A stretch of 64,000 bases of DNA. It comes from Methylobacterium aquaticum. Lineage in GTDB: Bacteria > Pseudomonadota > Alphaproteobacteria > Rhizobiales > Beijerinckiaceae. The notes under the pieces were generated by a model. That model did not search any database. It was not told the DNA's origin and saw nothing but the letters and a program-made list of their open reading frames with translations. The stretch is taken from the NCBI RefSeq assembly GCF_016804325.1, contig NZ_CP043627.1, positions 416,001-480,000 of the forward strand. The letters are read 5' to 3'. The position numbers were made by a program, and so were the translations under genes. This document shows, one piece after another, positions 1-64,000 of the stretch; positions within the stretch are counted from its first letter, which is position 1, and each line of letters starts with the position of its first letter.

Positions 1-150
1 GCACCAGCGCGCCGCCACGCCTTCCTCGGCGCTCTCCGCCGCCAGGCCGGCGAGCCGGTCGCCGGAACGCGGCGGGCTCGCCTTCGCCATCAGCTCGGCG
101 AGGTCGGAGAAGACGAAGGTCCGGGGTCCGACGACGTGACGGTAGCTCAT
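1..150 (-). CDS. eutB: Ethanolamine ammonia-lyase large subunit, N-terminal 50 codons (cut by window start)
   Basis: Fifty in-frame codons run from an ATG at 150 off the left edge. The peptide has the EutB N-terminal pattern: a short beta start, then RSGDRLAGLAAESAEEG, which matches RSGDxLAGxAAxSxxE of the family. EutB is the large subunit of the adenosylcobalamin-dependent lyase that turns ethanolamine into acetaldehyde and ammonia; EutC would normally lie downstream, outside the window. Only the N-terminus is visible, so catalytic residues cannot be checked. Confidence 0.8.
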   Translation of the reverse strand, partial: MSYRHVVGPRTFVFSDLAELMAKASPPRSGDRLAGLAAESAEEGVAARWC

Positions 151-171
151 GCGAGGCCTCCGCAGGAAAAC

Positions 172-1038
172 CTAGCGCAGGCCGGCCCCCGCGTCAGGGC
201 CATCGTCCGCAGTCGCGATCGCCGCGACGGTGCGCTCGCCCGCTTCCGGCGCGCCGTCGGCCCGGTCGATGCGGATCTCCATGCCGGTCGGGTTCATCTC
301 GCCGAAAGGGGTCGAGAACGCGATCTCGGCCGCGTCGCGCCCGACCCCGATCCGCACCAGCCCGTCGAGATTGGCCTGCCGCGTCGCGTCGAACAGCCAC
401 CAGCGGCCGTCGAGATAGGCCTCGAACACGGCGTGGAAGTCGGGCGGGACCAGGCCGTAGGCGTAGCAGCTGACGAAGCGGGCCGGGATGCCGAGCGCCC
501 GGCAGAACGCGGCGCCGAGATGCGCGAAATCGCGGCACACCCCCGCCCGTTTCAGGAGCGTCTCGTCGGCGGTGGTCTCCTCGTCGCTGGCGCCGCGGAC
601 ATAGGCGATGTGGTCGTGGATCCAGTTGCAGATCCGGCTCACCCGCTCGAAGCCGGGGGGCGCATCGCCGAACTCGGCCTGCGCGAAGGGCGTGAGACGG
701 TCGGAGGAGACGAAGCGGCTCGGCAGCAGGTAGGGCAGGATGTCGAGGGGCAGGTCCTTCACCGGCGTCTCGCCGATATCGTCCGGATCGGCCCGGTGGG
801 GCGCGAGGGTCACCTCCGCCGCGTAATCGAGGCTGAACGGCCCGGGCGGCACCGTGACGGCGACGTAGCGGTTGCCGGTCTCCGGCGCCTCGTGCCGGCG
901 CACGGGCAGGTCGGGCGTCAGGCGGAACGTCTCGCGCAGGTCGCGGTGGCGTTCGAGCCGGGCGACCTCCAGGTTGAAGATGAACACCGTCTCGGTCTCG
1001 ACCTCGTAGGCGAGATGGCAACCTAAAGTGTAGCGCAC
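172..1038 (-). CDS. Transglutaminase-like cysteine protease family protein
   Basis: 288 aa with an N-terminal beta-rich domain (about 1-110) typical of bacterial transglutaminase-like proteins, then the papain-like core. The catalytic triad is readable: Cys168 in AGVCRDFAHLG, His202 in DFHAVFEAYL and Asp217 in WWLFDATR. Members act as peptidases or amide-modifying enzymes; the substrate is unknown. No signal peptide is seen. The chosen start is GTG at 1038, preceded by a purine-rich GGAAGGGG. It ends 21 bases from eutB on the same strand, but nothing links it to ethanolamine use. Confidence 0.85.
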   Translation of the reverse strand: MRYTLGCHLAYEVETETVFIFNLEVARLERHRDLRETFRLTPDLPVRRHEAPETGNRYVAVTVPPGPFSLDYAAEVTLAPHRADPDDIGETPVKDLPLDILPYLLPSRFVSSDRLTPFAQAEFGDAPPGFERVSRICNWIHDHIAYVRGASDEETTADETLLKRAGVCRDFAHLGAAFCRALGIPARFVSCYAYGLVPPDFHAVFEAYLDGRWWLFDATRQANLDGLVRIGVGRDAAEIAFSTPFGEMNPTGMEIRIDRADGAPEAGERTVAAIATADDGPDAGAGLR

Positions 1039-1208
1039 GGCTTGAGACCCCTTCCGTCGGCGGGCTAGGGTGACGCAAGAGCCGCGCCGATTCGGCGTAC
1101 GGGACGACTCGTGCGGAAGCGGCCCGATCTTTGCGTATAAGGTTTAGCTTGCGTTAAGGCGCAGGTCGTCGGGCCCGGCGAGACCGGGGTGAGCAGGGAG
1201 GATGTGCC

Positions 1209-1427
1209 ATGCACCGCTACTTCTTCGATCTCGATGCCGGAACCTGGGATGCCCGCGACACGATCGGGGTGGTGCTCACCGATGCCGGCGCCGCCCATGC
1301 CGAGGCCGTGCAGGCCCTGCGCTCCTGCGCCCTCGATCCGGCCCGGTCGGCGGGCGCGATCCTCGCCATGAACGTCCGCGACGAGACCGGGCGGACGGTG
1401 TTCCGGGTGTCGCTGGCGGCGCAGTAA
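1209..1427 (+). CDS. DUF6894 family small protein
   Basis: 72 aa starting MHRYFFDLDAG and ending in a V-R-D-E-x-G-R-x-V-x-R-V strand, the pattern of the short DUF6894 proteins that are abundant in Methylobacterium and rhizobia. Function is unknown. The start ATG follows GGGAGGATGTGCC, a good ribosome binding site. Upstream (about 1130-1160) is a TTGCGT/TTAAGG-rich stretch that could hold the promoter. No partner gene is evident; the next gene is convergent. Confidence 0.75.
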   Translation: MHRYFFDLDAGTWDARDTIGVVLTDAGAAHAEAVQALRSCALDPARSAGAILAMNVRDETGRTVFRVSLAAQ

Positions 1428-1457
1428 CAGGGTGACGATGGGGTAATGGCCAACCCG

Positions 1458-1829
1458 TCACCCCTGATCTCGGCCGGTCAGGTTCTGGATATCGGCAATC
1501 ATCCTGTCGATGACGGGTGCCAGGATCGGGAGATGCACCGTCAGGATATTCCACAGAACGAGGGGATCAACAGCGTAATAGTCGTGCCGCAGGATGTTGC
1601 CGATGCCGCGAATGTCAGCCCAGGGCGGCCCCGGATGACGATCCGTCAACTCGATCGGAACGGACTTGACGGCTTCGGAGATGATCAGAACCGCGTGTTC
1701 GGTGGTGCGTCGCAAAACATAGGATTCCAGGAAAGACTCACGGCTGACACCGGCTGTTGCCGTGGTGAGCGCGCGAATTTCATCCCGAACATGCTCCAGT
1801 CGAAGCAGCGGGTTTCGGCTCGCTGCCAT
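1458..1829 (-). CDS. HepT-like HEPN ribonuclease/toxin (DUF86)
   Basis: 123 aa all-helical HEPN protein. It overlaps the upstream MntA-like gene by one base (TGATG), the usual arrangement of the antitoxin/toxin pair MntA/HepT, in which the nucleotidyltransferase AMPylates the HEPN RNase. The active-site segment reads IRGIGNILRHDYY. His82 and Tyr84 of the R-x4-6-H-x-Y motif are present, but the position that is Arg in typical members (before the Asn) is Gly77; Arg74 and Arg81 flank it. Whether this variant is an active RNase is therefore uncertain. Confidence 0.75.
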   Translation of the reverse strand: MAASRNPLLRLEHVRDEIRALTTATAGVSRESFLESYVLRRTTEHAVLIISEAVKSVPIELTDRHPGPPWADIRGIGNILRHDYYAVDPLVLWNILTVHLPILAPVIDRMIADIQNLTGRDQG

Positions 1830-2128
1830 CAGAACACCCGCACCGCTTCGCGGTCCACCCGCGCGCGGAGATGTGCCGAGAGCCCGGCACGCGTCGAGTA
1901 GCCGATCGCGAGGCCCGGAAAGGCCGCCGCCAGCCGCTCATAGGCGCCCATGTAGTTGCGCAGGTCGTAGAACGTGTCGCTGCCGGGCTCGACAAGGATG
2001 TCGAGGTCCGAATCCGGCCGGGCTTCGTCGCGGGCGACCGAGCCGTAGATCGACAGGCCGCCCACGCCGAGGGCCCGCAGATCAGGCTCGATCGCCTTCA
2101 GGTGAGCGAGGGCTTCGTCGCGGTCCAT
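1829..2128 (-). CDS. MntA-like minimal nucleotidyltransferase (antitoxin)
   Basis: 99 aa minimal nucleotidyltransferase. The signature GSVARDEARPDSDLDILVE (from about residue 29) supplies the GS pair and the two metal-binding Asp residues (41 and 43). In characterised MntA/HepT systems this enzyme adds AMP to the Tyr of the HEPN toxin and so neutralises it. It is the first gene of the pair and its stop overlaps the toxin start. The ATG at 2128 follows a GGATGCTGCG stretch. No other domain is present. Confidence 0.8.
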   Translation of the reverse strand: MDRDEALAHLKAIEPDLRALGVGGLSIYGSVARDEARPDSDLDILVEPGSDTFYDLRNYMGAYERLAAAFPGLAIGYSTRAGLSAHLRARVDREAVRVF

Positions 2129-2201
2129 CGCAGCATCCTCCAGATCGGCAGGCCCCGGGAGGAACCGGCACGAGTCTATCAGGATGCGACCGGCCCAGCC
2201 A

Positions 2202-2673
2202 TCAGATCATCGGCTTGCCGCCGGTCACCGCCACGGTGGTGCCCGAGACGTAGCTCACCTCCTCGCTCGCCAGCATCACGTAGACCGGACTGAGTTCGAC
2301 CGGCTGGCCGGGGCGCTTCCCCGCCCGAACGCCGCCACCGCCTTCTCGACGATGGCGCGGCAATGGGCCGGGTCCTTGATGTCGCCGGGAACCAGCGACG
2401 GCCGGCGGATTCGGCCAGCCGGGCCGCCTCGCGGGCATCGTCGTGCTCGTCGTCATAGGCAATCAGCACGTCGGCGCCCTCGCGGGCGAAGGCGAGCGCC
2501 ACCGCCTTGCCGATGCCGCTGTCGCCACCCGTGACGATCGCCGTGCGGCCGGCCAACCGACCCGAGCCCTTGTCGCGCGTCTCGCCGTCATCGGGCCGGG
2601 GGTCCCTCTCGGCGTCGCGGCCCGGCATCGGAATCAGGGTCTGGCGCTCGAACGGGGGCTCCGGACAATCGGT
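2202..2673 (-). pseudogene. Short-chain dehydrogenase remnant with internal deletion and frameshift
   Basis: The 5' part, readable from about 2673, encodes PPFERQTLIPMPG and then the Rossmann start AIVTGGDSGIGKAVALAFAR, as in the long SDRs of the YhdF/YhxC type. After about 75 codons the frame shifts. The 3' part (2202-about 2310) encodes the SDR C-terminus, with VYVMLASEEVSYVSGTTVAV before GGKPMI. The catalytic Tyr-x3-Lys region and roughly a hundred other codons are missing. An in-frame TGA precedes the conserved N-terminus. This is a dead gene. Confidence 0.75.
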
Positions 2674-2843
2674 GATCGGCGGGCTCCTGGGCCCGGTGAT
2701 GCCCTGATAACTGGCAGGGAGTATGTGCGCTCCGACCCGGACCCCGCCTCATGCGTGAGCATGCTGCCCAATGGGCAACCAAGTCGGAAGATCGGCGTTT
2801 CCGGTGTCCTGATTGGCGGCCTCACACGCCCACGGAGACCACG

Positions 2844-3437
2844 ATGCTGACCCGCTTCCTCGCCACTGCCGGTGTCCTCGCCCTCACCACCGGCCTCGCC
2901 CTCGCCCAGACCACGGCCCCGACCGCTCCGACCGCTCCGGGCACGGCCCCTGCCGCCCCCGTCGCGACGAGCGACATGAAGGACATGAAGGAGTGGCAGG
3001 CCGCCAAGCTCGCCAAGATCAGCCTGGCCGACGCCATCGCGACCGCCGAGAAGAAGGACGGCAACGGCCGCGCCATCGACGCCGATTTCGAGAAGGCCGA
3101 CGGCAAGAACCCGACCCATTGGGCGATCAAGGTCGTCTATCCGGACGGCAAGCTGGTCGAGCACGGCATCAACGCCGAGACCGGTGCGCTCTACAAGAGC
3201 GAGAACCAGCCGATCGAGCGCTACTTCACCCGCCTGAAGGTCGCCGACTTCAACAACGCGAAGGTCTCGCTGAAGGACGCCCTCGCCATCGCCGAGAAGC
3301 AGGCCGGCGGCGGCAAGGCCTACGAGGCCGAGGTCGAGCGCGAGGGCTCGGCGGTCGCCTACGAGATCAAGGTGGCGCTGGCGGACAAGGAGCAGGAAGT
3401 GAAGGTCGGGCCGGACGGGCAGGTGATGAAGGATTGA
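2844..3437 (+). CDS. Secreted PepSY-domain protein
   Basis: 197 aa with a clear Sec signal peptide (MLTRFLATAGVLALTTGLAL, cleaved after ALA-Q), a Thr/Ala/Pro linker and two PepSY repeats (about 55-120 and 130-197), each starting with a helix of the type SLxDAxAxAEK. PepSY domains are small periplasmic modules often linked to protease inhibition or redox proteins; the partner is unknown here. The start was chosen because the signal peptide begins at this ATG, which follows GGAGACCACG; upstream in-frame codons are not protein-like. Confidence 0.8.
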   Translation: MLTRFLATAGVLALTTGLALAQTTAPTAPTAPGTAPAAPVATSDMKDMKEWQAAKLAKISLADAIATAEKKDGNGRAIDADFEKADGKNPTHWAIKVVYPDGKLVEHGINAETGALYKSENQPIERYFTRLKVADFNNAKVSLKDALAIAEKQAGGGKAYEAEVEREGSAVAYEIKVALADKEQEVKVGPDGQVMKD

Positions 3438-3960
3438 GGTCGGCGACGATTCTTTCGGCGGTTTTCCCTCGCTGAGCAGGGCTGACCGGTGAAAGGAAGC
3501 GGCACCCTCCCCTCTCCCGATCGGGAGAGGGGAGGAACTTTTCCCCGTCGCTGTCGCCGTGTGATCTGAGGAGGGCGAGGAGATGCTTCGCCAATACGCC
3601 ACCTCCTCACCGATGGGCCCGCCGATAAATCCTGTGCTTGTCCCACGGAACTGACGGGCGAAATCCTACCCGATTGCGTCAGCGGGTACCGACGCTTCCG
3701 TAGCCGTCAGCCCTGCGTTCCACGACATCGACCAGCGTGGCTGGTCTGCCTGGAGTTGCGGCATTCGGATCGTGCGCGAGCCACGCCGACTGGAACATGC
3801 CGCAAGCATACCGCGCCAATGGCGCAGGCTGCGTCAGGTCTCGCACGCGACGGCGGCGAGGAAGAGGCGCCGCCGCTGATCCCGCATCGCGGATGCGTCG
3901 CCGACGGCCACGGCCGCCGACGCTGCACGACGCCGGATCGGGACACCGATGCCGCCGGCC
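3438..3960. other. Intergenic region of 523 bases
   Basis: It separates the convergent PepSY and USP genes. It contains one perfect palindrome (3506-3535) that can act as a bidirectional terminator. The rest has open frames on both strands only because of GC bias; no recognisable protein or RNA was seen. Confidence 0.6.
3506..3535. repeat. CCCCTCTCCC-type palindrome, copy 1
   Basis: A 30-base perfect inverted repeat centred at 3520.5 whose core is CCTCTCCCGATCGGGAGAGG. It belongs to the same family as copies at 32258, 32383 and 61507. Placed just after the PepSY gene and before the convergent USP gene, it could terminate transcription from both sides. Confidence 0.75.
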
Positions 3961-4821
3961 TCAATGGGCCATCAGCACCGGCATGCGCGCGGTCTCGATC
4001 ACCTGGCGGGTGACGCCGCCGAGCAGGAACTCGCGCACCCGGCTGTGGGTATAGGCGCCGAGCGCCAGCAGGGTGGCGTCCATCCTCCCGGCGGCATCGA
4101 GGATGGCGGCGCCCACCGATACCCCCTCCCCGACCGTCAGATTGTTCGCATGGGCCACGATGCCGTGCCAGCGCAGATAGGCGCACAGGTCCGCGGCTCT
4201 CGCCTCCTCGGCGCGGTCGGTGCGCGCCTGCACCACCGTGACCCGGCTCGCCGCGTGCAGCAGCGCGATCGACTGGGCGACGAGGCGGGTTCCCTCCAGG
4301 CTGCCGTTCCAGGCGATCACCACGTGCGCCAGGAGGTCGTGGGGAACGACCTCGCCCACCATCAGGGCGGGCCGCCCGACCGAGAACAGCGCGGTGTCGA
4401 GAGCCCGGCCGGTGAAGGGCTGTGCGGGATCGGGCCGGTCGACGATCACGAGGTCGGCGACCCGGCCGGCCAGCGTCAGCATGCGCTCGACCTCGCCCGA
4501 CCACTCGGTCCAGGTGGCGAAGGTGGCGTCCAGCCGCTCGACTGCGGGCATGAACGGCACGCCCTCGCGCGCGCACCAGGCCTGGAGCGCCGCCTTGCCC
4601 TCGGCGGCGGCGGCGCGCGTCCCCTCCTTGATGGCCGCGATGGTGGCGCTGCTCACCGGCGCCGTGCCGGCCAGCGCCGCCAGCACATTCTCCGGTCCCG
4701 GGGCGATGAAGCCGACACCGATATGGGCGTGGAGGCGCCGGCCGAGGCGCAAGGCGGCGTCGAGCCGGCGGGTCGGGTCGAGGCCGGGTGCGGTCGGGAC
4801 GAGGAGGCAGCGCAGGAACAT
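3961..4821 (-). CDS. Universal stress protein, two UspA domains
   Basis: 286 aa made of two UspA folds in tandem (about 1-145 and 160-286). The second domain keeps the end pattern LLALGAYTHSRVREFLLGGV, which matches the G-x2-G-x(9)-G-S/T ATP-binding region seen in tandem USPs. It is the third gene of an operon: USP (5979-5164), cytochrome c (5164-4838), then this gene after 16 bases. The operon starts at the FixK-type site at 6051. Homologues are soluble cytoplasmic proteins induced under low oxygen or starvation. Confidence 0.85.
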   Translation of the reverse strand: MFLRCLLVPTAPGLDPTRRLDAALRLGRRLHAHIGVGFIAPGPENVLAALAGTAPVSSATIAAIKEGTRAAAAEGKAALQAWCAREGVPFMPAVERLDATFATWTEWSGEVERMLTLAGRVADLVIVDRPDPAQPFTGRALDTALFSVGRPALMVGEVVPHDLLAHVVIAWNGSLEGTRLVAQSIALLHAASRVTVVQARTDRAEEARAADLCAYLRWHGIVAHANNLTVGEGVSVGAAILDAAGRMDATLLALGAYTHSRVREFLLGGVTRQVIETARMPVLMAH

Positions 4822-4837
4822 GGAACGATCCTCCGGC

Positions 4838-5164
4838 TCAACGTTCGAGGGACTCGAGGTAGACGATGAGGGACTGCGCCTGGTCCGGGTCGAACCGGAA
4901 CTCGGGCATGCTCGGATGGCCGGTGCGGATGCCCTCGGTGAGGGCCTCCGCCAGATCCTCGACGGGATAGCGGGCGTACAGGTCCCGGAACGGCGGCGCG
5001 GCGGGGAGCGGGCTGACGCCCGAGCGCCCGACGGCGTGGCAGCGGGCGCAATGCGCGCGGGCCAGCGTCCGGCCCTGCTCGACCTGCCGGTCCCAGGCCC
5101 GGGCGGGGATCGACGGGGACAGGAGCGCGGCGGCGCCCGCCGCGAGGAGGAAGCGGGCGCGCAT
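4838..5164 (-). CDS. Small periplasmic cytochrome c
   Basis: 108 aa with a signal peptide (MRARFLLAAGAAALLS, cleavage near ARA-W) and one class I haem-binding site, CARCH at 39-43, with a later methionine in HPSMPEF that may be the sixth ligand. It is exported and probably passes single electrons in the periplasm. The ATG overlaps the stop of the upstream USP gene by one base (TGATG), and the next USP gene begins 16 bases on, so the three are co-transcribed. The electron donor and acceptor are not visible. Confidence 0.85.
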   Translation of the reverse strand: MRARFLLAAGAAALLSPSIPARAWDRQVEQGRTLARAHCARCHAVGRSGVSPLPAAPPFRDLYARYPVEDLAEALTEGIRTGHPSMPEFRFDPDQAQSLIVYLESLER

Positions 5165-5979
5165 CAGTGGCTCATCAGGCAGCAGAAGGGGGTCGTGCGC
5201 AGGACGTCGCGGGTGACGCCGCCGAACACCCATTCGCGCAGGCGCGAATGGCCGTAGGCTCCCATCACCAGCAGGTCCGCGCCTTCGCGTTCGCCGAAGC
5301 GCAGCACCTCGTCCGCCACCGACAGGGTCGGGTGCGGCAGCAGATGGGTGGTGGCGGCGAGGCCGTGCCCGGACAGGTACCGGGCCGTCGCCTCCGCGCC
5401 CCCGTGATGCGCGTCCGGCCCCGCGGCGACGACGCAGACCCGCTCGGCGCCGGCGATGAGCGGCAGGGCGTCGTGGACGGCGCGACGGGCCTCGCGCGTG
5501 TCCTTCCAGGCGATCACCACCCGCTTGGGCACGAGGCGCTCCAGGCCCGGGGGCACCACCAGGACGGGGCGGCCGGCCTCCATCAGCAGGGCACCGGGGG
5601 CGACGCCCATCGGCCCCGGATCCCCGTCGCCGGGCCCGTGCCGCCCGACGATCACGAGATCGGCGGCGCGGGCCTGTTCGGCGGTGGTGGACAGGGGCGT
5701 GGACAGGCTGCTGCGCCAGGCGCGCTTCGTCACGGATCCGGCCTCGCGCTCGAACAGCGCCTCGGCGGCCGCCAGCCGCTCGCGGGCCCGCTCCTCCTCG
5801 GCGTCGTAGACGTCCTTGGCCACGGTCCCGTCGCGGGCCGGAACGACGACGGGGACCGGGCAGGCGGCGACGCCGACGAGCCGCGCGGCATGCGCCGCGG
5901 CGAGCCCGGCCGCGAGCTGGATGCGATCCGCGGCGTTGGGCCCGAGATCGACGGACACCAGGATGGAGGAGAGCGTCAT
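5164..5979 (-). CDS. Universal stress protein, two UspA domains
   Basis: 271 aa, tandem UspA domains (about 1-140 and 150-271). The C-terminal domain has DLLVMGAYGHSRLREWVFGG, the nucleotide-binding G-x2-G type end. The start was set at the ATG at 5979 (MTLSSILVSVD) because it has GGAAAG upstream and because the USP fold begins at once; an upstream in-frame ATG at 6024 would precede the fold with unrelated residues. It is the first gene of the USP-cytochrome c-USP operon and shares the FixK-type site at 6051-6064 with the divergent phosphoketolase. Confidence 0.85.
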   Translation of the reverse strand: MTLSSILVSVDLGPNAADRIQLAAGLAAAHAARLVGVAACPVPVVVPARDGTVAKDVYDAEEERARERLAAAEALFEREAGSVTKRAWRSSLSTPLSTTAEQARAADLVIVGRHGPGDGDPGPMGVAPGALLMEAGRPVLVVPPGLERLVPKRVVIAWKDTREARRAVHDALPLIAGAERVCVVAAGPDAHHGGAEATARYLSGHGLAATTHLLPHPTLSVADEVLRFGEREGADLLVMGAYGHSRLREWVFGGVTRDVLRTTPFCCLMSH

Positions 5980-6050
5980 GACCGTCTTTCCGTGCCGGAG
6001 CGTGATCGTTCGTGTCGGGATCACTCTCCCGCGCGGCCGGGTCCGGCGCT

Positions 6051-6064
6051 TTGATGCACCTCAA
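6051..6064. promoter_or_regulatory. FixK/FNR-type site between USP operon and phosphoketolase
   Basis: TTGATGCACCTCAA fits TTGA-N6-TCAA. Its centre at 6057.5 would place class II start sites near 6099 (25 bases before the phosphoketolase ATG) and near 6016 (37 bases before the USP ATG). One site may serve both directions. Confidence 0.65.
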
Positions 6065-6123
6065 GGACGGGATCGCGCCCCGCCGGCAGGCTCGCCCGAG
6101 ATCTGCGGCATCGGGAGGCGGAC

Positions 6124-8732
6124 ATGCGGGAGACGAGCGCGGGCGCGGCGCGGCCCGGCGACGAACGAAACGACGGGACCGGCCTCGCCCAAGAGCACGG
6201 CCTCGCCTTCGTGCCCGGTCCGCTCGGGCCGCAAGGCTTGCGCGAGATCGACGCCTATTGGCGCGCCGCCAACTACCTGTCGGTCGGGCAGATCTACCTG
6301 ATGGATAACCAGCTGCTGCGCCGGACGCTGGCGCCCCAGCACGTCAAGCCGCGGCTCCTCGGGCATTGGGGCACCACGCCGGGATTGAACTTCATCTACG
6401 CCCACCTGAACCGGGTGATCCGCGAGCGCGACCTCGACATGATGGCGGTCTGGGGTCCCGGCCACGGCGCTCCCGGCCTCGTCGCGAATGCCTGGCTCGA
6501 GGGAACCTACGGCGAGATCTATCCGGACGTCTCGCGCGACGCCGACGGGATGGCGCGCCTGTTCCGGCAGTTCTCGTTCCCGGGCGGCATCCCGAGCCAC
6601 GCCTCGCCGGAGCTGCCGGGCTCGATCCACGAGGGCGGGGAACTCGGCTATGCGCTCGCTCACGCCTTCGGCGCCGCCCTCGACAATCCTGGCCTGACCG
6701 TCGCCTGCGTCATCGGCGACGGCGAGGCGGAGACGGGCCCGCTCGCCGCCTCCTGGCACTCCAACAAGTTCCTCGATCCCCTGCGCGACGGCACGGTCCT
6801 GCCGATCCTGCACCTCAACGGCTACAAGATCGCCAACCCGACGCTGCTCGCCCGATTGGAACGGGACGAACTGGAGAGCCTGCTCGTCGGCTACGGCTAC
6901 GCTCCGGTCTTCGTCGAGGGGCAAGAATCCCCTCCCTTGCCCGGCCCGATGCACCAGGCGATGGCGGCCGCCCTCGACGGCGCGCTGGACGCCATCGCGG
7001 CGATCCGCGAGCGGGCGCGGCGCGGCGAGACGGAACGCCCACGCTGGCCGATGATCGTGCTGCAGAGCCCGAAGGGCTGGACCGGGCCGCGAACGGTCGA
7101 CGGCAAGCCGGTCGAGGGGACGTGGCGCGCGCATCAGGTCCCGGTCGCGTCGGTGCGCGAGAACCCGGAGCACCTCGCGATCCTGGAGGGCTGGATGCGC
7201 TCCTACCGTCCGGAGGAGCTGTTCACGGCCGACGGCGCGCTTGCCGCGGATCTCGCAGGACTGCCGCCGACGGGGAAGCGGCGCCTCTCGGCCAACCCGC
7301 ACGCCAACGGTCACGGGTCGCGGCCCCTGCGCCTGCCGGACCTGGCCCCCTCGCGGTCGAGGTGCCGGCGCCGGGCCGCGTGACGGCGGAGGCGACGCGC
7401 GCGCTCGGCGCCTACCTCCGCGAGATCCTGGTGCTGAACCGGGAGGCCGGCAACTTCCGCATCATGGGCCCCGACGAGACCGCCTCGAACCGCCTCGACG
7501 CGGTGTTTTCCGTCACGGGCCGCGCCTGGCAGGGCCCGATCCAGCCGGGCGACGATCACCTGAGCCGGGACGGCCGGGTGATGGAAGTCCTGAGCGAGCA
7601 TCTCTGTGAGGGCTGGCTCGAGGGCTACGTCCTGACCGGCCGCCACGGCCTGTTCGCGACCTACGAGGCCTTCGTGCACGTGGTCGATTCGATGGTGAAC
7701 CAGCACGCCAAGTGGCTCAAGGGGTCGCGCGCCCTGCCCTGGCGCCGGCCGGTGCCCTCGCTCAACATCCTGTTGTCGTCCCACGTCTGGCGCCAGGACC
7801 ACAACGGCTTCAGCCACCAGGATCCGGGCTTCATCGACTTCCTCGCCAACAAGCGCGGCGACACCGCCCGCATCTACCTGCCGCCGGACGCCAACACCCT
7901 GCTCTGCGTCATGGACCATTGCCTGCGCACGCACGACCGCATCAACGTGGTGGTGGCCGGCAAGCAGCCGGCCCCGCAATGGCTCGACCTCGAGGCGGCG
8001 GCGGCCCATTGCGCGGCGGGCGCCGGGATCTGGGGGTGGGCCTCGAACGAGGGCGAGGTCGAGCCCGACGTGGTGATGGCCTGCGCCGGCGACGTGCCGA
8101 CCCAGGAGACCCTGGCGGCGGTCGAGTGGCTGCGCCGGCACGTGCCGGATCTGCGCCTGCGCGTCGTCAACGTCGTCGACCTGATGACGCTGGCCTCGCC
8201 CGAGATGCATCCGCACGGGCTGGACGACGCCACCTTCGACAGCCTGTTCACCCGCGACCGCCCGGTGATCTTCGCCTATCACGGCTATCCGTGGCTCATC
8301 CACCGGCTGACCTACCGGCGCAGGAACCACGACAGTCTCCACGTGCACGGCTTCATCGAGGAGGGCACCACGACGACGCCCTTCGACATGTGCGTGCTGA
8401 ACCGGCTCGACCGCTACCACCTCGCGCAGGCGGCCCTGCGCACCGTTCCGCGCCGCCTCGGCACCCGGGGCGACCATGCCGAGCAGGCCCTGCGGGACGC
8501 GCTCGCCGCCCACCACGCCCATGTCTGCCGGACCGGCGAGGACCTGCCGGAGATCCGCAACTGGGCCTGGCCCGAGCGGCATGGTTCGGCGCAGGTCGAT
8601 CCGCGCCGGGTCGAGGGCGACATCATGCAGGGGGATGGAGAGATCGGGGACCGGCATTCCGAAGCGACGGCGCCGGGCGGATCCGCCTTGGATGATGCGA
8701 TCGACGGGTGGACCGTAGCGCCGAAGGTGTAA
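6124..8732 (+). pseudogene. xfp: Phosphoketolase (xylulose-5-P/fructose-6-P), split by an apparent one-base frameshift
   Basis: Together the two frames encode about 869 aa of a complete phosphoketolase: HWGTTPG at 81, GPGHGAPG at 111 and the ThDP/Mg site [19 protein letters not shown] from 198, then the middle and C-terminal transketolase-like domains ([18 protein letters not shown], later NVVDLM and [11 protein letters not shown]). The enzyme splits xylulose-5-P or fructose-6-P with phosphate to acetyl-P. Frame 1 runs 6124-7383 and the rest is in another frame to 8732. The break is at a run of five C (7346-7350), where six C would restore a continuous reading frame. It may be a sequencing error. 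With AckA at 18879 it would form an ATP-yielding route. Confidence 0.8.
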
Positions 8733-8818
8733 GAACCTGCTCGATTGATCTCTATAAATATCAGATCCTATTCGACTTGCGAAAATTTAGCCGCAACGAC
8801 CTTTTCCCATCCCTCTCG

Positions 8819-8943
8819 CGACCTCATCCTGAGGTGCGACTGAAAGGAGCCTCGAAGGAGGGCTCCAGAAGTCTTCGCGATCCCTGGAACCCTCCTTCGA
8901 GGTCAGTCGATTTTCAATCGACTGACACCTCAGGATGAGGTCG
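8819..8943. repeat. Long palindromic repeat, family 1, copy 1 (complete)
   Basis: Terminal arms of 18 bases (CGACCTCATCCTGAGGTG at the left and its complement at 8926-8943) enclose a second pair, CCTCGAAGGAGGG against CCCTCCTTCGAGG, and a small hairpin with arms GTCAGTCGATT. The nested stems could fold into one cruciform or a branched RNA. Related copies are at 16145 (truncated) and 41793 (complete). Confidence 0.8.
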
Positions 8944-8986
8944 TGTGTGGGAGTAAGTGATTGAGTCAAGCAAACAGGATTTCAAA

Positions 8987-9038
8987 CCCACCGCGTCATT
9001 CCGGGCTCCGCTGCGCGGCCCTGGAATGACGCGGTGGG
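8987..9038. repeat. Palindromic repeat, family 2, copy 1
   Basis: Perfect 16-base arms CCCACCGCGTCATTCC and their complement flank a 20-base GC-rich loop. The core GTCATTCCGGG corresponds to GTCATCCCGGG in copies at 37968 and 42898. Confidence 0.75.
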
Positions 9039-9226
9039 TACGAGTACTGTTGATCAGGTCAAACGGGCTTTGTGAGGCTGAGGTGGCACCGCGGATCGAC
9101 GCCGGGCAGACTCGAACGACGAGCCGCGCGCTCGAACCGGAGCGCACAGGCCCGCCTGATCCGTATGGCGGCGGAGCCCAAAAGCCGTGATGGGTCGCAG
9201 GTCCGGCGACGGGGAACGCCGGACGG

Positions 9227-9703
9227 TTACGGTTCCCGGTCCGGCACTACCTCGCTCACGTAGGCGACCATGAAGGTGCGAAAATCCCCGCCGCCGGCGT
9301 CGCGGATCGAGACGTACTCGCCGACCACGAAGGCGTGCGTCCCAAGGCGGTAGCCTGCCTCGTCGTCGTCCGTCGTGCGGTCGTCGTAGTCGATGAGCCA
9401 GGTCGCCCCGCCCTCCCCGCCCGCCCGATGGACGAGCCGGCCGTGGCGGTCCGGCTCGCCGGTCCAGAAGCGGCGGACGCGGCAATAGTCGCGAGTCTCG
9501 CGCCAGAGGGCGGCGTCGAGACGGCCGTCCGGCCCGAGCGGGGCGACGAAGTCGTAGCCGCGCCCGGCGCTGCCGTCGGGATGCCCGGGGCAGCGCGCCA
9601 GGGTCAGGGTCACACGGTGCAGCTCGGCCGACGCGCCTGGGTCGGAAGCGGTGGGGCCGGGGTCTTGCGCCCGCCTTCCGGGTGCGTGCGTTCCATGAGC
9701 CAT
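9227..9703 (-). CDS. Conserved hypothetical protein
   Basis: 158 aa, not recognised as a named family. The N-terminal 30 residues are low complexity (Pro/Ala/Asp). The rest is a compact beta-rich domain with motifs RDYCRVRRFW, HRAGG, TWLIDYDDRT and GEYVSIRD that look conserved and structured. No signal peptide or membrane segment. It starts 11 bases after the BON gene on the same strand, so the two are probably one transcript under the FixK-type site at 10015. Cytoplasmic; function unknown. Confidence 0.65.
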   Translation of the reverse strand: MAHGTHAPGRRAQDPGPTASDPGASAELHRVTLTLARCPGHPDGSAGRGYDFVAPLGPDGRLDAALWRETRDYCRVRRFWTGEPDRHGRLVHRAGGEGGATWLIDYDDRTTDDDEAGYRLGTHAFVVGEYVSIRDAGGGDFRTFMVAYVSEVVPDREP

Positions 9704-9713
9704 GATCGCCTCC

Positions 9714-9926
9714 TCAGGTCAGGGCGACGGTCCGGTCGTCGACGGCGCGGACGCCCGGGACCGACCAGGCCGCCCGCTCCGCCGCGACCTGCTCGGCGTC
9801 GCTGCCGACATGGCCGGTCAGGGTGACGACGCCCTCCGAGACGGCGACGCCGATCTCGGCCGCGTCGAGGCTGGGATCGAAGTCGAGTTTGTCGAGGACG
9901 TCGCGGCGCAGATCCTTGTCGGTCAT
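9714..9926 (-). CDS. BON-domain protein
   Basis: 70 aa consisting of one BON domain: an N-terminal helix (DLRRDVLDKLDFDPSLDA), two beta strands around VSEGVVTLTGHVGSDAEQ and a final helix-strand with PGVRAVDD. BON modules bind phospholipid or stabilise ligands; in OsmY-like proteins they are periplasmic, but no signal peptide is present here. The ATG at 9926 follows AGGAGCTTTGCG. It lies in a row of same-strand genes (regulator, zeta-like, BON, hypothetical). A second BON domain occurs in the CBS protein at 15337. Confidence 0.8.
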   Translation of the reverse strand: MTDKDLRRDVLDKLDFDPSLDAAEIGVAVSEGVVTLTGHVGSDAEQVAAERAAWSVPGVRAVDDRTVALT

Positions 9927-9999
9927 CGCAAAGCTCCTCTGGCATGGCTCCCGGGAGTTCGGCTGTGCTCGCCGGAGTTTCTTCGAGACCTTGGACGAG

Positions 10000-10344
10000 C
10001 TACGGGGACGAGCCTTGATCCAGCGCAAGGCCGACGCGGCTCTCCGCCCGGGCGAGCCCGGCGCAACGCTGCATCTCCCGGCGCAGCACGGAGACCGGCT
10101 CGTCACTCCCCGCCGCGGCGAGTTCCACGACCAGGCGCGCCAGGAGCGCCTCGTCGTCGAGGGGCACGGTCTGGGCAACGAAGGTATCGGTGAAGTGCGA
10201 AGCCGCGTCGGGGCCGAGCGCCATCCGCTCGCAGGCCCAGCGCGCCAGGAGCCGGTTGCGCCGGGCGCGCTCCTGGAAGCGCTTGTCTTCCTCGTGCGCG
10301 AACTGGCGCTCGAAGGCCTGCTCGCGTTCGTCGAACGTCGTCAT
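10000..10344 (-). CDS. DUF1476 protein, paralogue of the F1-ATPase zeta inhibitor subunit
   Basis: 114 aa. The N-terminus MTTFDEREQAFERQFAHEED followed by a run of R/K and RRNRLLARWACE is the hallmark of DUF1476, the alphaproteobacterial zeta subunit that blocks ATP hydrolysis by F1F0-ATPase in Paracoccus. The C-terminal helical part is present but diverged. The start was set at the ATG at 10344, where the conserved N-terminus begins; upstream codons do not resemble the family. It sits directly behind the FixK-like regulator (43 bases) and in front of the BON gene. A housekeeping copy would be expected elsewhere. Confidence 0.75.
   Translation of the reverse strand: MTTFDEREQAFERQFAHEEDKRFQERARRNRLLARWACERMALGPDAASHFTDTFVAQTVPLDDEALLARLVVELAAAGSDEPVSVLRREMQRCAGLARAESRVGLALDQGSSP
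10015..10028. promoter_or_regulatory. FixK/FNR-type site inside the 3' end of the zeta-like gene
   Basis: TTGATCCAGCGCAA has one mismatch to TTGA-N6-TCAA and is identical to the site at 17652. A start site 41.5 bases on would lie near 9980, 54 bases before the BON ATG. It overlaps the last codons of the upstream gene, which makes it less certain than the others. Confidence 0.4.
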
Positions 10345-10387
10345 GACGACCTCCCCTCTCATCTCATCCGTCTGATGGCTGCGCCGC

Positions 10388-11080
10388 TCAATCCTCGACG
10401 AGCCGGTGCATCCGGCCTCGGCGCAGGCTGACCTTGCGCCCACCGGTGCGCAGGAGTGCCCCCTCGGCTTCCAGCTGGGAGATCGTGCGTGACACGGTCT
10501 CGATGGTCAGCCCGAGGTAATCGGCGATGTCGCGGCGGGTCATCGGCAGGTCGAAGGTGCCGGTCCCACCCAGCCGCAGGTCGACGTCGAGCAGGAAGGC
10601 GGCGACGCGCTCCAGCGCCGAGCGCCGCCCGAGCAGCAGCATGTGGTCCTGGGCTTGGCGTAAGGAACGGCTCGTCAGGTTCCAGAGCTGGCAGGCGACC
10701 TCCGCGCGATGGGTGGCGATCCGCTCGACCTGGCGCCGCTTGAAGATCAGGACCCGGGTCCCGGACAGGGCCTCGGCGCTGTGCCGATGGGCCTCGCCCG
10801 GCTCGAAGCCGAACAGGTCGCCGGGCAGGTGGAAGCCGGTGATCTGGCGCCGGCCGTCGCTCAGGACCTTGTGGGTGCGGACCGCGCCCTGCATCACCCG
10901 GTAGACGCTCTCGGCCTCCTCGCCCTCGCCGAAGATCTCCTCCTCGCGGTCGTAGGCCGCAGGAGTGCCGATGAGTTCGGGGCAGGCGGCGAAGAGGCCG
11001 GGGCCGTCGCCGGCCGCCACCGGCGCGCGGGAGCCTGCGAACGGACGTGAGGCAGGAGGCAGGACCGTCTCTCGCGACAT
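10388..11080 (-). CDS. Crp/Fnr family regulator, FixK-like
   Basis: 230 aa: cyclic-nucleotide-type beta-roll (about 40-130), dimer helix, and a C-terminal winged helix with MTRRDIADYLGLTIETVSRT. The recognition helix ETVSR is that of FNR/FixK proteins and predicts binding to TTGA-N6-TCAA, the very motif found repeatedly around it. The N-terminal Cys cluster of FNR that holds an iron-sulphur centre is absent, so oxygen is probably not sensed directly; FixK proteins are instead controlled through FixLJ. A single-domain response regulator lies just upstream. No FixK-type site was seen in its own promoter. Confidence 0.85.
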   Translation of the reverse strand: MSRETVLPPASRPFAGSRAPVAAGDGPGLFAACPELIGTPAAYDREEEIFGEGEEAESVYRVMQGAVRTHKVLSDGRRQITGFHLPGDLFGFEPGEAHRHSAEALSGTRVLIFKRRQVERIATHRAEVACQLWNLTSRSLRQAQDHMLLLGRRSALERVAAFLLDVDLRLGGTGTFDLPMTRRDIADYLGLTIETVSRTISQLEAEGALLRTGGRKVSLRRGRMHRLVED

Positions 11081-11120
11081 CTTTTTCGCTCCTCATCGCG
11101 TGGAACGAGGGCGAGAGTGG

Positions 11121-11148
11121 CCGGACTATTGTCCTGAAGACAGTCCGG
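11121..11148. promoter_or_regulatory. Inverted repeat upstream of the FixK-like gene
   Basis: Arms CCGGACT (11121-11127) and AGTCCGG (11142-11148) separated by 14 bases, 41 bases before the regulator start. It could be an operator or an RNA hairpin in the leader. No factor can be assigned. Confidence 0.4.
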
Positions 11149-11155
11149 TCGGTCG

Positions 11156-11175
11156 CTTAAGCGGACTTGCTTAAG
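11156..11175. promoter_or_regulatory. Inverted repeat CTTAAGC-N6-GCTTAAG upstream of the FixK-like gene
   Basis: Perfect 7-base arms around a 6-base spacer, about 76 bases upstream of the regulator start and about 180 bases after the response regulator. Symmetry and position suggest an operator for a dimeric activator; the identity is unknown. Confidence 0.4.
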
Positions 11176-11357
11176 GGCTCTTACGGAGGCGCGAAGAGGC
11201 GCGGCCTCCGGCCGGAGCGGGGAAAGCGGGTCTCGCCCGCCCGGGCCCGCCCCGCGAAGAGCCGCAGCGCTGGCGAAATCCCGCGGCGGCCTGCCCGGCC
11301 GGGGCAGGCCGGGTACGAGGGCCGTTCGCGAACCGGGATCGCCACGACCGCTCGCGA

Positions 11358-11744
11358 TCACGTCGATCCTCGGGGGGCCGGTGCGGGACGACAGGCCGCG
11401 AGAAGGTCGACGAGCGCCTCGAAGGCGAGCGGCTTGTCGACGAGGGGCACGCCGGCCTCGCGCGCGCGGATGCGGATGCGCGGGTTGGGATGGCCGGTGA
11501 TCAGGATGACCGGAACGCGGGCATCGAGGTCGCGCAGGCGCCGACAGACCTCGAGCCCGTCCATCCCCGGCATCACGTGGTCGAGGAGCACGCAGAGCGG
11601 ACAGGGTCCCGGAAAGACCGAGAGGAGCTCGAACCCGCTGGCGAAGGTCTCGACGCGGTGCCCTTCGCTCTCGAACAGGAAGCGGGTCGAATGCAGGACA
11701 GCCGGGTCGTCGTCGACGACGTAAATGGGGGGAGCGCTCACCAT
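11358..11744 (-). CDS. Single-domain response regulator (FixJ-type receiver)
   Basis: 128 aa, receiver domain only. Acidic pair Asp11-Asp12 (VVDDD), phospho-acceptor Asp55 (LLDHVMPGMDGLE), Thr83 (ITGH) and Lys104 (DKPL) are all present, so it should be phosphorylated. There is no DNA-binding domain; receivers of this class act by protein contact or as phosphate sinks. It lies upstream of the FixK-like gene on the same strand with a 277-base gap, and has its own FixK-type site at 11813. The partner kinase is not in the window. Confidence 0.85.
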   Translation of the reverse strand: MVSAPPIYVVDDDPAVLHSTRFLFESEGHRVETFASGFELLSVFPGPCPLCVLLDHVMPGMDGLEVCRRLRDLDARVPVILITGHPNPRIRIRAREAGVPLVDKPLAFEALVDLLAACRPAPAPRGST

Positions 11745-11812
11745 GGGACCGGCCGTGTCGATCGAGGCGCGGATGCGAGATACGACCGTGGCTGGCCGCG
11801 TGGCTTCCCGCC

Positions 11813-11826
11813 TTGACCTGCCTCAA
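11813..11826. promoter_or_regulatory. FixK/FNR-type site for the response regulator
   Basis: TTGACCTGCCTCAA is a full TTGA-N6-TCAA match. The centre at 11819.5 would give a start near 11778, 34 bases before the response regulator ATG at 11744. Confidence 0.6.
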
Positions 11827-11991
11827 GCGGGTCAGGCGAGGCCGGCCAGGACCGACCGGCGCATCAGGTCCTGGAGGGTGGGGGCCTGCGTCCCGGCCAT
11901 CAGCGTCGCCCGGCAGATTTCCACGGTCCGGGATCCGGGCCGGCGCTCGTCGTTCGGTCTCGACCAATTGCTCGACGGGGTGTGAGCCCGC

Positions 11992-12005
11992 TTGAGCTGG
12001 ATCAA
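11992..12005. promoter_or_regulatory. FixK/FNR-type site for the USP at 12063
   Basis: TTGAGCTGGATCAA is a full TTGA-N6-TCAA match. The centre at 11998.5 predicts a start near 12040, 23 bases before the ATG at 12063. Confidence 0.65.
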
Positions 12006-12062
12006 GGCCGCCCGTTCCCGGCAGGGCGAACCATGGCGTCGAGCCCAGCCCGGAGACGATCC

Positions 12063-12923
12063 ATGTCGATGCCCGCTCCCTCCCCGCTCGCCGCCTTCCG
12101 CGACATCCTCGTCGGCACCATCGTGGAGGACGAGCGCGACCGGGTCTCCCCGGCCGTCGGGTACGGGCTCTCGCTGGCGGAGGCGGCGGGCGCCCACGTG
12201 ACGATCCTGTCGTCCTCGTGGTGCCTCGTCGGAACCGACGCCTGGCTCCAGGGGACCGCCGACCCGGGCATCGGGGTCGTCGACCGCCGCCTCGACGCCC
12301 TGGCCCGGGCCTATGCCGAGAACGCGGCCGGCGCGGCGGCGCAGGCGGGCCTCGTCTGCACCTGGGAGACGCCGCGCCTGCCCTATCCCGAGGTGGTCCA
12401 CCGGCTGGCGGCCGAGGCGCGGCTGCACGACCTGACGGTCCTCGACCTCGGTCCGCGCGGCGAGATTCTCTCGCGCGAGACGGTCGAGGCGGCGCTGATC
12501 GGCAGCGGCCGGCCGGTTCTCGCCGTGCCGCGCTCGCACCCGGCCTTCGCCGGGCAGCGGATCCTCGTGGCCTGGGACGGCAGCCTGCAGGCGGCCCGCG
12601 CTGCCAACGACGCCCTGCCGCTCCTGCGCGCCGCGGACGCGGTCGAGATCGTCTCGGTCGGCGACGCGGACGACCTGCTGACCTCGGTGCCGGGGGCCGA
12701 GTTCGCCCGCCACCTCGCGCGGCACGGCGCCGCCGTCACGGTCAGCGACCTGCCGCAGAACGGCAGCATCGCCGACACGCTCCGCAGCCATGCCGGCCTG
12801 GTGCGGGCCGACCTGATGGTGATGGGAGCCTACCGGCATTCCCGCGCACGGGAATTCGTCTTCGGCGGCGTGACCCGCTCGCTCCTCATGGACGCGCCGG
12901 TCCCGCTGTTCCTCGCGCATTGA
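12063..12923 (+). CDS. Universal stress protein, two UspA domains
   Basis: 286 aa with tandem UspA domains (about 12-155 and 160-286). The second ends with VMGAYRHSREFVFGGVTRS-like residues (read AYRHSRAREFVFGGV), the nucleotide-binding end of the fold. The ATG at 12063 was chosen because it follows GGAGACGATCC and lies 23 bases after the start site predicted from the FixK-type box at 11992. It is followed after 16 bases by a small gene. The response regulator lies divergently upstream with its own box. Confidence 0.85.
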   Translation: MSMPAPSPLAAFRDILVGTIVEDERDRVSPAVGYGLSLAEAAGAHVTILSSSWCLVGTDAWLQGTADPGIGVVDRRLDALARAYAENAAGAAAQAGLVCTWETPRLPYPEVVHRLAAEARLHDLTVLDLGPRGEILSRETVEAALIGSGRPVLAVPRSHPAFAGQRILVAWDGSLQAARAANDALPLLRAADAVEIVSVGDADDLLTSVPGAEFARHLARHGAAVTVSDLPQNGSIADTLRSHAGLVRADLMVMGAYRHSRAREFVFGGVTRSLLMDAPVPLFLAH

Positions 12924-12939
12924 ACCAAGGAGGTTCGTC

Positions 12940-13149
12940 ATGATCCGGAAGCACCCGACCCCTGCGGCATCGGTCCGGACGGCGCGCCGGCGCAAGGCCA
13001 TTCGGCAGACGCTCAGGCCCGCCGTCGCACCGACGCGGTCGCCCCCCGAGGACGAGGCGCCGATCCCGCCGGTCGCGGCGGACGACCTCGCGCCGTTCGA
13101 CGAGAGCGACCTGCACGCCCTGAGATCCGGCTGGCACTTCGTGGAGTAA
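12940..13149 (+). CDS. Small hypothetical protein
   Basis: 69 aa, not recognised. The N-terminal half is rich in Arg/Lys and Pro (TARRRKAIRQTLRP), the C-terminal half is acidic (DDLAPFDESDLHALRSGW). It is supported mainly by an excellent ribosome binding site, AAGGAGG, 7 bases before the ATG and by its position 16 bases after the USP gene, which suggests co-transcription. No signal or membrane segment. Confidence 0.55.
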   Translation: MIRKHPTPAASVRTARRRKAIRQTLRPAVAPTRSPPEDEAPIPPVAADDLAPFDESDLHALRSGWHFVE

Positions 13150-13188
13150 CCCGCGATCGGGTCGCCAGCCTCGTCGCCGGGATCGGCA

Positions 13189-15159
13189 TCAGGCCGCCGG
13201 CAATCCGGGGCGAGAGCCACGATCGGGCCCCGCGAGGGCCCGCATGGCGTTCAGGATCACCGCGACGTCGATCGCCTCCTGCAAGAGCGCGCCCTGCACC
13301 GGCGTGAGCGCGCCGAGCGCCGCCGCGACCATCCCGGCAAGCGAGAGCCCGAGCCCGACGAGCACGCTCTGGAGCGCGATGGCGCGGGAGGCCTTCGCGA
13401 TGCGGATGGCCTCCGGCAGCGGCGCCAGGCTGTCGACGAGGAGGACCACGTCGGCGGCCTCCGCGGCGGCGGCGGCGCCCCGGGCGCCCAACGCCACGCC
13501 GAGATCCGCCGCCGCGAGTGCCGGCGCGTCGTTGATCCCGTCGCCGACCATCATCACCGGCCCGCGCCGCCGTTCCTCAAGGACGACCTTCGTCTTGTCC
13601 GCCGGGTCGAGATCGGCGGCGACCGCATCGATCGGCAGCCCCGCCGTGAGCGCCTCGGCGAGGTTACGCCGGTCCCCCGTCGCGAGCACCACCCGGGCGA
13701 TGCCGCATTCCCTCAAGGAGGCCAGGATGGCGGCCCCGTCGCGGCGCAGCGGATCGGCGAAGGACAGGATCGCCGCCGGCCGGCCGTCGACCGCCACCAG
13801 GATTGTGGCCGACGCGACCGGCCCGTCCACGTCCGATCCGGCGGGCGGAAAGGCGATCCCTTGCGCGCGCATCAGGCGCGGCCCGCCCGCGCCGACGCGA
13901 CGGCCCTCGACCAGCCCGGTCACGCCGTCGCCCGGAACCTCGGTCACCGCCGACGGCGAGGCGAGACTCAAGCCCTGCGCCTTCGCCTCCTCGACCAGGG
14001 CCCGGGCGATCGGGTGGGCCGAGGCCTGATCGAGGGAGGCCGCCAGCCGCAGGGCTTCCGCCTCGCCGAAGGGCGGCAGCGCCGCGACGGCCCTCAGGCG
14101 CGCCCGGCCGTGGGTCAGGGTGCCGGTCTTGTCGACCACCAGGATCTCCGCCCTGGCCATGGCTTCGAGCGCGCCCCCGCCCTTGACGAGGACCCCGCAC
14201 CGCGCCGCCCGCGACAGGCCCGAGACCAGGGCGACCGGCACCGCCAGGATCAGCGGGCAGGGTGTCGCCACCACCAGCACGGCCAGCGCCCGCACGGCAT
14301 CGCCCGACGCGGCCCAGGCCCCGCCGGCGAGGACGAGCGTGACGAGGAGGAAGACGATCGCGTAGCGGTCGGCGAGCCGCGCCATAGGGGCTTTCGCCGC
14401 CCGCGCCGCCTCGACGAGGCGCACGATGCCGGCATAGGTGCTCTCGTCCGCCCGCCGCTCGGCCACGAGCGTGAAGGCCTGGCCGACATTGAGGCTGCCG
14501 CTGAGCACCGCCGCGTTCGCCGCGAAGGCGGCGGGCAGCGATTCGCCGGTGAGGCTCGACAGGTCGAGGACGGCGCGGCCCGCGGCGACGCGCCCGTCGA
14601 CCGGCAGGACGTCGCCGGCCCGCACCAGGATGCGGTCGCCCGGGGCGAGATCCGCCAGGGGAACCTCCCGCATGCGAGGCGCGTCGGCGCCGTTCCCCTC
14701 CTCACGAAGGGCGGTGCGCGGCTGGCGCGCGATCAGCGCGGTCATCGCCCGGCTCGCCCGTCCGGCGACGTAGGCCTCCAGCGACTGGCCGCCGGCGAAC
14801 ATCAGCGCGATGACGGCACCGGCCAGGGGTTGCGACAGGGCGAGCGCCCCACCCATTGACAGGACGGCGACGAGGTCGAGCCCGACATCGCCCCGCGCCA
14901 GGCTCGTCGCCACCTGGACCAGCAGGAATGCGAGAACCGCCAGGGTGGCGAGGCTCCAGGCCAGGGCGGCGGCATCGGCGTGGCCGAGGGTTCGGGCCAC
15001 GAGACCGGCGCTCAAGCCGAGGAGCGGCAGCGCCACGAGCCCGGCCGGCAGGGCCGCCGCCCATGCGAGCGTGGGCCTCCTGGCAGGAGCGTCGCCGGTG
15101 GCCACCTTGTCGGTGTCAGCCTTGCCGACGGCTCCTCCTGTTGCGGGTGAGTGCTCCAT
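13189..15159 (-). CDS. P1B-type heavy-metal ATPase, P1B-5-like (TPCP/QExxD)
   Basis: 656 aa. Order: N-terminal membrane helices (about 30-125), actuator domain with TGES at 204, helices carrying TPCP (299-302) in place of CPC, phosphorylation site DKTGTLT with Asp343, SAHP in the nucleotide-binding part, GDGINDAPALA hinge, and C-terminal helices with QEAID (627-631). TPCP plus QExxD is the signature of P1B-5 ATPases such as Sinorhizobium Nia, linked to Fe/Ni export. The C-terminal haemerythrin domain of Nia and any N-terminal metal-binding domain are absent. The ATG at 15159 follows GGAGAGGA; a FixK-type site lies at 15221. Confidence 0.85.
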   Translation of the reverse strand: MEHSPATGGAVGKADTDKVATGDAPARRPTLAWAAALPAGLVALPLLGLSAGLVARTLGHADAAALAWSLATLAVLAFLLVQVATSLARGDVGLDLVAVLSMGGALALSQPLAGAVIALMFAGGQSLEAYVAGRASRAMTALIARQPRTALREEGNGADAPRMREVPLADLAPGDRILVRAGDVLPVDGRVAAGRAVLDLSSLTGESLPAAFAANAAVLSGSLNVGQAFTLVAERRADESTYAGIVRLVEAARAAKAPMARLADRYAIVFLLVTLVLAGGAWAASGDAVRALAVLVVATPCPLILAVPVALVSGLSRAARCGVLVKGGGALEAMARAEILVVDKTGTLTHGRARLRAVAALPPFGEAEALRLAASLDQASAHPIARALVEEAKAQGLSLASPSAVTEVPGDGVTGLVEGRRVGAGGPRLMRAQGIAFPPAGSDVDGPVASATILVAVDGRPAAILSFADPLRRDGAAILASLRECGIARVVLATGDRRNLAEALTAGLPIDAVAADLDPADKTKVVLEERRRGPVMMVGDGINDAPALAAADLGVALGARGAAAAAEAADVVLLVDSLAPLPEAIRIAKASRAIALQSVLVGLGLSLAGMVAAALGALTPVQGALLQEAIDVAVILNAMRALAGPDRGSRPGLPAA

Positions 15160-15220
15160 GGCCGTCCTCTCCTCCCTGGCTCTGCCCGTCCAGACACGCA
15201 CCGAAGACAGGAGCGGGGCC

Positions 15221-15234
15221 TTGCGCTGGATCAA
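15221..15234. promoter_or_regulatory. FixK/FNR-type site for the P1B ATPase
   Basis: Read towards the ATPase it is TTGATCCAGCGCAA, one mismatch from TTGA-N6-TCAA. The centre at 15227.5 predicts a start near 15186, 27 bases before the ATG at 15159. Confidence 0.55.
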
Positions 15235-15266
15235 GCGCGGGCCGGTGCGGCGGAGGCGATCGATCC

Positions 15267-15280
15267 TTGAGCAGGATCAA
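15267..15280. promoter_or_regulatory. FixK/FNR-type site for the CBS-BON gene
   Basis: TTGAGCAGGATCAA is a full match. A start 41.5 bases downstream of its centre lies near 15315, which excludes the in-frame ATGs at 15280 and 15313 and supports the ATG at 15337. Confidence 0.65.
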
Positions 15281-15336
15281 TGTCGGGCGACGCCATCGGA
15301 CGGAGGATCAGCATGACCGAACGGAGGGGGGATTCC

Positions 15337-16062
15337 ATGCTGGCACGCGACATCATGCACCGCGACGTCGTCACGGTGACGCCGGAGACGCCGCTGGGCG
15401 CGATCGCCCGGCTGCTGGTCAAGAGGCGGTTCGGCGCCGTGCCGGTCACGGACGAGACCGGGATCCTCGTGGGGATCGTGAGCGAGGCCGACCTGCTCCA
15501 CCGCGAGGAACTCGGCACCGAGCGGCGGCGCAACCGCTGGATCGACGCTTTCGCGTCGATTGAGACGCTCGCGAACGCCTATCGGAGCGCTCACGGCCAG
15601 CTCGCGCGCGACGTGATGGCCCGCTCCGTCGTGACTGCCAGCCCCGACGCCTCCCTCGCCGAGATCGTCGAAGTGATGGAGCGCCGGCGCATCCGCCGGG
15701 TCCCGATCGTCGAGGCCAAGCCCGACGGGAGCGAGCGACTCGTCGGGATCGTGACCCGCGGCGACCTCGTGCGGGCGCTCGCGACCCTGGTCCCGGCCTC
15801 CCCCGCCCCGACCACCGATCGGGCCCTCACCGACCGGCGCATCCGCGACATGCTGCTGGCCGAACTCGCCCGCCAGCCCTGGACCGACAAGGCCGAGGGC
15901 AACGTCACGGTGCTCGACGGCGTCGTCCATCTCTGGGGTCCCGTGACGAACGAGGCCGAGGCGAGGGCGCTGGTGACCGCGGCGGAGGGCATCCCGGGGG
16001 TCGTCGCGGTGCGCGATCACACCTTCGTCGCCTCCTGGGGCGCCGACCCGATCATGCTCTGA
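15337..16062 (+). CDS. CBS-domain pair plus BON domain protein
   Basis: 241 aa. Two CBS motifs (about 1-60 and 88-145; DIMHRDVVTVTPETPLGAIA and VMARSVVTASPDASLAEI) form a Bateman module that usually binds adenine nucleotides, followed by a C-terminal BON domain (about 165-235). The ATG at 15337 is preferred: GGAGGGGGGATTCC precedes it, the CBS fold begins at once, and the predicted transcription start is near 15315. The combination suggests a cytoplasmic energy-charge sensor. It is divergent from the metal ATPase, each with its own FixK-type site. Confidence 0.85.
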   Translation: MLARDIMHRDVVTVTPETPLGAIARLLVKRRFGAVPVTDETGILVGIVSEADLLHREELGTERRRNRWIDAFASIETLANAYRSAHGQLARDVMARSVVTASPDASLAEIVEVMERRRIRRVPIVEAKPDGSERLVGIVTRGDLVRALATLVPASPAPTTDRALTDRRIRDMLLAELARQPWTDKAEGNVTVLDGVVHLWGPVTNEAEARALVTAAEGIPGVVAVRDHTFVASWGADPIML

Positions 16063-16144
16063 CGCCCGCTCGAGAGCGTCACGATCGCGTTGCACACGGT
16101 CCGCGACAGGACGGCTCGTGTGCGGCTCCGGTGCTTCCCATCGG

Positions 16145-16228
16145 CGACCTCGTCCTGAGGTGCTGGCGATCGAAGATCGCATTCGACCGCGGGGAGCCTC
16201 GAAGGAGGGCTCCAGAAACCTCCGAGGG
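16145..16228. repeat. Long palindromic repeat, family 1, copy 2 (truncated)
   Basis: Left arm CGACCTCGTCCTGAGGTG followed by GAGCCTCGAAGGAGGGCTCC as in the other copies; the right half with its closing arm is missing. It lies between the CBS-BON and phasin-like genes. Confidence 0.7.
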
Positions 16229-16346
16229 CGTCAGCGCCTGACGTTTCCCCATGCGGCGGCGATGCGTCCACCCCGCCCGGCGTGACGGCCATTCTCGACG
16301 ATCACCCTGCCGCCACGGCAACATCGGATGCGAACAGGAGACGATC

Positions 16347-16664
16347 ATGACGTCCAGGACCACAGGCTCCGAGACACCGCCGGTCTCCGGCTTCGGCGAC
16401 ATGGCCGCGCTGCCGACCACGGAATCCAAGCTCTGGCGCAGCTTCGGCATCGACCTGCCGCTGCGGCTCGCCGCCGAGATCCTGACCTTCGGCAGCCGTC
16501 GCCTGCAGGCCCAGGCCGAGCACGTCGCGGCGCTCGGCCGCTGCGGCTCCCCCGCCGAGACGATCGAGCTCCAGACGGACTTCCTGATGAAGACCTTCAC
16601 CGACTACCAGCGCGAGGCGGATGCGCTCTCCCGCGATGTCGTCGACATCGCCGTGCCAGGGTGA
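16347..16664 (+). CDS. Phasin family protein
   Basis: 105 aa, mostly helical. The segment QAQAEHVAALGRCGSPAETI followed by ELQTDFLMK and DYQREADALS is the phasin pattern (helix with repeated A/E, then C-x-S/T-P-x-E). Phasins coat polyhydroxyalkanoate granules; small members near stress genes may have other roles. The start at 16347 follows AGGAGACGATC. No FixK-type site was seen before it. It sits inside the stress island between the CBS-BON gene and a USP gene. Confidence 0.7.
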   Translation: MTSRTTGSETPPVSGFGDMAALPTTESKLWRSFGIDLPLRLAAEILTFGSRRLQAQAEHVAALGRCGSPAETIELQTDFLMKTFTDYQREADALSRDVVDIAVPG

Positions 16665-16778
16665 GCATCGGCCTCACGCCGCCCTCGGCCCGGGATTCGG
16701 CCTGGGAACGGTCGGCAGGACGGGAGGGAGGCCACCGTCGCGATGAACCCACGTTGAGGTGCATCGAGGGCGCTTTCG

Positions 16779-17594
16779 TCAGCGCGACATCAGCACCGGG
16801 ACCGTCATCGAAGCGAGGATCGTCCGGCTGGTCCCGCCGAGGATCGCCTCGCGCAGCCGCGAATGGCCGTAGGCGCCCATCACCAGGAGATCGGCGCCGC
16901 GATCGGACACGTGCGAGAGCAGCGCCTCGCCCACCGGGACACCGCCGGGGATGACCTCGACCGTCGCCTCGATCCCGTGCCGGGCGAGATGGCGGATCGC
17001 ACGCCTGCGCGTCGCCTCCGGCACCGGCTCGTCGGTCACGCTGACGAGCTCGACCCGCGCCATACGGCGCAGGAGCGGCAGCGCGTCGCCGAGAGCGCGC
17101 GCCGCGGGCGCGCTGCCGTCCCAGGCGACGACCGCACAGGAGAATCGGGGCGGCGCCAGCTGGTTATACGGCACCATCAGCACCGGTCGCGCGCCCTGGA
17201 ACAGCAGGGTGTCGAGATAGGCGTCGGCCGGCTTGGGCGCGGCCTCGTCGGCCTGCTCGATCACCGCGAGGTCGCTCAGATGCACGAAGCCGGCGAGGCG
17301 CAACGGCGCGAGCGGCGCCGAGGTGCAGATCGCGCTCGTCTCGCACGGGATTCCGGCTTCCCGCGCCGCTTTGGCCACGGCCTCGACCGCCGCGGCGGCC
17401 TGCTCGCGGGCATCCTGCTCGGCGGCCACGACGAGGTCGTAGCGAATTTCCGATTGCGCGAAGGTCTGGAACGGCACGAGCGGCAGGACGCTCACAGCCG
17501 AGACGGTCGCCTCGAGCATCGCCGCGAGCGTGATCCCGTAGGGCGCGGCGCGCCGGCCCACCCCGTCGACGACGATCGTCAGATCCTTGATCAC
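16779..17594 (-). CDS. Universal stress protein, two UspA domains
   Basis: 271 aa from a GTG at 17594 (residues 1-8: M-I-K-D-L-T-I-V), preceded by GGGAGA. Tandem UspA domains (1-140, 150-271); the second ends LLVMGAYGHSRLREAILGGT. No ATG in frame lies near the fold start, and the FixK-type site at 17652 predicts a transcript start near 17617, 23 bases before the GTG. This is the fourth intact tandem USP in the island. It is divergent from the ABC membrane gene at 17781. Confidence 0.85.
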   Translation of the reverse strand: MIKDLTIVVDGVGRRAAPYGITLAAMLEATVSAVSVLPLVPFQTFAQSEIRYDLVVAAEQDAREQAAAAVEAVAKAAREAGIPCETSAICTSAPLAPLRLAGFVHLSDLAVIEQADEAAPKPADAYLDTLLFQGARPVLMVPYNQLAPPRFSCAVVAWDGSAPAARALGDALPLLRRMARVELVSVTDEPVPEATRRRAIRHLARHGIEATVEVIPGGVPVGEALLSHVSDRGADLLVMGAYGHSRLREAILGGTSRTILASMTVPVLMSR

Positions 17595-17651
17595 GGCCGG
17601 TCTCCCGCTGCGGGAACCCGGTGAGGATCCGCCCGACGGGGAGGCGCCACC

Positions 17652-17665
17652 TTGATCCAGCGCAA
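17652..17665. promoter_or_regulatory. FixK/FNR-type site for the USP at 17594
   Basis: TTGATCCAGCGCAA, one mismatch from TTGA-N6-TCAA and identical to the site at 10015. The centre at 17658.5 predicts a start near 17617 on the minus strand. Confidence 0.6.
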
Positions 17666-17681
17666 GCGGGCGCCGTGGGAC

Positions 17682-17695
17682 TTGACCCGCCTCAA
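17682..17695. promoter_or_regulatory. FixK/FNR-type site for the ABC membrane gene
   Basis: TTGACCCGCCTCAA is a full match. The centre at 17688.5 predicts a plus-strand start at about 17730, which coincides with an in-frame ATG and so favours the ATG at 17781. Confidence 0.6.
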
Positions 17696-17780
17696 GGCGG
17701 CAATGGACAGGTTGGGCTAGCGAACGCTGATGGGGGCGGCTCTCGTCGAGGATTCGCCCCCGCTCCCCAGGGGCGACGGC

Positions 17781-18818
17781 ATGCCGACGAGCCTGCACCC
17801 GGACACGGCCGACCTCGCCCGACCCCGCCGGCAGGACCCGCCCGAGGCCGCCGGCCCGGTCCCGCGCCGCGCCGCGCGAAATCACATGGCGCCTTCCCTC
17901 CTCGCCTTCATCTGGCGCGAGAGCGCGCTGGCGCAGGTCGGGCTGGCGCTGCTGGCGGTCGCGGTGTTCCTGGCCGGCCTCGCGCCCATCGAACTCCAGC
18001 GCCGCGCCGTGAGCTTGGCCACGGGCTTGGCCGTGCGCGGCGCCGATCCGCATCCGCTCCTCGGGCTCGCCCTGCTCTACATGCTGGCCGCTGCCGGCCT
18101 CGGCGGGCTCAAGCTGGCGCTCAATCTCGGCCGCGGCTTTGTCGGCGAGCGCGCCGTCCGGCGCCTGCGCGCCGCCATCATGGCCGATCTCCACGCCGCC
18201 TCCGGCCCGGAGCGGGGGATCGCGATCGCGATGGTGCTGGACGAGGCCGAGCCGGTCGGCAGCTTCGTCGGGGTGTGCCTGTCGGAGCCGCTGCTGCAGG
18301 CCGGCGTGCTCGTCTCCACCCTCGCCTACCTGGCGTTCCTCCATCCGCCGATGGCGCTGGTGACGCTCGCGGTGTTCTCGCCCCAGCTCGTCTTCGTGCC
18401 GCTGATGCAGCGGGCGATCAACCGCCGCGTCGCCGCCCGGGTCGGCCTCCTGCGCCGGATCAGCGGCGGACTGGTCGAGCGGCCGGCGGCGCTGCCGGGG
18501 CCGACGCCGGCGGAGCTGGACCGCCTGGGCGGCGTCTTCCGCCTGAACATGGGCATCTTCGGCTTCAAGTTCTCGATGAACGTCCTGATGAACCTGTCCT
18601 ACCACCTCGGCGTCGCCGGCATCCTGGCGGTCGGCGGCTACGCCGTCGCGGCGGGCGAGGCGGAGATCGGCACCGTGGTCGCCTTCGTGTCGGGGCTCGC
18701 CCACATGAACGACCCCTGGGGCGACCTCGTCGGCTGGTTCCGGGACGTGAGCGTGACGCGCACGAAGTACGACCTGATCGTCCGGGCGACGTCGGGTCCG
18801 GCCGCCGAACGGGCGTGA
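17781..18818 (+). CDS. ABC transporter transmembrane-domain protein without ATPase domain
   Basis: 345 aa. After a Pro/Arg-rich N-terminus of about 50 residues come at least four hydrophobic helices arranged as in type 1 ABC exporters (for example VGLALLAVAVFLAGL and HPLLGLALLYMLAAAGLGGL), and a C-terminal helix before NDPWGDLVGWFRD. No Walker A, signature or Walker B follows: the gene stops where the nucleotide-binding domain would start, and none is encoded downstream. An ATG at 17730 would add 17 residues but coincides with the predicted transcript start. It is followed by acetate kinase after 60 bases. Confidence 0.7.
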   Translation: MPTSLHPDTADLARPRRQDPPEAAGPVPRRAARNHMAPSLLAFIWRESALAQVGLALLAVAVFLAGLAPIELQRRAVSLATGLAVRGADPHPLLGLALLYMLAAAGLGGLKLALNLGRGFVGERAVRRLRAAIMADLHAASGPERGIAIAMVLDEAEPVGSFVGVCLSEPLLQAGVLVSTLAYLAFLHPPMALVTLAVFSPQLVFVPLMQRAINRRVAARVGLLRRISGGLVERPAALPGPTPAELDRLGGVFRLNMGIFGFKFSMNVLMNLSYHLGVAGILAVGGYAVAAGEAEIGTVVAFVSGLAHMNDPWGDLVGWFRDVSVTRTKYDLIVRATSGPAAERA

Positions 18819-18828
18819 TCTGGATCAA
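18815..18828. promoter_or_regulatory. FixK/FNR-type site for acetate kinase
   Basis: GTGATCTGGATCAA matches TTGAT-N4-ATCAA except for the first base. The centre at 18821.5 predicts a start near 18863, 16 bases before the ackA ATG. It overlaps the end of the preceding gene. Confidence 0.55.
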
Positions 18829-18878
18829 GGGGCGCGGGCCCGGGCCCGGTTACGACGGATCGGCGCTGGAGACCCGAC

Positions 18879-20051
18879 ATGACCGACGCGATCCTGGCGA
18901 TCAACGCCGGCTCCTCGAGCCTGAAATTCGCCCTCTACGCAGCGGAGTCGCTCGCTCTCCTGTGCCGCGGCGGGGTCTCGGGTCTCGGCGCGTCTCCCCG
19001 GCTCGAGATCTCCGGCCCCCTGGCGCTCACCGGCGCCCCGCCGACGGCCTGCGACCATGCCGGCGCCGTCGCCTGGCTCCTCGACGCGCTCCGGCGCGTG
19101 CCGGGCCTCGCCGTGCGGGCGGCGGGGCACCGGGTCGTGCATGGCGGACGGGACTTCTCGGCGCCGGTGCGGATCGACGACGCGGTTCTCGCCCGCCTCG
19201 ACCGGCTGGTGCCGCTCGCCCCGGGCCACCAGCCCCTCGCCCTCGCGGGACTCCGGGCGGTGGCGGAGGTCTGGCCGGGCCTGCCCCAGATCGCCTGCTT
19301 CGATACCGCCTTCCACCGCGGCCAGCCGCGCCTCGCCCAGCTCTTCCCGATCCCGCGGGCGCTCTCGGACGAGGGGCTTCTGCGCTACGGCTTCCACGGC
19401 CTGTCCTACGAGCACGTCGCCACGGTCCTGCCGGAGGTGGCGGGACCGCGGGCGGAGGGTCGGGTGATCGTCGCGCATCTCGGCCACGGCGCCAGCCTCT
19501 GCGCCCTGCGCAACCGGCGCAGCATCGCCTCGACGATGGGCCTGACCGCCCTCGACGGCTTGATGATGGGCACCCGGTCAGGGTCGGTCGATCCCGGCCT
19601 CGTGCTCCACCTGATCCGCGAGCGGGGCCTGTCGCCGGGCGCGGTGGCGGATCTCCTCACCACGCGCTCGGGGCTGCTCGGGGTCTCGGGCATCAGCGAC
19701 GACGTGCGGGTGCTGCAGGACTCCGACGATCCGCGGGCGGCGGAGGCCCTCGACCTCTTCGCCTATCGGGCGGTGCGCGAGGCCGGCTCCCTGGTGGCGG
19801 CGCTCGGCGGGCTCGACGCCCTGGTCTTCACCGCGGGCATCGGCGAGAACGCGCCGCGGATGCGGGCGGCGATCGCGTCCGGTCTCGCGGCGTTCGGCGT
19901 CGCGCTCGATCCGGCCCGCAACGCGGGCGGCGAGCGGTGCATCGGCAGGGCCGGATCGCGGGTCGCGGTCTACGTCGTGCCGGCGAACGAGGAACTGCCG
20001 ATCGCCCGGGCGGTGGTTCGCTGCCTCGCCGAGGCCGCCAGCCGGGGATAG
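18879..20051 (+). CDS. ackA: Acetate kinase
   Basis: 390 aa, full family length. N-terminal phosphate-binding INAGSSSLKF, then HRVVHGG, the substrate segment FDTAFH, FHGLSYEH, the adenosine loop HLGHGAS, and C-terminal FTAGIGEN. It converts acetyl-P plus ADP to acetate and ATP in the cytoplasm. No phosphotransacetylase gene is nearby; the acetyl-P source would be the phosphoketolase at 6124. The ATG at 18879 follows GGAGACCCGAC. A FixK-type site lies just upstream, so it can be expressed apart from the ABC gene. Confidence 0.93.
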   Translation: MTDAILAINAGSSSLKFALYAAESLALLCRGGVSGLGASPRLEISGPLALTGAPPTACDHAGAVAWLLDALRRVPGLAVRAAGHRVVHGGRDFSAPVRIDDAVLARLDRLVPLAPGHQPLALAGLRAVAEVWPGLPQIACFDTAFHRGQPRLAQLFPIPRALSDEGLLRYGFHGLSYEHVATVLPEVAGPRAEGRVIVAHLGHGASLCALRNRRSIASTMGLTALDGLMMGTRSGSVDPGLVLHLIRERGLSPGAVADLLTTRSGLLGVSGISDDVRVLQDSDDPRAAEALDLFAYRAVREAGSLVAALGGLDALVFTAGIGENAPRMRAAIASGLAAFGVALDPARNAGGERCIGRAGSRVAVYVVPANEELPIARAVVRCLAEAASRG

Positions 20052-20131
20052 CCGGTCAGCTCGCCACCCCACGAACCGCCCCCCGTCGATCGCCTTCCGG
20101 AACACGAGCACCGCGGCGAGGGCGCCTCGCA

Positions 20132-20305
20132 TCACGCCGTTGCGTGATCGCGAACGACGCCCAGCAGGATCGTGGAGACGTGGGTATCGATCCGCTCGAC
20201 AGGCCCCTCCCCGGCCAGAAGCTGCACCAGGAAGGCACGGATCTCGGAATCGGGCTCGCCGGGAGGCTCGATCGCGTTGCAGGTCTGCATGCTCACCGCC
20301 ACCAT
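20132..20305 (-). pseudogene. N-terminal remnant of an aminoglycoside phosphotransferase-like/ATP-binding protein
   Basis: About 57 codons from a GTG/ATG near 20305 encode an acidic helix and then GEGPVERIDTHVSTILLG, resembling the start RIDTHIS-V-x-L-x-G of the two-domain kinase-like proteins (COG2187 type). The homology stops there; the next residues are unrelated and a stop follows. Only a weak, short similarity, so this is a tentative call. Confidence 0.4.
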
Positions 20306-20487
20306 CCCTCCGTTCCCGCGCGACGAGCGGGGTCTCGTGGCGTCGCGAGCGGCCGGCGCGGTTCGCCGGTCTCCCGGGGGGCCATCGCTGGCGTCGGCAT
20401 GGCCCAAGGCTTCACCGCCTCGGCCACCGCGAGGGAAAGGACCGTGATCGCCGCGACGGCGATCAGGATCGCGGGTCACGGTGGTGA

Positions 20488-20577
20488 TCATCGGCAGTAA
20501 TTCGGGGTGAGGCCGACCGCCAGCGCCACCGCGAAGAGCAGGGACTCGACGACCGGGCGCCCGAACGCCACCCGCAC
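20488..20577 (-). pseudogene. Fragment of an MgtA-type P-type ATPase membrane segment
   Basis: About 29 codons encode FGRPVVESLLFAVALAVGLT followed by PNYCR and a stop. This is the helix 3-4 region of Mg2+-type P-ATPases (typically GRPVLESLLFALALAVGLTPELLP). It is fused in a neighbouring frame to the end of a broken USP and has no rest of the gene. Confidence 0.6.
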
Positions 20578-21111
20578 GCGCCCGTCACCACGACGATCTC
20601 GACGCGCTCGGCTTGGACGAGGAACGGCAGGGCGTCGTGCAGGGCGCGGGCCGCCTGGGCGCTGCAATCCCAGGCGACGAGGATGCGGCGCGTCGCGGCC
20701 GTCCCGCAGCCCGGCGGGACGACGATCAGCGGGCGGCCGCTCTCGAACAGCAGGGTCTTGATCAGGCCGCGATCGCCCGTCAGCATCCGCGGCTCGGCGT
20801 CGATCACCGCGAGATCGTGCAATCGGGCCTGGGCCGCGAAGCGCGCGAGCAGGCGGTCGTTCGGACAGGTGCTCGGCCTGCGCCGTGCACAGGATGCCGG
20901 CGGCGGAGGCATCGCCCCGGGCCCGTTCGGCCGCTTCCTCGGCCAGCTCCCGCAGCCGCCGGTTCTCGGCCGCAACGACCATGCCGACGAAGCGGGAGAT
21001 CCAGGCATGCGGCAGGACCAGCCGGACCGAGACCGCCTGGACGGTCACCTTGGCCTGCGCGTGCTCCGCCAGGGACAGGCCGTAGGCGAGCGCGCTCGAC
21101 GGGGTCTCGTC
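20578..21111 (-). pseudogene. Broken universal stress protein gene
   Basis: The first part (21111 to about 20870) encodes SSALAYGLSLAEHAQAKVTV and a following helix in one frame; the continuation (about 20865 to 20578) encodes ARLHDLAVIDAE, TLLFESGRPLIVVPPG and RILVAWDCSAQAARALHDAL in another. The N-terminal first strand, the frame and the end of the second UspA domain are lost, and the sequence runs into a P-type ATPase fragment. A fifth member of the local USP set that has decayed. Confidence 0.7.
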
Positions 21112-21220
21112 GGGCCCGCTCGCCTCGGCGCGCCGCGAGGCGAACGTCGCGGACAATGCGGGCCTTGCCGGTAGCGGCTTGCGGATGCCGGGCGTCGTCC
21201 ACCGGCGGAGGCCGGAGGCG

Positions 21221-21331
21221 AGCCGCACCACTCCGGCGGACGGCGTCGAGCAGGACCTCGTCTTCCTCGGCCTGATCGGCCTGCGCGATCCGCCCCGCCC
21301 GGAGGTGCGCGAGGCGGTAGCCCGCGGTCTA
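21221..21331 (+). pseudogene. Fragment of a cation P-type ATPase, opposite strand
   Basis: About 37 codons read VEQDLVFLGLIGLRDPPRPE then VREAVARG, the segment just before the TGD motif of cation-transporting P-type ATPases (LVFLGLxGLxDPPRPEVxEA). The frame then leaves the homology. It lies on the plus strand, opposite to the MgtA-like fragment at 20488, so the two cannot be one simple gene. Confidence 0.6.
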
Positions 21332-21567
21332 TGTACGACCGCCGGATCGACGCCGCCTCGCCTTGGTCACGCGAGCTTCGCGGTCCATGGCCCGCTCGCC
21401 CTGCTCGGCAGCGCCTTCTGCCCGATTCTCGTTCATCGGCCCGCAGGCACGCTCCACGCTTCCTCCCCGCGGTCGATCGCCCTGCCGCAGCCGCGCTTCG
21501 CTCGCGGTGACCAGCTCACGGAGGAACTCACACCCTTAGAAACGCCCCCATGCTGGGCGCACCACGG

Positions 21568-21602
21568 AAAAGGCCCCCGGATCACGGATCCGGGGGCCTT
21601 TT
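21568..21602 (-). terminator. Terminator after lon
   Basis: Stem GGCCCCCGGATC against GATCCGGGGGCC with a 3-base loop, flanked by A-run on one side and T-run on the other, 25 bases after the lon stop. It works for the minus strand and could also stop plus-strand reading. Confidence 0.85.
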
Positions 21603-21626
21603 CATGTCAGCACAGGATCGAGGCGG

Positions 21627-24050
21627 TCAGTGCGCCACCAGTCCGGACGCGTCGTCGTCCGAGCGGGCGGGCGAGGCCTTCGGCAGCGGCTCGTCCCAGT
21701 CGATCGCCTCCGGCATGCGGATGAGCGCCCGCTCGAGAACCTGATCCATGCGCGAGACGGGGACGATCTCGAGCCCGTTCTTCACGCTGTCGGGGATCTC
21801 CGCCAGATCCTTGGCATTCTCCTCCGGGATCAGCACGATCTTGATGCCGCCCCGCAGAGCCGCCAGCAGCTTCTCCTTGAGGCCGCCGATCGGCAGCACC
21901 CGGCCGCGCAGGGTGACCTCGCCGGTCATGGCGATGTCGCGGCGCACCGGGATGCCGGTGATGACCGAGACGATGGCGGTCGCCATGGCGATGCCGGCCG
22001 AGGGACCGTCCTTCGGGGTCGCCCCCTCCGGCACGTGGACGTGGATGTCGCGGCGCTCGAACAGCGGCGGCTCGACACCGAAATCGACGGCCCGCGAACG
22101 GACGTAGGACGCCGCCGCCGAGATCGACTCCTTCATCACGTCGCGCAGGTTGCCGGTGACCGTCATCTTGCCCTTGCCGGGCATCATGATGCCTTCGATC
22201 GTGAGCAGCTCGCCCCCGACCTCGGTCCAGGCCAGCCCGGTGACCGCACCGACCTGGTCGTCGGCCTCGATCTCGCCGTAACGGAACTTCGCCGGGCCCA
22301 GGAAGGTGTCGAGGTTCTCGGCCGAGACCGTCACGCTCTTCACCCCCGAGATCAGGATCTCCTTCACCGCCTTGCGGATCAGGTTCGAGATCTCGCGCTC
22401 CAGGTTACGCACGCCCGCCTCGCGGGTGTAGCGGCGAATCAGGAGCATCAGGCCGTCATCGGTGATCGACCATTCCTTGGGCTCGAGGCCGTGCTTCTTG
22501 AGGGCGCCGGGCATCAGGTGCTTGCGCGCGATCTCGACCTTCTCCTCCTCGGTGTAGCCGGCGATGCGGATCACCTCCATCCGGTCCAAGAGGGCCGGCG
22601 GGATGTTGAGGGTGTTGGCGGTCGTCACGAACATCACGTTCGACAGGTCGTAGTCGACCTCGAGGTAATGGTCGTTGAAGGTCGCGTTCTGCTCCGGATC
22701 CAGCACCTCGAGGAGCGCCGCCGACGGGTCGCCGCGGAAGTCCATGCCCATCTTGTCGATCTCGTCGAGCAGGATGAGCGGGTTCGAGGTCTTGGCCTTG
22801 CGCATCGACTGCACGATCTTGCCGGGCATCGAGCCGATATAGGTCCGGCGGTGACCGCGGATCTCGGCCTCGTCACGCACGCCGCCGAGCGACATGCGCA
22901 CGAACTCGCGGCCCGTGGCCTTGGCGATCGACTTGCCGAGCGAGGTCTTGCCGACGCCGGGGGGGCCGACGAGGCAGAGGATCGGGCCGGTGAGCTTGTT
23001 GGCGCGCTGCTGCACCGCCAGGTACTCGACGATCCGCTCCTTGACCTTGTCGAGACCGAAGTGATCGGAATCGAGCATGGCCTGGGCGCCGGGCAGGTCC
23101 TTCTTGATCTTCGAGCGCTTGCCCCACGGGATGCCGAGCATCCAGTCGAGGTAGTTGCGCACGACCGTCGCCTCGGCCGACATCGGTGACATCTGGCGCA
23201 GCTTCTTCAGCTCGGCCAGCGCCTTGTCCCGCGCCTCCTTGGACAGCTTGGTCTTCTCGATCTTGTCCTCGAGCTCGGCCAGCTCGTCGCGGCCGTCCTC
23301 GTCGCCGAGTTCCTTCTGAATGGCCTTCATCTGCTCATTCAGGTAGTACTCGCGCTGGGTCTTCTCCATCTGCCGCTTGACGCGGGTGCGGATGCGCTTC
23401 TCGACCTGCAGCACCGAGATCTCGCTCTCCATCAGCGAGAGCACGCGCTCCAGCCGTTGGGCGACGGTCGGGATCTCGAGGATCGCCTGCTTGTCGGAGA
23501 TCTTGACCGCGAGGTGCGAGGCGACCGTGTCGGCGAGCTTCGAGGGCTCGTCGATCTGGATCACCGCCGAGACCACCTCGGGCGAGATCTTCTTGTTGAG
23601 CTTGACGTAGTTCTCGAACTCCGAGATCACCGAGCGGGCGAGCGCCTCGGCCTCGATCTTGTCGCCGAGATCGTTCGGCAGCACCTCGGCGTCGGCGGCG
23701 TAGTACTCGTCCGAGCGGGTGAAATCCTGGATCTTGGCGCGGCCGCCGCCCTCCACCAGCACCTTCACGGTGCCGTCGGGAAGCTTGAGCAGCTGGAGCA
23801 CGCTGGCGAGCGTGCCGATGGTGTAGATCGCGTCGGTGGCCGGGTCGTCGTCGGTGGCGTTGACCTGGGTGGCGAGCAGGATGTGCCGGTCGGTGCGGAC
23901 CGCCTCCTCGAGCGCACGGATCGACTTCTCGCGGCCGACGAAGAGCGGCACGATCATGTGCGGGAAGACCACGATGTCGCGCAACGGCAGGACCGCGTAG
24001 GTCCCGGTCGAACCGGGGACGACGGGCTGGCGCGATTTCGGCTGGGTCAT
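21627..24050 (-). CDS. lon: ATP-dependent protease Lon
   Basis: 807 aa, normal length. N-terminal substrate-binding domain (about 18-210), AAA+ module with Walker A GPPGVGKT (362-369) and Walker B LLDEID (about 427-432), then the protease domain with catalytic Ser684 in KDGPSAG and Lys725 in GGLKEK. Lon degrades misfolded and regulatory proteins in the cytoplasm. It is last in the tig-clpP-clpX-lon cluster and ends at a strong terminator. The usual downstream hupB gene of many relatives is not present; broken genes lie there instead. Confidence 0.97.
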
Positions 24051-24282
24051 TGACTGACTTCCTTGTGTGGTGACGCCCAGGTCCCTCCCCTCATGGGGAC
24101 AAGCAGGAGGAACGATGGGGGCCGACCGGGCCGCGGGGGTCGGAAACGAGGAGAGCGGCCGGGTCGCGGCACCGCACCTCGTCGGGTGAGCATGCGGCCG
24201 CCGCGTTGAGTCTCAGGTGGCTCCTTGGGGCGCCGCTTTCAAGCACCGTGCCACCCGGCCGCATCCGGCCACCTCTCAAGCA

Positions 24283-24310
24283 AGAGGCCGCCGTTTTCGC
24301 GGCGGCCTCT
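24283..24310 (-). terminator. Terminator-like hairpin after clpX
   Basis: Arms AGAGGCCGCCG and CGGCGGCCTCT with a 6-base loop, 11 bases after the clpX stop. The T-run is weak on the minus strand. Confidence 0.65.
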
Positions 24311-24320
24311 CAGGTCACGG

Positions 24321-25592
24321 TCAGGCGCTGGCGCTCGCCGGTGCGTCCTTGCCGCGGTCGCCGTGGATGTAGAGCGGCCGCGACTTGCCGTCGACGACCT
24401 CCGGCCCGATCACCACCTGCTCGACCGAATCGAGGCCGGGCAGGTCGTACATCGTCTCGAGCAGGATGCTCTCCAGGATCGAGCGCAGGCCGCGGGCGCC
24501 GGTCTTGCGCTCGATCGCCTTGCGGGCGACGAGGCTCAGCGCCTCTTCCTGGAACGTCAGGTCGACGTTCTCCATCTCGAACAGGCGCTGGTACTGCTTC
24601 ACCAGCGCGTTCTTCGGCTCCTGGAGGATGCGCTTCAGGGCGGTCTCGTCGAGATCCTCGAGGGTCGCCAGGACCGGGAGACGGCCGACGAATTCGGGGA
24701 TGAGGCCGAACTTCAGCAGGTCCTCGGGCTCGACGTTGCGGAAGATCTCGCCGGTGCGGCGGTCGTCCGGAGCCTGGACGGTGGCGCCGAAGCCGATCGA
24801 GGTCCCCTTGCCGCGGGCCGAGATGATCCGCTCCAGCCCCGCGAAGGCGCCGCCGCAGATGAACAGGATGTTGGTCGTGTCGACCTGGAGGAATTCCTGC
24901 TGCGGGTGCTTGCGGCCGCCCTGCGGCGGAACGCTGGCGACCGTGCCCTCCATGATCTTCAGGAGCGCCTGCTGCACGCCCTCGCCCGACACGTCGCGGG
25001 TGATCGAGGGGTTGTCCGACTTGCGCGAGATCTTGTCGATCTCGTCGATGTAGACGATGCCGCGCTGCGCCCGCTCGACGTTGTAGTCCGACGCCTGGAG
25101 CAGCTTGAGGATGATGTTCTCGACGTCCTCGCCGACGTAACCGGCCTCGGTCAGCGTCGTCGCGTCGGCCATCGTGAACGGCACATCGAGGATGCGCGCC
25201 AGGGTCTGGGCCAACAGCGTCTTGCCCGACCCTGTCGGGCCGATCAGCAGGATGTTGGACTTCGCCAGCTCGACGTCGTTGTGCTTGGTCGCGTGCGCCA
25301 GGCGCTTGTAGTGGTTGTGCACAGCCACCGACAGGACCTTCTTGGCAAAGTCCTGGCCGATGACATAGTCATCGAGGACCCGCCGAATCTCCTTCGGGGT
25401 GGGTACGCCGTCCCGCGACTTCACCAGCGAGGACTTCGATTCCTCGCGAATGATGTCCATGCACAGCTCGACGCACTCATCGCAGATGAAGACGGTCGGG
25501 CCCGCGATCAGCTTGCGAACCTCGTGCTGGCTCTTGCCGCAGAACGAGCAGTACAGCGTGCTCTTCGAGTCGTTGCCGCCAGCCTTGCTCAT
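24321..25592 (-). CDS. clpX: ClpX, ATPase subunit of the ClpXP protease
   Basis: 423 aa. The N-terminal zinc-binding domain has Cys15, Cys18, Cys37 and Cys40; Walker A GPTGSGKT lies at 118-125, followed by YVGEDVE (pore), VYIDEIDKI (Walker B), GGAFAGLE and the sensor-2 GARGLRS. It unfolds tagged substrates for ClpP. The ATG at 25592 ([10 protein letters not shown]) is the family start and has GGAGACCCAT before it; a TTG four codons upstream is less likely. It lies 311 bases after clpP, so it may have its own promoter. Confidence 0.97.
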
Positions 25593-25903
25593 ATGGGTCT
25601 CCAAGTCCCCGACCGGCCCCGCCCCGGGGACGCGACCGCATCGCTTTTAGATAGTGGCGCCCGGCTAAAGAAACAGTCACCGCCTCCCGCGCCGCCGGGC
25701 GCCCGGTGCAGAACCGCGATGCAAACACGCAGCCACCCCGGGATCAATCCCATCGATGCGACAGGCTCCCGCCAAATGGCCGCATCGTCGGGCCTGCCTT
25801 CGAGAGTGGCCCCTGTCCTTTTGGGGCAGGCCCGCATTCCGGGGAACGCTCCCCGGGCGCGCGGGCCTGCCGCCGAGCTTTTTTTGGTGACGCTTGGTGT
25901 CGC
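25593..25903. other. Intergenic region between clpX and clpP (311 bases)
   Basis: It presumably contains the clpX promoter. The main feature is the large hairpin at 25825-25885. No gene was recognised. Confidence 0.55.
25825..25885. terminator. Nested hairpin with T-run between clpP and clpX
   Basis: Outer arms GGCAGGCCCGC (25825-25835) and GCGGGCCTGCC (25861-25871), inner arms CCGGGG and CCCCGG, and seven T at 25879-25885 on the plus strand. On the minus strand it lies about 30 bases after the clpP stop and may attenuate reading into clpX, although the T-run faces the other way. Confidence 0.5.
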
Positions 25904-26533
25904 TTACGCCTGGGCCGGCGCCTCGGCGCGCTTCTGCAGCACCTCGTCGATGAGGCCCCACTCCTTGGCCGCGTCGGCGGTCATGAAGTTGTCGCGCTCC
26001 AGGCCCTGCTCGATCGCCTCGTACTCGCGACCGGTATGCTTCACGTAGATCTCGTTGAGGCGCCGCTTCAGGGCCTCGATCTCGCGGGCATGGATCAGGA
26101 TGTCGGTGGCCTGGCCCTGGAAGCCGCCGGAGGGCTGGTGGACCATGATCCGGGCATTCGGCAGGGCGAAGCGGTGGCCCGCCTCGCCGGCGGCCAGCAG
26201 CAGCGAGCCCATCGAGGCGGCCTGGCCGACGCAGAGCGTGGCGACCGGGCAGCGGATGAACTGCATCGTGTCGTAGATCGACAGGCCGGAGGTGACGACG
26301 CCGCCCGGCGAGTTGATGTAGAAGGAGATTTCCTTCTTCGGGTTCTCCGCCTCGAGGAACAGCAGCTGCGCCACGATGAGCGACGCGGAATAATCCTCGA
26401 CCGGGCCCGTCAGGAAGATGATGCGCTCGCGCAGCAGGCGCGAATAGATGTCGAAGGCGCGCTCGCCGCGGCTCGACTGCTCGACCACCATGGGCACGAG
26501 CGCGCTGTTGTAATAATCGACCGGATCTCTCAT
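25904..26533 (-). CDS. clpP: ClpP, proteolytic subunit
   Basis: 209 aa, normal length. Catalytic triad Ser107 (GQAASMGS), His132 (MVHQPSGG) and Asp181 (LERDNFM); the hydrophobic N-terminal strand and handle helix are complete. It forms the tetradecameric serine protease chamber used by ClpX and ClpA. The gene follows tig by 113 bases and precedes clpX, the standard bacterial order. Confidence 0.97.
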
Positions 26534-26646
26534 CTCACTGGCCCTCTGAACGGAACCCGGCCGCCTCGAGGCGGCCGGGGGTAGCGGCGGAAACGCATGA
26601 CCTCGCAGGCCCCGTCCCCGCCGCCCGTTCGGGGCCGTGGCGAGGA

Positions 26647-28053
26647 TCAGGCCGGGTTGGACTCACCCGCGGGAGCGGCCTCGGCCGAATCAGCCTTGGT
26701 CTCCTCGGCGTCGTCCTCGTCGGCGAACAGCGCCTCCTTGGAGACGGGCTCCTCGACCAGTTTGACCTGCCCGAGGACGTGGTCAACCACCTTCTCCTCG
26801 AACAGCGGGGCGCGCAGCTCGGCCAGCGCCTGCGGGGTCTTGCGGTAGAAATCCCAGACCTGCTGCTCCTGGCCGGGGAACTGGCGGACGCGGGCGATCA
26901 GGGCCTGATTCACCTCGTCGTCCGAGACCTTGATATCGGCGCTCTCGCCGGCCTGCGCAAGCACCAGGCCGAGGCGCACGCGGCGCTCGGCGATCCGGCG
27001 GTACTCCTGGCGGGCCTTCTCCTCCGTGGTGTCCTCGTCCTCGAAGGTCTTGCCGCGGTTCTTCAGGTCCTGCTCGACCTGGGCCCACACGGCGGCGAAT
27101 TCCTGGTGGACGAGGCTCGGGGGCAGCTCGAAGGAGTAGCGGCTGTCGAGGGCGTCGAGCAGGCCCTTCTTCAGCTTCTGGCGCGAGGCCGCCTCGTATT
27201 CGCGGCCCATGGTGTCGCGCACAGCGTCCTTGAGGGCGTCGAGCGAGTCCATGCCGAAGGTCTTGGCGAGCTCGTCGTCGATCGCGAGCTCACCCGGGTA
27301 CTTGATGGCCTTCACGGTGACGTCGAACTCGGCTTCCTTGCCGGCGAGGTGCTCGGCACCGTAGCTCTCCGGGAAGGTGACCTTGACGAGGCGCTCGTCG
27401 CCGACGTGGACGCCGAGCAGCTGGTCCTCGAAGCCGGGGATGAAGGTGCCGGAGCCGAGGTCGAGGTTGATGTCCTCGCCGGTGCCGCCCTCGAACGGGG
27501 TGCCGTCGATCCGGCCGGTGAAGTTGATGACGACCCGGTCGCCGGTCTCGGCGTACTGGCCTTCCATCCGGTCGTGGAACGGGCGGTTGGCCGAGGCCAT
27601 CCGCTCGATCGTCGCGTTGATCTCCTCGTCGGAGGGGGTGACGACCTGCTTGGTCAGGCTCACGTCCGACAGGTCGACGAGGTCGAAGCTCGGCATCACC
27701 TCGAGGGCGATCTTGAACGAGAGGTCGGCCTTGGCGTCGAGCGCCTTCTCGATCTCATCCTTGTCCTCGGGCATCTGCACCTGAGGCTCGAGGGCGAGCT
27801 TGAGCTTGTTGTCCTCGACGATCTTCTGGTTGGCCTCGTTGACGGCGTTCTGGACGACGTCGGCCATCACGGAGCGGCCGTAGACCTTGCGCAGGTGGGC
27901 GACCGGCACCTTGCCCGGGCGGAAGCCCTTGAGCTGCACCTTGCCCTTGATCCCGTCGAGCTCCGTCGCGAGCCGGCTCTCCAGCTCGGCCGCGGGCAGG
28001 ACCACCTGGAACTCGCGCTTGAGCCCGTCGGACTTGGTCTCGGTCACCTGCAT
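26647..28053 (-). CDS. tig: Trigger factor
   Basis: 468 aa. N-terminal ribosome-binding domain with the GFRPGKVP signature near residue 45, FKBP-type peptidyl-prolyl isomerase domain (about 160-245; [20 protein letters not shown]), and a long helical C-terminal chaperone domain with an acidic tail. It shields nascent chains at the ribosome exit. Start chosen at [11 protein letters not shown], the family start, with AAGGCGG 10 bases upstream; an ATG three codons earlier would lie too near that site. First gene of the tig-clpP-clpX-lon group. Confidence 0.95.
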
Positions 28054-28196
28054 CGTCGTCATTCCGCCTTGCACCTTCGAATCCGGCCTGGCTGCGGACC
28101 CGGACGGCGCTGGTATCGACGCCGTGCGACGGGACCGTCAGGACAAGGGGCCGGCACTGCTGCTTGAACCCAATCCGTCGTGTCGCCTGGCGGAGG

Positions 28197-28281
<85 letters not shown>

Positions 28282-28456
28282 GACGCTCGCGCCCGAGGCC
28301 TGACGCACCCGGGCGCGGCTCTATAGCATGGTCGATCGGTCACGCAGCAAGAATTTTAACCCGCGCCTCGCCCCGGGCCCGCGCCGCCGCTACAAGGCGG
28401 ATCGCCGCGAGGGACCGCCCTTCCCGCGCGAGAAAAACCCCATCCAGCGAGGTGCC

Positions 28457-29887
28457 ATGCCGTCGTCCCTGCCGCCCTCGCGCCGCGCGCTGCTCGCCGG
28501 CGCCGCCCTCTCCCTCGCCCCGACCCTCGTCCGGGCGCAAGGCGGCCCGTCCGCGACGCCCTCGTCGCAGCCGGCGCCCGGCGCGGCGGAGGCGAAGGCC
28601 CTGATCGCGGCGCCCGCCAAGGCGCGGATCAAGCCGGAGCCCGCGCCCGAGACCCCGGTCTGGGCCTTCGACGGCAAGGGAACGCCGCCGGTCCTGCGGG
28701 TCAAGCTCGGCGAAGCCGTCCGCCTGCGCCTCGAGAACAAGACCGAGAAGCCCCTGTCGCTGCACTGGCACGGGGTGCGCAACCGCAACGCGATGGACGG
28801 GGTCGGCGGGGTCACGCAGGCGCCGGTCGCCCCCGGCGCGAGCTTCCTCTACGAGTTCACGCCGCCGGATGCCGGCACCTTCCTGATCCGGCCGCTCGTG
28901 GTCGGCGGGTCGAGCGAGCCGTCCGGGCGCGGGCTCGCCGGGATGCTGGTGGTCGAGGAGGCGAAGCCCCCGGTCGTCGACCGCGACGTGCCGCTGCTCC
29001 TCCAGGACTGGCGCCTGGAGCCCGACGGGACGCCGGCGCCGTTCGGGCAGACGGCCTTCGCGGCGAGTTCCGGTCGGCTCGGCAATGCGCTCACGATCAA
29101 CGGACGGCCCGCGCCCGAAACGATCGAGGCGGCGCCCGGCACCCGGCTTCGCCTGCGGCTCGCCAATGCCTGCAACGCCCGGGCGACCCGGATCCGCTTC
29201 GACGGCCTCAAGGCCTGGGTGGCGGCGGTGGACGGGCAGCCGACCGACACGTTCGAGCCCTTGCGCGCCACGCTGCCGTTCCAGCCCGGCACCCGCTACG
29301 ACATCCTGCTCGACGTGCCGGCAGCCTCCGAGCCCGCGGGCGCCGTGGTGGCGCTGATCGGCCAGGGCATGCCGCTCGCCCGCATCGTCCCGAAGGGCGA
29401 GCCGGTCGCGGCCCGGCCGCCCGTGGCGCCGATCGGCGAGAACAAGCTGCTGCCGCCGGAGATCAAGCTGCAGAACGCCTTCCGGCGCGACATCGCCATC
29501 GCGGGCGGCGCGGTGGTCGACAAGGGCAAGCCGGAGGCGGCCCCGAGCTTTACCGGCGACCCGACGCGGATCTGGACGCTGAACGGGGCGGCCGGCCGGG
29601 CCGAGAACCCGCCCCTGTTCTCGGTCAAGCGCAACACCGCCGTGGTGCTGGCGCTCACCAACGCGACCGCCTTCCCGCAATCGCTGCACCTGCACGGCCA
29701 CGTCTTCCGGCTGCTCCACCCCCTCGACGACGGCTGGGAGCCCTACTGGCTCGACACGTTCCAGCTGCTGGAGGGCCGCACCGCCCGCATCGCGTTCCTC
29801 GCCGACAATCCCGGCCGCTGGCTGGTGAGCGCTACCGCCCTGGAGCGATTCGATACCGGCCTGTGGGGCTGGTTCGAGGTGACGTAA
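28457..29887 (+). CDS. Multicopper-oxidase-fold protein lacking type 1 copper ligands (Tat-exported)
   Basis: 476 aa with a Tat signal (SRRALLAGAALSLAP) and three cupredoxin domains. Motif 1 LHWHG (His103, His105) and motif 3 LHLHGH (411-415) are kept. Motif 2, normally W-Y-H-S-H after GT, reads GTFLIRPL. Motif 4, normally HCHIxxHxxxGM, aligns without gaps to SATALERFDTGL, and the type 1 His before motif 3 is Gln. So all type 1 ligands (His, Cys, His, axial Met) and part of the type 3 set are missing. It cannot be an ordinary multicopper oxidase; a binding, structural or copper-carrying role is possible. Confidence 0.75.
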   Translation: MPSSLPPSRRALLAGAALSLAPTLVRAQGGPSATPSSQPAPGAAEAKALIAAPAKARIKPEPAPETPVWAFDGKGTPPVLRVKLGEAVRLRLENKTEKPLSLHWHGVRNRNAMDGVGGVTQAPVAPGASFLYEFTPPDAGTFLIRPLVVGGSSEPSGRGLAGMLVVEEAKPPVVDRDVPLLLQDWRLEPDGTPAPFGQTAFAASSGRLGNALTINGRPAPETIEAAPGTRLRLRLANACNARATRIRFDGLKAWVAAVDGQPTDTFEPLRATLPFQPGTRYDILLDVPAASEPAGAVVALIGQGMPLARIVPKGEPVAARPPVAPIGENKLLPPEIKLQNAFRRDIAIAGGAVVDKGKPEAAPSFTGDPTRIWTLNGAAGRAENPPLFSVKRNTAVVLALTNATAFPQSLHLHGHVFRLLHPLDDGWEPYWLDTFQLLEGRTARIAFLADNPGRWLVSATALERFDTGLWGWFEVT

Positions 29888-30133
29888 GGCTGCTCTCGCA
29901 TCGATCATGCGTCCGGCGGTCGCAGCCCGATCGCCGGACGAACCAAGACGGCGCGTGAAGCGATGTATTCAAGCCCTCGTCAGCGAGCGTTTTAGCGGCC
30001 CTTGCTTCAAGCTCGGCAGTCGATCGATCGAGAGAATGTGTTAACGTGGGCCAATGCATCGGACGGATGCTTGGCGCATGCTGGCACACCAGCAGCGCCC
30101 AAGGAGCTGCCGCGCATCGACGAGGTGCCCAGC

Positions 30134-30598
30134 ATGGAACATCAGCCGCTTCGCCACATCCGTGACATCGCCGACGTCGAGACCGTCCCGGGCCTCCTGG
30201 AAGGCCGCCGGGCCCGGCTCGAACGGTTCGCCGAAATCCTCGAACGCGATCCGGGCCGCAGCTTCATCACCCTGGAGGAGATCGAGTTCGTACCCCGCGC
30301 GATGCGGGGCGGGATCCGGGCCGACAACTCCCCCCTCGCCTTCGCCTATGCCGACCCGGTGCTGCGGGCGAGCGGACTTGCCGGCGACACCTTCGGGGAG
30401 GCTCGCCGCTTCTTCGAGCTGAGCACCGGCGAGGCCCACACCCTGCTCTGCTCGTGCGTCAACGGGCGCACCGTCAAGGCCGGGCCGACCGCCAAGCGCC
30501 TGCGCCGGCTGGCCGCCCGCAAGCCCGGCCTGTGGCTCGCCTATGGCTGCGCCGCCGGCCTCATGGCGCTCCCGGGCGCGCTCTACCTGTTCGGTTGA
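30134..30598 (+). CDS. Hypothetical protein with C-terminal membrane segment
   Basis: 154 aa, not recognised. The N-terminal part is helical and charged (VETVPGLLEGRRARLERFAE), the middle contains ITLEEIEFVPRAMRGG and CSCVNG, and the end WLAYGCAAGLMALPGALYLF is a membrane segment, so it is probably anchored with its N-terminus inside. The start at 30134 follows GAGGTGCCC; upstream codons are unlike protein. It ends at a strong shared terminator. No neighbour suggests a function. Confidence 0.6.
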   Translation: MEHQPLRHIRDIADVETVPGLLEGRRARLERFAEILERDPGRSFITLEEIEFVPRAMRGGIRADNSPLAFAYADPVLRASGLAGDTFGEARRFFELSTGEAHTLLCSCVNGRTVKAGPTAKRLRRLAARKPGLWLAYGCAAGLMALPGALYLFG

Positions 30599-30615
30599 GG
30601 CAGGGCCCCGAACGG

Positions 30616-30645
30616 AAAAAGGCCGCCCTCGCGGGCGGCCTTTTT
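30616..30645. terminator. Bidirectional terminator
   Basis: Stem GGCCGCCC against GGGCGGCC with a 4-base loop, preceded by five A and followed by five T. It serves the gene ending at 30598 and, on the other strand, rpmG. Confidence 0.9.
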
Positions 30646-30670
30646 CACGCTGCGCGAGGCAGCCACACCC

Positions 30671-30838
30671 TTACTTGATCTTGGTTTCCTTGAACTCGAC
30701 GTGCTTGCGCGCGATCGGGTCGTACTTCTTGAACGACAGCTTGTCGGTCTTGGTACGCGAGTTCTTCTTGGTCACGTAGAAATAGCCGGTATCGGCGGTC
30801 GAGAGCAGCTTGATCTTGATGGTGACGGCCTTGGCCAT
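30671..30838 (-). CDS. rpmG: 50S ribosomal protein L33
   Basis: 55 aa, complete. The sequence [20 protein letters not shown] then [13 protein letters not shown] and [15 protein letters not shown] is L33. The Cys pairs found in the zinc-binding form are absent, so this is the zinc-independent type. It stands alone and ends at the terminator at 30616. Confidence 0.97.
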
Positions 30839-30966
30839 GGCGCGACCTCTTGTGAGTGATGGGTGTTGCGCCCGGAGGACCGAAACGCAAAACGGCCGGG
30901 CAGGCCCGGCCAGAACGCGGCGCCTTCCTGCCCCATCGCCCGTGAGGCGTCAAGCCCGGCGCGACG

Positions 30967-32136
30967 TCAGGGCGCGGCGCGGATCATCCGCCCGCCCACC
31001 ACCGCGAGGTAGGCGACGAAGAGAAGCGCGAGCGACCAGGCGAAGCCGTGCGGCGAGGCGAGGTCCATGCCGCCGCCGACGAGCGGCGGCCCCAGCACCA
31101 GGCCGATATTGTAGAGCACCAGGAAGGCCGCGTTGGCCCCGGCCAAAGCCGCGCCGTCGAAGCGGGCGCCGAGATGGGCGAGCCCGACAGTGTAGAGCGT
31201 GCCGGCGATGCCGCCCCAGGCGAACAGGATCACGGCCAGCAGCCACGGATCCTCGGCCCCGAGCGGGAGGCACGCGGCCCCGACCGCGCCGAGGAACGCG
31301 GCGGCGAGCAGCACCCGGCGCTTGTCGATCCTGTCGGCGAGCAGACCGACGGGGATCTGGAACAGCACGTTGCCGAGCGCCGCGATGCTGACGAGGCCCG
31401 CGGCCTGCTCGGCGGTGAGGCCGAGGCGCAACCCGTAGATCGGCAGGATCGCGAAGCCCCCGGTCTCGACCGCGCCGTAGACGAGGGCCGCCAGCGTCGC
31501 CGAGGGGGCGACCCGCAGGTAGCCGAGGAAGCCCCGCCCGCCCTTGTGCGGGATCTCCGGCGAGAGGTTGCGGGCCAGCATCAGGGGCAGCGTGCCGGCG
31601 CAGAACAGGGCGGCGCCTGCGAGGTACGGCGCCCAGCCGCTGGTGCCGAGAACGCGCAGCAGCGTCGGTCCGATGGCGAAGCCGAGCGCCAGCACCGTGG
31701 CGTAGACCCCCATCACCAGGCCGCGCCGGGCCGGCGGCGCCGCCTGGTTGATCCAGAACTCGGAGAGGACGAACAGCACGCCCAACGCCGCCGAGAACAC
31801 GAAGCGGAGCGGGAACCACCAGGCGAAGTCGTAGACCGCCCGGAAGCCGAGGAGCGCGAGCGCGGCGACCGCGATGGCGCCGAGCAGCAGCGGCATCACC
31901 CCGAGCCGCGCCGCCACCCGCGGCACGAAGGGCAGGACGACGATGCTCGCGACGCCGGCGATCGCCGTGTTGATGCCGATCCAGGTGTTGGACAGGCCCA
32001 TCCGCTCCATCTCGAGCGAGAGGAGCGGGATCGACAGGCTGAGCCCGATGCCGACCACCGCCACGCAGGTGATGGCGGCGGCGATGGCCGCGAGGCGCGC
32101 GGCGTCGAACTCGGAAGCGAGGGTGAGGCGGGTCAT
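30967..32136 (-). CDS. MFS transporter
   Basis: 389 aa with about twelve hydrophobic helices. Motifs of the major facilitator superfamily are visible: the loop 2-3 type PRVAARLGVMPLLL and a second copy ADRIDKRRVLLAAAF after the sixth helix. The pattern and length fit the YcaD-like drug/solute exporter group, in the inner membrane. Substrate cannot be told. A stand-alone gene, upstream of which lie two palindromic repeats. Confidence 0.85.
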   Translation of the reverse strand: MTRLTLASEFDAARLAAIAAAITCVAVVGIGLSLSIPLLSLEMERMGLSNTWIGINTAIAGVASIVVLPFVPRVAARLGVMPLLLGAIAVAALALLGFRAVYDFAWWFPLRFVFSAALGVLFVLSEFWINQAAPPARRGLVMGVYATVLALGFAIGPTLLRVLGTSGWAPYLAGAALFCAGTLPLMLARNLSPEIPHKGGRGFLGYLRVAPSATLAALVYGAVETGGFAILPIYGLRLGLTAEQAAGLVSIAALGNVLFQIPVGLLADRIDKRRVLLAAAFLGAVGAACLPLGAEDPWLLAVILFAWGGIAGTLYTVGLAHLGARFDGAALAGANAAFLVLYNIGLVLGPPLVGGGMDLASPHGFAWSLALLFVAYLAVVGGRMIRAAP

Positions 32137-32257
32137 GATGAGTCGGCCGTCAGGGCCGGCCCATATGGACCACCGGGCTCACGAAGGCCAGCCCGGCTCG
32201 AAACCCCATGAAAATAAGGTTCGCCTGATCCGCGCAAAAACCAGTCGAGCGCGGGAT

Positions 32258-32281
32258 CCCCTCTCCCGTGTGGGAGAGGGG
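32258..32281. repeat. CCCCTCTCCC-type palindrome, copy 2
   Basis: Arms CCCCTCTCCC (32258-32267) and GGGAGAGGGG (32272-32281) around GTGT. Followed by the sequence GCAGGGGTGAGGGTG, often seen next to such repeats. Confidence 0.75.
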
Positions 32282-32382
32282 CAGGGGTGAGGGTGGAGAC
32301 GGTGCCGAGTAAAACGTAAGGCGTCACGCTGCCAACACCACGCCCAGTGCTCTACACTGAAGCGTGTCACCCTCACCCCCGG

Positions 32383-32406
32383 CCCCTCTCCCGCACGGGA
32401 GAGGGG
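32383..32406. repeat. CCCCTCTCCC-type palindrome, copy 3
   Basis: Arms CCCCTCTCCC and GGGAGAGGGG around GCAC, preceded by CACCCTCACCCCCGG, the complement of the flank of copy 2. The two copies are thus in inverted orientation. Confidence 0.75.
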
Positions 32407-32450
32407 AGATGCGCCCCACCTTTACTCGAACACATCACACAGAGGTCGTA

Positions 32451-33182
32451 TCACAGCTCTTCCCGCGTATGCTCGCCGTCGACGTCCTGGAAGAACGGCA
32501 CCGGCAGCATCGGGCCGAACCCCGCTGCGAGCCGCGCCTCCAGCTCGTCGAGCACGATTGCCGTGATGCGCGGCAGGTCCAGCTGGCGCGCCGCCGCGAG
32601 ATCGACCCAGGCGAGCTCGGTCAGCTCGGAATCGGGGCCGACGATGCCGGGGGTCTCGGCCACCACCGCCTCGCGGTCGACGGCGAAGAACCGGGTGTCG
32701 AAGCGCTTGGGCCGGGACGGCGGCGTGATCGCCCGGGCGACGAACTGGAGCAGTTCGAGGTCGGGCATCACCCCGGCCTCGCGAAACGCGCTCCAGGCGC
32801 CGGGCGGCGTGGTCTCGGGCGGGCCGTAATCGAGGGAGCCGATCATCAGCCCGGTCTCCTCGTAGGTCTCGCGGATGGCCGCGAGCGCCAGGACCCGGCC
32901 GAGATGGAACAGCGGCGGGTGGACCTTCTCGGCGAGCGCCTGTTCGGCCCGGTCGTTGAGGGTGCCGGCGACCGGCATCGAGCGGTCGCCGAGCTCGATC
33001 CGCCCGCCCGGAAAGACGAACAGCCCGGGCATGAACTTGTGGCCGGCATGGCGCTTGCCCATCAGCACCTTCGGCTGGTCGCCGGAGCGGTCGAGGATGA
33101 TCAGCGTCGCGGCGTTGCGGATCCGCAGGGGCCGCGCCTTCCGCTCAGGAGCCGGTGCCCCGTCCGTCGGTCCTGCCGCCAT
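32451..33182 (-). CDS. Nudix hydrolase
   Basis: 243 aa. The Nudix core is split in the manner of NUDT7/NUDT19-type enzymes: FVFPGGRIEL (about 60) is followed after an insertion by AIRETYEETGL, the RExxEExG part of the box; the Glu normally eight before RE is not kept. Such enzymes cleave nucleoside diphosphate compounds such as CoA esters. The ATG at 33182 has GGAGAC upstream and lies inside the end of the DUF983 gene (38-base overlap), so the two are translationally coupled. Confidence 0.8.
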   Translation of the reverse strand: MAAGPTDGAPAPERKARPLRIRNAATLIILDRSGDQPKVLMGKRHAGHKFMPGLFVFPGGRIELGDRSMPVAGTLNDRAEQALAEKVHPPLFHLGRVLALAAIRETYEETGLMIGSLDYGPPETTPPGAWSAFREAGVMPDLELLQFVARAITPPSRPKRFDTRFFAVDREAVVAETPGIVGPDSELTELAWVDLAAARQLDLPRITAIVLDELEARLAAGFGPMLPVPFFQDVDGEHTREEL

Positions 33183-33671
33183 CCCGCGTCTCCGTCTCGT
33201 GCCGGCCCGAACGATCCGTCGCCCGGGCCCCGGCGCGGCGTATCGCGGAAAAGCCGTGCATGCCAAGGGCGTATTGCAGCCCGACCACCGCCCCTTTGGT
33301 CGGCTGGAGCAGGAGCAGCGAGGCGATGAGGGCGAGGCCGGGCCAGAACGTCATCTGGAACCACAGCGGCACGTCGAGGCGCATCTCGCTCTCGAGGATG
33401 CCGATTCCGGCGAGATGGCCGACGACGAAGATGACGAGGTAGGGCGGCAGGTCGTCGGCGCGGTGGTGGTGCAGCTCGGTCCCGCAGGCCTCGCAGGAAT
33501 GCCGCACCTTGAGGAAACGATGGAACAGCCGCCCCTCGCCGCAATGCGGGCAGCGGTTGCGAAAGCCGCGCCACATGGCCAGCGCCCAGGACGGCTGCTC
33601 CGGCGATTGCGCCACCGCGGGCGGGCGCCCGGTGCCGACCGGCTCGGCGGCGGGGCCGGCGTGGATCTCGA

Positions 33672-33675
<4 letters not shown>
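33145..33675 (-). CDS. DUF983 membrane protein with zinc ribbon
   Basis: 176 aa. N-terminal zinc ribbon with CPHCG (about 42) and CEACG (about 60), then two membrane helices (YLVIFVVGHLAGIGILE and FWPGLALIASLLLL). This is the DUF983 layout; function unknown, inner membrane. It starts with ATGA overlapping the RNase R stop and overlaps the Nudix gene downstream. The rnr-DUF983-Nudix order is common in Alphaproteobacteria. The last 30 residues are polar and may be loosely constrained because of the overlap. Confidence 0.85.
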
Positions 33676-35984
<2,309 letters not shown>

Positions 35985-36377
35985 CAGGTCGATCCAGGCG
36001 GCGTGACGCGACGGCTCCCCGGCGGGCAAGCCGCAGCCGCAAGTCTCAAATATGGGATGAGTGCGGCTGCGGGGCAACGCCGGGGTTCGGGCGGTCCCCC
36101 GCCGCTCCACCGGGTACCGCCGGTGCGCGCGGCGCGCCGGGCCGCCGCCCGTGCAGGATGGACATCTCTCTGCGTCGGAAAGCCAATCGCCGAAGACGAG
36201 CCTCGGGCCGCCGCATGACGAGTCGACGAACGAATCGACTGGCGGGCCGATCAAGCACAGAAGATCGAAGTCAATCTCGGAACATGGAAAATATTTTCTC
36301 ATCAACGCCGTGTTGACGGCGTGGCACGCGCATCGGCTGATCGGACAGGCCGAATCGGCCGGGATCGATCAGACGCC
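35985..36377. other. Divergent intergenic region of 393 bases
   Basis: It separates rnr and the FAD oxidase and should contain both promoters. The stretch 36240-36320 is AT-richer and includes a 12-base palindrome GAAAATATTTTC (36287-36298). The minus-strand frame stays open through the region, but its residues are not protein-like. Confidence 0.55.
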
Positions 36378-37928
36378 ATGACAGAGACTTCGCCGACCAA
36401 GATGGTCTCCACCCTGCCCTCTCCCCGCGTGAGCCGGCGCCGGCTGTTCCAGTCGGGCGCCGTGCTGGCGGGCGCCGCCCTCGGCAGCCGGATTCCCGGC
36501 GCGATGGCCCTGGAGGGACCGCAGCCGGGATCGCCGCCGTGCGGGCTCGATGCCCTGGGGCGCGACCTGCACGGGCGGCTGATCCGCCCGGGCGAGCCGG
36601 GCTTCCTCGTCGCCGCCTGGCCGAATAACGGCCGCTGGGCCGACGTCACCCCCCTGGCGATCGCGATGTGCGTCGACGATCACGACGTCCGCAAGTGCAT
36701 CGACTGGGCGCGGCAGGAGACCAAGCCCTTCGCGGTGCGCTGCGGCGGGCACAACTATGCCGGTTTCTCGACCACGCCCGGCCTGCTCATCGACGTGAAG
36801 CCGATGGCCACGATCGACTTCCGCACCGACGGCCTCGTCACGATCGGGGCCGGCGCCAGCAACCAGGACATGGCCGACGCCTTCCGGGCCACCGGCCTCG
36901 CCGTCCCCTCCGGCCGCTGCCCGACCGTGGGCATCAGCGGGCTCACGCTCGGCGGCGGCTGGGGCTTCTCGGCGACGCGCAACGGCCTGACCTGCGACGC
37001 GCTGCGGGCGACCGACGCGGTGACGGCGGACGGCAAGCTGCACCGGGGCATCGCCGCGACCGGCGACGACCAACTCCTGTTCTGGGCCGCCCGCGGCGGC
37101 GGCGGCGGCAACTTCGCCGTGCACACCTCGTTCACCTACGAGCCGCACCCGGTCTACGACGTGACGGTGTTCAACATCGTCTGGCCGGCCAGGCACCAGA
37201 TCGAGCTGATGCTGGACCTGCAGGACATCCAGCTCAACCATCCGCACCTGATCTCGACCCGCAGCAAGCTCGTGCCGACGACCGGCGGCAAGGTGACGCG
37301 CGACAGGCTCGGGGTTCAGACCCTCGGCCAGTTCTTCGGCCCGCCCGCCCAGCTGAGGGCGCTGCTCGACCGCCCCCTGTCCCGGTCGAAGCCGATCGTC
37401 GCCGAGATCAACGGCATGAATTACTGGAGCGCGCGGGACTACCTCGTCACCGACGATCCGATCGGCCTCTACGACATCCGGTCGAGCTACGTCGCGGGCC
37501 ACCTTCGCGGCGACGCGATCGACACGATGATGGCGTGGATGGAGAAGTGGCCCGGCGGCTCGTTGCTGCAGCAGAACATGGGCATCCTGTTCGCGGCCGG
37601 CGGCAAGGTGAAGGACATCAAGCCGACCGACACGGCCTACGTCCACCGCGATTCCGACTTCATCCTGGAGATGGAGGCGTCGTGGAGCCCGCTCGACACG
37701 CCCGACACCGTCAGGCGCCAGCTGGCCTGGCTCACCGAGTACTTCGCGGCGATGCAGGCTTACGTACGCCCGCAATCCTACGTCAACTTCCCGAGCCGCG
37801 ACCTGCCGAACTGGCTCAAGGCCTATTACGGCGAGAACGTCGACAAGCTCTGCGCGGTGAAGCGCCAATACGACCCGGACAACGTGTTCAAGTTCCCGCA
37901 GAGCATTCCGCTCACGCCGCCGGCGTAA
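36378..37928 (+). CDS. Tat-exported FAD-linked oxidase, berberine-bridge type with bicovalent FAD
   Basis: 516 aa. A Tat signal (SRRRLFQSGAVLAGAALGS, about 19-37) is followed by the PCMH FAD-binding fold and a C-terminal berberine-bridge segment (YVNFPSRDLPNWLKAYYGEN with YDPDNVF). Both covalent attachment residues can be seen: His125 in RCGGHNYAG and Cys181 in GRCPTVGISGLTLGGG. Such enzymes oxidise sugars or alcohols with oxygen in the periplasm. The substrate is not predictable. The ATG at 36378 was chosen because the Tat motif follows at the right distance. No partner gene. Confidence 0.85.
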   Translation: MTETSPTKMVSTLPSPRVSRRRLFQSGAVLAGAALGSRIPGAMALEGPQPGSPPCGLDALGRDLHGRLIRPGEPGFLVAAWPNNGRWADVTPLAIAMCVDDHDVRKCIDWARQETKPFAVRCGGHNYAGFSTTPGLLIDVKPMATIDFRTDGLVTIGAGASNQDMADAFRATGLAVPSGRCPTVGISGLTLGGGWGFSATRNGLTCDALRATDAVTADGKLHRGIAATGDDQLLFWAARGGGGGNFAVHTSFTYEPHPVYDVTVFNIVWPARHQIELMLDLQDIQLNHPHLISTRSKLVPTTGGKVTRDRLGVQTLGQFFGPPAQLRALLDRPLSRSKPIVAEINGMNYWSARDYLVTDDPIGLYDIRSSYVAGHLRGDAIDTMMAWMEKWPGGSLLQQNMGILFAAGGKVKDIKPTDTAYVHRDSDFILEMEASWSPLDTPDTVRRQLAWLTEYFAAMQAYVRPQSYVNFPSRDLPNWLKAYYGENVDKLCAVKRQYDPDNVFKFPQSIPLTPPA

Positions 37929-37967
37929 GAGCCGGTTTGATTGGGCCGACTAACCTCACACCCTCCA

Positions 37968-38007
37968 TCGTCATCCCGGGGCCGCGTGACGGAACCCGGG
38001 ATGACGA
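37968..38007. repeat. Palindromic repeat, family 2, copy 2
   Basis: Arms TCGTCATCCCGGG and CCCGGGATGACGA around 14 bases. It lies between the FAD oxidase and the glnA terminator. Confidence 0.75.
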
Positions 38008-38045
38008 GGAGAGGTGTCGACATTTGAGAGATCGCGACGCTGATG

Positions 38046-38073
38046 AAAAAAGGGGCCGGATCGCTCCGGCCCC
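38046..38073 (-). terminator. Terminator after glnA
   Basis: Stem GGGGCCGGA against TCCGGCCCC with a 4-base loop, followed on the minus strand by six T, 30 bases after the glnA stop. Confidence 0.9.
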
Positions 38074-38102
38074 TCCATTCTCACGTCAAAACCGCGATCG
38101 GC

Positions 38103-39515
38103 TCAGAGCGAGTAGTAGTTCACGAACTCGATCGGGTGCGGGGTCATCTCGTAGCGGATCACCTCGGTCATCTTCAGCTCGATGAACGAATCGATGAAGT
38201 CGTCGTTGAACACGCCGCCGGCCTTGAGGAACTCGCGGTCGGCGTCGAGGCTGTTGAGCGCCTCACGGAGCGAGCCGCACACGGTCGGGATCTCCTTGAG
38301 CTCCGCCGGGGGCAGGTCGTAGAGGTCCTTGTCCATGGCCGGACCGGGATCGATCTTGTTCACGATGCCGTCGAGGCCGGCCATCAGCAGGGCCGCGAAG
38401 GCGAGGTAGGGGTTCGCCATCGGGTCGGGGAAGCGGACCTCGACGCGCTTGGCCTTCGGCGAGGTCGTCCACGGAATCCGGCAGGAGGCCGAGCGGTTGC
38501 GGGCCGAGTAGGCCAGCAGCACCGGGGCCTCGTAGCCCGGGACCAGGCGCTTGTAGGAGTTGGTCGACGGGTTGGTGAAGGCGTTGAGCGCCTTGGCGTG
38601 CTTGATGATGCCGCCGATGTACCACAGGCACTCCTGGGACAGGTCGGCGTACTTGTTGCCGGCGAAGACCGGCTTGCCTTCCTTCCAGATCGACTGGTGG
38701 ACGTGCATGCCCGAGCCGTTGTCGCCGTAGACCGGCTTCGGCATGAAGGTCGCGGTCTTGCCGTAGCTCTGGGCGACGTTGTGGATGCAGTACTTGTAGA
38801 TCTGCAGGTGGTCGGCCATCAGGGTCAGCGTGTCGAACTTCATGCCCAGCTCGTGCTGGGCCGAGGCGACCTCGTGATGGTGCTTCTCGACCTTGACGCC
38901 CATCGACTGCATCGCGGCCAGCATCTCGCCGCGCATGTCCTGGGCCGAATCCTGCGGCGGAACCGGGAAGTAGCCACCCTTGATCTGGACGCGGTGGCCG
39001 AGGTTGCCGCCCTCGTACTCGGTCTGGCCGTTGATCGGCAGCTCGACGGAGTCCAGCTTGAAGCCGGTATGGTACGGATCGGCGGAGAAGCGGACGTCGT
39101 CGAAGACGAAGAACTCGGCCTCGGGGCCGACGAAGATGGTGTCGCCGATGCCGCTGGCCTTCACGAAGGCCTCGGCCTTCTTGGCGATGCCGCGCGGGTC
39201 GCGGCTGTAGGGCTCGCCGGTCGAGGGCTCGAGCACGTCGCAGACGATCGACATGGTCGAGGCCGAGAAGAACGGATCCATGCAGGCGGTCGCCGGGTCC
39301 GGCATCAGCAGCATGTCGGATTCGTTGATCGCCTTCCAGCCGGCAATCGACGAGCCGTCGAACATCGTGCCTTCGGCGAAGATGTCCTCGTCGACCAGCG
39401 ACACGTCGAACGTGACGTGCTGCCACTTGCCCCGCGGATCGGTGAAGCGGAAATCGACGTACTTGACGTCGTTTTCCTTGATTTCCTTGAGCACGTCCGT
39501 CGCGGTCTTAGACAT
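38103..39515 (-). CDS. glnA: Glutamine synthetase type I
   Basis: 470 aa, typical GSI-beta length. N-terminal beta-grasp with [13 protein letters not shown], catalytic part with EAEFFVFDD, metal and ammonia motifs, [18 protein letters not shown], and the adenylylation loop Tyr in KDLYDLPP, so it should be controlled by GlnE. It makes glutamine from glutamate, ammonia and ATP in the cytoplasm. It follows glnB by 104 bases, the usual glnBA operon, and has its own terminator. Confidence 0.97.
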
Positions 39516-39619
39516 TCTCGTCTGATCCCTTCCTAGAACGGCGTTCCGGCCGCCATGAAGCCGCGGTCCTGGGGGTCAGGCCGCGGTTTTCGTCGTCGCA
39601 GAGAGAGGCGTGCGCCCGG

Positions 39620-39997
<378 letters not shown>

Positions 39998-40074
39998 CTA
40001 GCATCGCGCCGCGCCGAAAACCACGGGGGATTTCCCCGGACCGGACCGGGAATGCCTAATAAATAAGCAATCGC

Positions 40075-40091
40075 TGCGCGTTTGTTGCGCA
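40075..40091. promoter_or_regulatory. Possible NtrC-type site between glnB and nnr
   Basis: TGCGCGTTTGTTGCGCA has the TGC-N11-GCA layout of NtrC sites, 117 bases before the glnB start. A clear sigma-54 promoter was not found beside it, so the call is tentative. Confidence 0.35.
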
Positions 40092-40160
40092 ATCCGCCGA
40101 TCTCGCGCCTGGTGCCGCGGCAAGGCTGCCGCGTCCGGGTGCCTCTGGGAGTCTGACGCG

Positions 40161-41729
40161 ATGGTCGGGACCGAGCTCATCACCACCGACGAGATGCGAC
40201 GCGCCGATGCCGCGGCGATCCGCGCCGGCACGCCGGGCCTGACCCTGATGCACCGGGCCGGCGAAGCCGTGGCGGAGCGCGCCCGGGCGCTCGCCGGAGA
40301 GGGCCGGATCCTGGTCCTGTGCGGGCCGGGCAACAACGGCGGCGACGGGTTCGTCGCCGCCAGGATCCTCGCCGAGGCGGGACGCGAGGTGGCGGTCGCG
40401 CTGCTGGGCGGGCGCGATGCCCTGAAGGGCGACGCCGCCGCGGCGGCGGCCGAGTGGACCGGCCCGGTCACCGACGCCTCGCAGGCCGATCCGGCCGGCT
40501 CCGCCCTGGTGATCGATGCCCTGTTCGGGGCCGGCCTGTCCCGGCCGCTCGACGGCGCGGCGGCCTCCCTGGTCGAACGGGTCAATGCGGCCGGCGTGCC
40601 GGTCCTCGCGGTCGACGTGCCCTCGGGCCTCGACGGCGATACCGGGATGGCGGACGGTGCCGTGGTGGCGGCGACCGAGACGGTGACGTTCCTGCGGCGC
40701 AAACCCGGCCACCTGCTCCTGCCCGGCCGGCGGCTCTGCGGCCCGGTGACGGTCGCCGGGATCGGCATTCCGGACGCCATCGTGGCGGGCCTCGGGGCGC
40801 AGGCTCACGTCAACGGGCCGGATCTCTGGGGCACCGCCTTTCCGCGCCTCGCGGAGGAGAGCCACAAATACACCCGCGGCCACGCCGTGGTACTGTCGGG
40901 CCCGGCGCACCGGACCGGCGCGGCGCGGCTCGCCGCCCGCGGCGCCCTGCGGATCGGCGCCGGCCTCGTGACCGTTCTGTCGCCGACGCCGGCTCTTGCC
41001 GAGAACGCCGCCCAGCTCACGGCGATCATGCTCAAACCGTGCGACGACGCCGACGACCTCGACGACACCCTCACCGACGAGCGCCTGAACGCGATCGTCG
41101 CCGGCCCGGGCCTCGGCTCCGGGGCGCCGACCCGGGACCTCGTGCGGGTCGCCACGGAAGCCGGCCGCGGCCTCGTCCTCGACGCCGATGCCCTGACGAG
41201 CTTCTCGGCCAAGGCCGACGAACTGGCGGAGATGATCGCGGCGGGCGACGCGCAGGCCGTGGCGACCCCGCACGAGGGCGAGTTCGCGCGCCTGTTCAAG
41301 GGCGTCGCGGCGGTGCCGCTGAAGGGCTCGAAGCTCGTACGCGCCCGGGCCGCCGCGACGTTCCTCGGCGCCGTCGTGGTGCTCAAGGGGCCCGATACGG
41401 TGATCGCCGCCCCCGACGGCCGCGCGGCGATCAATGCCAACGGCACGCCCTGGCTCGGCACCGCCGGCAGCGGCGACGTGCTGTGCGGTTTCATCGGCGG
41501 GTTGCTCGCCCAGGGCATGGCACCCTTCGACGCGGCATGCGCCGCGGTCTGGCTCCACGCGGCGGCGGCGCGCCGGCACGGGCCGGGCCTGATCTCGGAG
41601 GACCTGCCGGAGATGATGCCGGGGGTGCTGGGGGACGTGCTGGAGGAGATCGGGAGGGTTCGAGGGGCGGCGCTGGACGCTCAAGGCGAGCGCGGGACAC
41701 CCTATCCAGTCACCTCGGAGCCTGTCTGA
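40161..41729 (+). CDS. nnr: Bifunctional NAD(P)HX epimerase/dehydratase
   Basis: 522 aa fusion. The N-terminal epimerase domain (YjeF_N, about 1-215) has CGPGNNGGDGFVAARIL; the C-terminal ADP-dependent dehydratase (about 225-500) has SGPAHRTGAARLAARGALRI, the AGPGLGS loop, TPHEGEFARL and the end motif GTAGSGDVLCGFIGGLLAQG. It repairs hydrated NAD(P)H. Start ATG at 40161. It is divergent from glnBA, a neighbourhood often seen in Alphaproteobacteria. The last 15 codons run directly into an inverted-repeat element whose arm begins on the base after the stop. Confidence 0.95.
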   Translation: MVGTELITTDEMRRADAAAIRAGTPGLTLMHRAGEAVAERARALAGEGRILVLCGPGNNGGDGFVAARILAEAGREVAVALLGGRDALKGDAAAAAAEWTGPVTDASQADPAGSALVIDALFGAGLSRPLDGAAASLVERVNAAGVPVLAVDVPSGLDGDTGMADGAVVAATETVTFLRRKPGHLLLPGRRLCGPVTVAGIGIPDAIVAGLGAQAHVNGPDLWGTAFPRLAEESHKYTRGHAVVLSGPAHRTGAARLAARGALRIGAGLVTVLSPTPALAENAAQLTAIMLKPCDDADDLDDTLTDERLNAIVAGPGLGSGAPTRDLVRVATEAGRGLVLDADALTSFSAKADELAEMIAAGDAQAVATPHEGEFARLFKGVAAVPLKGSKLVRARAAATFLGAVVVLKGPDTVIAAPDGRAAINANGTPWLGTAGSGDVLCGFIGGLLAQGMAPFDAACAAVWLHAAAARRHGPGLISEDLPEMMPGVLGDVLEEIGRVRGAALDAQGERGTPYPVTSEPV

Positions 41730-41992
41730 GAGCCTGTTTGAGCAGCGTGATTTGACAAAAACTGAGAAAAATCAGGAGATATCCTACCATTCCACCTCAT
41801 CCTGAGGTGTTGGCGATCAGAGATCGCACGCGATCGCAGATCGACTGACCTCGCAGGAGGGCTCCAGAAGCCTCTGCGATCCCTGGAGCCCTCCTTCGAG
41901 GCTCACTTCGTTCGCACCTCAGGATGAGGTTAGCGGGTAGGATGATCCCGTCTTCCTCAAATATTAGGTAGAAATCCTGCTCAAACAGGCTC
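41730..41992. repeat. 263-base composite palindromic element after nnr
   Basis: Outer 16-base arms GAGCCTGTTTGAGCAG (41730-41745) and their exact complement (41977-41992) enclose a second pair, ATCCTACC and GGTAGGAT, and within these a complete family 1 repeat (41793-41930). It looks like one palindromic element inserted in, or grown around, another. No ORF of note lies inside. Confidence 0.75.
41793..41930. repeat. Long palindromic repeat, family 1, copy 3 (complete)
   Basis: Terminal arms CACCTCATCCTGAGGTG and ACCTCAGGATGAGGT with the inner GGAGGGCTCCAGAAGCCTC and CCTGGAGCCCTCCTTCGAGG arms seen in the copy at 8819. Confidence 0.8.
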
Positions 41993-42093
41993 TGAGCGGC
42001 TTGTGTCATACCAACGGTCGTTGGAAACGACCTATGGTTCCGTTCTGGAATTTTCGTCAAGCCTCTGGCTTGGCACAGAAAATTCGAGATGGT

Positions 42094-42746
42094 TCAATGG
42101 CCCGATGCGTCAGCATCTTGGGCCATCGGTATCAGTCTGGATTGAACGAGAGCGGTGAGTGCCATGAGGCAAGCGCCGAAGGTGAGGTGGCCGGGGGCAA
42201 CGTCGAGGCGACCGGCCCGCTCGCGCATCGGGCCGCCCCAGCGGCTGAACCGGCCCGAGATGCGCTCGACCACCCAGCGCCGCTCGAGCACGACGAAGCC
42301 CGATTGATCGGGCTCCTTCGGCACGACCTCGCGGTGCATGCCGTGCAGGCTGCAGCACTCCTCGCAGCGCTTGTCCCGGACCACGCCGTCGACGATCGCC
42401 AGGCGCAAGCTCGGCCAGTGCTCCTGGCCGGCCTCCAAGGCCGGCAGCACGTCGCGATCCTGGACGTTCGCCGGCACGATCGAGGGCCCGATGCGCCCCT
42501 CGGCATCGACCATCGGCACACGCTTGCATCCGACCGACTTGTCGGCTGCGTCGCAGCCCCGTGGTCCGCGTACGCGGATACACTTGACGCTCCGGGTGTC
42601 GACGATCGCCAGCCGCGGACGGCGACCACGGCGCCGTGGCCGGCGGCGAGCCAGAGCCCGCATCAGGATCTCGAACACCCCCTTCTCGATACAATGATCG
42701 GTTTCAGGCGCGCCTCGTGACGCGTCCGATCACACTCCGTCCACAT
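42094..42746 (-). mobile_element. IS5-like transposase remnant, deleted and frameshifted
   Basis: The 5' end from an ATG at 42746 reads MWTECDRTRHEARLK, like the start of IS5-group transposases, then breaks. The rest, in another frame to 42094, keeps the DDE-domain region LAIVDTRSVKCIRVRGPRGC, DKSVGCKR and the end ERRWVVERISGRFSRWGG. The helix-turn-helix half is deleted. It should be inactive. Flanking sequence to about 42010 and 42840 may include the element ends, but no clear terminal repeats were found. Confidence 0.75.
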
Positions 42747-42897
42747 CGGCTCTTGCCTCCGCTCAACCAGGCGGATCCCAGGTCGATCCGACAAGGCAGG
42801 GGGGACAGACGCCAGAAGCGCTCGAACAGGCCTTGAGCGCTCGCGATCGGAACCGCGAGAGGCCGTGGACCAGGCGATCGTGGACATCGATACCCTG

Positions 42898-42940
42898 CGC
42901 GTCATCCCGGGCCCGCGAAAGAGGAACCCGGGATGACGCG
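42898..42940. repeat. Palindromic repeat, family 2, copy 3
   Basis: Arms CGCGTCATCCCGGG and CCCGGGATGACGCG around 15 bases, just after the stop of the deaminase gene on the minus strand, where it may terminate transcription. Confidence 0.75.
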
Positions 42941-42975
42941 GGGGATGCGAGAACGGTGAAGCCGTTCGGACGTGC

Positions 42976-43458
42976 TCAGTACGGCACGCGGTCGGCCTTG
43001 TCCTCGTACTTCTTCCAGACCTCGACGGCCTCGGCGCGCATGATCTGGCGGGTTGGGATCGAGCGCTCGTGTACGGGCTTCTTTACCTCGCCGTAGATCA
43101 TGCTGTCGTCGAAGTTGCCGTAGCGCAGCGCGTCCTCGTTCGCCGAGGCGTAGTAGATCGCCTTGATACCGGCCCAGTAGGCCGCCGCCATGCACATCGG
43201 GCACGGCTCGGCGCTGGTATAGAGCGTCGCGTCGCGGAGCTTGAAGCTGCCTTGCGCCTTGCAGGCGTTGCGGATCGCCGCCATCTCGGCATGCCAGGTC
43301 GGGTCGTTCTCGGCGACGACGCGGTTGGCGCCCTCGGCCAGGATCTTGCCGTCCTGCACGATCACGCAGCCGAACACCCCGCCGGCGCTCTCGACGAGCG
43401 CGGTCTGCTCCGACAGTTCGATGGCGCGGGCCATGAACGTCTCGTGGTCGTCCGTCAT
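42976..43458 (-). CDS. Nucleoside deaminase (guanine deaminase-like)
   Basis: 160 aa of the cytidine-deaminase fold. Zinc and proton-shuttle residues are present: His56-Ala-Glu58 and Cys86-x2-Cys89 in SAEPCPMCMAA. The C-terminal part (ALRYGNFDDSMIYGE, PTRQIM and a final Tyr) resembles Bacillus GuaD-type guanine deaminases more than tRNA adenosine deaminase. It releases ammonia from a purine or related base in the cytoplasm. Single gene, start ATG at 43458 following GAGGACATCACG. Confidence 0.85.
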   Translation of the reverse strand: MTDDHETFMARAIELSEQTALVESAGGVFGCVIVQDGKILAEGANRVVAENDPTWHAEMAAIRNACKAQGSFKLRDATLYTSAEPCPMCMAAAYWAGIKAIYYASANEDALRYGNFDDSMIYGEVKKPVHERSIPTRQIMRAEAVEVWKKYEDKADRVPY

Positions 43459-43691
43459 CGTGATGTCCTCGTGCCTGTGGTGCGGGAGCGCTGGGGCAGC
43501 CGGATGAACAGCGCGATCTCGGCCGCATCGAGTCCCAGCATGACGCAGGCGCCGGGAAACTCAATCCACCGGCACGTCGCCGGCCCTCAGGGAGAGGGCG
43601 GCAGGACCGTCGAGCACGTCGAAGGGGTTTTCACTCCTGGCCGAACGGCCGATCCCGGACGCGCCGCCGCGCCCGGGATCGAAAGGCCGCG

Positions 43692-44051
43692 TCAGCGCGG
43701 CGCGGCGCCGTCATGGCGGTTCGACGGCATGCCGCCCGGGGCATCCGGGTAGGCGGTGCTCGGAACGGGCCCGGGCTGTCCGACCGAGCTGCTCGGCACC
43801 GCGGTGCGGCTCGCATCCGCCGCCCCCGAGGGGCCGGGCGCCGCCGGGCACGGGCCGCCGGACGGACAGGCGCCGTGATCGGTCGCGACCGGCCGGCCGC
43901 CCCGCTCGGCCGCCGGCTGGCCGCCGGGGCTGTCGGGATAGGCCGCCGCCCCGCCGGGCTGGCGCGAGGGGGCGGCGGGGGTCGGCGAGCCTTGCGCGAG
44001 CGCGGGGCCCGTAGCGAGGGACGCGAGCAGGGCGAGGATGAGGCCGCGCAT
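43692..44051 (-). CDS. Secreted Pro/Gly/Ala-rich small protein
   Basis: 119 aa. A signal peptide (MRGLILALLASLATGPALA-Q) precedes a disordered sequence rich in Pro, Gly, Ala and Ser with the repeated element YPDSPGGQP / YPDAPGGMP and one possible disulphide pair in CPSGGPCP. No enzyme domain. Its ATG overlaps the stop of the GMC oxidoreductase by one base, so it is the third gene of that operon and acts in the periplasm, perhaps as an accessory. Confidence 0.65.
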   Translation of the reverse strand: MRGLILALLASLATGPALAQGSPTPAAPSRQPGGAAAYPDSPGGQPAAERGGRPVATDHGACPSGGPCPAAPGPSGAADASRTAVPSSSVGQPGPVPSTAYPDAPGGMPSNRHDGAAPR

Positions 44052-45619
44052 CAGATGTCCCGCCGCTGCATCGCGCCGGCGATGTGGTCGGCCTGGCGCA
44101 GCGCCAGGGCGACGATGGTCAGGGTCGGGTTGCAGGCCGCGCCGCTCGTGAACTGGCTGCCGTCGGAGACGAACAGGTTCTTCACGTCGTGGGTCTGGCC
44201 GAACTTGTTCAGCACCCCGTCCCGCGGCTTCGCGCTCATCCGGTTGGTGCCCATGTTGTGGGTGCTCGGATAGGGCGTGACCGGGTAGGTGACGGTGGCG
44301 CCGACCGCCTCGTAGATCGCGGCGCCCTGCTTGTAGGCGTGGTTGCGCATCGCGACGTCGTTGGGGTGGTCGTCGTAATGCACGCTCGCCACCGGCATCC
44401 CGTGCTTGTCCTTGACGGCGGGATCGAGGGTGATGCGATTCGTTTCCTGCGGCATGTCCTCGCCGACGAGCCACATCCCGGCCATGCGCGGATACTGCTC
44501 CATGGCGCTGGTGAAGGAGCGGCCCCAGGCGCCGGGATTGAGGAAGGCGGCCATGAACGGCACGCCGAGCGAGACCGTCTCCATCTCGTAGCCGCCGGAG
44601 AAGCCGCGCTTGGGGTCGTGATGCGCCTCGTCGCGGATGATGCCCGCCATGGTGGTGCCGCGGTACATGTGGACCGACTTCTCGAACACGCCGTAGACGC
44701 TGCCGGTCATGTGCCGCATGTAGTTGCGGCCGACCTGGCCCGAGGAATTGGCGAGCCCGTCCGGGAACATCGAGGACGCGCTGTTGAGGAGGAGCCGCGG
44801 GCTCTCGATCGAGTTGCCGGCCACCGCGACGATGCGGGCCTTCTGGCGCTGGAGCTTGCCGTCGGCATCGGCATAGACCACGCCGGTCACCTTGCCGGAG
44901 GCGTCGTGCTCGATGCGGAGCGCCATGCAGTTCGGGCGCACCTCGAGGTTGCCGGTCTCCTCGCCGCGGGGGATCTCGGCGATGAGGGTCGACCACTTCG
45001 CCCCCGACTTGCAGCCCTGGAAGCAGAAGCCGATCTGCTGGCACGCGCCGCGGTCGTGCCGCTCCTGGCTGTTGATCGCCATCCGGCCGGTATGGACCTC
45101 CTTGTAGCCGACGCGGCGGGCGCCGGCCTCCATCACCTTGAAGTTGTTGTTGCCCGGCAGGCCCGGGATGGCGTTGGTGCGGGTCACCCCCATCCGGTCC
45201 TCGGCCTTGGTGTACCAGGGATCGAGCTCGGCCCGGGTGATCGGCCAGTCGAGGAGGTTGGCGCCGGGCAGTGCGCCGTAATGGTCGCGGATGCGGAACT
45301 CGTGCTCCTCGAAGCGCAACGAGGCGCCGGCCCAATGCACGGTGGAGCCGCCCACCGCCTTGACGATCCAGGCCGGCAGGTTGGGGAAGTCCCGCGCCAC
45401 CCGCCACGAGCCGGAGGTGGTGCGCATGTCGGTCCAGGCGAGCTGGGCGAAGCTCGCCCATTCGTCGTTGACGAAATCCTCCATGTTGTGGCGGGCGCCC
45501 GCCTCGAGGATGACGCAGCGGATGCCCTTGAGCGCCAGTTCGGTGCCGAGCGTGCCGCCGCCGGCGCCCGAGCCGACGATGACGACGAGCCCGTCGTCGT
45601 TCAGGTCGAATGTGGCCAT
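44051..45619 (-). CDS. GMC-type FAD oxidoreductase (sugar/gluconate dehydrogenase catalytic subunit)
   Basis: 522 aa. N-terminal FAD-binding VVIVGSGAGGGTLGTELAL, GGSTVHWAGA, and C-terminal THNMGTNRM. A Cys-rich segment CQQIGFCFQGCKSGAK resembles the cluster-binding stretch of FAD-glucose/gluconate dehydrogenases whose catalytic subunit holds a 3Fe-4S centre. The ATG at 45619 follows GGAGGAAACC. Upstream is the Tat-tagged small subunit, which in this class carries the catalytic subunit across the membrane. The multihaem cytochrome c subunit usual in these complexes is not encoded here. Confidence 0.87.
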   Translation of the reverse strand: MATFDLNDDGLVVIVGSGAGGGTLGTELALKGIRCVILEAGARHNMEDFVNDEWASFAQLAWTDMRTTSGSWRVARDFPNLPAWIVKAVGGSTVHWAGASLRFEEHEFRIRDHYGALPGANLLDWPITRAELDPWYTKAEDRMGVTRTNAIPGLPGNNNFKVMEAGARRVGYKEVHTGRMAINSQERHDRGACQQIGFCFQGCKSGAKWSTLIAEIPRGEETGNLEVRPNCMALRIEHDASGKVTGVVYADADGKLQRQKARIVAVAGNSIESPRLLLNSASSMFPDGLANSSGQVGRNYMRHMTGSVYGVFEKSVHMYRGTTMAGIIRDEAHHDPKRGFSGGYEMETVSLGVPFMAAFLNPGAWGRSFTSAMEQYPRMAGMWLVGEDMPQETNRITLDPAVKDKHGMPVASVHYDDHPNDVAMRNHAYKQGAAIYEAVGATVTYPVTPYPSTHNMGTNRMSAKPRDGVLNKFGQTHDVKNLFVSDGSQFTSGAACNPTLTIVALALRQADHIAGAMQRRDI

Positions 45620-45719
45620 GGTTTCCTCCGGTCCGCGCGGCCGGTCGCGGCCGGTCCGGCGCGGTCGTTCATTGATTGTTCTTTGATGGACAGTCAGTGG
45701 AACCGGCCTGCGCCGTCGC

Positions 45720-46268
45720 TCAGACCTTCGGCAGCCAGTCGATGTCGTTGAAGCCGCGGTTGATGTAGCCGCCCTTGTCGGCAGATGATCCCTCGTAGCC
45801 GAATTTCGGCCAGATCTCTTGCTGGTTGTAGAGCGAGACGACGAGGTCCGAGCGGATCTTCTTGAAGAAGTCGGTGTGGCTGATGCCTTCCAGCACCGCG
45901 ACCCGGTCGGCCTCCCAGCCGATCTGGGCGTAATCGACCTTGTGGCGGGCCCGCGCATCCTCGTCGAGGCGGCGGACGCCGGAGGTCAGCAGCGCCTTCA
46001 CGCCCGGATCGGCGGCGGCCTTGCCGTCCCAGGGCTTGATCGCCGTGACGTAGTAGACGTCGCCGAGGAAGTCGTGCGGGTAGATGTCCCGCGCCATCTT
46101 CACCAGGGTCTTCAGCTCGGCCGGCGACAGGGCGGCGCCGTTCTCGGCCCAGGCCTCCGAGACCTGGAGCCCGGCGGCGCTGGCAAGCGCCGCGGCGGGT
46201 GCCGCGGCGGCGGCGCTCTGCAGGAAGCCGCGGCGGCTGAACCGCACGCGCGGATCGACTTCTCTCAT
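45720..46268 (-). CDS. Gluconate 2-dehydrogenase subunit 3-like (Tat hitchhiker small subunit)
   Basis: 182 aa with a Tat signal (FSRRGFLQSAAAAAPAAALA) and the short conserved domain of the dehydrogenase small subunit: LVKMARDIYPHDFLGDVYYV and a C-terminal GYINRGFNDIDWLP. It binds the GMC subunit and directs its export. Start ATG at 46268, with GGAGACACGCCC before it. It precedes the GMC gene by 100 bases. Confidence 0.85.
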   Translation of the reverse strand: MREVDPRVRFSRRGFLQSAAAAAPAAALASAAGLQVSEAWAENGAALSPAELKTLVKMARDIYPHDFLGDVYYVTAIKPWDGKAAADPGVKALLTSGVRRLDEDARARHKVDYAQIGWEADRVAVLEGISHTDFFKKIRSDLVVSLYNQQEIWPKFGYEGSSADKGGYINRGFNDIDWLPKV

Positions 46269-46378
46269 GGGCGTGTCTCCTCTGATGTCGTTGTTCGAAG
46301 GCCGTGCGCGCATCAAGGCCGTGCGCGCTGGGCCGGCGCGGGGCGCGTCTTCGCGCGCTCCCGCACCCGCCGTTCGTG

Positions 46379-46774
46379 TCAGCCGAAGCGGCCGCCCTTC
46401 TGGATCACCTCGATCTTGTAGCCGTCCGGATCGGTGGCGAAGAAGAAGCGGGCGAGCGTCTTGCCCTGGTGCTGGAAGTCCTTGACCGGGGTGGCGGGCA
46501 GCCCCTCCTGCGTGAAGCGGGCATGCTCGGCATCGACGTCGTCCACCACCACCGCGAGATGGCCGTAGCCGTTGCCGAGGTCGTAGGGCTCGGTGCGGTC
46601 GAAATTGACCGTCAGTTCCAGCTCGAACGGCGACGAGGGATGGCGCAGGTAGACGAGGGCGAACCCGTCGAAGCCGATCCGCTCGGCGAGTTCGAGCCCG
46701 AAGGCGCGGGCGTAGTAGGCGCGGGAGCGCTCCTCGTCGAGGACGCGGATCATCGAGTGGACGGGCTTGGCCAT
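46379..46774 (-). CDS. gloA: Lactoylglutathione lyase (glyoxalase I)
   Basis: 131 aa, two beta-alpha-beta-beta-beta modules. All four metal ligands appear in place: His6 (VHSMIRV), Glu in FELELTVN, His in GYGHLAV and Glu in YKIEVIQ. It converts the methylglyoxal-glutathione adduct to S-lactoylglutathione. The ATG at 46774 is where the family sequence begins. Stand-alone gene just downstream of the dehydrogenase operon promoter side. Confidence 0.92.
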   Translation of the reverse strand: MAKPVHSMIRVLDEERSRAYYARAFGLELAERIGFDGFALVYLRHPSSPFELELTVNFDRTEPYDLGNGYGHLAVVVDDVDAEHARFTQEGLPATPVKDFQHQGKTLARFFFATDPDGYKIEVIQKGGRFG

Positions 46775-47085
46775 CGGCAGCAGGAACCTCGTTTCGCGTG
46801 AGCCACCGCTCGGGTGTCGCGGCTTAGAGTAGCTCCAGGAAACCGGCCGGGGTGGTAGCGGGCTGTGACGCCGGCAGGCTGATCGGGGCATCCGCGCGCG
46901 CCCTTCCGCAAGCGACGGCGCACGATGAGCGACGCCCCGCCACGGTCACCGGCCAGTTCCTGTTCCGCTCCGCCGCGTGCGCGGGGACACATCGCAACGG
47001 CGATCGCCCCCCTATCTTCCAATCATCGCAACGGAAGCAGCCACCAACCCGGGCCTGCACTGCGAACAAGGAGCCTGAATACCAG

Positions 47086-47349
47086 ATGAAGACCCGTATC
47101 GCCGCCGTCGTCACCGCGATTGTCCTTGGCGCCGCTCCGATCTCGTCCGCCATGGCATTCGGCCCGACCTCTCCCGCCACCCCGTTCGGCCCTCGCGACG
47201 TCGAGACCACCGGCTCGATCGGCTCCGCCAACACCAGCGTGCCGTTCTACGGCGCCTGCCCGATGAGCTCGGCCTCGGAGGGCAACGCCAACCAGCAGAA
47301 CTTCCCGGTCAAGCAATACGGCCAGACCTCCGGCGGGCACCGCTGCTGA
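47086..47349 (+). CDS. Small secreted hypothetical protein
   Basis: 87 aa. Signal peptide (MKTRIAAVVTAIVLGAAPIS, cleavage near AMA-F) followed by a short Gly/Ser/Pro-rich mature part with two Cys (GACPMSSA and the C-terminal GGHRC) that may form a disulphide. Not recognised. AAGGAG lies 12 bases upstream. It is followed by a 36-aa membrane peptide gene. Periplasmic, function unknown. Confidence 0.6.
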   Translation: MKTRIAAVVTAIVLGAAPISSAMAFGPTSPATPFGPRDVETTGSIGSANTSVPFYGACPMSSASEGNANQQNFPVKQYGQTSGGHRC

Positions 47350-47386
47350 TCCGGGACATCGCCGCTGATCCGACAGGAGACGGGAC

Positions 47387-47497
47387 ATGAGTGACATGAA
47401 GCTTCTACGCGCCGTATCCTACGGCATGATCGGTGTTCTGGCCGGCGGTCTCGCCATGACGGTGGTCGGCACCGCCAGCGCCCTGATGAACATGTGA
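47387..47497 (+). CDS. 36-aa membrane peptide
   Basis: The peptide has a basic start (MSDMKLLRAVSYG) and one hydrophobic helix (MIGVLAGGLAMTVVGTASAL). AGGAGACGGGAC before the ATG is a good ribosome binding site, it lies 37 bases after the secreted-protein gene, and a strong hairpin follows the stop. Small single-span peptides of this kind are often missed. Function unknown. Confidence 0.5.
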   Translation: MSDMKLLRAVSYGMIGVLAGGLAMTVVGTASALMNM

Positions 47498-47502
47498 CGT
47501 CG

Positions 47503-47536
47503 GCGAAGGGCCGTCCCCTAAGGGGCGGCCCTTCGC
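47503..47536 (+). terminator. Strong hairpin after the 36-aa gene
   Basis: Arms GCGAAGGGCCG and CGGCCCTTCGC with an inner CCCCT/AGGGG stem, 5 bases after the stop. No long T-run follows, so termination strength is uncertain. Confidence 0.65.
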
Positions 47537-47659
47537 TCGTGGGCGGAGCCGGCCGGTTTTCCCGCAAGTCGCCCCGGAACCGCAGAGCTTGCCTCCGCTT
47601 TGCCCCTGCAAGACTTGTTCAGCGAACCTTGCTCAGCGAGATTTGCGCAGGAGACAGCC

Positions 47660-47956
47660 ATGCCCCCGCTCGCCCGCCTGCTCCCCGTCCTCCTCGTCCT
47701 GGCTGCGAGCGCCGCCCCGGCCCTCGCGATCTCGGACCGGCGCGACCAGCCGACCCAGGCCGACATCCCCGACGGCCGGCGGGGCGACGCCTCGGGAATC
47801 GCCCCGCCCCAGGCGATCAAGCCCGACACCAAGGTGATGCCCGGCGATACGGGCCTGGACGGCAATGCCCGCGCGCGGACCAACCCCCTCGATCAGCTCG
47901 AGCCGAAGGACCGGCGCGCCACCGGCGGCGGCGACGGGGCCGGCGACCGGCGCTGA
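47660..47956 (+). CDS. Small secreted hypothetical protein, charged
   Basis: 98 aa. Signal peptide (MPPLARLLPVLLVLAASAAP, cleavage near ALA-I), then a disordered, charged tail rich in Asp, Arg, Pro and Gly (for example DQPTQADIPDGRRGDASG). No known domain. AGGAGACAGCC precedes the ATG at 47660. Third of three small export-related genes in a row; function unknown. Confidence 0.55.
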   Translation: MPPLARLLPVLLVLAASAAPALAISDRRDQPTQADIPDGRRGDASGIAPPQAIKPDTKVMPGDTGLDGNARARTNPLDQLEPKDRRATGGGDGAGDRR

Positions 47957-48112
47957 GGCAACCGCCCGGCGGCCACCGGGGTTAACCGTTCGCACAGGCA
48001 TGCGAGGGGAGTTGCCCATGGGTCTGCTCGATCAGGTCATCGGTTCGGTGCTCGGCAACGTCCTCGGGGCGGGGGCCGGCACGAGGGAGGCCGCGATGGC
48101 GGCTCCGGGGCG

Positions 48113-48736
48113 ATGTCGCCCCTGGTCAAGGCGCTTTTGATGTTGCTCGCCGCCAAGGCGATGCAGGGCGGCTTCGGCGACATCTTCGGCGGCGGTCGCA
48201 GGCCGGTGCCGCAGGGCGGGCCCGACGACGGCTATGCCCCCGACCCCCGCGGCTACGATCCGCCGGAGCCGCGGGACGCGGCGCCCCGCGGCCGGCGCGG
48301 CGAGGACCCGAACAACCCCTATTCCGACCTCGCCGGGATGCTCGACGGTCCCGGCGGCGGGACCGAATCGCCCTCCCCCGGCGGGGCCGGGATGCAGAAC
48401 CCGTTCGACCAGGGTGCCGGCCCGTATTCGCGCCTCGACCGGGAGCAGCCGGAGGATGCCGCGGGGGGTGGCCTGGACCAGCTCATCGACCGCTTCCGCC
48501 GCGGCGGCCTCGGCGAGATGATCGAATCGTGGATCGGCCCGGGCCACAACCGGCCGATCCAGCCGCAGCAGCTCGCCCAGGCGCTCGGCCCCGATACGGT
48601 CGAGACCCTGAGCCGCCAGACCGGGATGGGCCGGGACGACCTGCTGGCCCAGCTCGCCCAGGTGCTGCCCGGCGTGATCGACGGGTTGACGCCGCAGGGA
48701 AGGCGCCCGAACCACGACGAGATGCGCGGCTGGTGA
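48113..48736 (+). CDS. YidB-family (DUF937) protein, 5' end apparently frameshifted
   Basis: This frame gives 207 aa: helix MSPLVKALLMLLAAKAMQGG, a long Gly/Pro/Asp-rich middle, and the conserved YidB end with NRPIQPQQLAQALG, DTVETLSRQTGM and LLAQLAQVLPGVID. The normal family start MGLLDQVIGSVLGNVLG is encoded at 48018 with a good start, but in another frame. Adding one G in the GGG run at 48085-48087 would join them through G-G-S-G-A-M-S-P-L. So either the gene (48018-48736) carries a one-base deletion or the sequence has an error. Cytoplasmic; function unknown. Confidence 0.7.
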   Translation: MSPLVKALLMLLAAKAMQGGFGDIFGGGRRPVPQGGPDDGYAPDPRGYDPPEPRDAAPRGRRGEDPNNPYSDLAGMLDGPGGGTESPSPGGAGMQNPFDQGAGPYSRLDREQPEDAAGGGLDQLIDRFRRGGLGEMIESWIGPGHNRPIQPQQLAQALGPDTVETLSRQTGMGRDDLLAQLAQVLPGVIDGLTPQGRRPNHDEMRGW

Positions 48737-48788
48737 TTCGCCACGCGGCGCCCGATCCGGGCGCCGTCTTCCGCCAGGGGTGACGCCG

Positions 48789-49496
48789 ATGGCCTACGAG
48801 CTGCATGACTGGCCGTTGATCCAGGGCCGGGGCGAGTTCGTGCGCCTCGCCCTCGAAGAAGCCGGCGCCGCGTATGTCGACGTCGCCCGCGAGGACGGCA
48901 TCGACGGCCTGGTGGCCGGGCTCGACGCCCCGCCGCGCCCGCCCTTCGCGCCGCCCTACCTGCGCGACGGCGACCTGGTGATCGGCCAGACCGCCGCGAT
49001 CCTGCTCCATCTCGGGCCGCGCCTCGGCCTCGTCGGCGAGAGCGAGGCCGACCGGATCTGGACCCACCAGATCCAGCTCACCATCGCGGATGCGGTGGCC
49101 GAGGCCCATGACAGCCATCACCCGGTCGCCTCGGCCCTCTATTACGAGGAGCAGGCGACGGAGGCCGCCCGCCGGGCCGCAGATTTCCGCGAGAACCGGA
49201 TCCCGAAATTCCTGAACTGGTTCGAGCGGGTGCTGTCCGCCAACCCCGCCGGCCCGCGCCACCTCGTCGGCACCCGCCTGAGCTACGCCGATCTCTCGCT
49301 GTTCCAGCTCGTCGAGGGCCTGGCCTACGCCTTCCCGCAGGCGGCCGAGCGGGCGCTCGGCTCCACCCCGAAGGTCGTCGCCCTGCACCGGCTCGTGGCC
49401 GCCCGCCCGCGCATCGTCGCCTATCTGGCGAGCGACCGGCGCGTGCCCTTCAACGAGGACGGGATCTTCCGCCGTTACCCGGAACTGGACGGGTAG
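48789..49496 (+). CDS. Glutathione S-transferase family protein
   Basis: 235 aa. N-terminal thioredoxin-like part (YELHDWPLIQGRGEFVRLAL; the Arg-rich helix and the later IGQTAAILLHL replace the usual ES-I-x-YL pattern) and C-terminal all-helical domain with LSYADLSLFQLVEGL. The first residues resemble sigma/alpha-type GSTs. Start ATG at 48789 with AGGGG upstream; a GTG three codons earlier is possible. Single gene; substrate unknown. Confidence 0.85.
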   Translation: MAYELHDWPLIQGRGEFVRLALEEAGAAYVDVAREDGIDGLVAGLDAPPRPPFAPPYLRDGDLVIGQTAAILLHLGPRLGLVGESEADRIWTHQIQLTIADAVAEAHDSHHPVASALYYEEQATEAARRAADFRENRIPKFLNWFERVLSANPAGPRHLVGTRLSYADLSLFQLVEGLAYAFPQAAERALGSTPKVVALHRLVAARPRIVAYLASDRRVPFNEDGIFRRYPELDG

Positions 49497-49965
49497 GCGG
49501 TCCGGCACGGAGGGCGGGAAGCGGTCCGCCCGGATCGCGAGGCGCGAATCAGTCCGCCTCCGGGCAACCCGCTCCGGTGTCCCTCGGGCTACGAAATCGG
49601 GGGGTAGGCGGGTTTCCGCAACGGAAGTCGGCGGCGTGGCGAAAGCGCCACAGACTCCCGATGCGGCATGCTCGCCTCTAAGTCTTTGATTTCAAACGAT
49701 CTTCGTAATCGCACGTTGCCGTCACGCCACGGGGTGTGGCCGCAGGTGGACAAGCAGGGCCGGCGGTTAACAAAAAATTAACTATTTCGGCGCGAAGGTC
49801 GGCTCAACAAATCGTTAACCAAATCGCGCCTCGACGCGCATGCCGGCCGATATCGCAAGTCCACCGCGAAAACCCGGCAGACTTCGACAATATAGAACCA
49901 AGCAACCCCGCTGCCTTTAACGGCAGCGGAACAGAAAAACTCGTCAAAGAATCTTGGGGGCTGGC
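49497..49965. other. Intergenic region of 469 bases upstream of ftcR
   Basis: Markedly AT-richer than its surroundings from about 49680. It contains a perfect CtrA-type box (49767-49782) and a further GTTAACC half-site near 49815. The ftcR promoter is expected here. No gene was recognised. Confidence 0.65.
49767..49782. promoter_or_regulatory. CtrA-type box upstream of ftcR
   Basis: TTAACAAAAAATTAAC is an exact TTAA-N7-TTAAC, the CtrA recognition sequence, 184 bases before the ftcR start. As known from Brucella work, ftcR is linked to CtrA control, which fits. Confidence 0.6.
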
Positions 49966-50649
49966 GTGTACATCGTGGTCGACGAGCGGGAAAGCGTGGC
50001 TGCGCACTACGTGGAAGGCTTCGGCGTGGAGGGCGTGGTGGCCCGGGGGCTGGACGTGCGGGACGTCCAGACCTGGATCGACGCCACGCCGGCCCAGGAC
50101 CTCGCGGCGGTCCAGGGCTTCGTCATCGGCGATTGCGCCGACCGCGCGACCTTCACCGGCCTGTTGCGCAGCCTGTCGGGCGCGCCGATCATAGCGCTGA
50201 ACGAGACCCGCTCCCTCGAGCAGACCCTCGCGCTGTTCACCGCCGGCATCGACGACGTGGTGCGCAAGCCGGTCCATGTCCGCGAGATCATCGCCCGGGC
50301 CGGGGCGATCCGCCGCCGGACCAACCGCAGCGAGGTCAAGCCCGCGAGCACCCCGGACAAGAACGGCCGCCTGACCGTCCACACCGACGGGCGCGATCCC
50401 GAGATCGACGGCGAGAGCCTGCTGCTGCCGCGCCGCGAGCGCGACATCCTGGATTACCTCGCCCGCAACCGCGGCCGGCCGGTGACCAAGGGCCAGATCT
50501 TCAAGGCGGTCTACGGCGATCTCGACACCGCCGTCGACGAGAGCGTGGTCGAGGGGCACATCAGCAAGCTGCGCAAGAAGCTGCGGATGCGGCTGGGCTA
50601 CGACCCGATCGAGGCCAAGCGCATGGCCGGGTACACCTTCGTCGGCTGA
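49966..50649 (+). CDS. ftcR: Flagellar OmpR-type response regulator FtcR
   Basis: 227 aa. An atypical receiver domain (acidic pair Asp6-Glu7, Asp56 at the acceptor position, Lys101 in VRKPVH, Asn in place of Thr/Ser) and a C-terminal winged helix (TKGQIFKAVYGDLD, then VVEGHISKLRKKL). The stretch SLEQTLALFTAGIDDVVRKP and LPRRERDILDYLARNRGRPV are characteristic of FtcR of Brucella and rhizobia, which activates flagellar genes. The GTG at 49966 gives a start like that of FtcR; a TTG at 49954 is the alternative. It lies directly beside the flagellin cluster. Confidence 0.88.
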   Translation: MYIVVDERESVAAHYVEGFGVEGVVARGLDVRDVQTWIDATPAQDLAAVQGFVIGDCADRATFTGLLRSLSGAPIIALNETRSLEQTLALFTAGIDDVVRKPVHVREIIARAGAIRRRTNRSEVKPASTPDKNGRLTVHTDGRDPEIDGESLLLPRRERDILDYLARNRGRPVTKGQIFKAVYGDLDTAVDESVVEGHISKLRKKLRMRLGYDPIEAKRMAGYTFVG

Positions 50650-50678
50650 TCCCCCTCCCCTCTTTTTCATTCATACGA

Positions 50679-50708
50679 AAGCCCCGAGCGGTCGACCGCC
50701 CGGGGCTT
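50679..50708 (+). terminator. Terminator after ftcR
   Basis: Arms AAGCCCCG and CGGGGCTT with an inner GCGGTCGACCGC palindrome. Located between the converging ftcR and flagellin genes, it may act in both directions. Confidence 0.75.
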
Positions 50709-50723
50709 CGTCGTTCTCGGGGT

Positions 50724-50749
50724 GACCGCCGCCCGCGAGGGCGGCGGTC
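50724..50749 (-). terminator. Hairpin after flagellin 1
   Basis: Arms GACCGCCGCCC and GGGCGGCGGTC with a GCGA loop, 8 bases after the flagellin stop on the minus strand. No T-run. Confidence 0.65.
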
Positions 50750-50756
50750 GGTCGCC

Positions 50757-52535
50757 TTAGCGGAAGAGCGAGAGGACGTTCTGGCTCGACGAGTTGGCGA
50801 TCGAGAGCGCCTGCACTGCTAGCTGCTGCTGGGTCTGCAGCGCCTTCAGCTTCGTCGACTCCTCCTCCACGTCCGCGTCCACCAGGATGCCGATCGTGCG
50901 GTCGTTCGCCTTCATCAGCGTATCGACGAAGGTCTTCTGGCCGTCGATCTGCGTCTTGTTGGCGCCCAGCTTCGTGCCCGCATCCGTCACCTTGCCGATC
51001 GCCTTGTCGACCGCCGAGATGATCAGCCCGAGGTCGAGGTCGCCGTTGGTGCCGACCAGCGTCGAGATGTTGAAGTTGGCGATCGAGTACGACCCGCCGC
51101 TGGTGTTGGTGTAGGTGTTGCTCGCCGTATCCAGGATGCCCTGGGCCGTCGTGGTGCCGGCATTGGTGCCAGAGGCGGTCCGCGCCACCACCGTTCCGGC
51201 CGCCGCGGGGTTGGTGGTGCCGTTCGTGAAGCCGTAGCTCGCCACGTCAGCGCCGCCGAGGGTGATTACGTTAGCCGCGACCGAGTTGGTCAGCGTGATC
51301 TTGCCGCCGGCGAGCGTCGCGCTCACCGTGCTGGCCGCGGTGGGGGTGGTCTTGGCCAGTTCCGCGTTGATCATCGCCACGATGTCGGTGGCGTTGACGG
51401 TCGCGTTGCTCCCCGAGGTCGCCGAACCGGCCAAAGCCGTGTACGTCGCGGCGTTCAGGGTGACGGTCTTCGTGACCGCGCCGTCGTTGATCGTGATCGT
51501 CTTCGAGTTGCTGCCCGACAGGTCGAAGGGGGCCGCCACGGGGGTACCGGTGACGATGGCCGGCTGGGCCGCCGCCGTCACGGTACCGAAGCCGACATCG
51601 ATCACCTTCTTGCTGGCCGACGAGGCGTCGGCGAGCTGCACGTTGAGCGTCGCCGCCGTGCCGGTCCCGGTGGTGGAGAAGATCAGACGCCCGGCCGTAT
51701 CGAGGGAGGCCGCCACCTTGCCGCTGAGGTTGGCGTTGGCGGCGATCTGGTTGTTGAGGGCGCCGAGGAACTCGTCGGTCGTGACCCTGTTCAGATCCTT
51801 AGCCGCCGACTTCAGGGTGGCGGCGTTGAGCGTCAGGGTGCCGGACAGGCCGGCGACGGTCACCGAGAGGTTGACCTCGTTCGGGCCCGAGAAATCGGCC
51901 GTGCCCGCGCCGGAGCCGAACCCGGCCGTGCCGGTGAGCGAGGTCGTGGAGACGATCTGCGCCGTCGTGGCCGCGGTGTTCACGCTGGTGGAGTTGGTGT
52001 CGTAGAGCTTGATGCTCTGGACGTTGATGCCGATCTGCGAGAACGTGATGTTGCCGTTCGCCGCCCGGGCAAAGCCGCCGACCACGCTCTGGGTCGCCTG
52101 GTAGGCGGTGTTGCTGGTCGCGGAATTGACCGAGAGCCAGTTCTGGCCGCTCGAATTCGAGGAATCGGCGGTCGCCTTCATCTTCGACTGGATCGCGGCG
52201 ATCTCGACCTGCACCTTGGTGCGGTCAACGCCCGGGGTCAGCGCCGTCTGCAGCTTGGCGCGCATGTTCTGCAGGTCGGACAGGATCGAGTTCAGGCCGT
52301 TATAGGCCGTGTCCACCGACGACGAGCCGAGGCCGAGCGAGTCCTTGACCGCGCCGAGCGAGGCATTGTCGGTGCGCACCGTGGTGGCGATCGACCAGTA
52401 GGCGGCGTTGTCGGACGCGGCCGAGACGCGCTGGCCGGTCGAGACCCGGTTGCTGGTGGTGTCGAGGCTCTGGTTGATGTTCTTGAGCGTGGTCAGCGCC
52501 GTCATCGCGGCGTTGTTGGTCAGCAGGCTGGTCAC
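50757..52535 (-). CDS. Flagellin, long form (592 aa)
   Basis: 592 aa. The N-terminal D0/D1 helices (about 1-150; SLDTTSNRVSTGQRVSAASD, AYWSIATTVRTDN) and the C-terminal D1/D0 helices (last about 115; KALQTQQQLAVQALSIANSS) are almost identical to the other three flagellins. The central, surface-exposed region is about 118 residues longer than theirs and rich in Thr, Ala, Val and Asn. It is secreted by the flagellar export system and polymerises. Codon use in the ends is highly conserved with the paralogues, suggesting gene conversion. Its leader is shared with flagellin 2. Confidence 0.95.
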   Translation of the reverse strand: MTSLLTNNAAMTALTTLKNINQSLDTTSNRVSTGQRVSAASDNAAYWSIATTVRTDNASLGAVKDSLGLGSSSVDTAYNGLNSILSDLQNMRAKLQTALTPGVDRTKVQVEIAAIQSKMKATADSSNSSGQNWLSVNSATSNTAYQATQSVVGGFARAANGNITFSQIGINVQSIKLYDTNSTSVNTAATTAQIVSTTSLTGTAGFGSGAGTADFSGPNEVNLSVTVAGLSGTLTLNAATLKSAAKDLNRVTTDEFLGALNNQIAANANLSGKVAASLDTAGRLIFSTTGTGTAATLNVQLADASSASKKVIDVGFGTVTAAAQPAIVTGTPVAAPFDLSGSNSKTITINDGAVTKTVTLNAATYTALAGSATSGSNATVNATDIVAMINAELAKTTPTAASTVSATLAGGKITLTNSVAANVITLGGADVASYGFTNGTTNPAAAGTVVARTASGTNAGTTTAQGILDTASNTYTNTSGGSYSIANFNISTLVGTNGDLDLGLIISAVDKAIGKVTDAGTKLGANKTQIDGQKTFVDTLMKANDRTIGILVDADVEEESTKLKALQTQQQLAVQALSIANSSSQNVLSLFR

Positions 52536-52870
52536 GGCAATCGTCCTGGTTACACGTTACTGGCTGGGGCGATCATGAATCCGGGCTCACACCGGCACAG
52601 CTGAACGGCCTCATGCCGTCGGGTCGATCGCCCACGGGATCGGCGATACGAGATCCGCCGGATCGTCGTGCGGTGACCGAAGGCCCGGGCGAGGACGTCG
52701 TCCCACCGAACCGTCGTCGAACCCGACTCGCTGCGCGTTACACATCCGGACTCTCACCGGGGACAGCGGTTCGACATCATGTCTTGGGCTCGGTCGAGCC
52801 CACCCGCTGCGCCTGCACCGACCCGAGACCGGCATCGCCGTCCTTCCCGTCGGTCTGGAAAGATTGCACC
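52536..52870 (-). promoter_or_regulatory. Conserved leader and promoter of flagellin 1
   Basis: Two blocks recur in all four flagellin leaders: block A at 52581-52617 and block B at about 52742-52790. On the coding strand each contains a core of CCGCTG (A varies), CCGGTG and CCGG. A hairpin GGGCTC-GGTC-GAGCCC lies at 52786-52801. The AT-rich stretch near 52880-52900 (TTTAAGATTAATC on the coding strand) is the likely promoter, giving a leader of some 300 bases. Block A also encodes a 13-codon ORF, M-R-P-F-S-C-A-G-V-S-P-D-S. Confidence 0.6.
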
Positions 52871-52988
52871 CGTCAGGTTGTTCAAAGATTAATCTTAAAG
52901 CCCGCCGGACGAAAAATCCGTATTTCGATGGATTTGGTCCGAGAATATCATAACCAATCATCAACCATGATCGCTCATGCGCGCAGCG

Positions 52989-53017
52989 AAAAGGCCACGC
53001 CGGGGAGACGTGGCCTT
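52989..53017 (-). terminator. Terminator after flagellin 2
   Basis: Arms AAGGCCACG and CGTGGCCTT with a 9-base loop, then a T-run on the minus strand. The same GGCCACG stem follows flagellins 3 and 4. Confidence 0.8.
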
Positions 53018-53073
53018 GTGGTCTTTCGGGGAGCGGCGGCCGGAAGGCCGCCACCCGGTCTCGGAGGCCTGCC

Positions 53074-54498
53074 TCAGCGGAAGAGCGAGAGGATGTTCTG
53101 GCTCGCCGAGTTGGCGATCGAGAGCGCCTGCACCGCCAGCTGCTGCTGGGTCTGCAGCGCCTTCAGCTTCGTCGACTCCTCCTCCACGTCCGCATCCACC
53201 AGGATGCCGATCGTGCGGTCGTTCGCCTTCATCAGCGTATCGACGAAGGTCTTCTGGCCGTCGATCTGCGTCTTGTTGGCGCCCAGCTTCGTGCCGGCAT
53301 CCGTCACCTTGGCGATCGCCTTGTCGACCGCCGAGATGATCAGACCCAGGTCGAGGTCGCCGTTGGTGCCGACCAGCGTCGAGATGTTGAAGTTGGCGAT
53401 CGAGTACGACCCGCCGCTGGTGTTGGTGTAGGTGTTGCTCGCCGTATCCAGGATGCCCTGGGCCATGGTGGTGCCCGCCGCGGTGCCCGCGCCGCTCGCG
53501 TTGCTGCCCGAACCCGGCACCGTCGCGGTGAAGCCGACGTCGATCAGCGTGTTGCCGGTCGAGGCCGTGGCGTTGGTCAGGGACAGCGTCACGGCCGAAC
53601 CGGTGGCCACGGTCTGGAAGGTCAGGCGACCGGCGCTGTCGAGCGAGGCCTGCACCCGGTTGGCGCCGATGGCGCTCGCCGTGATCTGGTTGTTGATCGC
53701 CGACAGGAACTCGTCGGTCGTGACCTTGCTCAGGTCCTTGGCGGCCGATTTCAGGGCGGCCTTGTTGATCACGATCGAGGCGGTCGTCGAGGTGCCGTCG
53801 GCCACGGCGAGGTTGAACGATACCTCGTTGGTGCCGCTGAAATCCGCCGTGCCGGCGGTCCCCGCGGCGGCGCCCGGACGGAAGCCGGCCGTGCCGGTGA
53901 GCGCGGTCGAGCCGGTGAACTGGGCGCTGGTGGCCGCGGTGTTCACGCTGGTGGAGTTGGTGTCGTAGAGCTTGATGCTCTGCACGTTGACGTTGATCTG
54001 CGAGAACGTGATGTTGCCGTTCGCCGCCCGGGCAAAGCCGCCGACGACGTTCTGAACACCCTGGTAGGCGGTGTTGCTGGCCGACGAGTTGACCGAGAGC
54101 CAGTTCTGGCCGCTCGAATTCGAGGAATCGGCGGTCGCCTTCATCTTCGACTGGATCGCGGCGATCTCGACCTGCACCTTGGTGCGGTCGACGCCCGGGG
54201 TCAGCGCCGTCTGCAGCTTGGCACGCATGTTCTGCAGGTCGGACAGGATCGAGTTCAGGCCGTTATAGGCCGTGTCCACCGACGACGAGCCGAGGCCGAG
54301 CGAGTCCTTGACCGCGCCGAGCGAGGCATTGTCGGTGCGCACCGTGGTGGCGATCGACCAGTAGGCGGCGTTGTCGGACGCGGCCGAGACGCGCTGGCCG
54401 GTCGAGACCCGGTTGCTGGTGGTGTCGAGGCTCTGGTTGATGTTCTTGAGCGTGGTCAGCGCCGTCATCGCGGCGTTGTTGGTCAGCAGGCTGGTCAC
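53074..54498 (-). CDS. Flagellin (474 aa), copy 2
   Basis: 474 aa with the shared D0/D1 ends and a central domain (about 195-350) similar to that of copies 3 and 4 (DFSGTNEVSFNLAVADGTST, SLDSAGRLTFQTVATGSAV). It differs from them at scattered sites and from copy 1 in the whole centre. Its upstream leader, however, is the close twin of the copy 1 leader. Filament subunit. Monocistronic to judge by the leader and terminator. Confidence 0.95.
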   Translation of the reverse strand: MTSLLTNNAAMTALTTLKNINQSLDTTSNRVSTGQRVSAASDNAAYWSIATTVRTDNASLGAVKDSLGLGSSSVDTAYNGLNSILSDLQNMRAKLQTALTPGVDRTKVQVEIAAIQSKMKATADSSNSSGQNWLSVNSSASNTAYQGVQNVVGGFARAANGNITFSQINVNVQSIKLYDTNSTSVNTAATSAQFTGSTALTGTAGFRPGAAAGTAGTADFSGTNEVSFNLAVADGTSTTASIVINKAALKSAAKDLSKVTTDEFLSAINNQITASAIGANRVQASLDSAGRLTFQTVATGSAVTLSLTNATASTGNTLIDVGFTATVPGSGSNASGAGTAAGTTMAQGILDTASNTYTNTSGGSYSIANFNISTLVGTNGDLDLGLIISAVDKAIAKVTDAGTKLGANKTQIDGQKTFVDTLMKANDRTIGILVDADVEEESTKLKALQTQQQLAVQALSIANSASQNILSLFR

Positions 54499-54850
54499 GG
54501 CAATCGTCCTGGTTACACGTTACTGGCTGGGGCGATCATGAATCCGGGCTCACACCGGCACAGCTGAACGGCCTCATGCCGTCGGGTCGATCGCCCACGG
54601 GATCGGCGATACGAGACCCGCCTGATCGTCGTCTGGTGATCAAGGTCCCGGCCAAGGACTTCGTCCCGTCCGGACCCATGTTGAACCCGACTCGCTGCGC
54701 GTTACACATCCGGACTCTCACCGGGGGCAGCGGTTCGACGTCATGTCTTGGGCTCGGTCGAGCCCACCCGCTGCGCCTGCACCGACCTGGACCGGCGCCT
54801 CCGCCCGTCCCGTCGATGGAAACATCATGCGCCCGAATAGGTTATTCAAC
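54499..54850 (-). promoter_or_regulatory. Conserved leader and promoter of flagellin 2
   Basis: The first about 110 bases upstream of the start are nearly identical to those of flagellin 1. Block A lies at 54544-54580, block B at about 54706-54751, followed by the same GGGCTC/GAGCCC hairpin. The likely promoter is the AT-rich CTTAAGCTTAATCGTTGAA (coding strand) near 54850-54870. Confidence 0.6.
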
Positions 54851-54965
54851 GATTAAGCTTAAGATTTTTGGAAACCGGCCCCGATTCGAGGCAATGCCTA
54901 TGAATGACACAGCAATGAATCGTTAACCATAATAATAATGCTCACCATGCCCGATCGCAAACATG

Positions 54966-54995
54966 AAAAAGGCCACGCCGGCGAGGCGTGGCCTT
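54966..54995 (-). terminator. Terminator after flagellin 3
   Basis: Arms AAGGCCACGCC and GGCGTGGCCTT with a 5-base loop and a T-run on the minus strand. Confidence 0.85.
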
Positions 54996-55057
54996 GTGGT
55001 CTTTCGGGAAGCGGCGGCGGAAGGCCGCCGCTTCCGTCCGGAAGGTCCGTCTTCGCC

Positions 55058-56482
55058 TCAGCGGAAGAGCGAGAGGACGTTCTGGCTGGCCGAGTTGGCG
55101 ATCGAGAGCGCCTGCACCGCCAGCTGCTGCTGGGTCTGCAGCGCCTTCAGCTTCGTCGATTCCTCCTCCACATCCGCATCCACCAGGATACCGATCGTGC
55201 GGTCGTTCGCCTTCATCAGCGTATCGACGAAGGTCTTCTGGCCGTCGATCTGCGTCTTGTTCGCACCCAGCTTCGTGCCCGCATCCGTCACCTTGCCGAT
55301 CGCCTTGTCGACCGCCGAGATGATCAGCCCGAGGTCGAGGTCGCCGTTGGTGCCGACCAGCGTCGAGATGTTGAAGTTGGCGATCGAGTACGACCCGCCG
55401 CCGGTGTTGGTGTAGGTGTTGTTCGCCGTATCCAGGATACCCTGGGCCATCGTGGTCCCGGCCGCGGTGCCCACGCCGTTGGCGTTGCTGCCCGAACTCG
55501 GCACCGTGGTGGAGAAGCCGACGTCGATCAGCGTGTTGCCGGTCGAAGCGGTGGCGTTGGTCAGGGACAGCGTCACGGCCGAACCGGTGGCCACCGTCTT
55601 GAAGGTCAGGCGGCCGGACGTGTCGAGCGAGGCCTGCACCCGGTTGGCGCCGATGGCGCTCGCCGTGATCTGGTTGTTGATCGCCGACAGGAACTCGTCG
55701 GTGGTGACCTTGGCCAGGTTCTTGGCGGCCGATTGCAAGGCGGCCTTGTTGACCACGATCGAGGCGGTCGTCGAGGTGCCGTCGGCCACCGCGAGGCTGA
55801 ACGATACCTCGTTGGTGCCGCTGAAATCCGCCGTGCCGGCGGTCCCCGCGGCGGCGCCCGGGCGGAACCCGGTCGTGCCGGTGAGCGCGGTCGTGGCCGT
55901 GAACTGGGCGCTGGTGGCCGCGGTGTTCACGCTGGTGGAGTTGGTGTCGTAGAGCTTGATGCTCTGGACGTTGACGCCGATCTGCGAGAACGTGATGTTG
56001 CCGTTCGCCGCCCGGGCAAAGCCGCCGACCACGCTCTGGGTCGCCTGGTAGGCGGTGTTGCTGGTCGCGGAATTGACCGAGAGCCAGTTCTGGCCGCTCG
56101 AGTTCGAGGAATCGGCGGTCGCCTTCATCTTCGACTGGATCGCGGCGATCTCGACCTGCACCTTGGTGCGGTCAACGCCCGGGGTCAGCGCCGTCTGCAG
56201 CTTGGCGCGCATGTTCTGCAGGTCGGACAGGATCGAGTTCAGGCCGTTATAGGCCGTGTCCACCGACGACGAGCCGAGGCCGAGCGAGTCCTTGACCGCG
56301 CCGAGCGAGGCGTTGTCGGTGCGCACCGTGGTGGCGATCGACCAGTAGGCGGCGTTGTCGGACGCGGCCGAGACGCGCTGGCCGGTCGAGACCCGGTTGC
56401 TGGTCGTGTCGAGGCTCTGGTTGATGTTCTTGAGCGTGGTCAGCGCCGTCATCGCGGCGTTGTTGGTGAGCAGGCTGGTCAC
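55058..56482 (-). CDS. Flagellin (474 aa), copy 3
   Basis: 474 aa. It is the closest relative of copy 4: the centre differs at only a few residues (for example KNLAKVTTDEF against KDLTKVTTDEF), and the 5' leader is also shared with copy 4. The N-terminal 150 and C-terminal 120 residues equal those of the other copies. Filament subunit exported by the flagellar apparatus. Confidence 0.95.
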   Translation of the reverse strand: MTSLLTNNAAMTALTTLKNINQSLDTTSNRVSTGQRVSAASDNAAYWSIATTVRTDNASLGAVKDSLGLGSSSVDTAYNGLNSILSDLQNMRAKLQTALTPGVDRTKVQVEIAAIQSKMKATADSSNSSGQNWLSVNSATSNTAYQATQSVVGGFARAANGNITFSQIGVNVQSIKLYDTNSTSVNTAATSAQFTATTALTGTTGFRPGAAAGTAGTADFSGTNEVSFSLAVADGTSTTASIVVNKAALQSAAKNLAKVTTDEFLSAINNQITASAIGANRVQASLDTSGRLTFKTVATGSAVTLSLTNATASTGNTLIDVGFSTTVPSSGSNANGVGTAAGTTMAQGILDTANNTYTNTGGGSYSIANFNISTLVGTNGDLDLGLIISAVDKAIGKVTDAGTKLGANKTQIDGQKTFVDTLMKANDRTIGILVDADVEEESTKLKALQTQQQLAVQALSIANSASQNVLSLFR

Positions 56483-56750
56483 GGCGAGGGGTTCCGGTTT
56501 TCGAGCGTGGCGGGAATGTGCAAGGTTCCGGGCTCACACCGGTGCAGCGGAACGGCTTCATGCCCTCGGACGCCAGGGTCCGACCGACTGCGCTTCGACA
56601 CATCCGGATTCTCACCGGGGGCAGCGGCTCGACATCATGTCTCTGGACTAGGGGAGAGCCCATCCGCTGCGCCGACACCGACGCGGCGCCGACTTCGCCG
56701 TCGCCCTCATCGATTGTTTCTGTCTACAGACAGAAGATTGCTCAATTTTA
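56483..56750 (-). promoter_or_regulatory. Conserved leader and promoter of flagellin 3
   Basis: Near-identical to the leader of flagellin 4. Block A is at 56528-56564 and block B at about 56599-56645. Here the open frame that begins in block A (M-K-P-F-R-C-T-G-V-S-P-E) has no early stop and runs out of frame into the flagellin gene. The AT-rich promoter candidate lies at about 56725-56760. Confidence 0.6.
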
Positions 56751-56840
56751 AACCGCGTAATGACCTTGAGGAATAACCGGTTTTTGATAAACAAATCACT
56801 ACGATATCCAACAACCATTAATCATGCCGCGACGACGAAC

Positions 56841-56870
56841 AAAAAAGGCCACGCCCTCGGGGACGTGGCC
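56841..56870 (-). terminator. Terminator after flagellin 4
   Basis: Stem GGCCACG against CGTGGCC with an imperfect inner CCC/GGG pair, and six A on the plus strand (T-run for the minus strand). Confidence 0.8.
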
Positions 56871-56924
56871 TGGTTCCGTCGCGCTGGCCGACGGACCGCT
56901 CCGCGGTCCGCCGGCCTCCCCCGC

Positions 56925-58349
56925 TTAACGGAAGAGCGAGAGGACGTTCTGGCTGGCCGAGTTGGCGATCGAGAGCGCCTGCACCGCTAGCTGCTGCTGG
57001 GTCTGCAGCGCCTTCAGCTTCGTCGACTCCTCCTCTACGTCCGCATCCACCAGGATACCGATCGTGCGGTCGTTCGCCTTCATCAGCGTATCGACGAAGG
57101 TCTTCTGGCCGTCGATCTGCGTCTTGTTCGCACCCAGCTTCGTGCCCGCATCCGTCACCTTGCCGATCGCCTTGTCGACCGCCGAGATGATCAGCCCGAG
57201 GTCGAGGTCGCCGTTGGTGCCGACCAGCGTCGAGATGTTGAAGTTGGCGATCGAGTACGACCCGCCGCCGGTGTTGGTGTAGGTGTTGTTCGCCGTATCC
57301 AGGATACCCTGGGCCATCGTGGTCCCGGCCGCGGTGCCCACGCCGTTGGCGTTGCTGCCCGAACTCGGCACCGTGGTGGAGAAGCCGACGTCGATCAGAG
57401 TCTTGCCGGTCGAGGCGGTGACGTTGGTCAGGGACAGCGTCACGGCCGAACCGGTGGCTACCGTCTGGAAGGTCAGGCGCCCGGACGTGTCGAGCGAGGC
57501 CTGCACTCGGTTGGCGCCGATGGCGCTCGCCGTGATCTGGTTGTTGATCGCCGACAGGAACTCGTCGGTGGTGACCTTGGTCAGGTCCTTGGCGGCCGAT
57601 TGCAGGGCGGCCTTGTTGATAACGATCCCGGCGGTCGTCGAGGTGCCGTCGGCCACCGCGAGGCTGAACGACACCTCGTTGTTGCCGCTGAAATCCGCCG
57701 TGCCGGCGGTCCCCGCGGCGGCGCCCGGACGGAAGCCGGCCGTGCCGGTGAGCGCGGTCGTGGCCGTGAACTGGGCGCTGGTGGCCGCGGTGTTCACGCT
57801 GGTGGAGTTGGTGTCGTAGAGCTTGATGCTCTGGACGTTGACGCCGATCTGCGAGAACGTGATGTTGCCGTTCGCCGCCCGGGCAAAGCCGCCGACCACG
57901 CTCTGGGTCGCCTGGTAGGCGGTGTTGCTGGTCGCGGAATTGACCGAGAGCCAGTTCTGGCCGCTCGAGTTCGAGGAATCGGCGGTCGCCTTCATCTTCG
58001 ACTGGATCGCGGCGATCTCGACCTGCACCTTGGTGCGGTCAACGCCCGGGGTCAGCGCCGTCTGCAGCTTGGCGCGCATGTTCTGCAGGTCGGACAGGAT
58101 CGAGTTCAGGCCGTTATAGGCCGTGTCCACCGACGACGAGCCGAGGCCGAGCGAGTCCTTGACCGCGCCGAGCGAGGCGTTGTCGGTGCGCACCGTGGTG
58201 GCGATCGACCAGTAGGCGGCGTTGTCGGATGCGGCCGAGACGCGCTGGCCGGTCGAGACCCGGTTGCTGGTCGTGTCGAGGCTCTGGTTGATGTTCTTGA
58301 GCGTGGTCAGCGCCGTCATCGCGGCGTTGTTGGTGAGCAGGCTGGTCAC
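56925..58349 (-). CDS. Flagellin (474 aa), copy 4
   Basis: 474 aa, near twin of copy 3. Small differences lie in the centre (STGKTLIDVGF in place of STGNTLIDVGF, ASIVVNK changed to AGIVINK). D0/D1 ends are as in the others. It is the first flagellin next to the divergent flbT gene; the 377 bases between them contain its leader and the flbT promoter. Confidence 0.95.
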   Translation of the reverse strand: MTSLLTNNAAMTALTTLKNINQSLDTTSNRVSTGQRVSAASDNAAYWSIATTVRTDNASLGAVKDSLGLGSSSVDTAYNGLNSILSDLQNMRAKLQTALTPGVDRTKVQVEIAAIQSKMKATADSSNSSGQNWLSVNSATSNTAYQATQSVVGGFARAANGNITFSQIGVNVQSIKLYDTNSTSVNTAATSAQFTATTALTGTAGFRPGAAAGTAGTADFSGNNEVSFSLAVADGTSTTAGIVINKAALQSAAKDLTKVTTDEFLSAINNQITASAIGANRVQASLDTSGRLTFQTVATGSAVTLSLTNVTASTGKTLIDVGFSTTVPSSGSNANGVGTAAGTTMAQGILDTANNTYTNTGGGSYSIANFNISTLVGTNGDLDLGLIISAVDKAIGKVTDAGTKLGANKTQIDGQKTFVDTLMKANDRTIGILVDADVEEESTKLKALQTQQQLAVQALSIANSASQNVLSLFR

Positions 58350-58620
58350 GGCGAGGGGTTCCGGTTTTCGAGCGTGGCGGGAATGTGCAAGGTTCCGGGC
58401 TCACACCGGTGCAGCGGAACGGCTTCATGCCCTCGGACGCCAGGGTCCGGCCGACTGCGCTTCGACACATCCGGATTCTCACCGGGGGCAGCGGCTCGAC
58501 ATCATGTCTCTGGGCCCGGGGAGAGCCCATCCGCTGCGCCTGCCGGACGGCCCTGCTGGGGCGCCGCCGACAGGGGCACTATCGGGGGGCGCCCCTTAGC
58601 AAGCGATTAAGCCCTCGGTA
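58350..58620 (-). promoter_or_regulatory. Conserved leader and promoter of flagellin 4
   Basis: Block A at about 58395-58431, block B at about 58466-58512. The coding strand of block B reads CCGCTGCCCCCGGTGAGAAT then CCGGATG; block A reads CCGCTGCACCGGTGTGAGCC then CGG, so the two blocks are themselves related. The promoter candidate GGGCTTAATCGCTTGC lies near 58595-58612. Confidence 0.6.
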
Positions 58621-58726
58621 ATACCCGCTATCCACACACCCGCCGCCCGGCAGGAATGTCCCCTCGGCGCTCGGCAGGAATTGCCGTCGGACAGGCCCGG
58701 GCAAGGCAGCGCGGCTATCCGGGGGC

Positions 58727-59155
58727 ATGAGCGGACATCCCGGGCCCACCCCTCGCGGCAAGGCCGATACGACACCGACGCGCATCGTCCTCAAGAAGGG
58801 CGGCACGTTCTTCCTCAACGGCGCCCTGATCCGGGCGCACGACGCCTTCGGCGCGGAGATCCACCTCGCCGAGGCGCTGCTGCTGCCGAGCCAGATCCTC
58901 TCGGCCGAGACGGCGCGCACGCCGCTGCAGCGGCTCTATTACTGCGTGCAGCAGGCCCTGATCGAGCCGGAGGCGGCACCGGCGTGGCGGGCGGCATTCG
59001 CCGCGAGCCTGCCGCCGCTGCTCGACCCTCACTCGGAGGTCGGGCCGGTCCAGCGCGACAGCCTGGAGCGGGTCGCCGCCCTGGTCGAGGCCGGGCGCCT
59101 GATCGAGGCCCTGTCGGCCCTGCGCCGGGCGATCAAGGCCGGCCCGGCGGCCTGA
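58727..59155 (+). CDS. flbT: Flagellin mRNA regulator FlbT
   Basis: 142 aa. After an extra 17-residue N-terminus comes the FlbT core: TRIVLKKGGTFFLNGALIR, then EALLLPSQIL, TARTPLQRLYYCVQQALIEP and a C-terminal helix VEAGRLIEALSALRRAI. In Caulobacter FlbT binds the 5' leader of flagellin mRNA and lowers its stability until the hook is complete; in some rhizobia it acts positively. Its place beside four flagellins with long conserved leaders supports that role. The partner FlaF is not in the window. The sequence is diverged, so alternatives cannot be fully excluded. Confidence 0.8.
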   Translation: MSGHPGPTPRGKADTTPTRIVLKKGGTFFLNGALIRAHDAFGAEIHLAEALLLPSQILSAETARTPLQRLYYCVQQALIEPEAAPAWRAAFAASLPPLLDPHSEVGPVQRDSLERVAALVEAGRLIEALSALRRAIKAGPAA

Positions 59156-59234
59156 CCGGGACGGGGGCCGAAAAAGCCCCACGCAAGCCACCGGCCTTAC
59201 AGCAGTCACGCATCAAGACGGAGCATCGCAGGAC

Positions 59235-60107
59235 ATGGGGATCATCGTCGGCCTGGTCATCGCCATCGGCTGCATGCTCGGCGGCTTCGTGGCCATGGGC
59301 GGCCACCTGATCGTGATCTGGCAGCCCTGGGAATTCGTCATCATCGGCGGCATGGCGGCCGGCACCTTCGTGATCGCCAACCCGATGAAGACGGTGGTCG
59401 ATTCCGGTAAGGCGACCATGGAGGCGTTCAGCGGCAAGGGCCCGAAGCGCAAGGACTTCCTGTCCCTGCTCGGCCTGCTCCACGCCCTGCTGCGCGAGAT
59501 CAAGACCAAGCCGCGCAACGAGGTCGAGACCCATTTCGACGACCCCTCGAATTCCGAGATCTTCAAGAACTATCCGGACGTGACCAAGGACCAGGGCCTG
59601 GTCCTGTTCATCTGCGACTACTGCCGGCTGATCCTGATCGGCGGCGCCCGCTCGCACGAGATCGAGGCGCTGATGGAGGAGGAGATCGGCACCCACAAGA
59701 AGTACGCGCTGAAGCCCTACGGGGCGATCAACACGGTGGCGGAGGCGCTGCCGGCGCTCGGGATCGTCGCGGCGGTGCTCGGCATCGTGAAGGCGATGGG
59801 CGCCCTCGACCAGTCGCCGCAGATCCTCGGCGGCCTGATCGGCGCGGCGCTGGTCGGCACCTTCTTCGGGGTGTTCGCCTCCTACGGCGTGCTGGCGCCG
59901 CTCGCCATCAAGGTGAAGGGCGTGCGCGAGAAGCAGTGCTCGGTCTACACCATCGTGAAGCAGAGCCTGATCGCCTACATGAACGGCGCCCTGCCGCAGG
60001 TGGCGATCGAGCACGGCCGCAAGGGCATCGCCGCCGCCGACCGCCCGACCATCGACGAGGTCGAGGCCGCGACCGTGCCGGGCGCCCAGAACCGCGAAGC
60101 GGCCTGA
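59235..60107 (+). CDS. motA: Flagellar motor stator protein MotA
   Basis: 290 aa with four membrane helices (IIVGLVIAIGCMLGGFVAMG at the start; two more around 170-230), a cytoplasmic loop with the charged segment HALLREIK (torque residues), the conserved Pro in NTVAEALPALGIVAAV, and the end VKQSLIAYMNGALPQVAIEH. It conducts protons together with MotB, which is not adjacent. First gene of the motA-fliM-fliN-fliG-flhB series, the rhizobial order. AGGAC precedes the ATG. Confidence 0.95.
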   Translation: MGIIVGLVIAIGCMLGGFVAMGGHLIVIWQPWEFVIIGGMAAGTFVIANPMKTVVDSGKATMEAFSGKGPKRKDFLSLLGLLHALLREIKTKPRNEVETHFDDPSNSEIFKNYPDVTKDQGLVLFICDYCRLILIGGARSHEIEALMEEEIGTHKKYALKPYGAINTVAEALPALGIVAAVLGIVKAMGALDQSPQILGGLIGAALVGTFFGVFASYGVLAPLAIKVKGVREKQCSVYTIVKQSLIAYMNGALPQVAIEHGRKGIAAADRPTIDEVEAATVPGAQNREAA

Positions 60108-60133
60108 TCACGATGAACCGCGAAGCGGCCTGA
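60090..60133. repeat. Short tandem duplication at the end of motA
   Basis: AACCGCGAAGCGGCCTGA occurs at 60090-60107 (the last motA codons and stop) and again at 60116-60133, 26 bases on. The second copy forms a 6-codon ORF M-N-R-E-A-A. It looks like a recent slip duplication. Confidence 0.8.
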
Positions 60134-60152
60134 GAGCCGGGACATCCAACCC

Positions 60153-61100
60153 ATGACCAGCCCCTCGGAACCGGCGATCCTCAAGAACCCCGCCGACATC
60201 CGCGCCCGCATCCAGGAGGCCGCCGGCCTCTCCCTGGACCGGCTGCCGATGCTGCAGCTCATCTTCGACCGCCTGGCCACCGCCTGCGGCGACGGGCTCA
60301 AGCACCTCGCCTCCTCGTCGATCCTCTACGCGCTGGGCGGCGTCGAGACCGGACGCTTCGGCGAGTTCCTCGACGCCTACGATTCGAAGGCCGTGGTGGG
60401 CATCTTCCAGGCCCCGGCCTGGGACGGCCACATCCTGGTCGGCCTCGACCGCGACTTCATCTTCACCATGGTCGAGGTGCTGTTCGGCGCCGACGGCTCG
60501 GAGCAGCCGGTCGACGACGAGCGCGCCTTCTCGGCGATCGAGCTGCGCATCGCCCAGATGATTTTCGAGCAGGTCGGCCGGGCGCTCGAAGCCTCCTTCG
60601 GCCTCGTCTCGAAGACCGCCTTCACCCTGGAGCGCACCGAGACCCGGATGGAGTTCGCGGTGATCGGCCGGCGCACCAACAAGGCGATCCAGGCCAAGTT
60701 CTCCATCCAGGCGCTCAGCCGCGGCGGCGAGATGTTCATCATCATCCCGCAATCGGTGCTCAACCCGCTGCGCCCGAGCCTCGCCAAGGTGCTGACCGGC
60801 GAGACGAGCACCCGCCGCGACCCGCGCTGGACGAGCCAGATCGCCGCCGAGGTGCAGAAGACCACGGTGCACCTGCGCGCCGTGCTGGAGGAGCGCCACC
60901 TGAGCCTGGGCGAGATCGCCGGGCTGAAGGTCGGCCAGGTGATCGCCCTCGACGCCACGCCGGCGACGCGCATCAAGCTCGAGGGCAACGACAAGCCGCT
61001 GTTCTGGTGCCATGCCGGACAGTCGCAGGGGGCCTACGTCCTTCGCATCGACGAGGCCATCCATGACAAGGAAGGGGCGGAGCATGGTCTCGCTGGTTGA
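60153..61100 (+). CDS. fliM: Flagellar motor switch protein FliM
   Basis: 315 aa. The middle CheC-like domain (about 40-220; VVGIFQAPAWDGHILVGLDR, FTMVEVLFGADG) and the C-terminal SpoA/FliN-like domain (about 225-300; LSLGEIAGLKVGQVIALDAT) are present. The N-terminal CheY-binding motif L-S-Q-x-E-I-D-A-L-L of enteric FliM is not seen; the N-terminus is short and different, as in several Alphaproteobacteria. C-ring component. It overlaps the next gene by 17 bases. Confidence 0.92.
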   Translation: MTSPSEPAILKNPADIRARIQEAAGLSLDRLPMLQLIFDRLATACGDGLKHLASSSILYALGGVETGRFGEFLDAYDSKAVVGIFQAPAWDGHILVGLDRDFIFTMVEVLFGADGSEQPVDDERAFSAIELRIAQMIFEQVGRALEASFGLVSKTAFTLERTETRMEFAVIGRRTNKAIQAKFSIQALSRGGEMFIIIPQSVLNPLRPSLAKVLTGETSTRRDPRWTSQIAAEVQKTTVHLRAVLEERHLSLGEIAGLKVGQVIALDATPATRIKLEGNDKPLFWCHAGQSQGAYVLRIDEAIHDKEGAEHGLAG

Positions 61101-61377
61101 CGGAGTGCTGCTCGCCGCCCTGGTGGGCACCAATGCCTGCGTGCTGCCGCTCTACCTGAAGCTCAAGCGCCTCGACCGCGCCCAGGCCGAGTACGGACGG
61201 GCGGTCGCGGCATCCGGCCACGCGCTCGCGAGCGCCGGCGAGGCGGTGCGCAGCTTTGCCGGCGAGGGCCGGGAGATCCTCGAGGCCCTGAGCGCCAAGA
61301 TCGAGGAGGCGCGGGCGACGCTCGACGCCCTCGAGGCCGGCCGGCGCGACGCGGCGCCGGAGCGGGCGGGCCGCTAG
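61084..61377 (+). CDS. DUF6468-like flagellar-operon protein
   Basis: 97 aa: one N-terminal membrane helix (LVDGVLLAALVGTNACVLPL), then a charged coiled-coil (KLKRLDRAQAEYGRAVAASG onward). This is the layout of DUF6468 proteins, found between fliM and fliN in alphaproteobacterial flagellar operons. Function unknown; inner membrane. The ATG at 61084 follows GGGGCGGAGC and overlaps the fliM end; an in-frame ATG at 61063 is the alternative. Confidence 0.7.
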   Translation: MVSLVDGVLLAALVGTNACVLPLYLKLKRLDRAQAEYGRAVAASGHALASAGEAVRSFAGEGREILEALSAKIEEARATLDALEAGRRDAAPERAGR

Positions 61378-61843
61378 GGCGGCGCCCGATCGCGGTGCCA
61401 CACGGTCCACGACAAAGATGGCTGCGTAGGCAAGGCAGCGACGGCCGAGAGCGTGCCCCCTCCCCCTCTGCGTCAAGGCTGTCCGGAGATGAGGAAAAGG
61501 CGCGGGCTTCCCCTCTCCCCGCCCGCGGGAGAGGGAAGAGCGCGCGCAACACCTCTCCCCGCACGGCCCGGGGAGGGTTCATGCTCTCGTCCATCTTCGA
61601 CTTTGCCGCATCGCCTGCACGAATCGGTATCGTTTTCGTCGGATAGTGACGGTCCGCTCCGTCGCGTCCCGCCCGGGCCGTGGCGAAGCGGGACGACGCC
61701 CGGCCCGCACCGGAAGGCCCCGTGTCTCCCGGCGGCGCCACGCCCCGGCCCGTCGGGGACAAGCTGGTCGCGCCGCAAGCCTCGGATCAGCTTGAGCCTT
61801 TACGACTGTCAGGAACACGTCGAGACCTGCACGCGAGCCCGCG
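61378..61843. other. Intergenic region of 466 bases inside the flagellar series
   Basis: It contains the palindrome at 61507-61538 and a second GC hairpin near 61551-61578. No gene was recognised. Such a gap inside an otherwise tightly packed operon suggests a repeat insertion or a second promoter for fliN-fliG-flhB. Confidence 0.55.
61507..61538. repeat. CCCCTCTCCC-type palindrome, copy 4
   Basis: Arms CTTCCCCTCTCCC and GGGAGAGGGAAG (one base shorter) around CGCCCGC. Member of the family at 3506, 32258 and 32383. Confidence 0.65.
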
Positions 61844-62197
61844 ATGAGCACCAGCCCCTTCCCCGATGCCGGCGCCAGCCCCGCCTTCCCGAGCCAGGGC
61901 CCCTCGACCGGAGCCCAGCCGGCGGAGGACGGGCGCAACCTCGACTCGATCCTGCGCATCCCGGTCCTGGTGCAGGTGGTGCTCGGCTCGGCCACCATGC
62001 CGGTGGCCAACCTGATGAAGCTCGGCCGCGGCGCGATCGTCTCCCTCGACCACCGGGTCGGCGAGCCCGTCGACGTGATGGTCAACGGCCGGGTGATCGC
62101 CCGGGGCGAGATCGTCATCGTCGAGGAGGAGAATTCCCGCTTCGGCGTGTCCCTGACCGAGGTGGTCGGCCCGGCCGACGCCGCACAGAACGGCTGA
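61844..62197 (+). CDS. fliN: Flagellar motor switch protein FliN
   Basis: 117 aa. A disordered Pro/Ser/Ala-rich N-terminus of about 30 residues precedes one SpoA domain: SILRIPVLVQVVLGSATMPV, LMKLGRGAIVSLDHRVGEPV and DVMVNGRVIARGEIVIVEEE, ending FGVSLTEVV. All core features of FliN are there. C-ring component that joins FliM. It is followed after 4 bases by fliG. Confidence 0.93.
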   Translation: MSTSPFPDAGASPAFPSQGPSTGAQPAEDGRNLDSILRIPVLVQVVLGSATMPVANLMKLGRGAIVSLDHRVGEPVDVMVNGRVIARGEIVIVEEENSRFGVSLTEVVGPADAAQNG

Positions 62198-62201
62198 TCG
62201 C

Positions 62202-63239
62202 GTGAACTTTGCGGCGTCCCCCCCGGCCCTGCGCAGCGGCTCCCGCCAGCTCGCGCCCGTCGACCAGGTCGCGACCTTGCTCCTGGCCATGGGCAAGCCC
62301 GCGGCGGGACGCCTGCTGAAGTACTTCGAGCCGGACGAGATCAAGCGGATCACCCAGTCGGCGTCGCGGCTCGGCGCGGTGAGCCCCGACCTGCTCGACA
62401 CCGTGGTCGAGAGCTTCGCGGAGGAATTCGCCAGCGGCTCGAGCCTCGTCGGCACGGTGAACGAGGTCGAGAAGCTCCTCACCGGCCTGCTCCCGGCCGA
62501 CCAGGTCGCCGACATCCTGGCCGACCTGCGCGGCAACGCCAACCGCTCGGTCTGGGAGCGGATGGCGACGGTGTCGGAGAGCTCGCTGGCGAGCTACCTC
62601 GTCAAGGAGCACCCGCAGACCGCCGCCCTGATCCTGTCGAAGGTCAAGCCCGCCATCGCCGCCAAGGTGATGGGGCACCTGCCGCTGCCGGTGCGCAACA
62701 CCGTGATGCGGCGGATGCTGAACGTCAAACCGGTGACCGACGACGTGATGCAGGCGGTCGAGCGTGCCCTGCACGAGGACTTCCTGATCAACGGGTCGCG
62801 CAATTCCGGCGCCGACACCCACGCCAAGATGGCCGACATCATCAACAAGATGGACCGCCAGCAGATGGACGAGGCGCTGTCCAGCCTGTCCGACACGCTG
62901 CCGAAATCGGTCGAGATCCTCAAGGGCCTGCTCTTCACCTTCGACGACATCGTCAAGCTGGCGCCGCGCGCGCGCACCACCCTGTTCGACGCGGTGCCCA
63001 ACGACCGCCTGGTGCTGGCCCTCAAGGGCACCGACGCCGAGTTCCGCACGGTGGTGCTGAGCGCGCTGTCGGCCCGCGTCCGCCGCATGGTCGAGCACGA
63101 GCTCAACGGCGGCGACCCGGCCGCCCAGCGCGACGTCATGGAGGCGCGCCGCAGCATCACCGACCTCGCCATGGACATGGCGGGCCGCGGCGAGATCGAG
63201 ATCAACCCGGGAGGCGAGGATGAAGCCCTCATCCGCTGA
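62202..63239 (+). CDS. fliG: Flagellar motor switch protein FliG
   Basis: 345 aa from a GTG at 62202, four bases after the fliN stop. N-terminal FliF-binding part (VDQVATLLLAMGKPAAGRLL), middle domain with the EHPQ motif (VKEHPQTAALILSKVKPAIA), and C-terminal torque domain with charged residues (TFDDIVKLAPRARTTLFDAV, VVLSALSARVRRMVEHEL). It transmits torque between MotA and the rotor. Its last codons overlap a 36-codon ORF that leads into flhB. Confidence 0.95.
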   Translation: MNFAASPPALRSGSRQLAPVDQVATLLLAMGKPAAGRLLKYFEPDEIKRITQSASRLGAVSPDLLDTVVESFAEEFASGSSLVGTVNEVEKLLTGLLPADQVADILADLRGNANRSVWERMATVSESSLASYLVKEHPQTAALILSKVKPAIAAKVMGHLPLPVRNTVMRRMLNVKPVTDDVMQAVERALHEDFLINGSRNSGADTHAKMADIINKMDRQQMDEALSSLSDTLPKSVEILKGLLFTFDDIVKLAPRARTTLFDAVPNDRLVLALKGTDAEFRTVVLSALSARVRRMVEHELNGGDPAAQRDVMEARRSITDLAMDMAGRGEIEINPGGEDEALIR

Positions 63240-63330
63240 ACGGCGCGCGCTGAGCGGGGCGATGCCGGGCCCACGGCCCGTCGCTCCGGCCGGGGCGGGG
63301 TTCGCGCCCCGCGCGGCCGCGCATGTCTGA
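63220..63330 (+). CDS. 36-aa ORF bridging fliG and flhB
   Basis: Starts at an ATG with the very strong GGAGGCGAGG just before it, overlaps the fliG end by 20 bases and the flhB start by 8 bases. The peptide (MKPSSAERRALSGAM and a Pro/Ala/Gly-rich tail) is not recognised and has no membrane helix. It may be a real micro-protein, a truncated relic of a gene lost between fliG and flhB, or simply a device that couples flhB translation to fliG. Confidence 0.4.
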   Translation: MKPSSAERRALSGAMPGPRPVAPAGAGFAPRAAAHV

Positions 63331-64000
63331 CGAGACCGACCAGGAGAGCAAGACCGAGGCCGCCACCGAGCGGAAGGTGCGCGACGCGATCGAGAAGGGC
63401 GACGTGCCGTTCTCCCGCGAGGCCCCGGTCTTCGCCTCGATCCTCGGCCTCCTGGTCTGCCTGAGCCTGGTGGTGCGGGGCCAGGCGGCGGCGCTCGCCC
63501 GGGACCTCTCGTCGTTCCTCGACCATCCGGGGGGCTTCTCCCTGGCCTCGGCCGAGGACGCCCTGACCCTGATGCACGCAACCGGCTTCGCGCTCGCCCG
63601 TTTCCTCACGCCGATCCTGCTGGTCCTCACCGGCTTCGGGCTCGTCGCCTCCCTCGCCCAGAACGTCCCGAGCCTCGTTTCCGACCGGATCGCCCCGAAA
63701 TGGAACCGCGTCTCGCCGGCCTCGGGCTGGGGACGGATCTTCGGCCGCTCCGGCCAGGTCGAGTTCCTGAAAGCCGTCCTTAAAGTCTCTTCGGTCAGTC
63801 TCGTCGTCCTCCTGCTCCTGCGCTCGGAACAGGCCAAAGCCGTGAGTGCCATGTTCGTCGACCCGAGCCAGCTCCCCGAGCTGATCCTCACGACCGCGAT
63901 CCGCCTGGTCTCGGCCGTCAGCATCGCCACCATCGTGATCGTCGCCGGCGATCTCGTCTGGGCGCGCCTGCGCTGGCAGCGCTCGCTCAAGATGTCGCGC
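63323..64000 (+). CDS. flhB: Flagellar export apparatus protein FlhB, N-terminal part (cut by window end)
   Basis: 226 codons to the edge. MSDETDQESKTEAATERKVR then DAIEKGDVPFSREA is the FlhB start (ExTExATxxKxxxAxxxGxVxxS). Membrane helices follow (ILGLLVCLSLVVRG, FLTPILLVLTGFGLVASLAQ, LILTTAIRLVSAVSIATIV), with the cytoplasmic segment PSLVSDRIAPKWNRVSPASG. The C-terminal autocleavage site NPTH lies beyond the window. It sets export specificity from hook to filament. Confidence 0.93.
   Translation, partial: MSDETDQESKTEAATERKVRDAIEKGDVPFSREAPVFASILGLLVCLSLVVRGQAAALARDLSSFLDHPGGFSLASAEDALTLMHATGFALARFLTPILLVLTGFGLVASLAQNVPSLVSDRIAPKWNRVSPASGWGRIFGRSGQVEFLKAVLKVSSVSLVVLLLLRSEQAKAVSAMFVDPSQLPELILTTAIRLVSAVSIATIVIVAGDLVWARLRWQRSLKMSR

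Follow-up and report, generated by a model that had tools for sequence, protein, structure and literature searches.

The window that we analyzed is a stretch of 64,000 nt from Methylobacterium aquaticum (GCF_016804325.1, NZ_CP043627.1, positions 416,001 to 480,000, forward strand), and all coordinates below count from its first letter as position 1. On the minus strand uspA (5164..5979), which codes for a universal stress protein, is followed by a small cytochrome c gene (4841..5164), whose product matches the cytochrome_CBB3 model, and by a further universal stress protein gene (3961..4821). A phosphoketolase gene (6124..8732, plus strand) lies divergent to uspA. There follow on the minus strand the genes for a BON-domain protein (9714..9926), a homologue of the F1-ATPase inhibitor subunit zeta (10000..10344), the regulator FixK-A (10388..11080) and a single-domain response regulator (11358..11744), which has the same place between fixJ and fixK in relatives. 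The island continues with the universal stress protein gene uspB (12063..12923, plus), a heavy-metal P1B-type ATPase gene with a TPCPL motif (13189..15159, minus), a CBS-CBS-BON protein gene (15340..16062, plus), the universal stress protein gene uspC (16779..17594, minus), a gene for an ABC-membrane-like protein (17781..18818, plus) and the acetate kinase gene ackA (18879..20051, plus). The stress protein, cytochrome c, BON, zeta, CBS-BON and acetate kinase genes were assigned by domain scan. The term ABC half, which a preliminary description of this DNA had used, could not be kept, as the gene has no ATPase-domain match and its ABC_membrane match (E 8e-4) is below the Pfam cut-off. A split universal stress protein remnant is present at 20586-21099.

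Nine sites related to TTGA-N6-TCAA are distributed among these genes. All coordinates listed in the preliminary description were recovered, and our recount agreed with it in giving five perfect sites and four with one mismatch. Box 1 (TTGATGCACCTCAA, 6051..6064) is common to the divergent uspA (minus) and phosphoketolase (plus) genes and shows A-11, T-7 and G16 both ways. Box 2 (10015..10028, minus) lies in the coding sequence of the zeta inhibitor, at its 3′ end, and is assigned to the BON gene. Box 3 (11813..11826, minus) is assigned to the response regulator and possibly to fixK downstream, and is kept ahead of the response regulator gene in 22 of 23 cases. The remaining boxes are assigned to uspB (box 4, 11992..12005, plus; 23 of 32 cases), the P1B ATPase (box 5, 15221..15234, minus; 5 of 6), the CBS-BON gene (box 6, 15267..15280, plus; 5 of 5), uspC (box 7, 17652..17665, minus; 4 of 4), the ABC-membrane-like gene (box 8, 17682..17695, plus; 4 of 4) and ackA (box 9, 18815..18828, plus; 1 of 8). 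Box 9 is the weakest, with a GTGA half, and overlaps the stop codon of the gene before it; in the related loci L104, L105, L109 and L112 ackA directly follows phosphoketolase. The phosphoketolase frame is broken in the assembly at about 7340-7362, perhaps through an error of sequencing; both parts are in a single frame in the related locus L097.

All nine boxes fit the longer 16-mer CTTGA-N6-TCAAG if up to one mismatch is allowed; no further such site lies between them among the matches listed, which run to about 2.97 Mb, well past the window. Under the published FixK2 consensus TTG(A/C)-N6-(T/G)CAA (PMC9104804) eight of the nine boxes are perfect, and one further site in the 64-kb window fits it. 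Three of the four mismatch sites are therefore not degenerate boxes, since TTGATCCAGCGCAA and TTGCGCTGGATCAA match this consensus. Perfect TTGA-N6-TCAA 14-mers occur 31 times in the 7,279,786 bases of the genome (24 times for the reversed-pattern control), and five of them fall inside 11.6 kb of the island, a cluster that was reached in none of 200,000 random placements. Allowing up to one mismatch, the 16-mer is found 198 times in the genome (7.28 Mb) against 154 for the control. Nine of these sites are located in 12.8 kb where 0.35 would be expected (Poisson 1.5e-10), and 50,000 random placements gave no cluster like it. The genome-wide scan that had been proposed thus finds the island enriched. 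Perfect 16-mers in the whole genome are not in excess of the control (6 vs 7), so that the regulon signal is local.

It had been proposed that the boxes are centred at -41.5 and leave leaders of 16-54 bases; the recomputed box-to-start distances of 57-95 agree with this. The -10 signal played no part in the placing of the boxes and gives independent support for it. Among 66 non-redundant promoters from related loci, A stands at -11 in 80% and T at -7 in 57% (binomial 3e-32), at the spacing predicted by -41.5. Within the window, A-11 together with G16 is present in nine of ten gene-directed readings, the exception being box 5, and in none of the eight other readings. Counted per box, the pattern is seen in 8/9 cases in the island versus 1/14 outside (Fisher 1.6e-4). 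Outside the island, where 26 perfect sites lie, it occurs in one of 28 readings from the 14 that were fetched, and we rejected these boxes as a wider regulon. Across the genome the composite pattern has 34 matches, eight of them in the island, against 46 for the control.

The boxes are also conserved in relatives. In 40 regulator-centred stretches there are 118 perfect boxes against 3 for the reversed control, and in rearranged relative loci the boxes keep the same genes and distances, whereas the control motif was not found upstream of the genes tested in related loci. Genomes with a fixK-A orthologue (n=37) contain on average 7.84 perfect boxes, those without a match (n=62) 3.23. The control motif is likewise more frequent in the former (6.38 vs 4.56), so that part of this genus-wide difference is background; for box minus control the two groups differ with p=1.2e-4. 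Statistics, cross-genome conservation and the -10 signal together support the earlier reading as a FixK-type regulon as well as the -41.5 geometry and the start codons chosen with it. The P1B promoter without A-11 and the poorly kept ackA box are two observations that do not fit this explanation.

FixK-A is a FixK2-type CRP/FNR regulator of 230 aa. That a FixK-like regulator with the recognition helix ETVSR is encoded in the middle of the island holds true: we find CRP/FNR domains and the E--SR helix, with ETVSR at residue 194. Its best solved relative is Bradyrhizobium FixK2 (4i2o, 216 bits; next structure 94 bits). In NCBIfam the top match is a FixK model that takes its name from Caulobacter, although its equivalog cut-off is not reached (232.9 vs 300 bits). 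An FNR-type cysteine cluster is absent, Cys33 and Cys130 being the sole cysteines in the 230 residues. In the alignment to the solved chain, Thr stands at the place of the redox-sensitive Cys183 of FixK2; the solved chain has Ser there, an exchange for Cys183 (PMC9104804). No box lies immediately upstream of fixK-A, the nearest being that at 11813 ahead of the response regulator. On the minus strand a scan of 9000-12100 gave no terminator-like site, which would permit read-through from the response regulator gene to fixK.

In relatives the gene order is fixL-fixJ-[box]-rr-fixK (rr, response regulator), and 24 of 29 orthologue loci have fixJ within the fetched stretch. Here the local fixLJ genes are missing through a deletion that measures 12.7 kb by comparison with the closest of the relatives fetched. 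A fixJ scar (11835..11936, minus), which aligns at 71% to the final 34 residues of FixJ, meets at the deletion junction a scar from the C-terminal end of a patatin-like phospholipase gene (11921..11985, plus). These scars document that the sensor genes were deleted while the regulator, the targets and the boxes stayed. A move of fixLJ to another place in the genome was rejected, because a 12.8-kb query from the relative finds, besides the two junction flanks and short partial matches of at most 363 bases, only a paralogous fixLJ pair of 71% identity at C1:380744-382842.

The FixJ-type operator ahead of fixK-A (11169..11188, minus) deviates from the consensus of the relatives at four of 20 positions, and TACGTANTTNNCCTTA with at most one mismatch is not found in the genome. 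There is a trend in the FixJ site between the five loci without a local fixJ and the 24 with one, but the consensus was derived from the same loci, and L129, among the five, comes from a genome with two copies, the other of which, L105, retains fixJ. Changes like those of the window are also seen where fixJ is present, in the CSNAATWT element of L130 and L134 and as a CTCCGTAA start in Xanthobacter (L192), which has FixLJ nearby, so the fixK-A promoter may still be working. By eye, the changed operator has not moved towards the FixJ-B operator, which it matches at 5/11 left-half positions compared with 7/11 for the old site.

We conclude that the island is very probably a compact FixK2-type regulon of a known kind which has lost its local FixLJ by deletion and whose input may have changed. 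A dimer of FixK-A (or of FixK-B) would bind the CTTGA-N6-TCAAG boxes, whose centres would lie 41.5 bases ahead of the transcription start, and would act as a class-II activator replacing the -35 element, over a weak -10 with A at -11 and T at -7. Predicted targets are the universal stress proteins, the phosphoketolase-acetate kinase route to ATP, the BON and CBS-BON proteins, the metal ATPase and the response regulator. In relatives fixK-A adjoins the genes of the oxygen sensor FixL and its partner FixJ, and a FixJ-type site precedes fixK; in M. aquaticum the deletion has taken out fixLJ and joined the 3′ ends of fixJ and the patatin gene at one junction. FixK-A would then most likely be fed by read-through from the box-driven response regulator promoter and/or by FixLJ-B via FixK-B. 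The preliminary reading is supported in part: its further step to an oxygen-limitation survival island stands on less firm ground in this genome. FixK is described as without oxygen sensing of its own (PMC13327599), and the FixLJ that relatives keep beside fixK is deleted; the predicted oxygen control of the island may have been rewired. A literature search found no dedicated FixK study for Methylobacterium. The analysis spells out the promoter rules of a FixK regulon in this genus, namely box, spacing and -10 bases. For network evolution it makes testable how a regulon survives the loss of its input where a paralogous one acts through the same output box.

Elsewhere the genome retains a paralogous FixLJ (FixLJ-B) and a second FixK (FixK-B, C1:4.94 Mb), through which the island could still be under oxygen control. 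FixK-B retains the E--SR helix and contact residues, and it has an intact CTAAGGGA-N2-TCCCTTA site, which is found exact or near-exact ahead of fixK in some FixLJ-B-linked loci. Possibly, then, the boxes are real CRP/FNR sites whose main regulator is FixK-B or an FnrN-type protein, FixK-A being vestigial after the loss of its FixLJ and with its promoter off consensus; the genome has 14 matches above the HTH_Crp_2 cut-off. Yet fixK-A is an intact gene and is conserved, its dN/dS to the nearest relative being 0.11 (a value that cannot be dated to after the fixLJ loss), and box clusters surround its orthologues in rearranged genomes. The 20 kb around FixK-B contain no 16-mer box with at most one mismatch, though one site, TTGATCCAGCGCAA ahead of a CBS-like gene, fits the published consensus. 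We regard this reading as rather unlikely. Also unlikely, and offered as a tentative suggestion, is a natural sensor swap in which FixLJ-B and FixK-B, with a different FixJ operator, would have taken over the whole set of island targets via the common box, leaving FixK-A as an amplifier fed by the response regulator promoter.

Decay of an island unselected since the fixLJ deletion, with the boxes as relics, would account for the two scars, the broken phosphoketolase frame, the split stress protein remnant and the changed FixJ-type promoter. The other tested frames are open with dN/dS of 0.11-0.56 against relatives, values that cannot decide the matter, since the deletion is possibly recent. 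The boxes are intact, as are most of the -10 bases, and the possible sequencing error in phosphoketolase further weakens this reading, which we consider improbable. A chance cluster of palindromes in GC-rich DNA, to which the moderate genome-wide excess of 16-mers might point, is refuted by the random placements, the box conservation and the -10 signal.

The FixK2-type regulon that we favor resembles the FixLJ-FixK2 cascade of Bradyrhizobium diazoefficiens and the FixK regulon of Rhodopseudomonas palustris in the regulator sequence and the box TTG(A/C)-N6-(T/G)CAA. In Bradyrhizobium, phosphoketolase-acetate kinase and a universal stress protein, which we liken to the window genes by annotation, are described as FixK2-dependent, bll2518-bll2517 (phosphoketolase, acetate kinase) being about tenfold down without FixK2, and blr1289 bears the same TTGATCCAGCGCAA box (PMC9104804). 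The microoxia-responsive genes reported there include a response regulator by fixK2, a CBS protein and universal stress proteins, again likened by annotation (PMC6515984). The FixK regulon predicted by Dufour et al. includes a phosphoketolase, a CBS protein, cytochrome c, FixJ and FixL, and Methylobacterium is named among the Rhizobiales in which it is well conserved (PMC2908626). In contrast to these systems, the M. aquaticum island has lost the fixLJ beside fixK, its FixJ-type operator is off consensus, Thr replaces Cys183, the boxes are packed in one 13-kb island and no cbb3 oxidase catalytic subunit is found among the island proteins domain-scanned. In R. palustris without fixLJ, transcription of fixK is reported to be drastically down (PMC13327599). 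The hFixL-FxkR-FixK route of Rhizobium etli and R. leguminosarum is similar in that fixK is described as controlled without FixJ (PMC4999443), but M. aquaticum has a paralogous FixLJ. By its described gene content the low-oxygen-activated (lxa) locus of Burkholderia cenocepacia, which is associated with persistence in limited oxygen, is also alike, with clustered universal stress proteins, a BON protein and cytochrome c (PMC6127331), although it is a 50-gene cluster in a betaproteobacterium.

All nine boxes claimed by the preliminary description are present where it placed them, in a cluster at about 6-19 kb of the window (the island). A flanking C and G belong to the box motif as well; all nine sites fit CTTGA-N6-TCAAG (the 16-mer) with at most one mismatch. 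Throughout the 7.28 Mb genome, in which the window occupies C1:416001-480000, this pattern has 198 sites at that stringency against 154 for the reversed control pattern, and the island contains nine where 0.35 would be expected. Three of the six perfect 16-mers of the genome and five of the 31 perfect copies of TTGA-N6-TCAA (the 14-mer; control 24) are found in the island. Random placement reproduced the clusters in none of 200,000 runs with perfect 14-mers and in none of 50,000 with 16-mers. The published FixK2 box is TTG(A/C)-N6-(T/G)CAA (PMC9104804). It is fitted exactly by eight of the nine sites and by one further site in the remainder of the 64-kb window.

We oriented 92 box-gene pairs, of which 66 were left after removal of near-duplicates, and set the box centre at -41.5. 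Following the box there are strong columns with a G two bases on (0.96) and an adjoining C (0.71), and further down with A at -11 (0.80) and T at -7 (0.57); columns -10 and +7 are weak and the remainder is near background. In a sigma-70 -10 element the most strongly conserved bases are these two, A-11 and T-7. The post-box G is also part of the FnrN/FixK consensus TTGANCNNGATCAANG (PMC4999443). In the gene-directed readings of the window A-11 occurs in 9/10, T-7 in 5/10 and G16 in 10/10, and both readings of the box at 6051 show the signature in full. The combination of A-11 and G16 was seen in none of eight window readings aimed away from gene starts and in one of 28 readings outside the island (14 perfect boxes fetched). 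The signature thus lends support to the -41.5 rule and the start codons chosen with it in the preliminary description.

The boxes are conserved in related genomes. We collected 40 stretches centred on regulator genes: one surrounds the window genome's own second regulator FixK-B, and the other 39 come from other genomes, a few of which contributed two. Of the 40, 13 (L117-L127, L132, L133) surround homologues less than 60% identical. The 40 stretches contain 118 perfect 14-mers against three control matches, with none in five stretches, and the boxes keep the same downstream genes although the gene order is shuffled. A box was counted as lying ahead of a gene when a 16-mer with at most one mismatch was present within 250 bases, in 46 loci which include slightly overlapping neighbours from four genomes, the USP (universal stress protein) and BON rows also including paralogues. 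Boxes precede the response regulator gene rr (22/23), uspB (23/32), uspA (15/26), uspC (4/4), the P1B ATPase (5/6), CBS-BON (5/5), the ABC-like gene (4/4), phosphoketolase (5/8), BON (11/28) and zeta (4/11), and rarely ackA (1/8), usp3961 (1/8) and fixK (1/37). No box was found ahead of cytochrome c (0/11), 9227 (0/10), phasin (0/4) or the small gene (0/7), and the control motif precedes no gene tested in the 46 loci. The distance from box to start codon is tight, with 57-64 bases in 19/23 cases for uspB, 67-69 for P1B and 70-78 for uspA.

The genes at 3.9-20.1 kb encode in order a USP, cytochrome c, a USP, phosphoketolase, an unknown gene, BON, the ATPase inhibitor zeta, the CRP/FNR regulator, the response regulator, a USP, a small protein, the P1B ATPase, CBS-BON, a phasin-like protein, a USP, an ABC-membrane-like protein and acetate kinase. 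Beyond them lie the genes for Lon, ClpX, ClpP and trigger factor. The fixK neighbourhood of G150, a genome of the same genus, is that of the window. In Bradyrhizobium FixK2 controls phosphoketolase-acetate kinase and a USP (PMC9104804) and related genes respond to microoxia (PMC6515984), and phosphoketolase, CBS and cytochrome c genes belong to a FixK regulon predicted across a Rhizobiales group including Methylobacterium (PMC2908626). In the literature searched, mostly without subscription papers, we found no dedicated paper on this Methylobacterium island.

Some further features were noted in the window. The phosphoketolase frame, the sole copy found in the genome, is broken at 7340-7362; each part matches its Pfam domain strongly, the parts form a single frame in relatives, L097 for example, and the break may be a real mutation or a sequencing error. 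The homologue of zeta, the F1-ATPase inhibitor (10000-10344, minus strand), has a FixK box in its 3' coding end which recurs in several relatives. A USP remnant lies in two pieces at 20586-21099 (minus strand), and near motA four flagellin genes stand in tandem, repeating about every 1.9 kb (50757-58349, minus strand). By eye, dispersed repeat-like stretches with CCTCATCCTGAGGTG-type palindromes are seen at 8820-8960 and 16145-16225, and a similar stretch is present at 12540-12600 of L133, the FixK-B locus; a repeat search at 40 bases found none inside the two window stretches.

The regulator encoded in the island, FixK-A (10388-11080, minus strand; 230 aa), scores 216 bits against Bradyrhizobium FixK2 (4i2o) and 94 bits against the next structure. 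It carries ETVSR, is without the FNR cysteine cluster and has Thr where FixK2 has Cys183; FixK is its best NCBIfam model, with a score under the model's cut-off. Matches at E<=1e-40 occur in 49 of 111 genomes of the genus, by our own tally with a best match at least 68% identical in 37 and a more distant homologue in 12. Perfect 16-mers average 7.84 per genome (control 6.38) in these 37, 5.33 (6.00) in the 12 and 3.23 (4.56) in the 62 without a match.

The island is of the same kind as the FixK2 regulons, and differs from them in an unusual feature, the loss of the adjoining sensor. The usual order in relatives is fixL-fixJ-box-rr-(sometimes another CRP gene)-fixK. In L148, the nearest relative fetched (fixK 96% identical), fixL and fixJ are followed by MucR, methyltransferase, aquaporin, MscS, DUF308, alkyl sulfatase and patatin-like genes and then uspB. 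The window retains only the last 34 residues of fixJ (11835-11936), which meet the end of the patatin gene at about 11921-11930, the two alignments overlapping by 7-10 bases. Two truncated genes at one junction mark a deletion in the window's lineage, of 12.66 kb as measured against L148. A search for the deleted DNA across the window genome gave only a 71%-identical fixLJ pair (FixLJ-B, C1:380744-382842) and short partial matches.

The fixK promoter was compared as well. In the orthologues CTACGTAGTTGCCCTTAAGC-like sites lie about 107 bases ahead of fixK, and 26 of 29 have a CGGAATTT-like element (at most one mismatch to CSNAATWT), nearly always 21 bases past the first site. Both correspond to FixJ elements in the literature, GTACGTAG from R. 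palustris (PMC13327599) and CSNAATWT (PMC4999443). The window counterparts read CTCCGTAAGAGCCCTTAAGC and CGGACTGT, and TACGTANTTNNCCTTA with at most one mismatch does not occur in the window genome. Mismatches were counted against a consensus drawn from the same set of 29 orthologue promoters: there are 4-6 in the five whose fetched stretch lacks fixJ and 0-5 (median 2) in the 24 with fixJ (Mann-Whitney p=0.002). Within this set L129 is a second copy, the other copy in the same genome keeping fixJ; L130 and L134 keep fixJ, yet their second element is changed much as in the window. In Xanthobacter L192 a fixK close to FixLJ is preceded by CTCCGTAAAACTACTTAAGG. Because of these cases and the same-set consensus a reading of simple decay is weakened; judged by its sequence the window fixK promoter differs from those of the orthologues, from which loss of function does not follow. 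The fixK leader also contains an inverted repeat (11080-11170, minus strand), CCGGACTGTC...GACAATAGTCCGG as against CCGGAATGTC...GACAATATTCCGG in the nearest relative, with changes matched between the arms.

The remaining FixL retains the PAS-kinase architecture and the RHDAY stretch, whose His ligates haem. Its nearest named relatives, in M. variabile and M. ajmalii (85-86%), adjoin another fixK 46-53% identical to FixK-A. Among fixK genes linked to FixLJ pairs of this type, L163 has an exact CTAAGGGA-N2-TCCCTTA site upstream and L167 a copy with a single mismatch; L157 and L158 match it more loosely, and in L159, L165, L174, L189 and L192 the site is partial or different. FixK-B (C1:4.94 Mb) has an exact copy of this site and an E--SR helix, and could therefore have become a reader of the same boxes, which is our rewiring hypothesis. 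In L133, where FixK-B has a CTAAGGGAAATCCCTTA site, inspection by eye also revealed what may be the decayed remains of a response regulator upstream, and a box fitting the published FixK2 consensus that is followed by a gene with CBS-like sequence.
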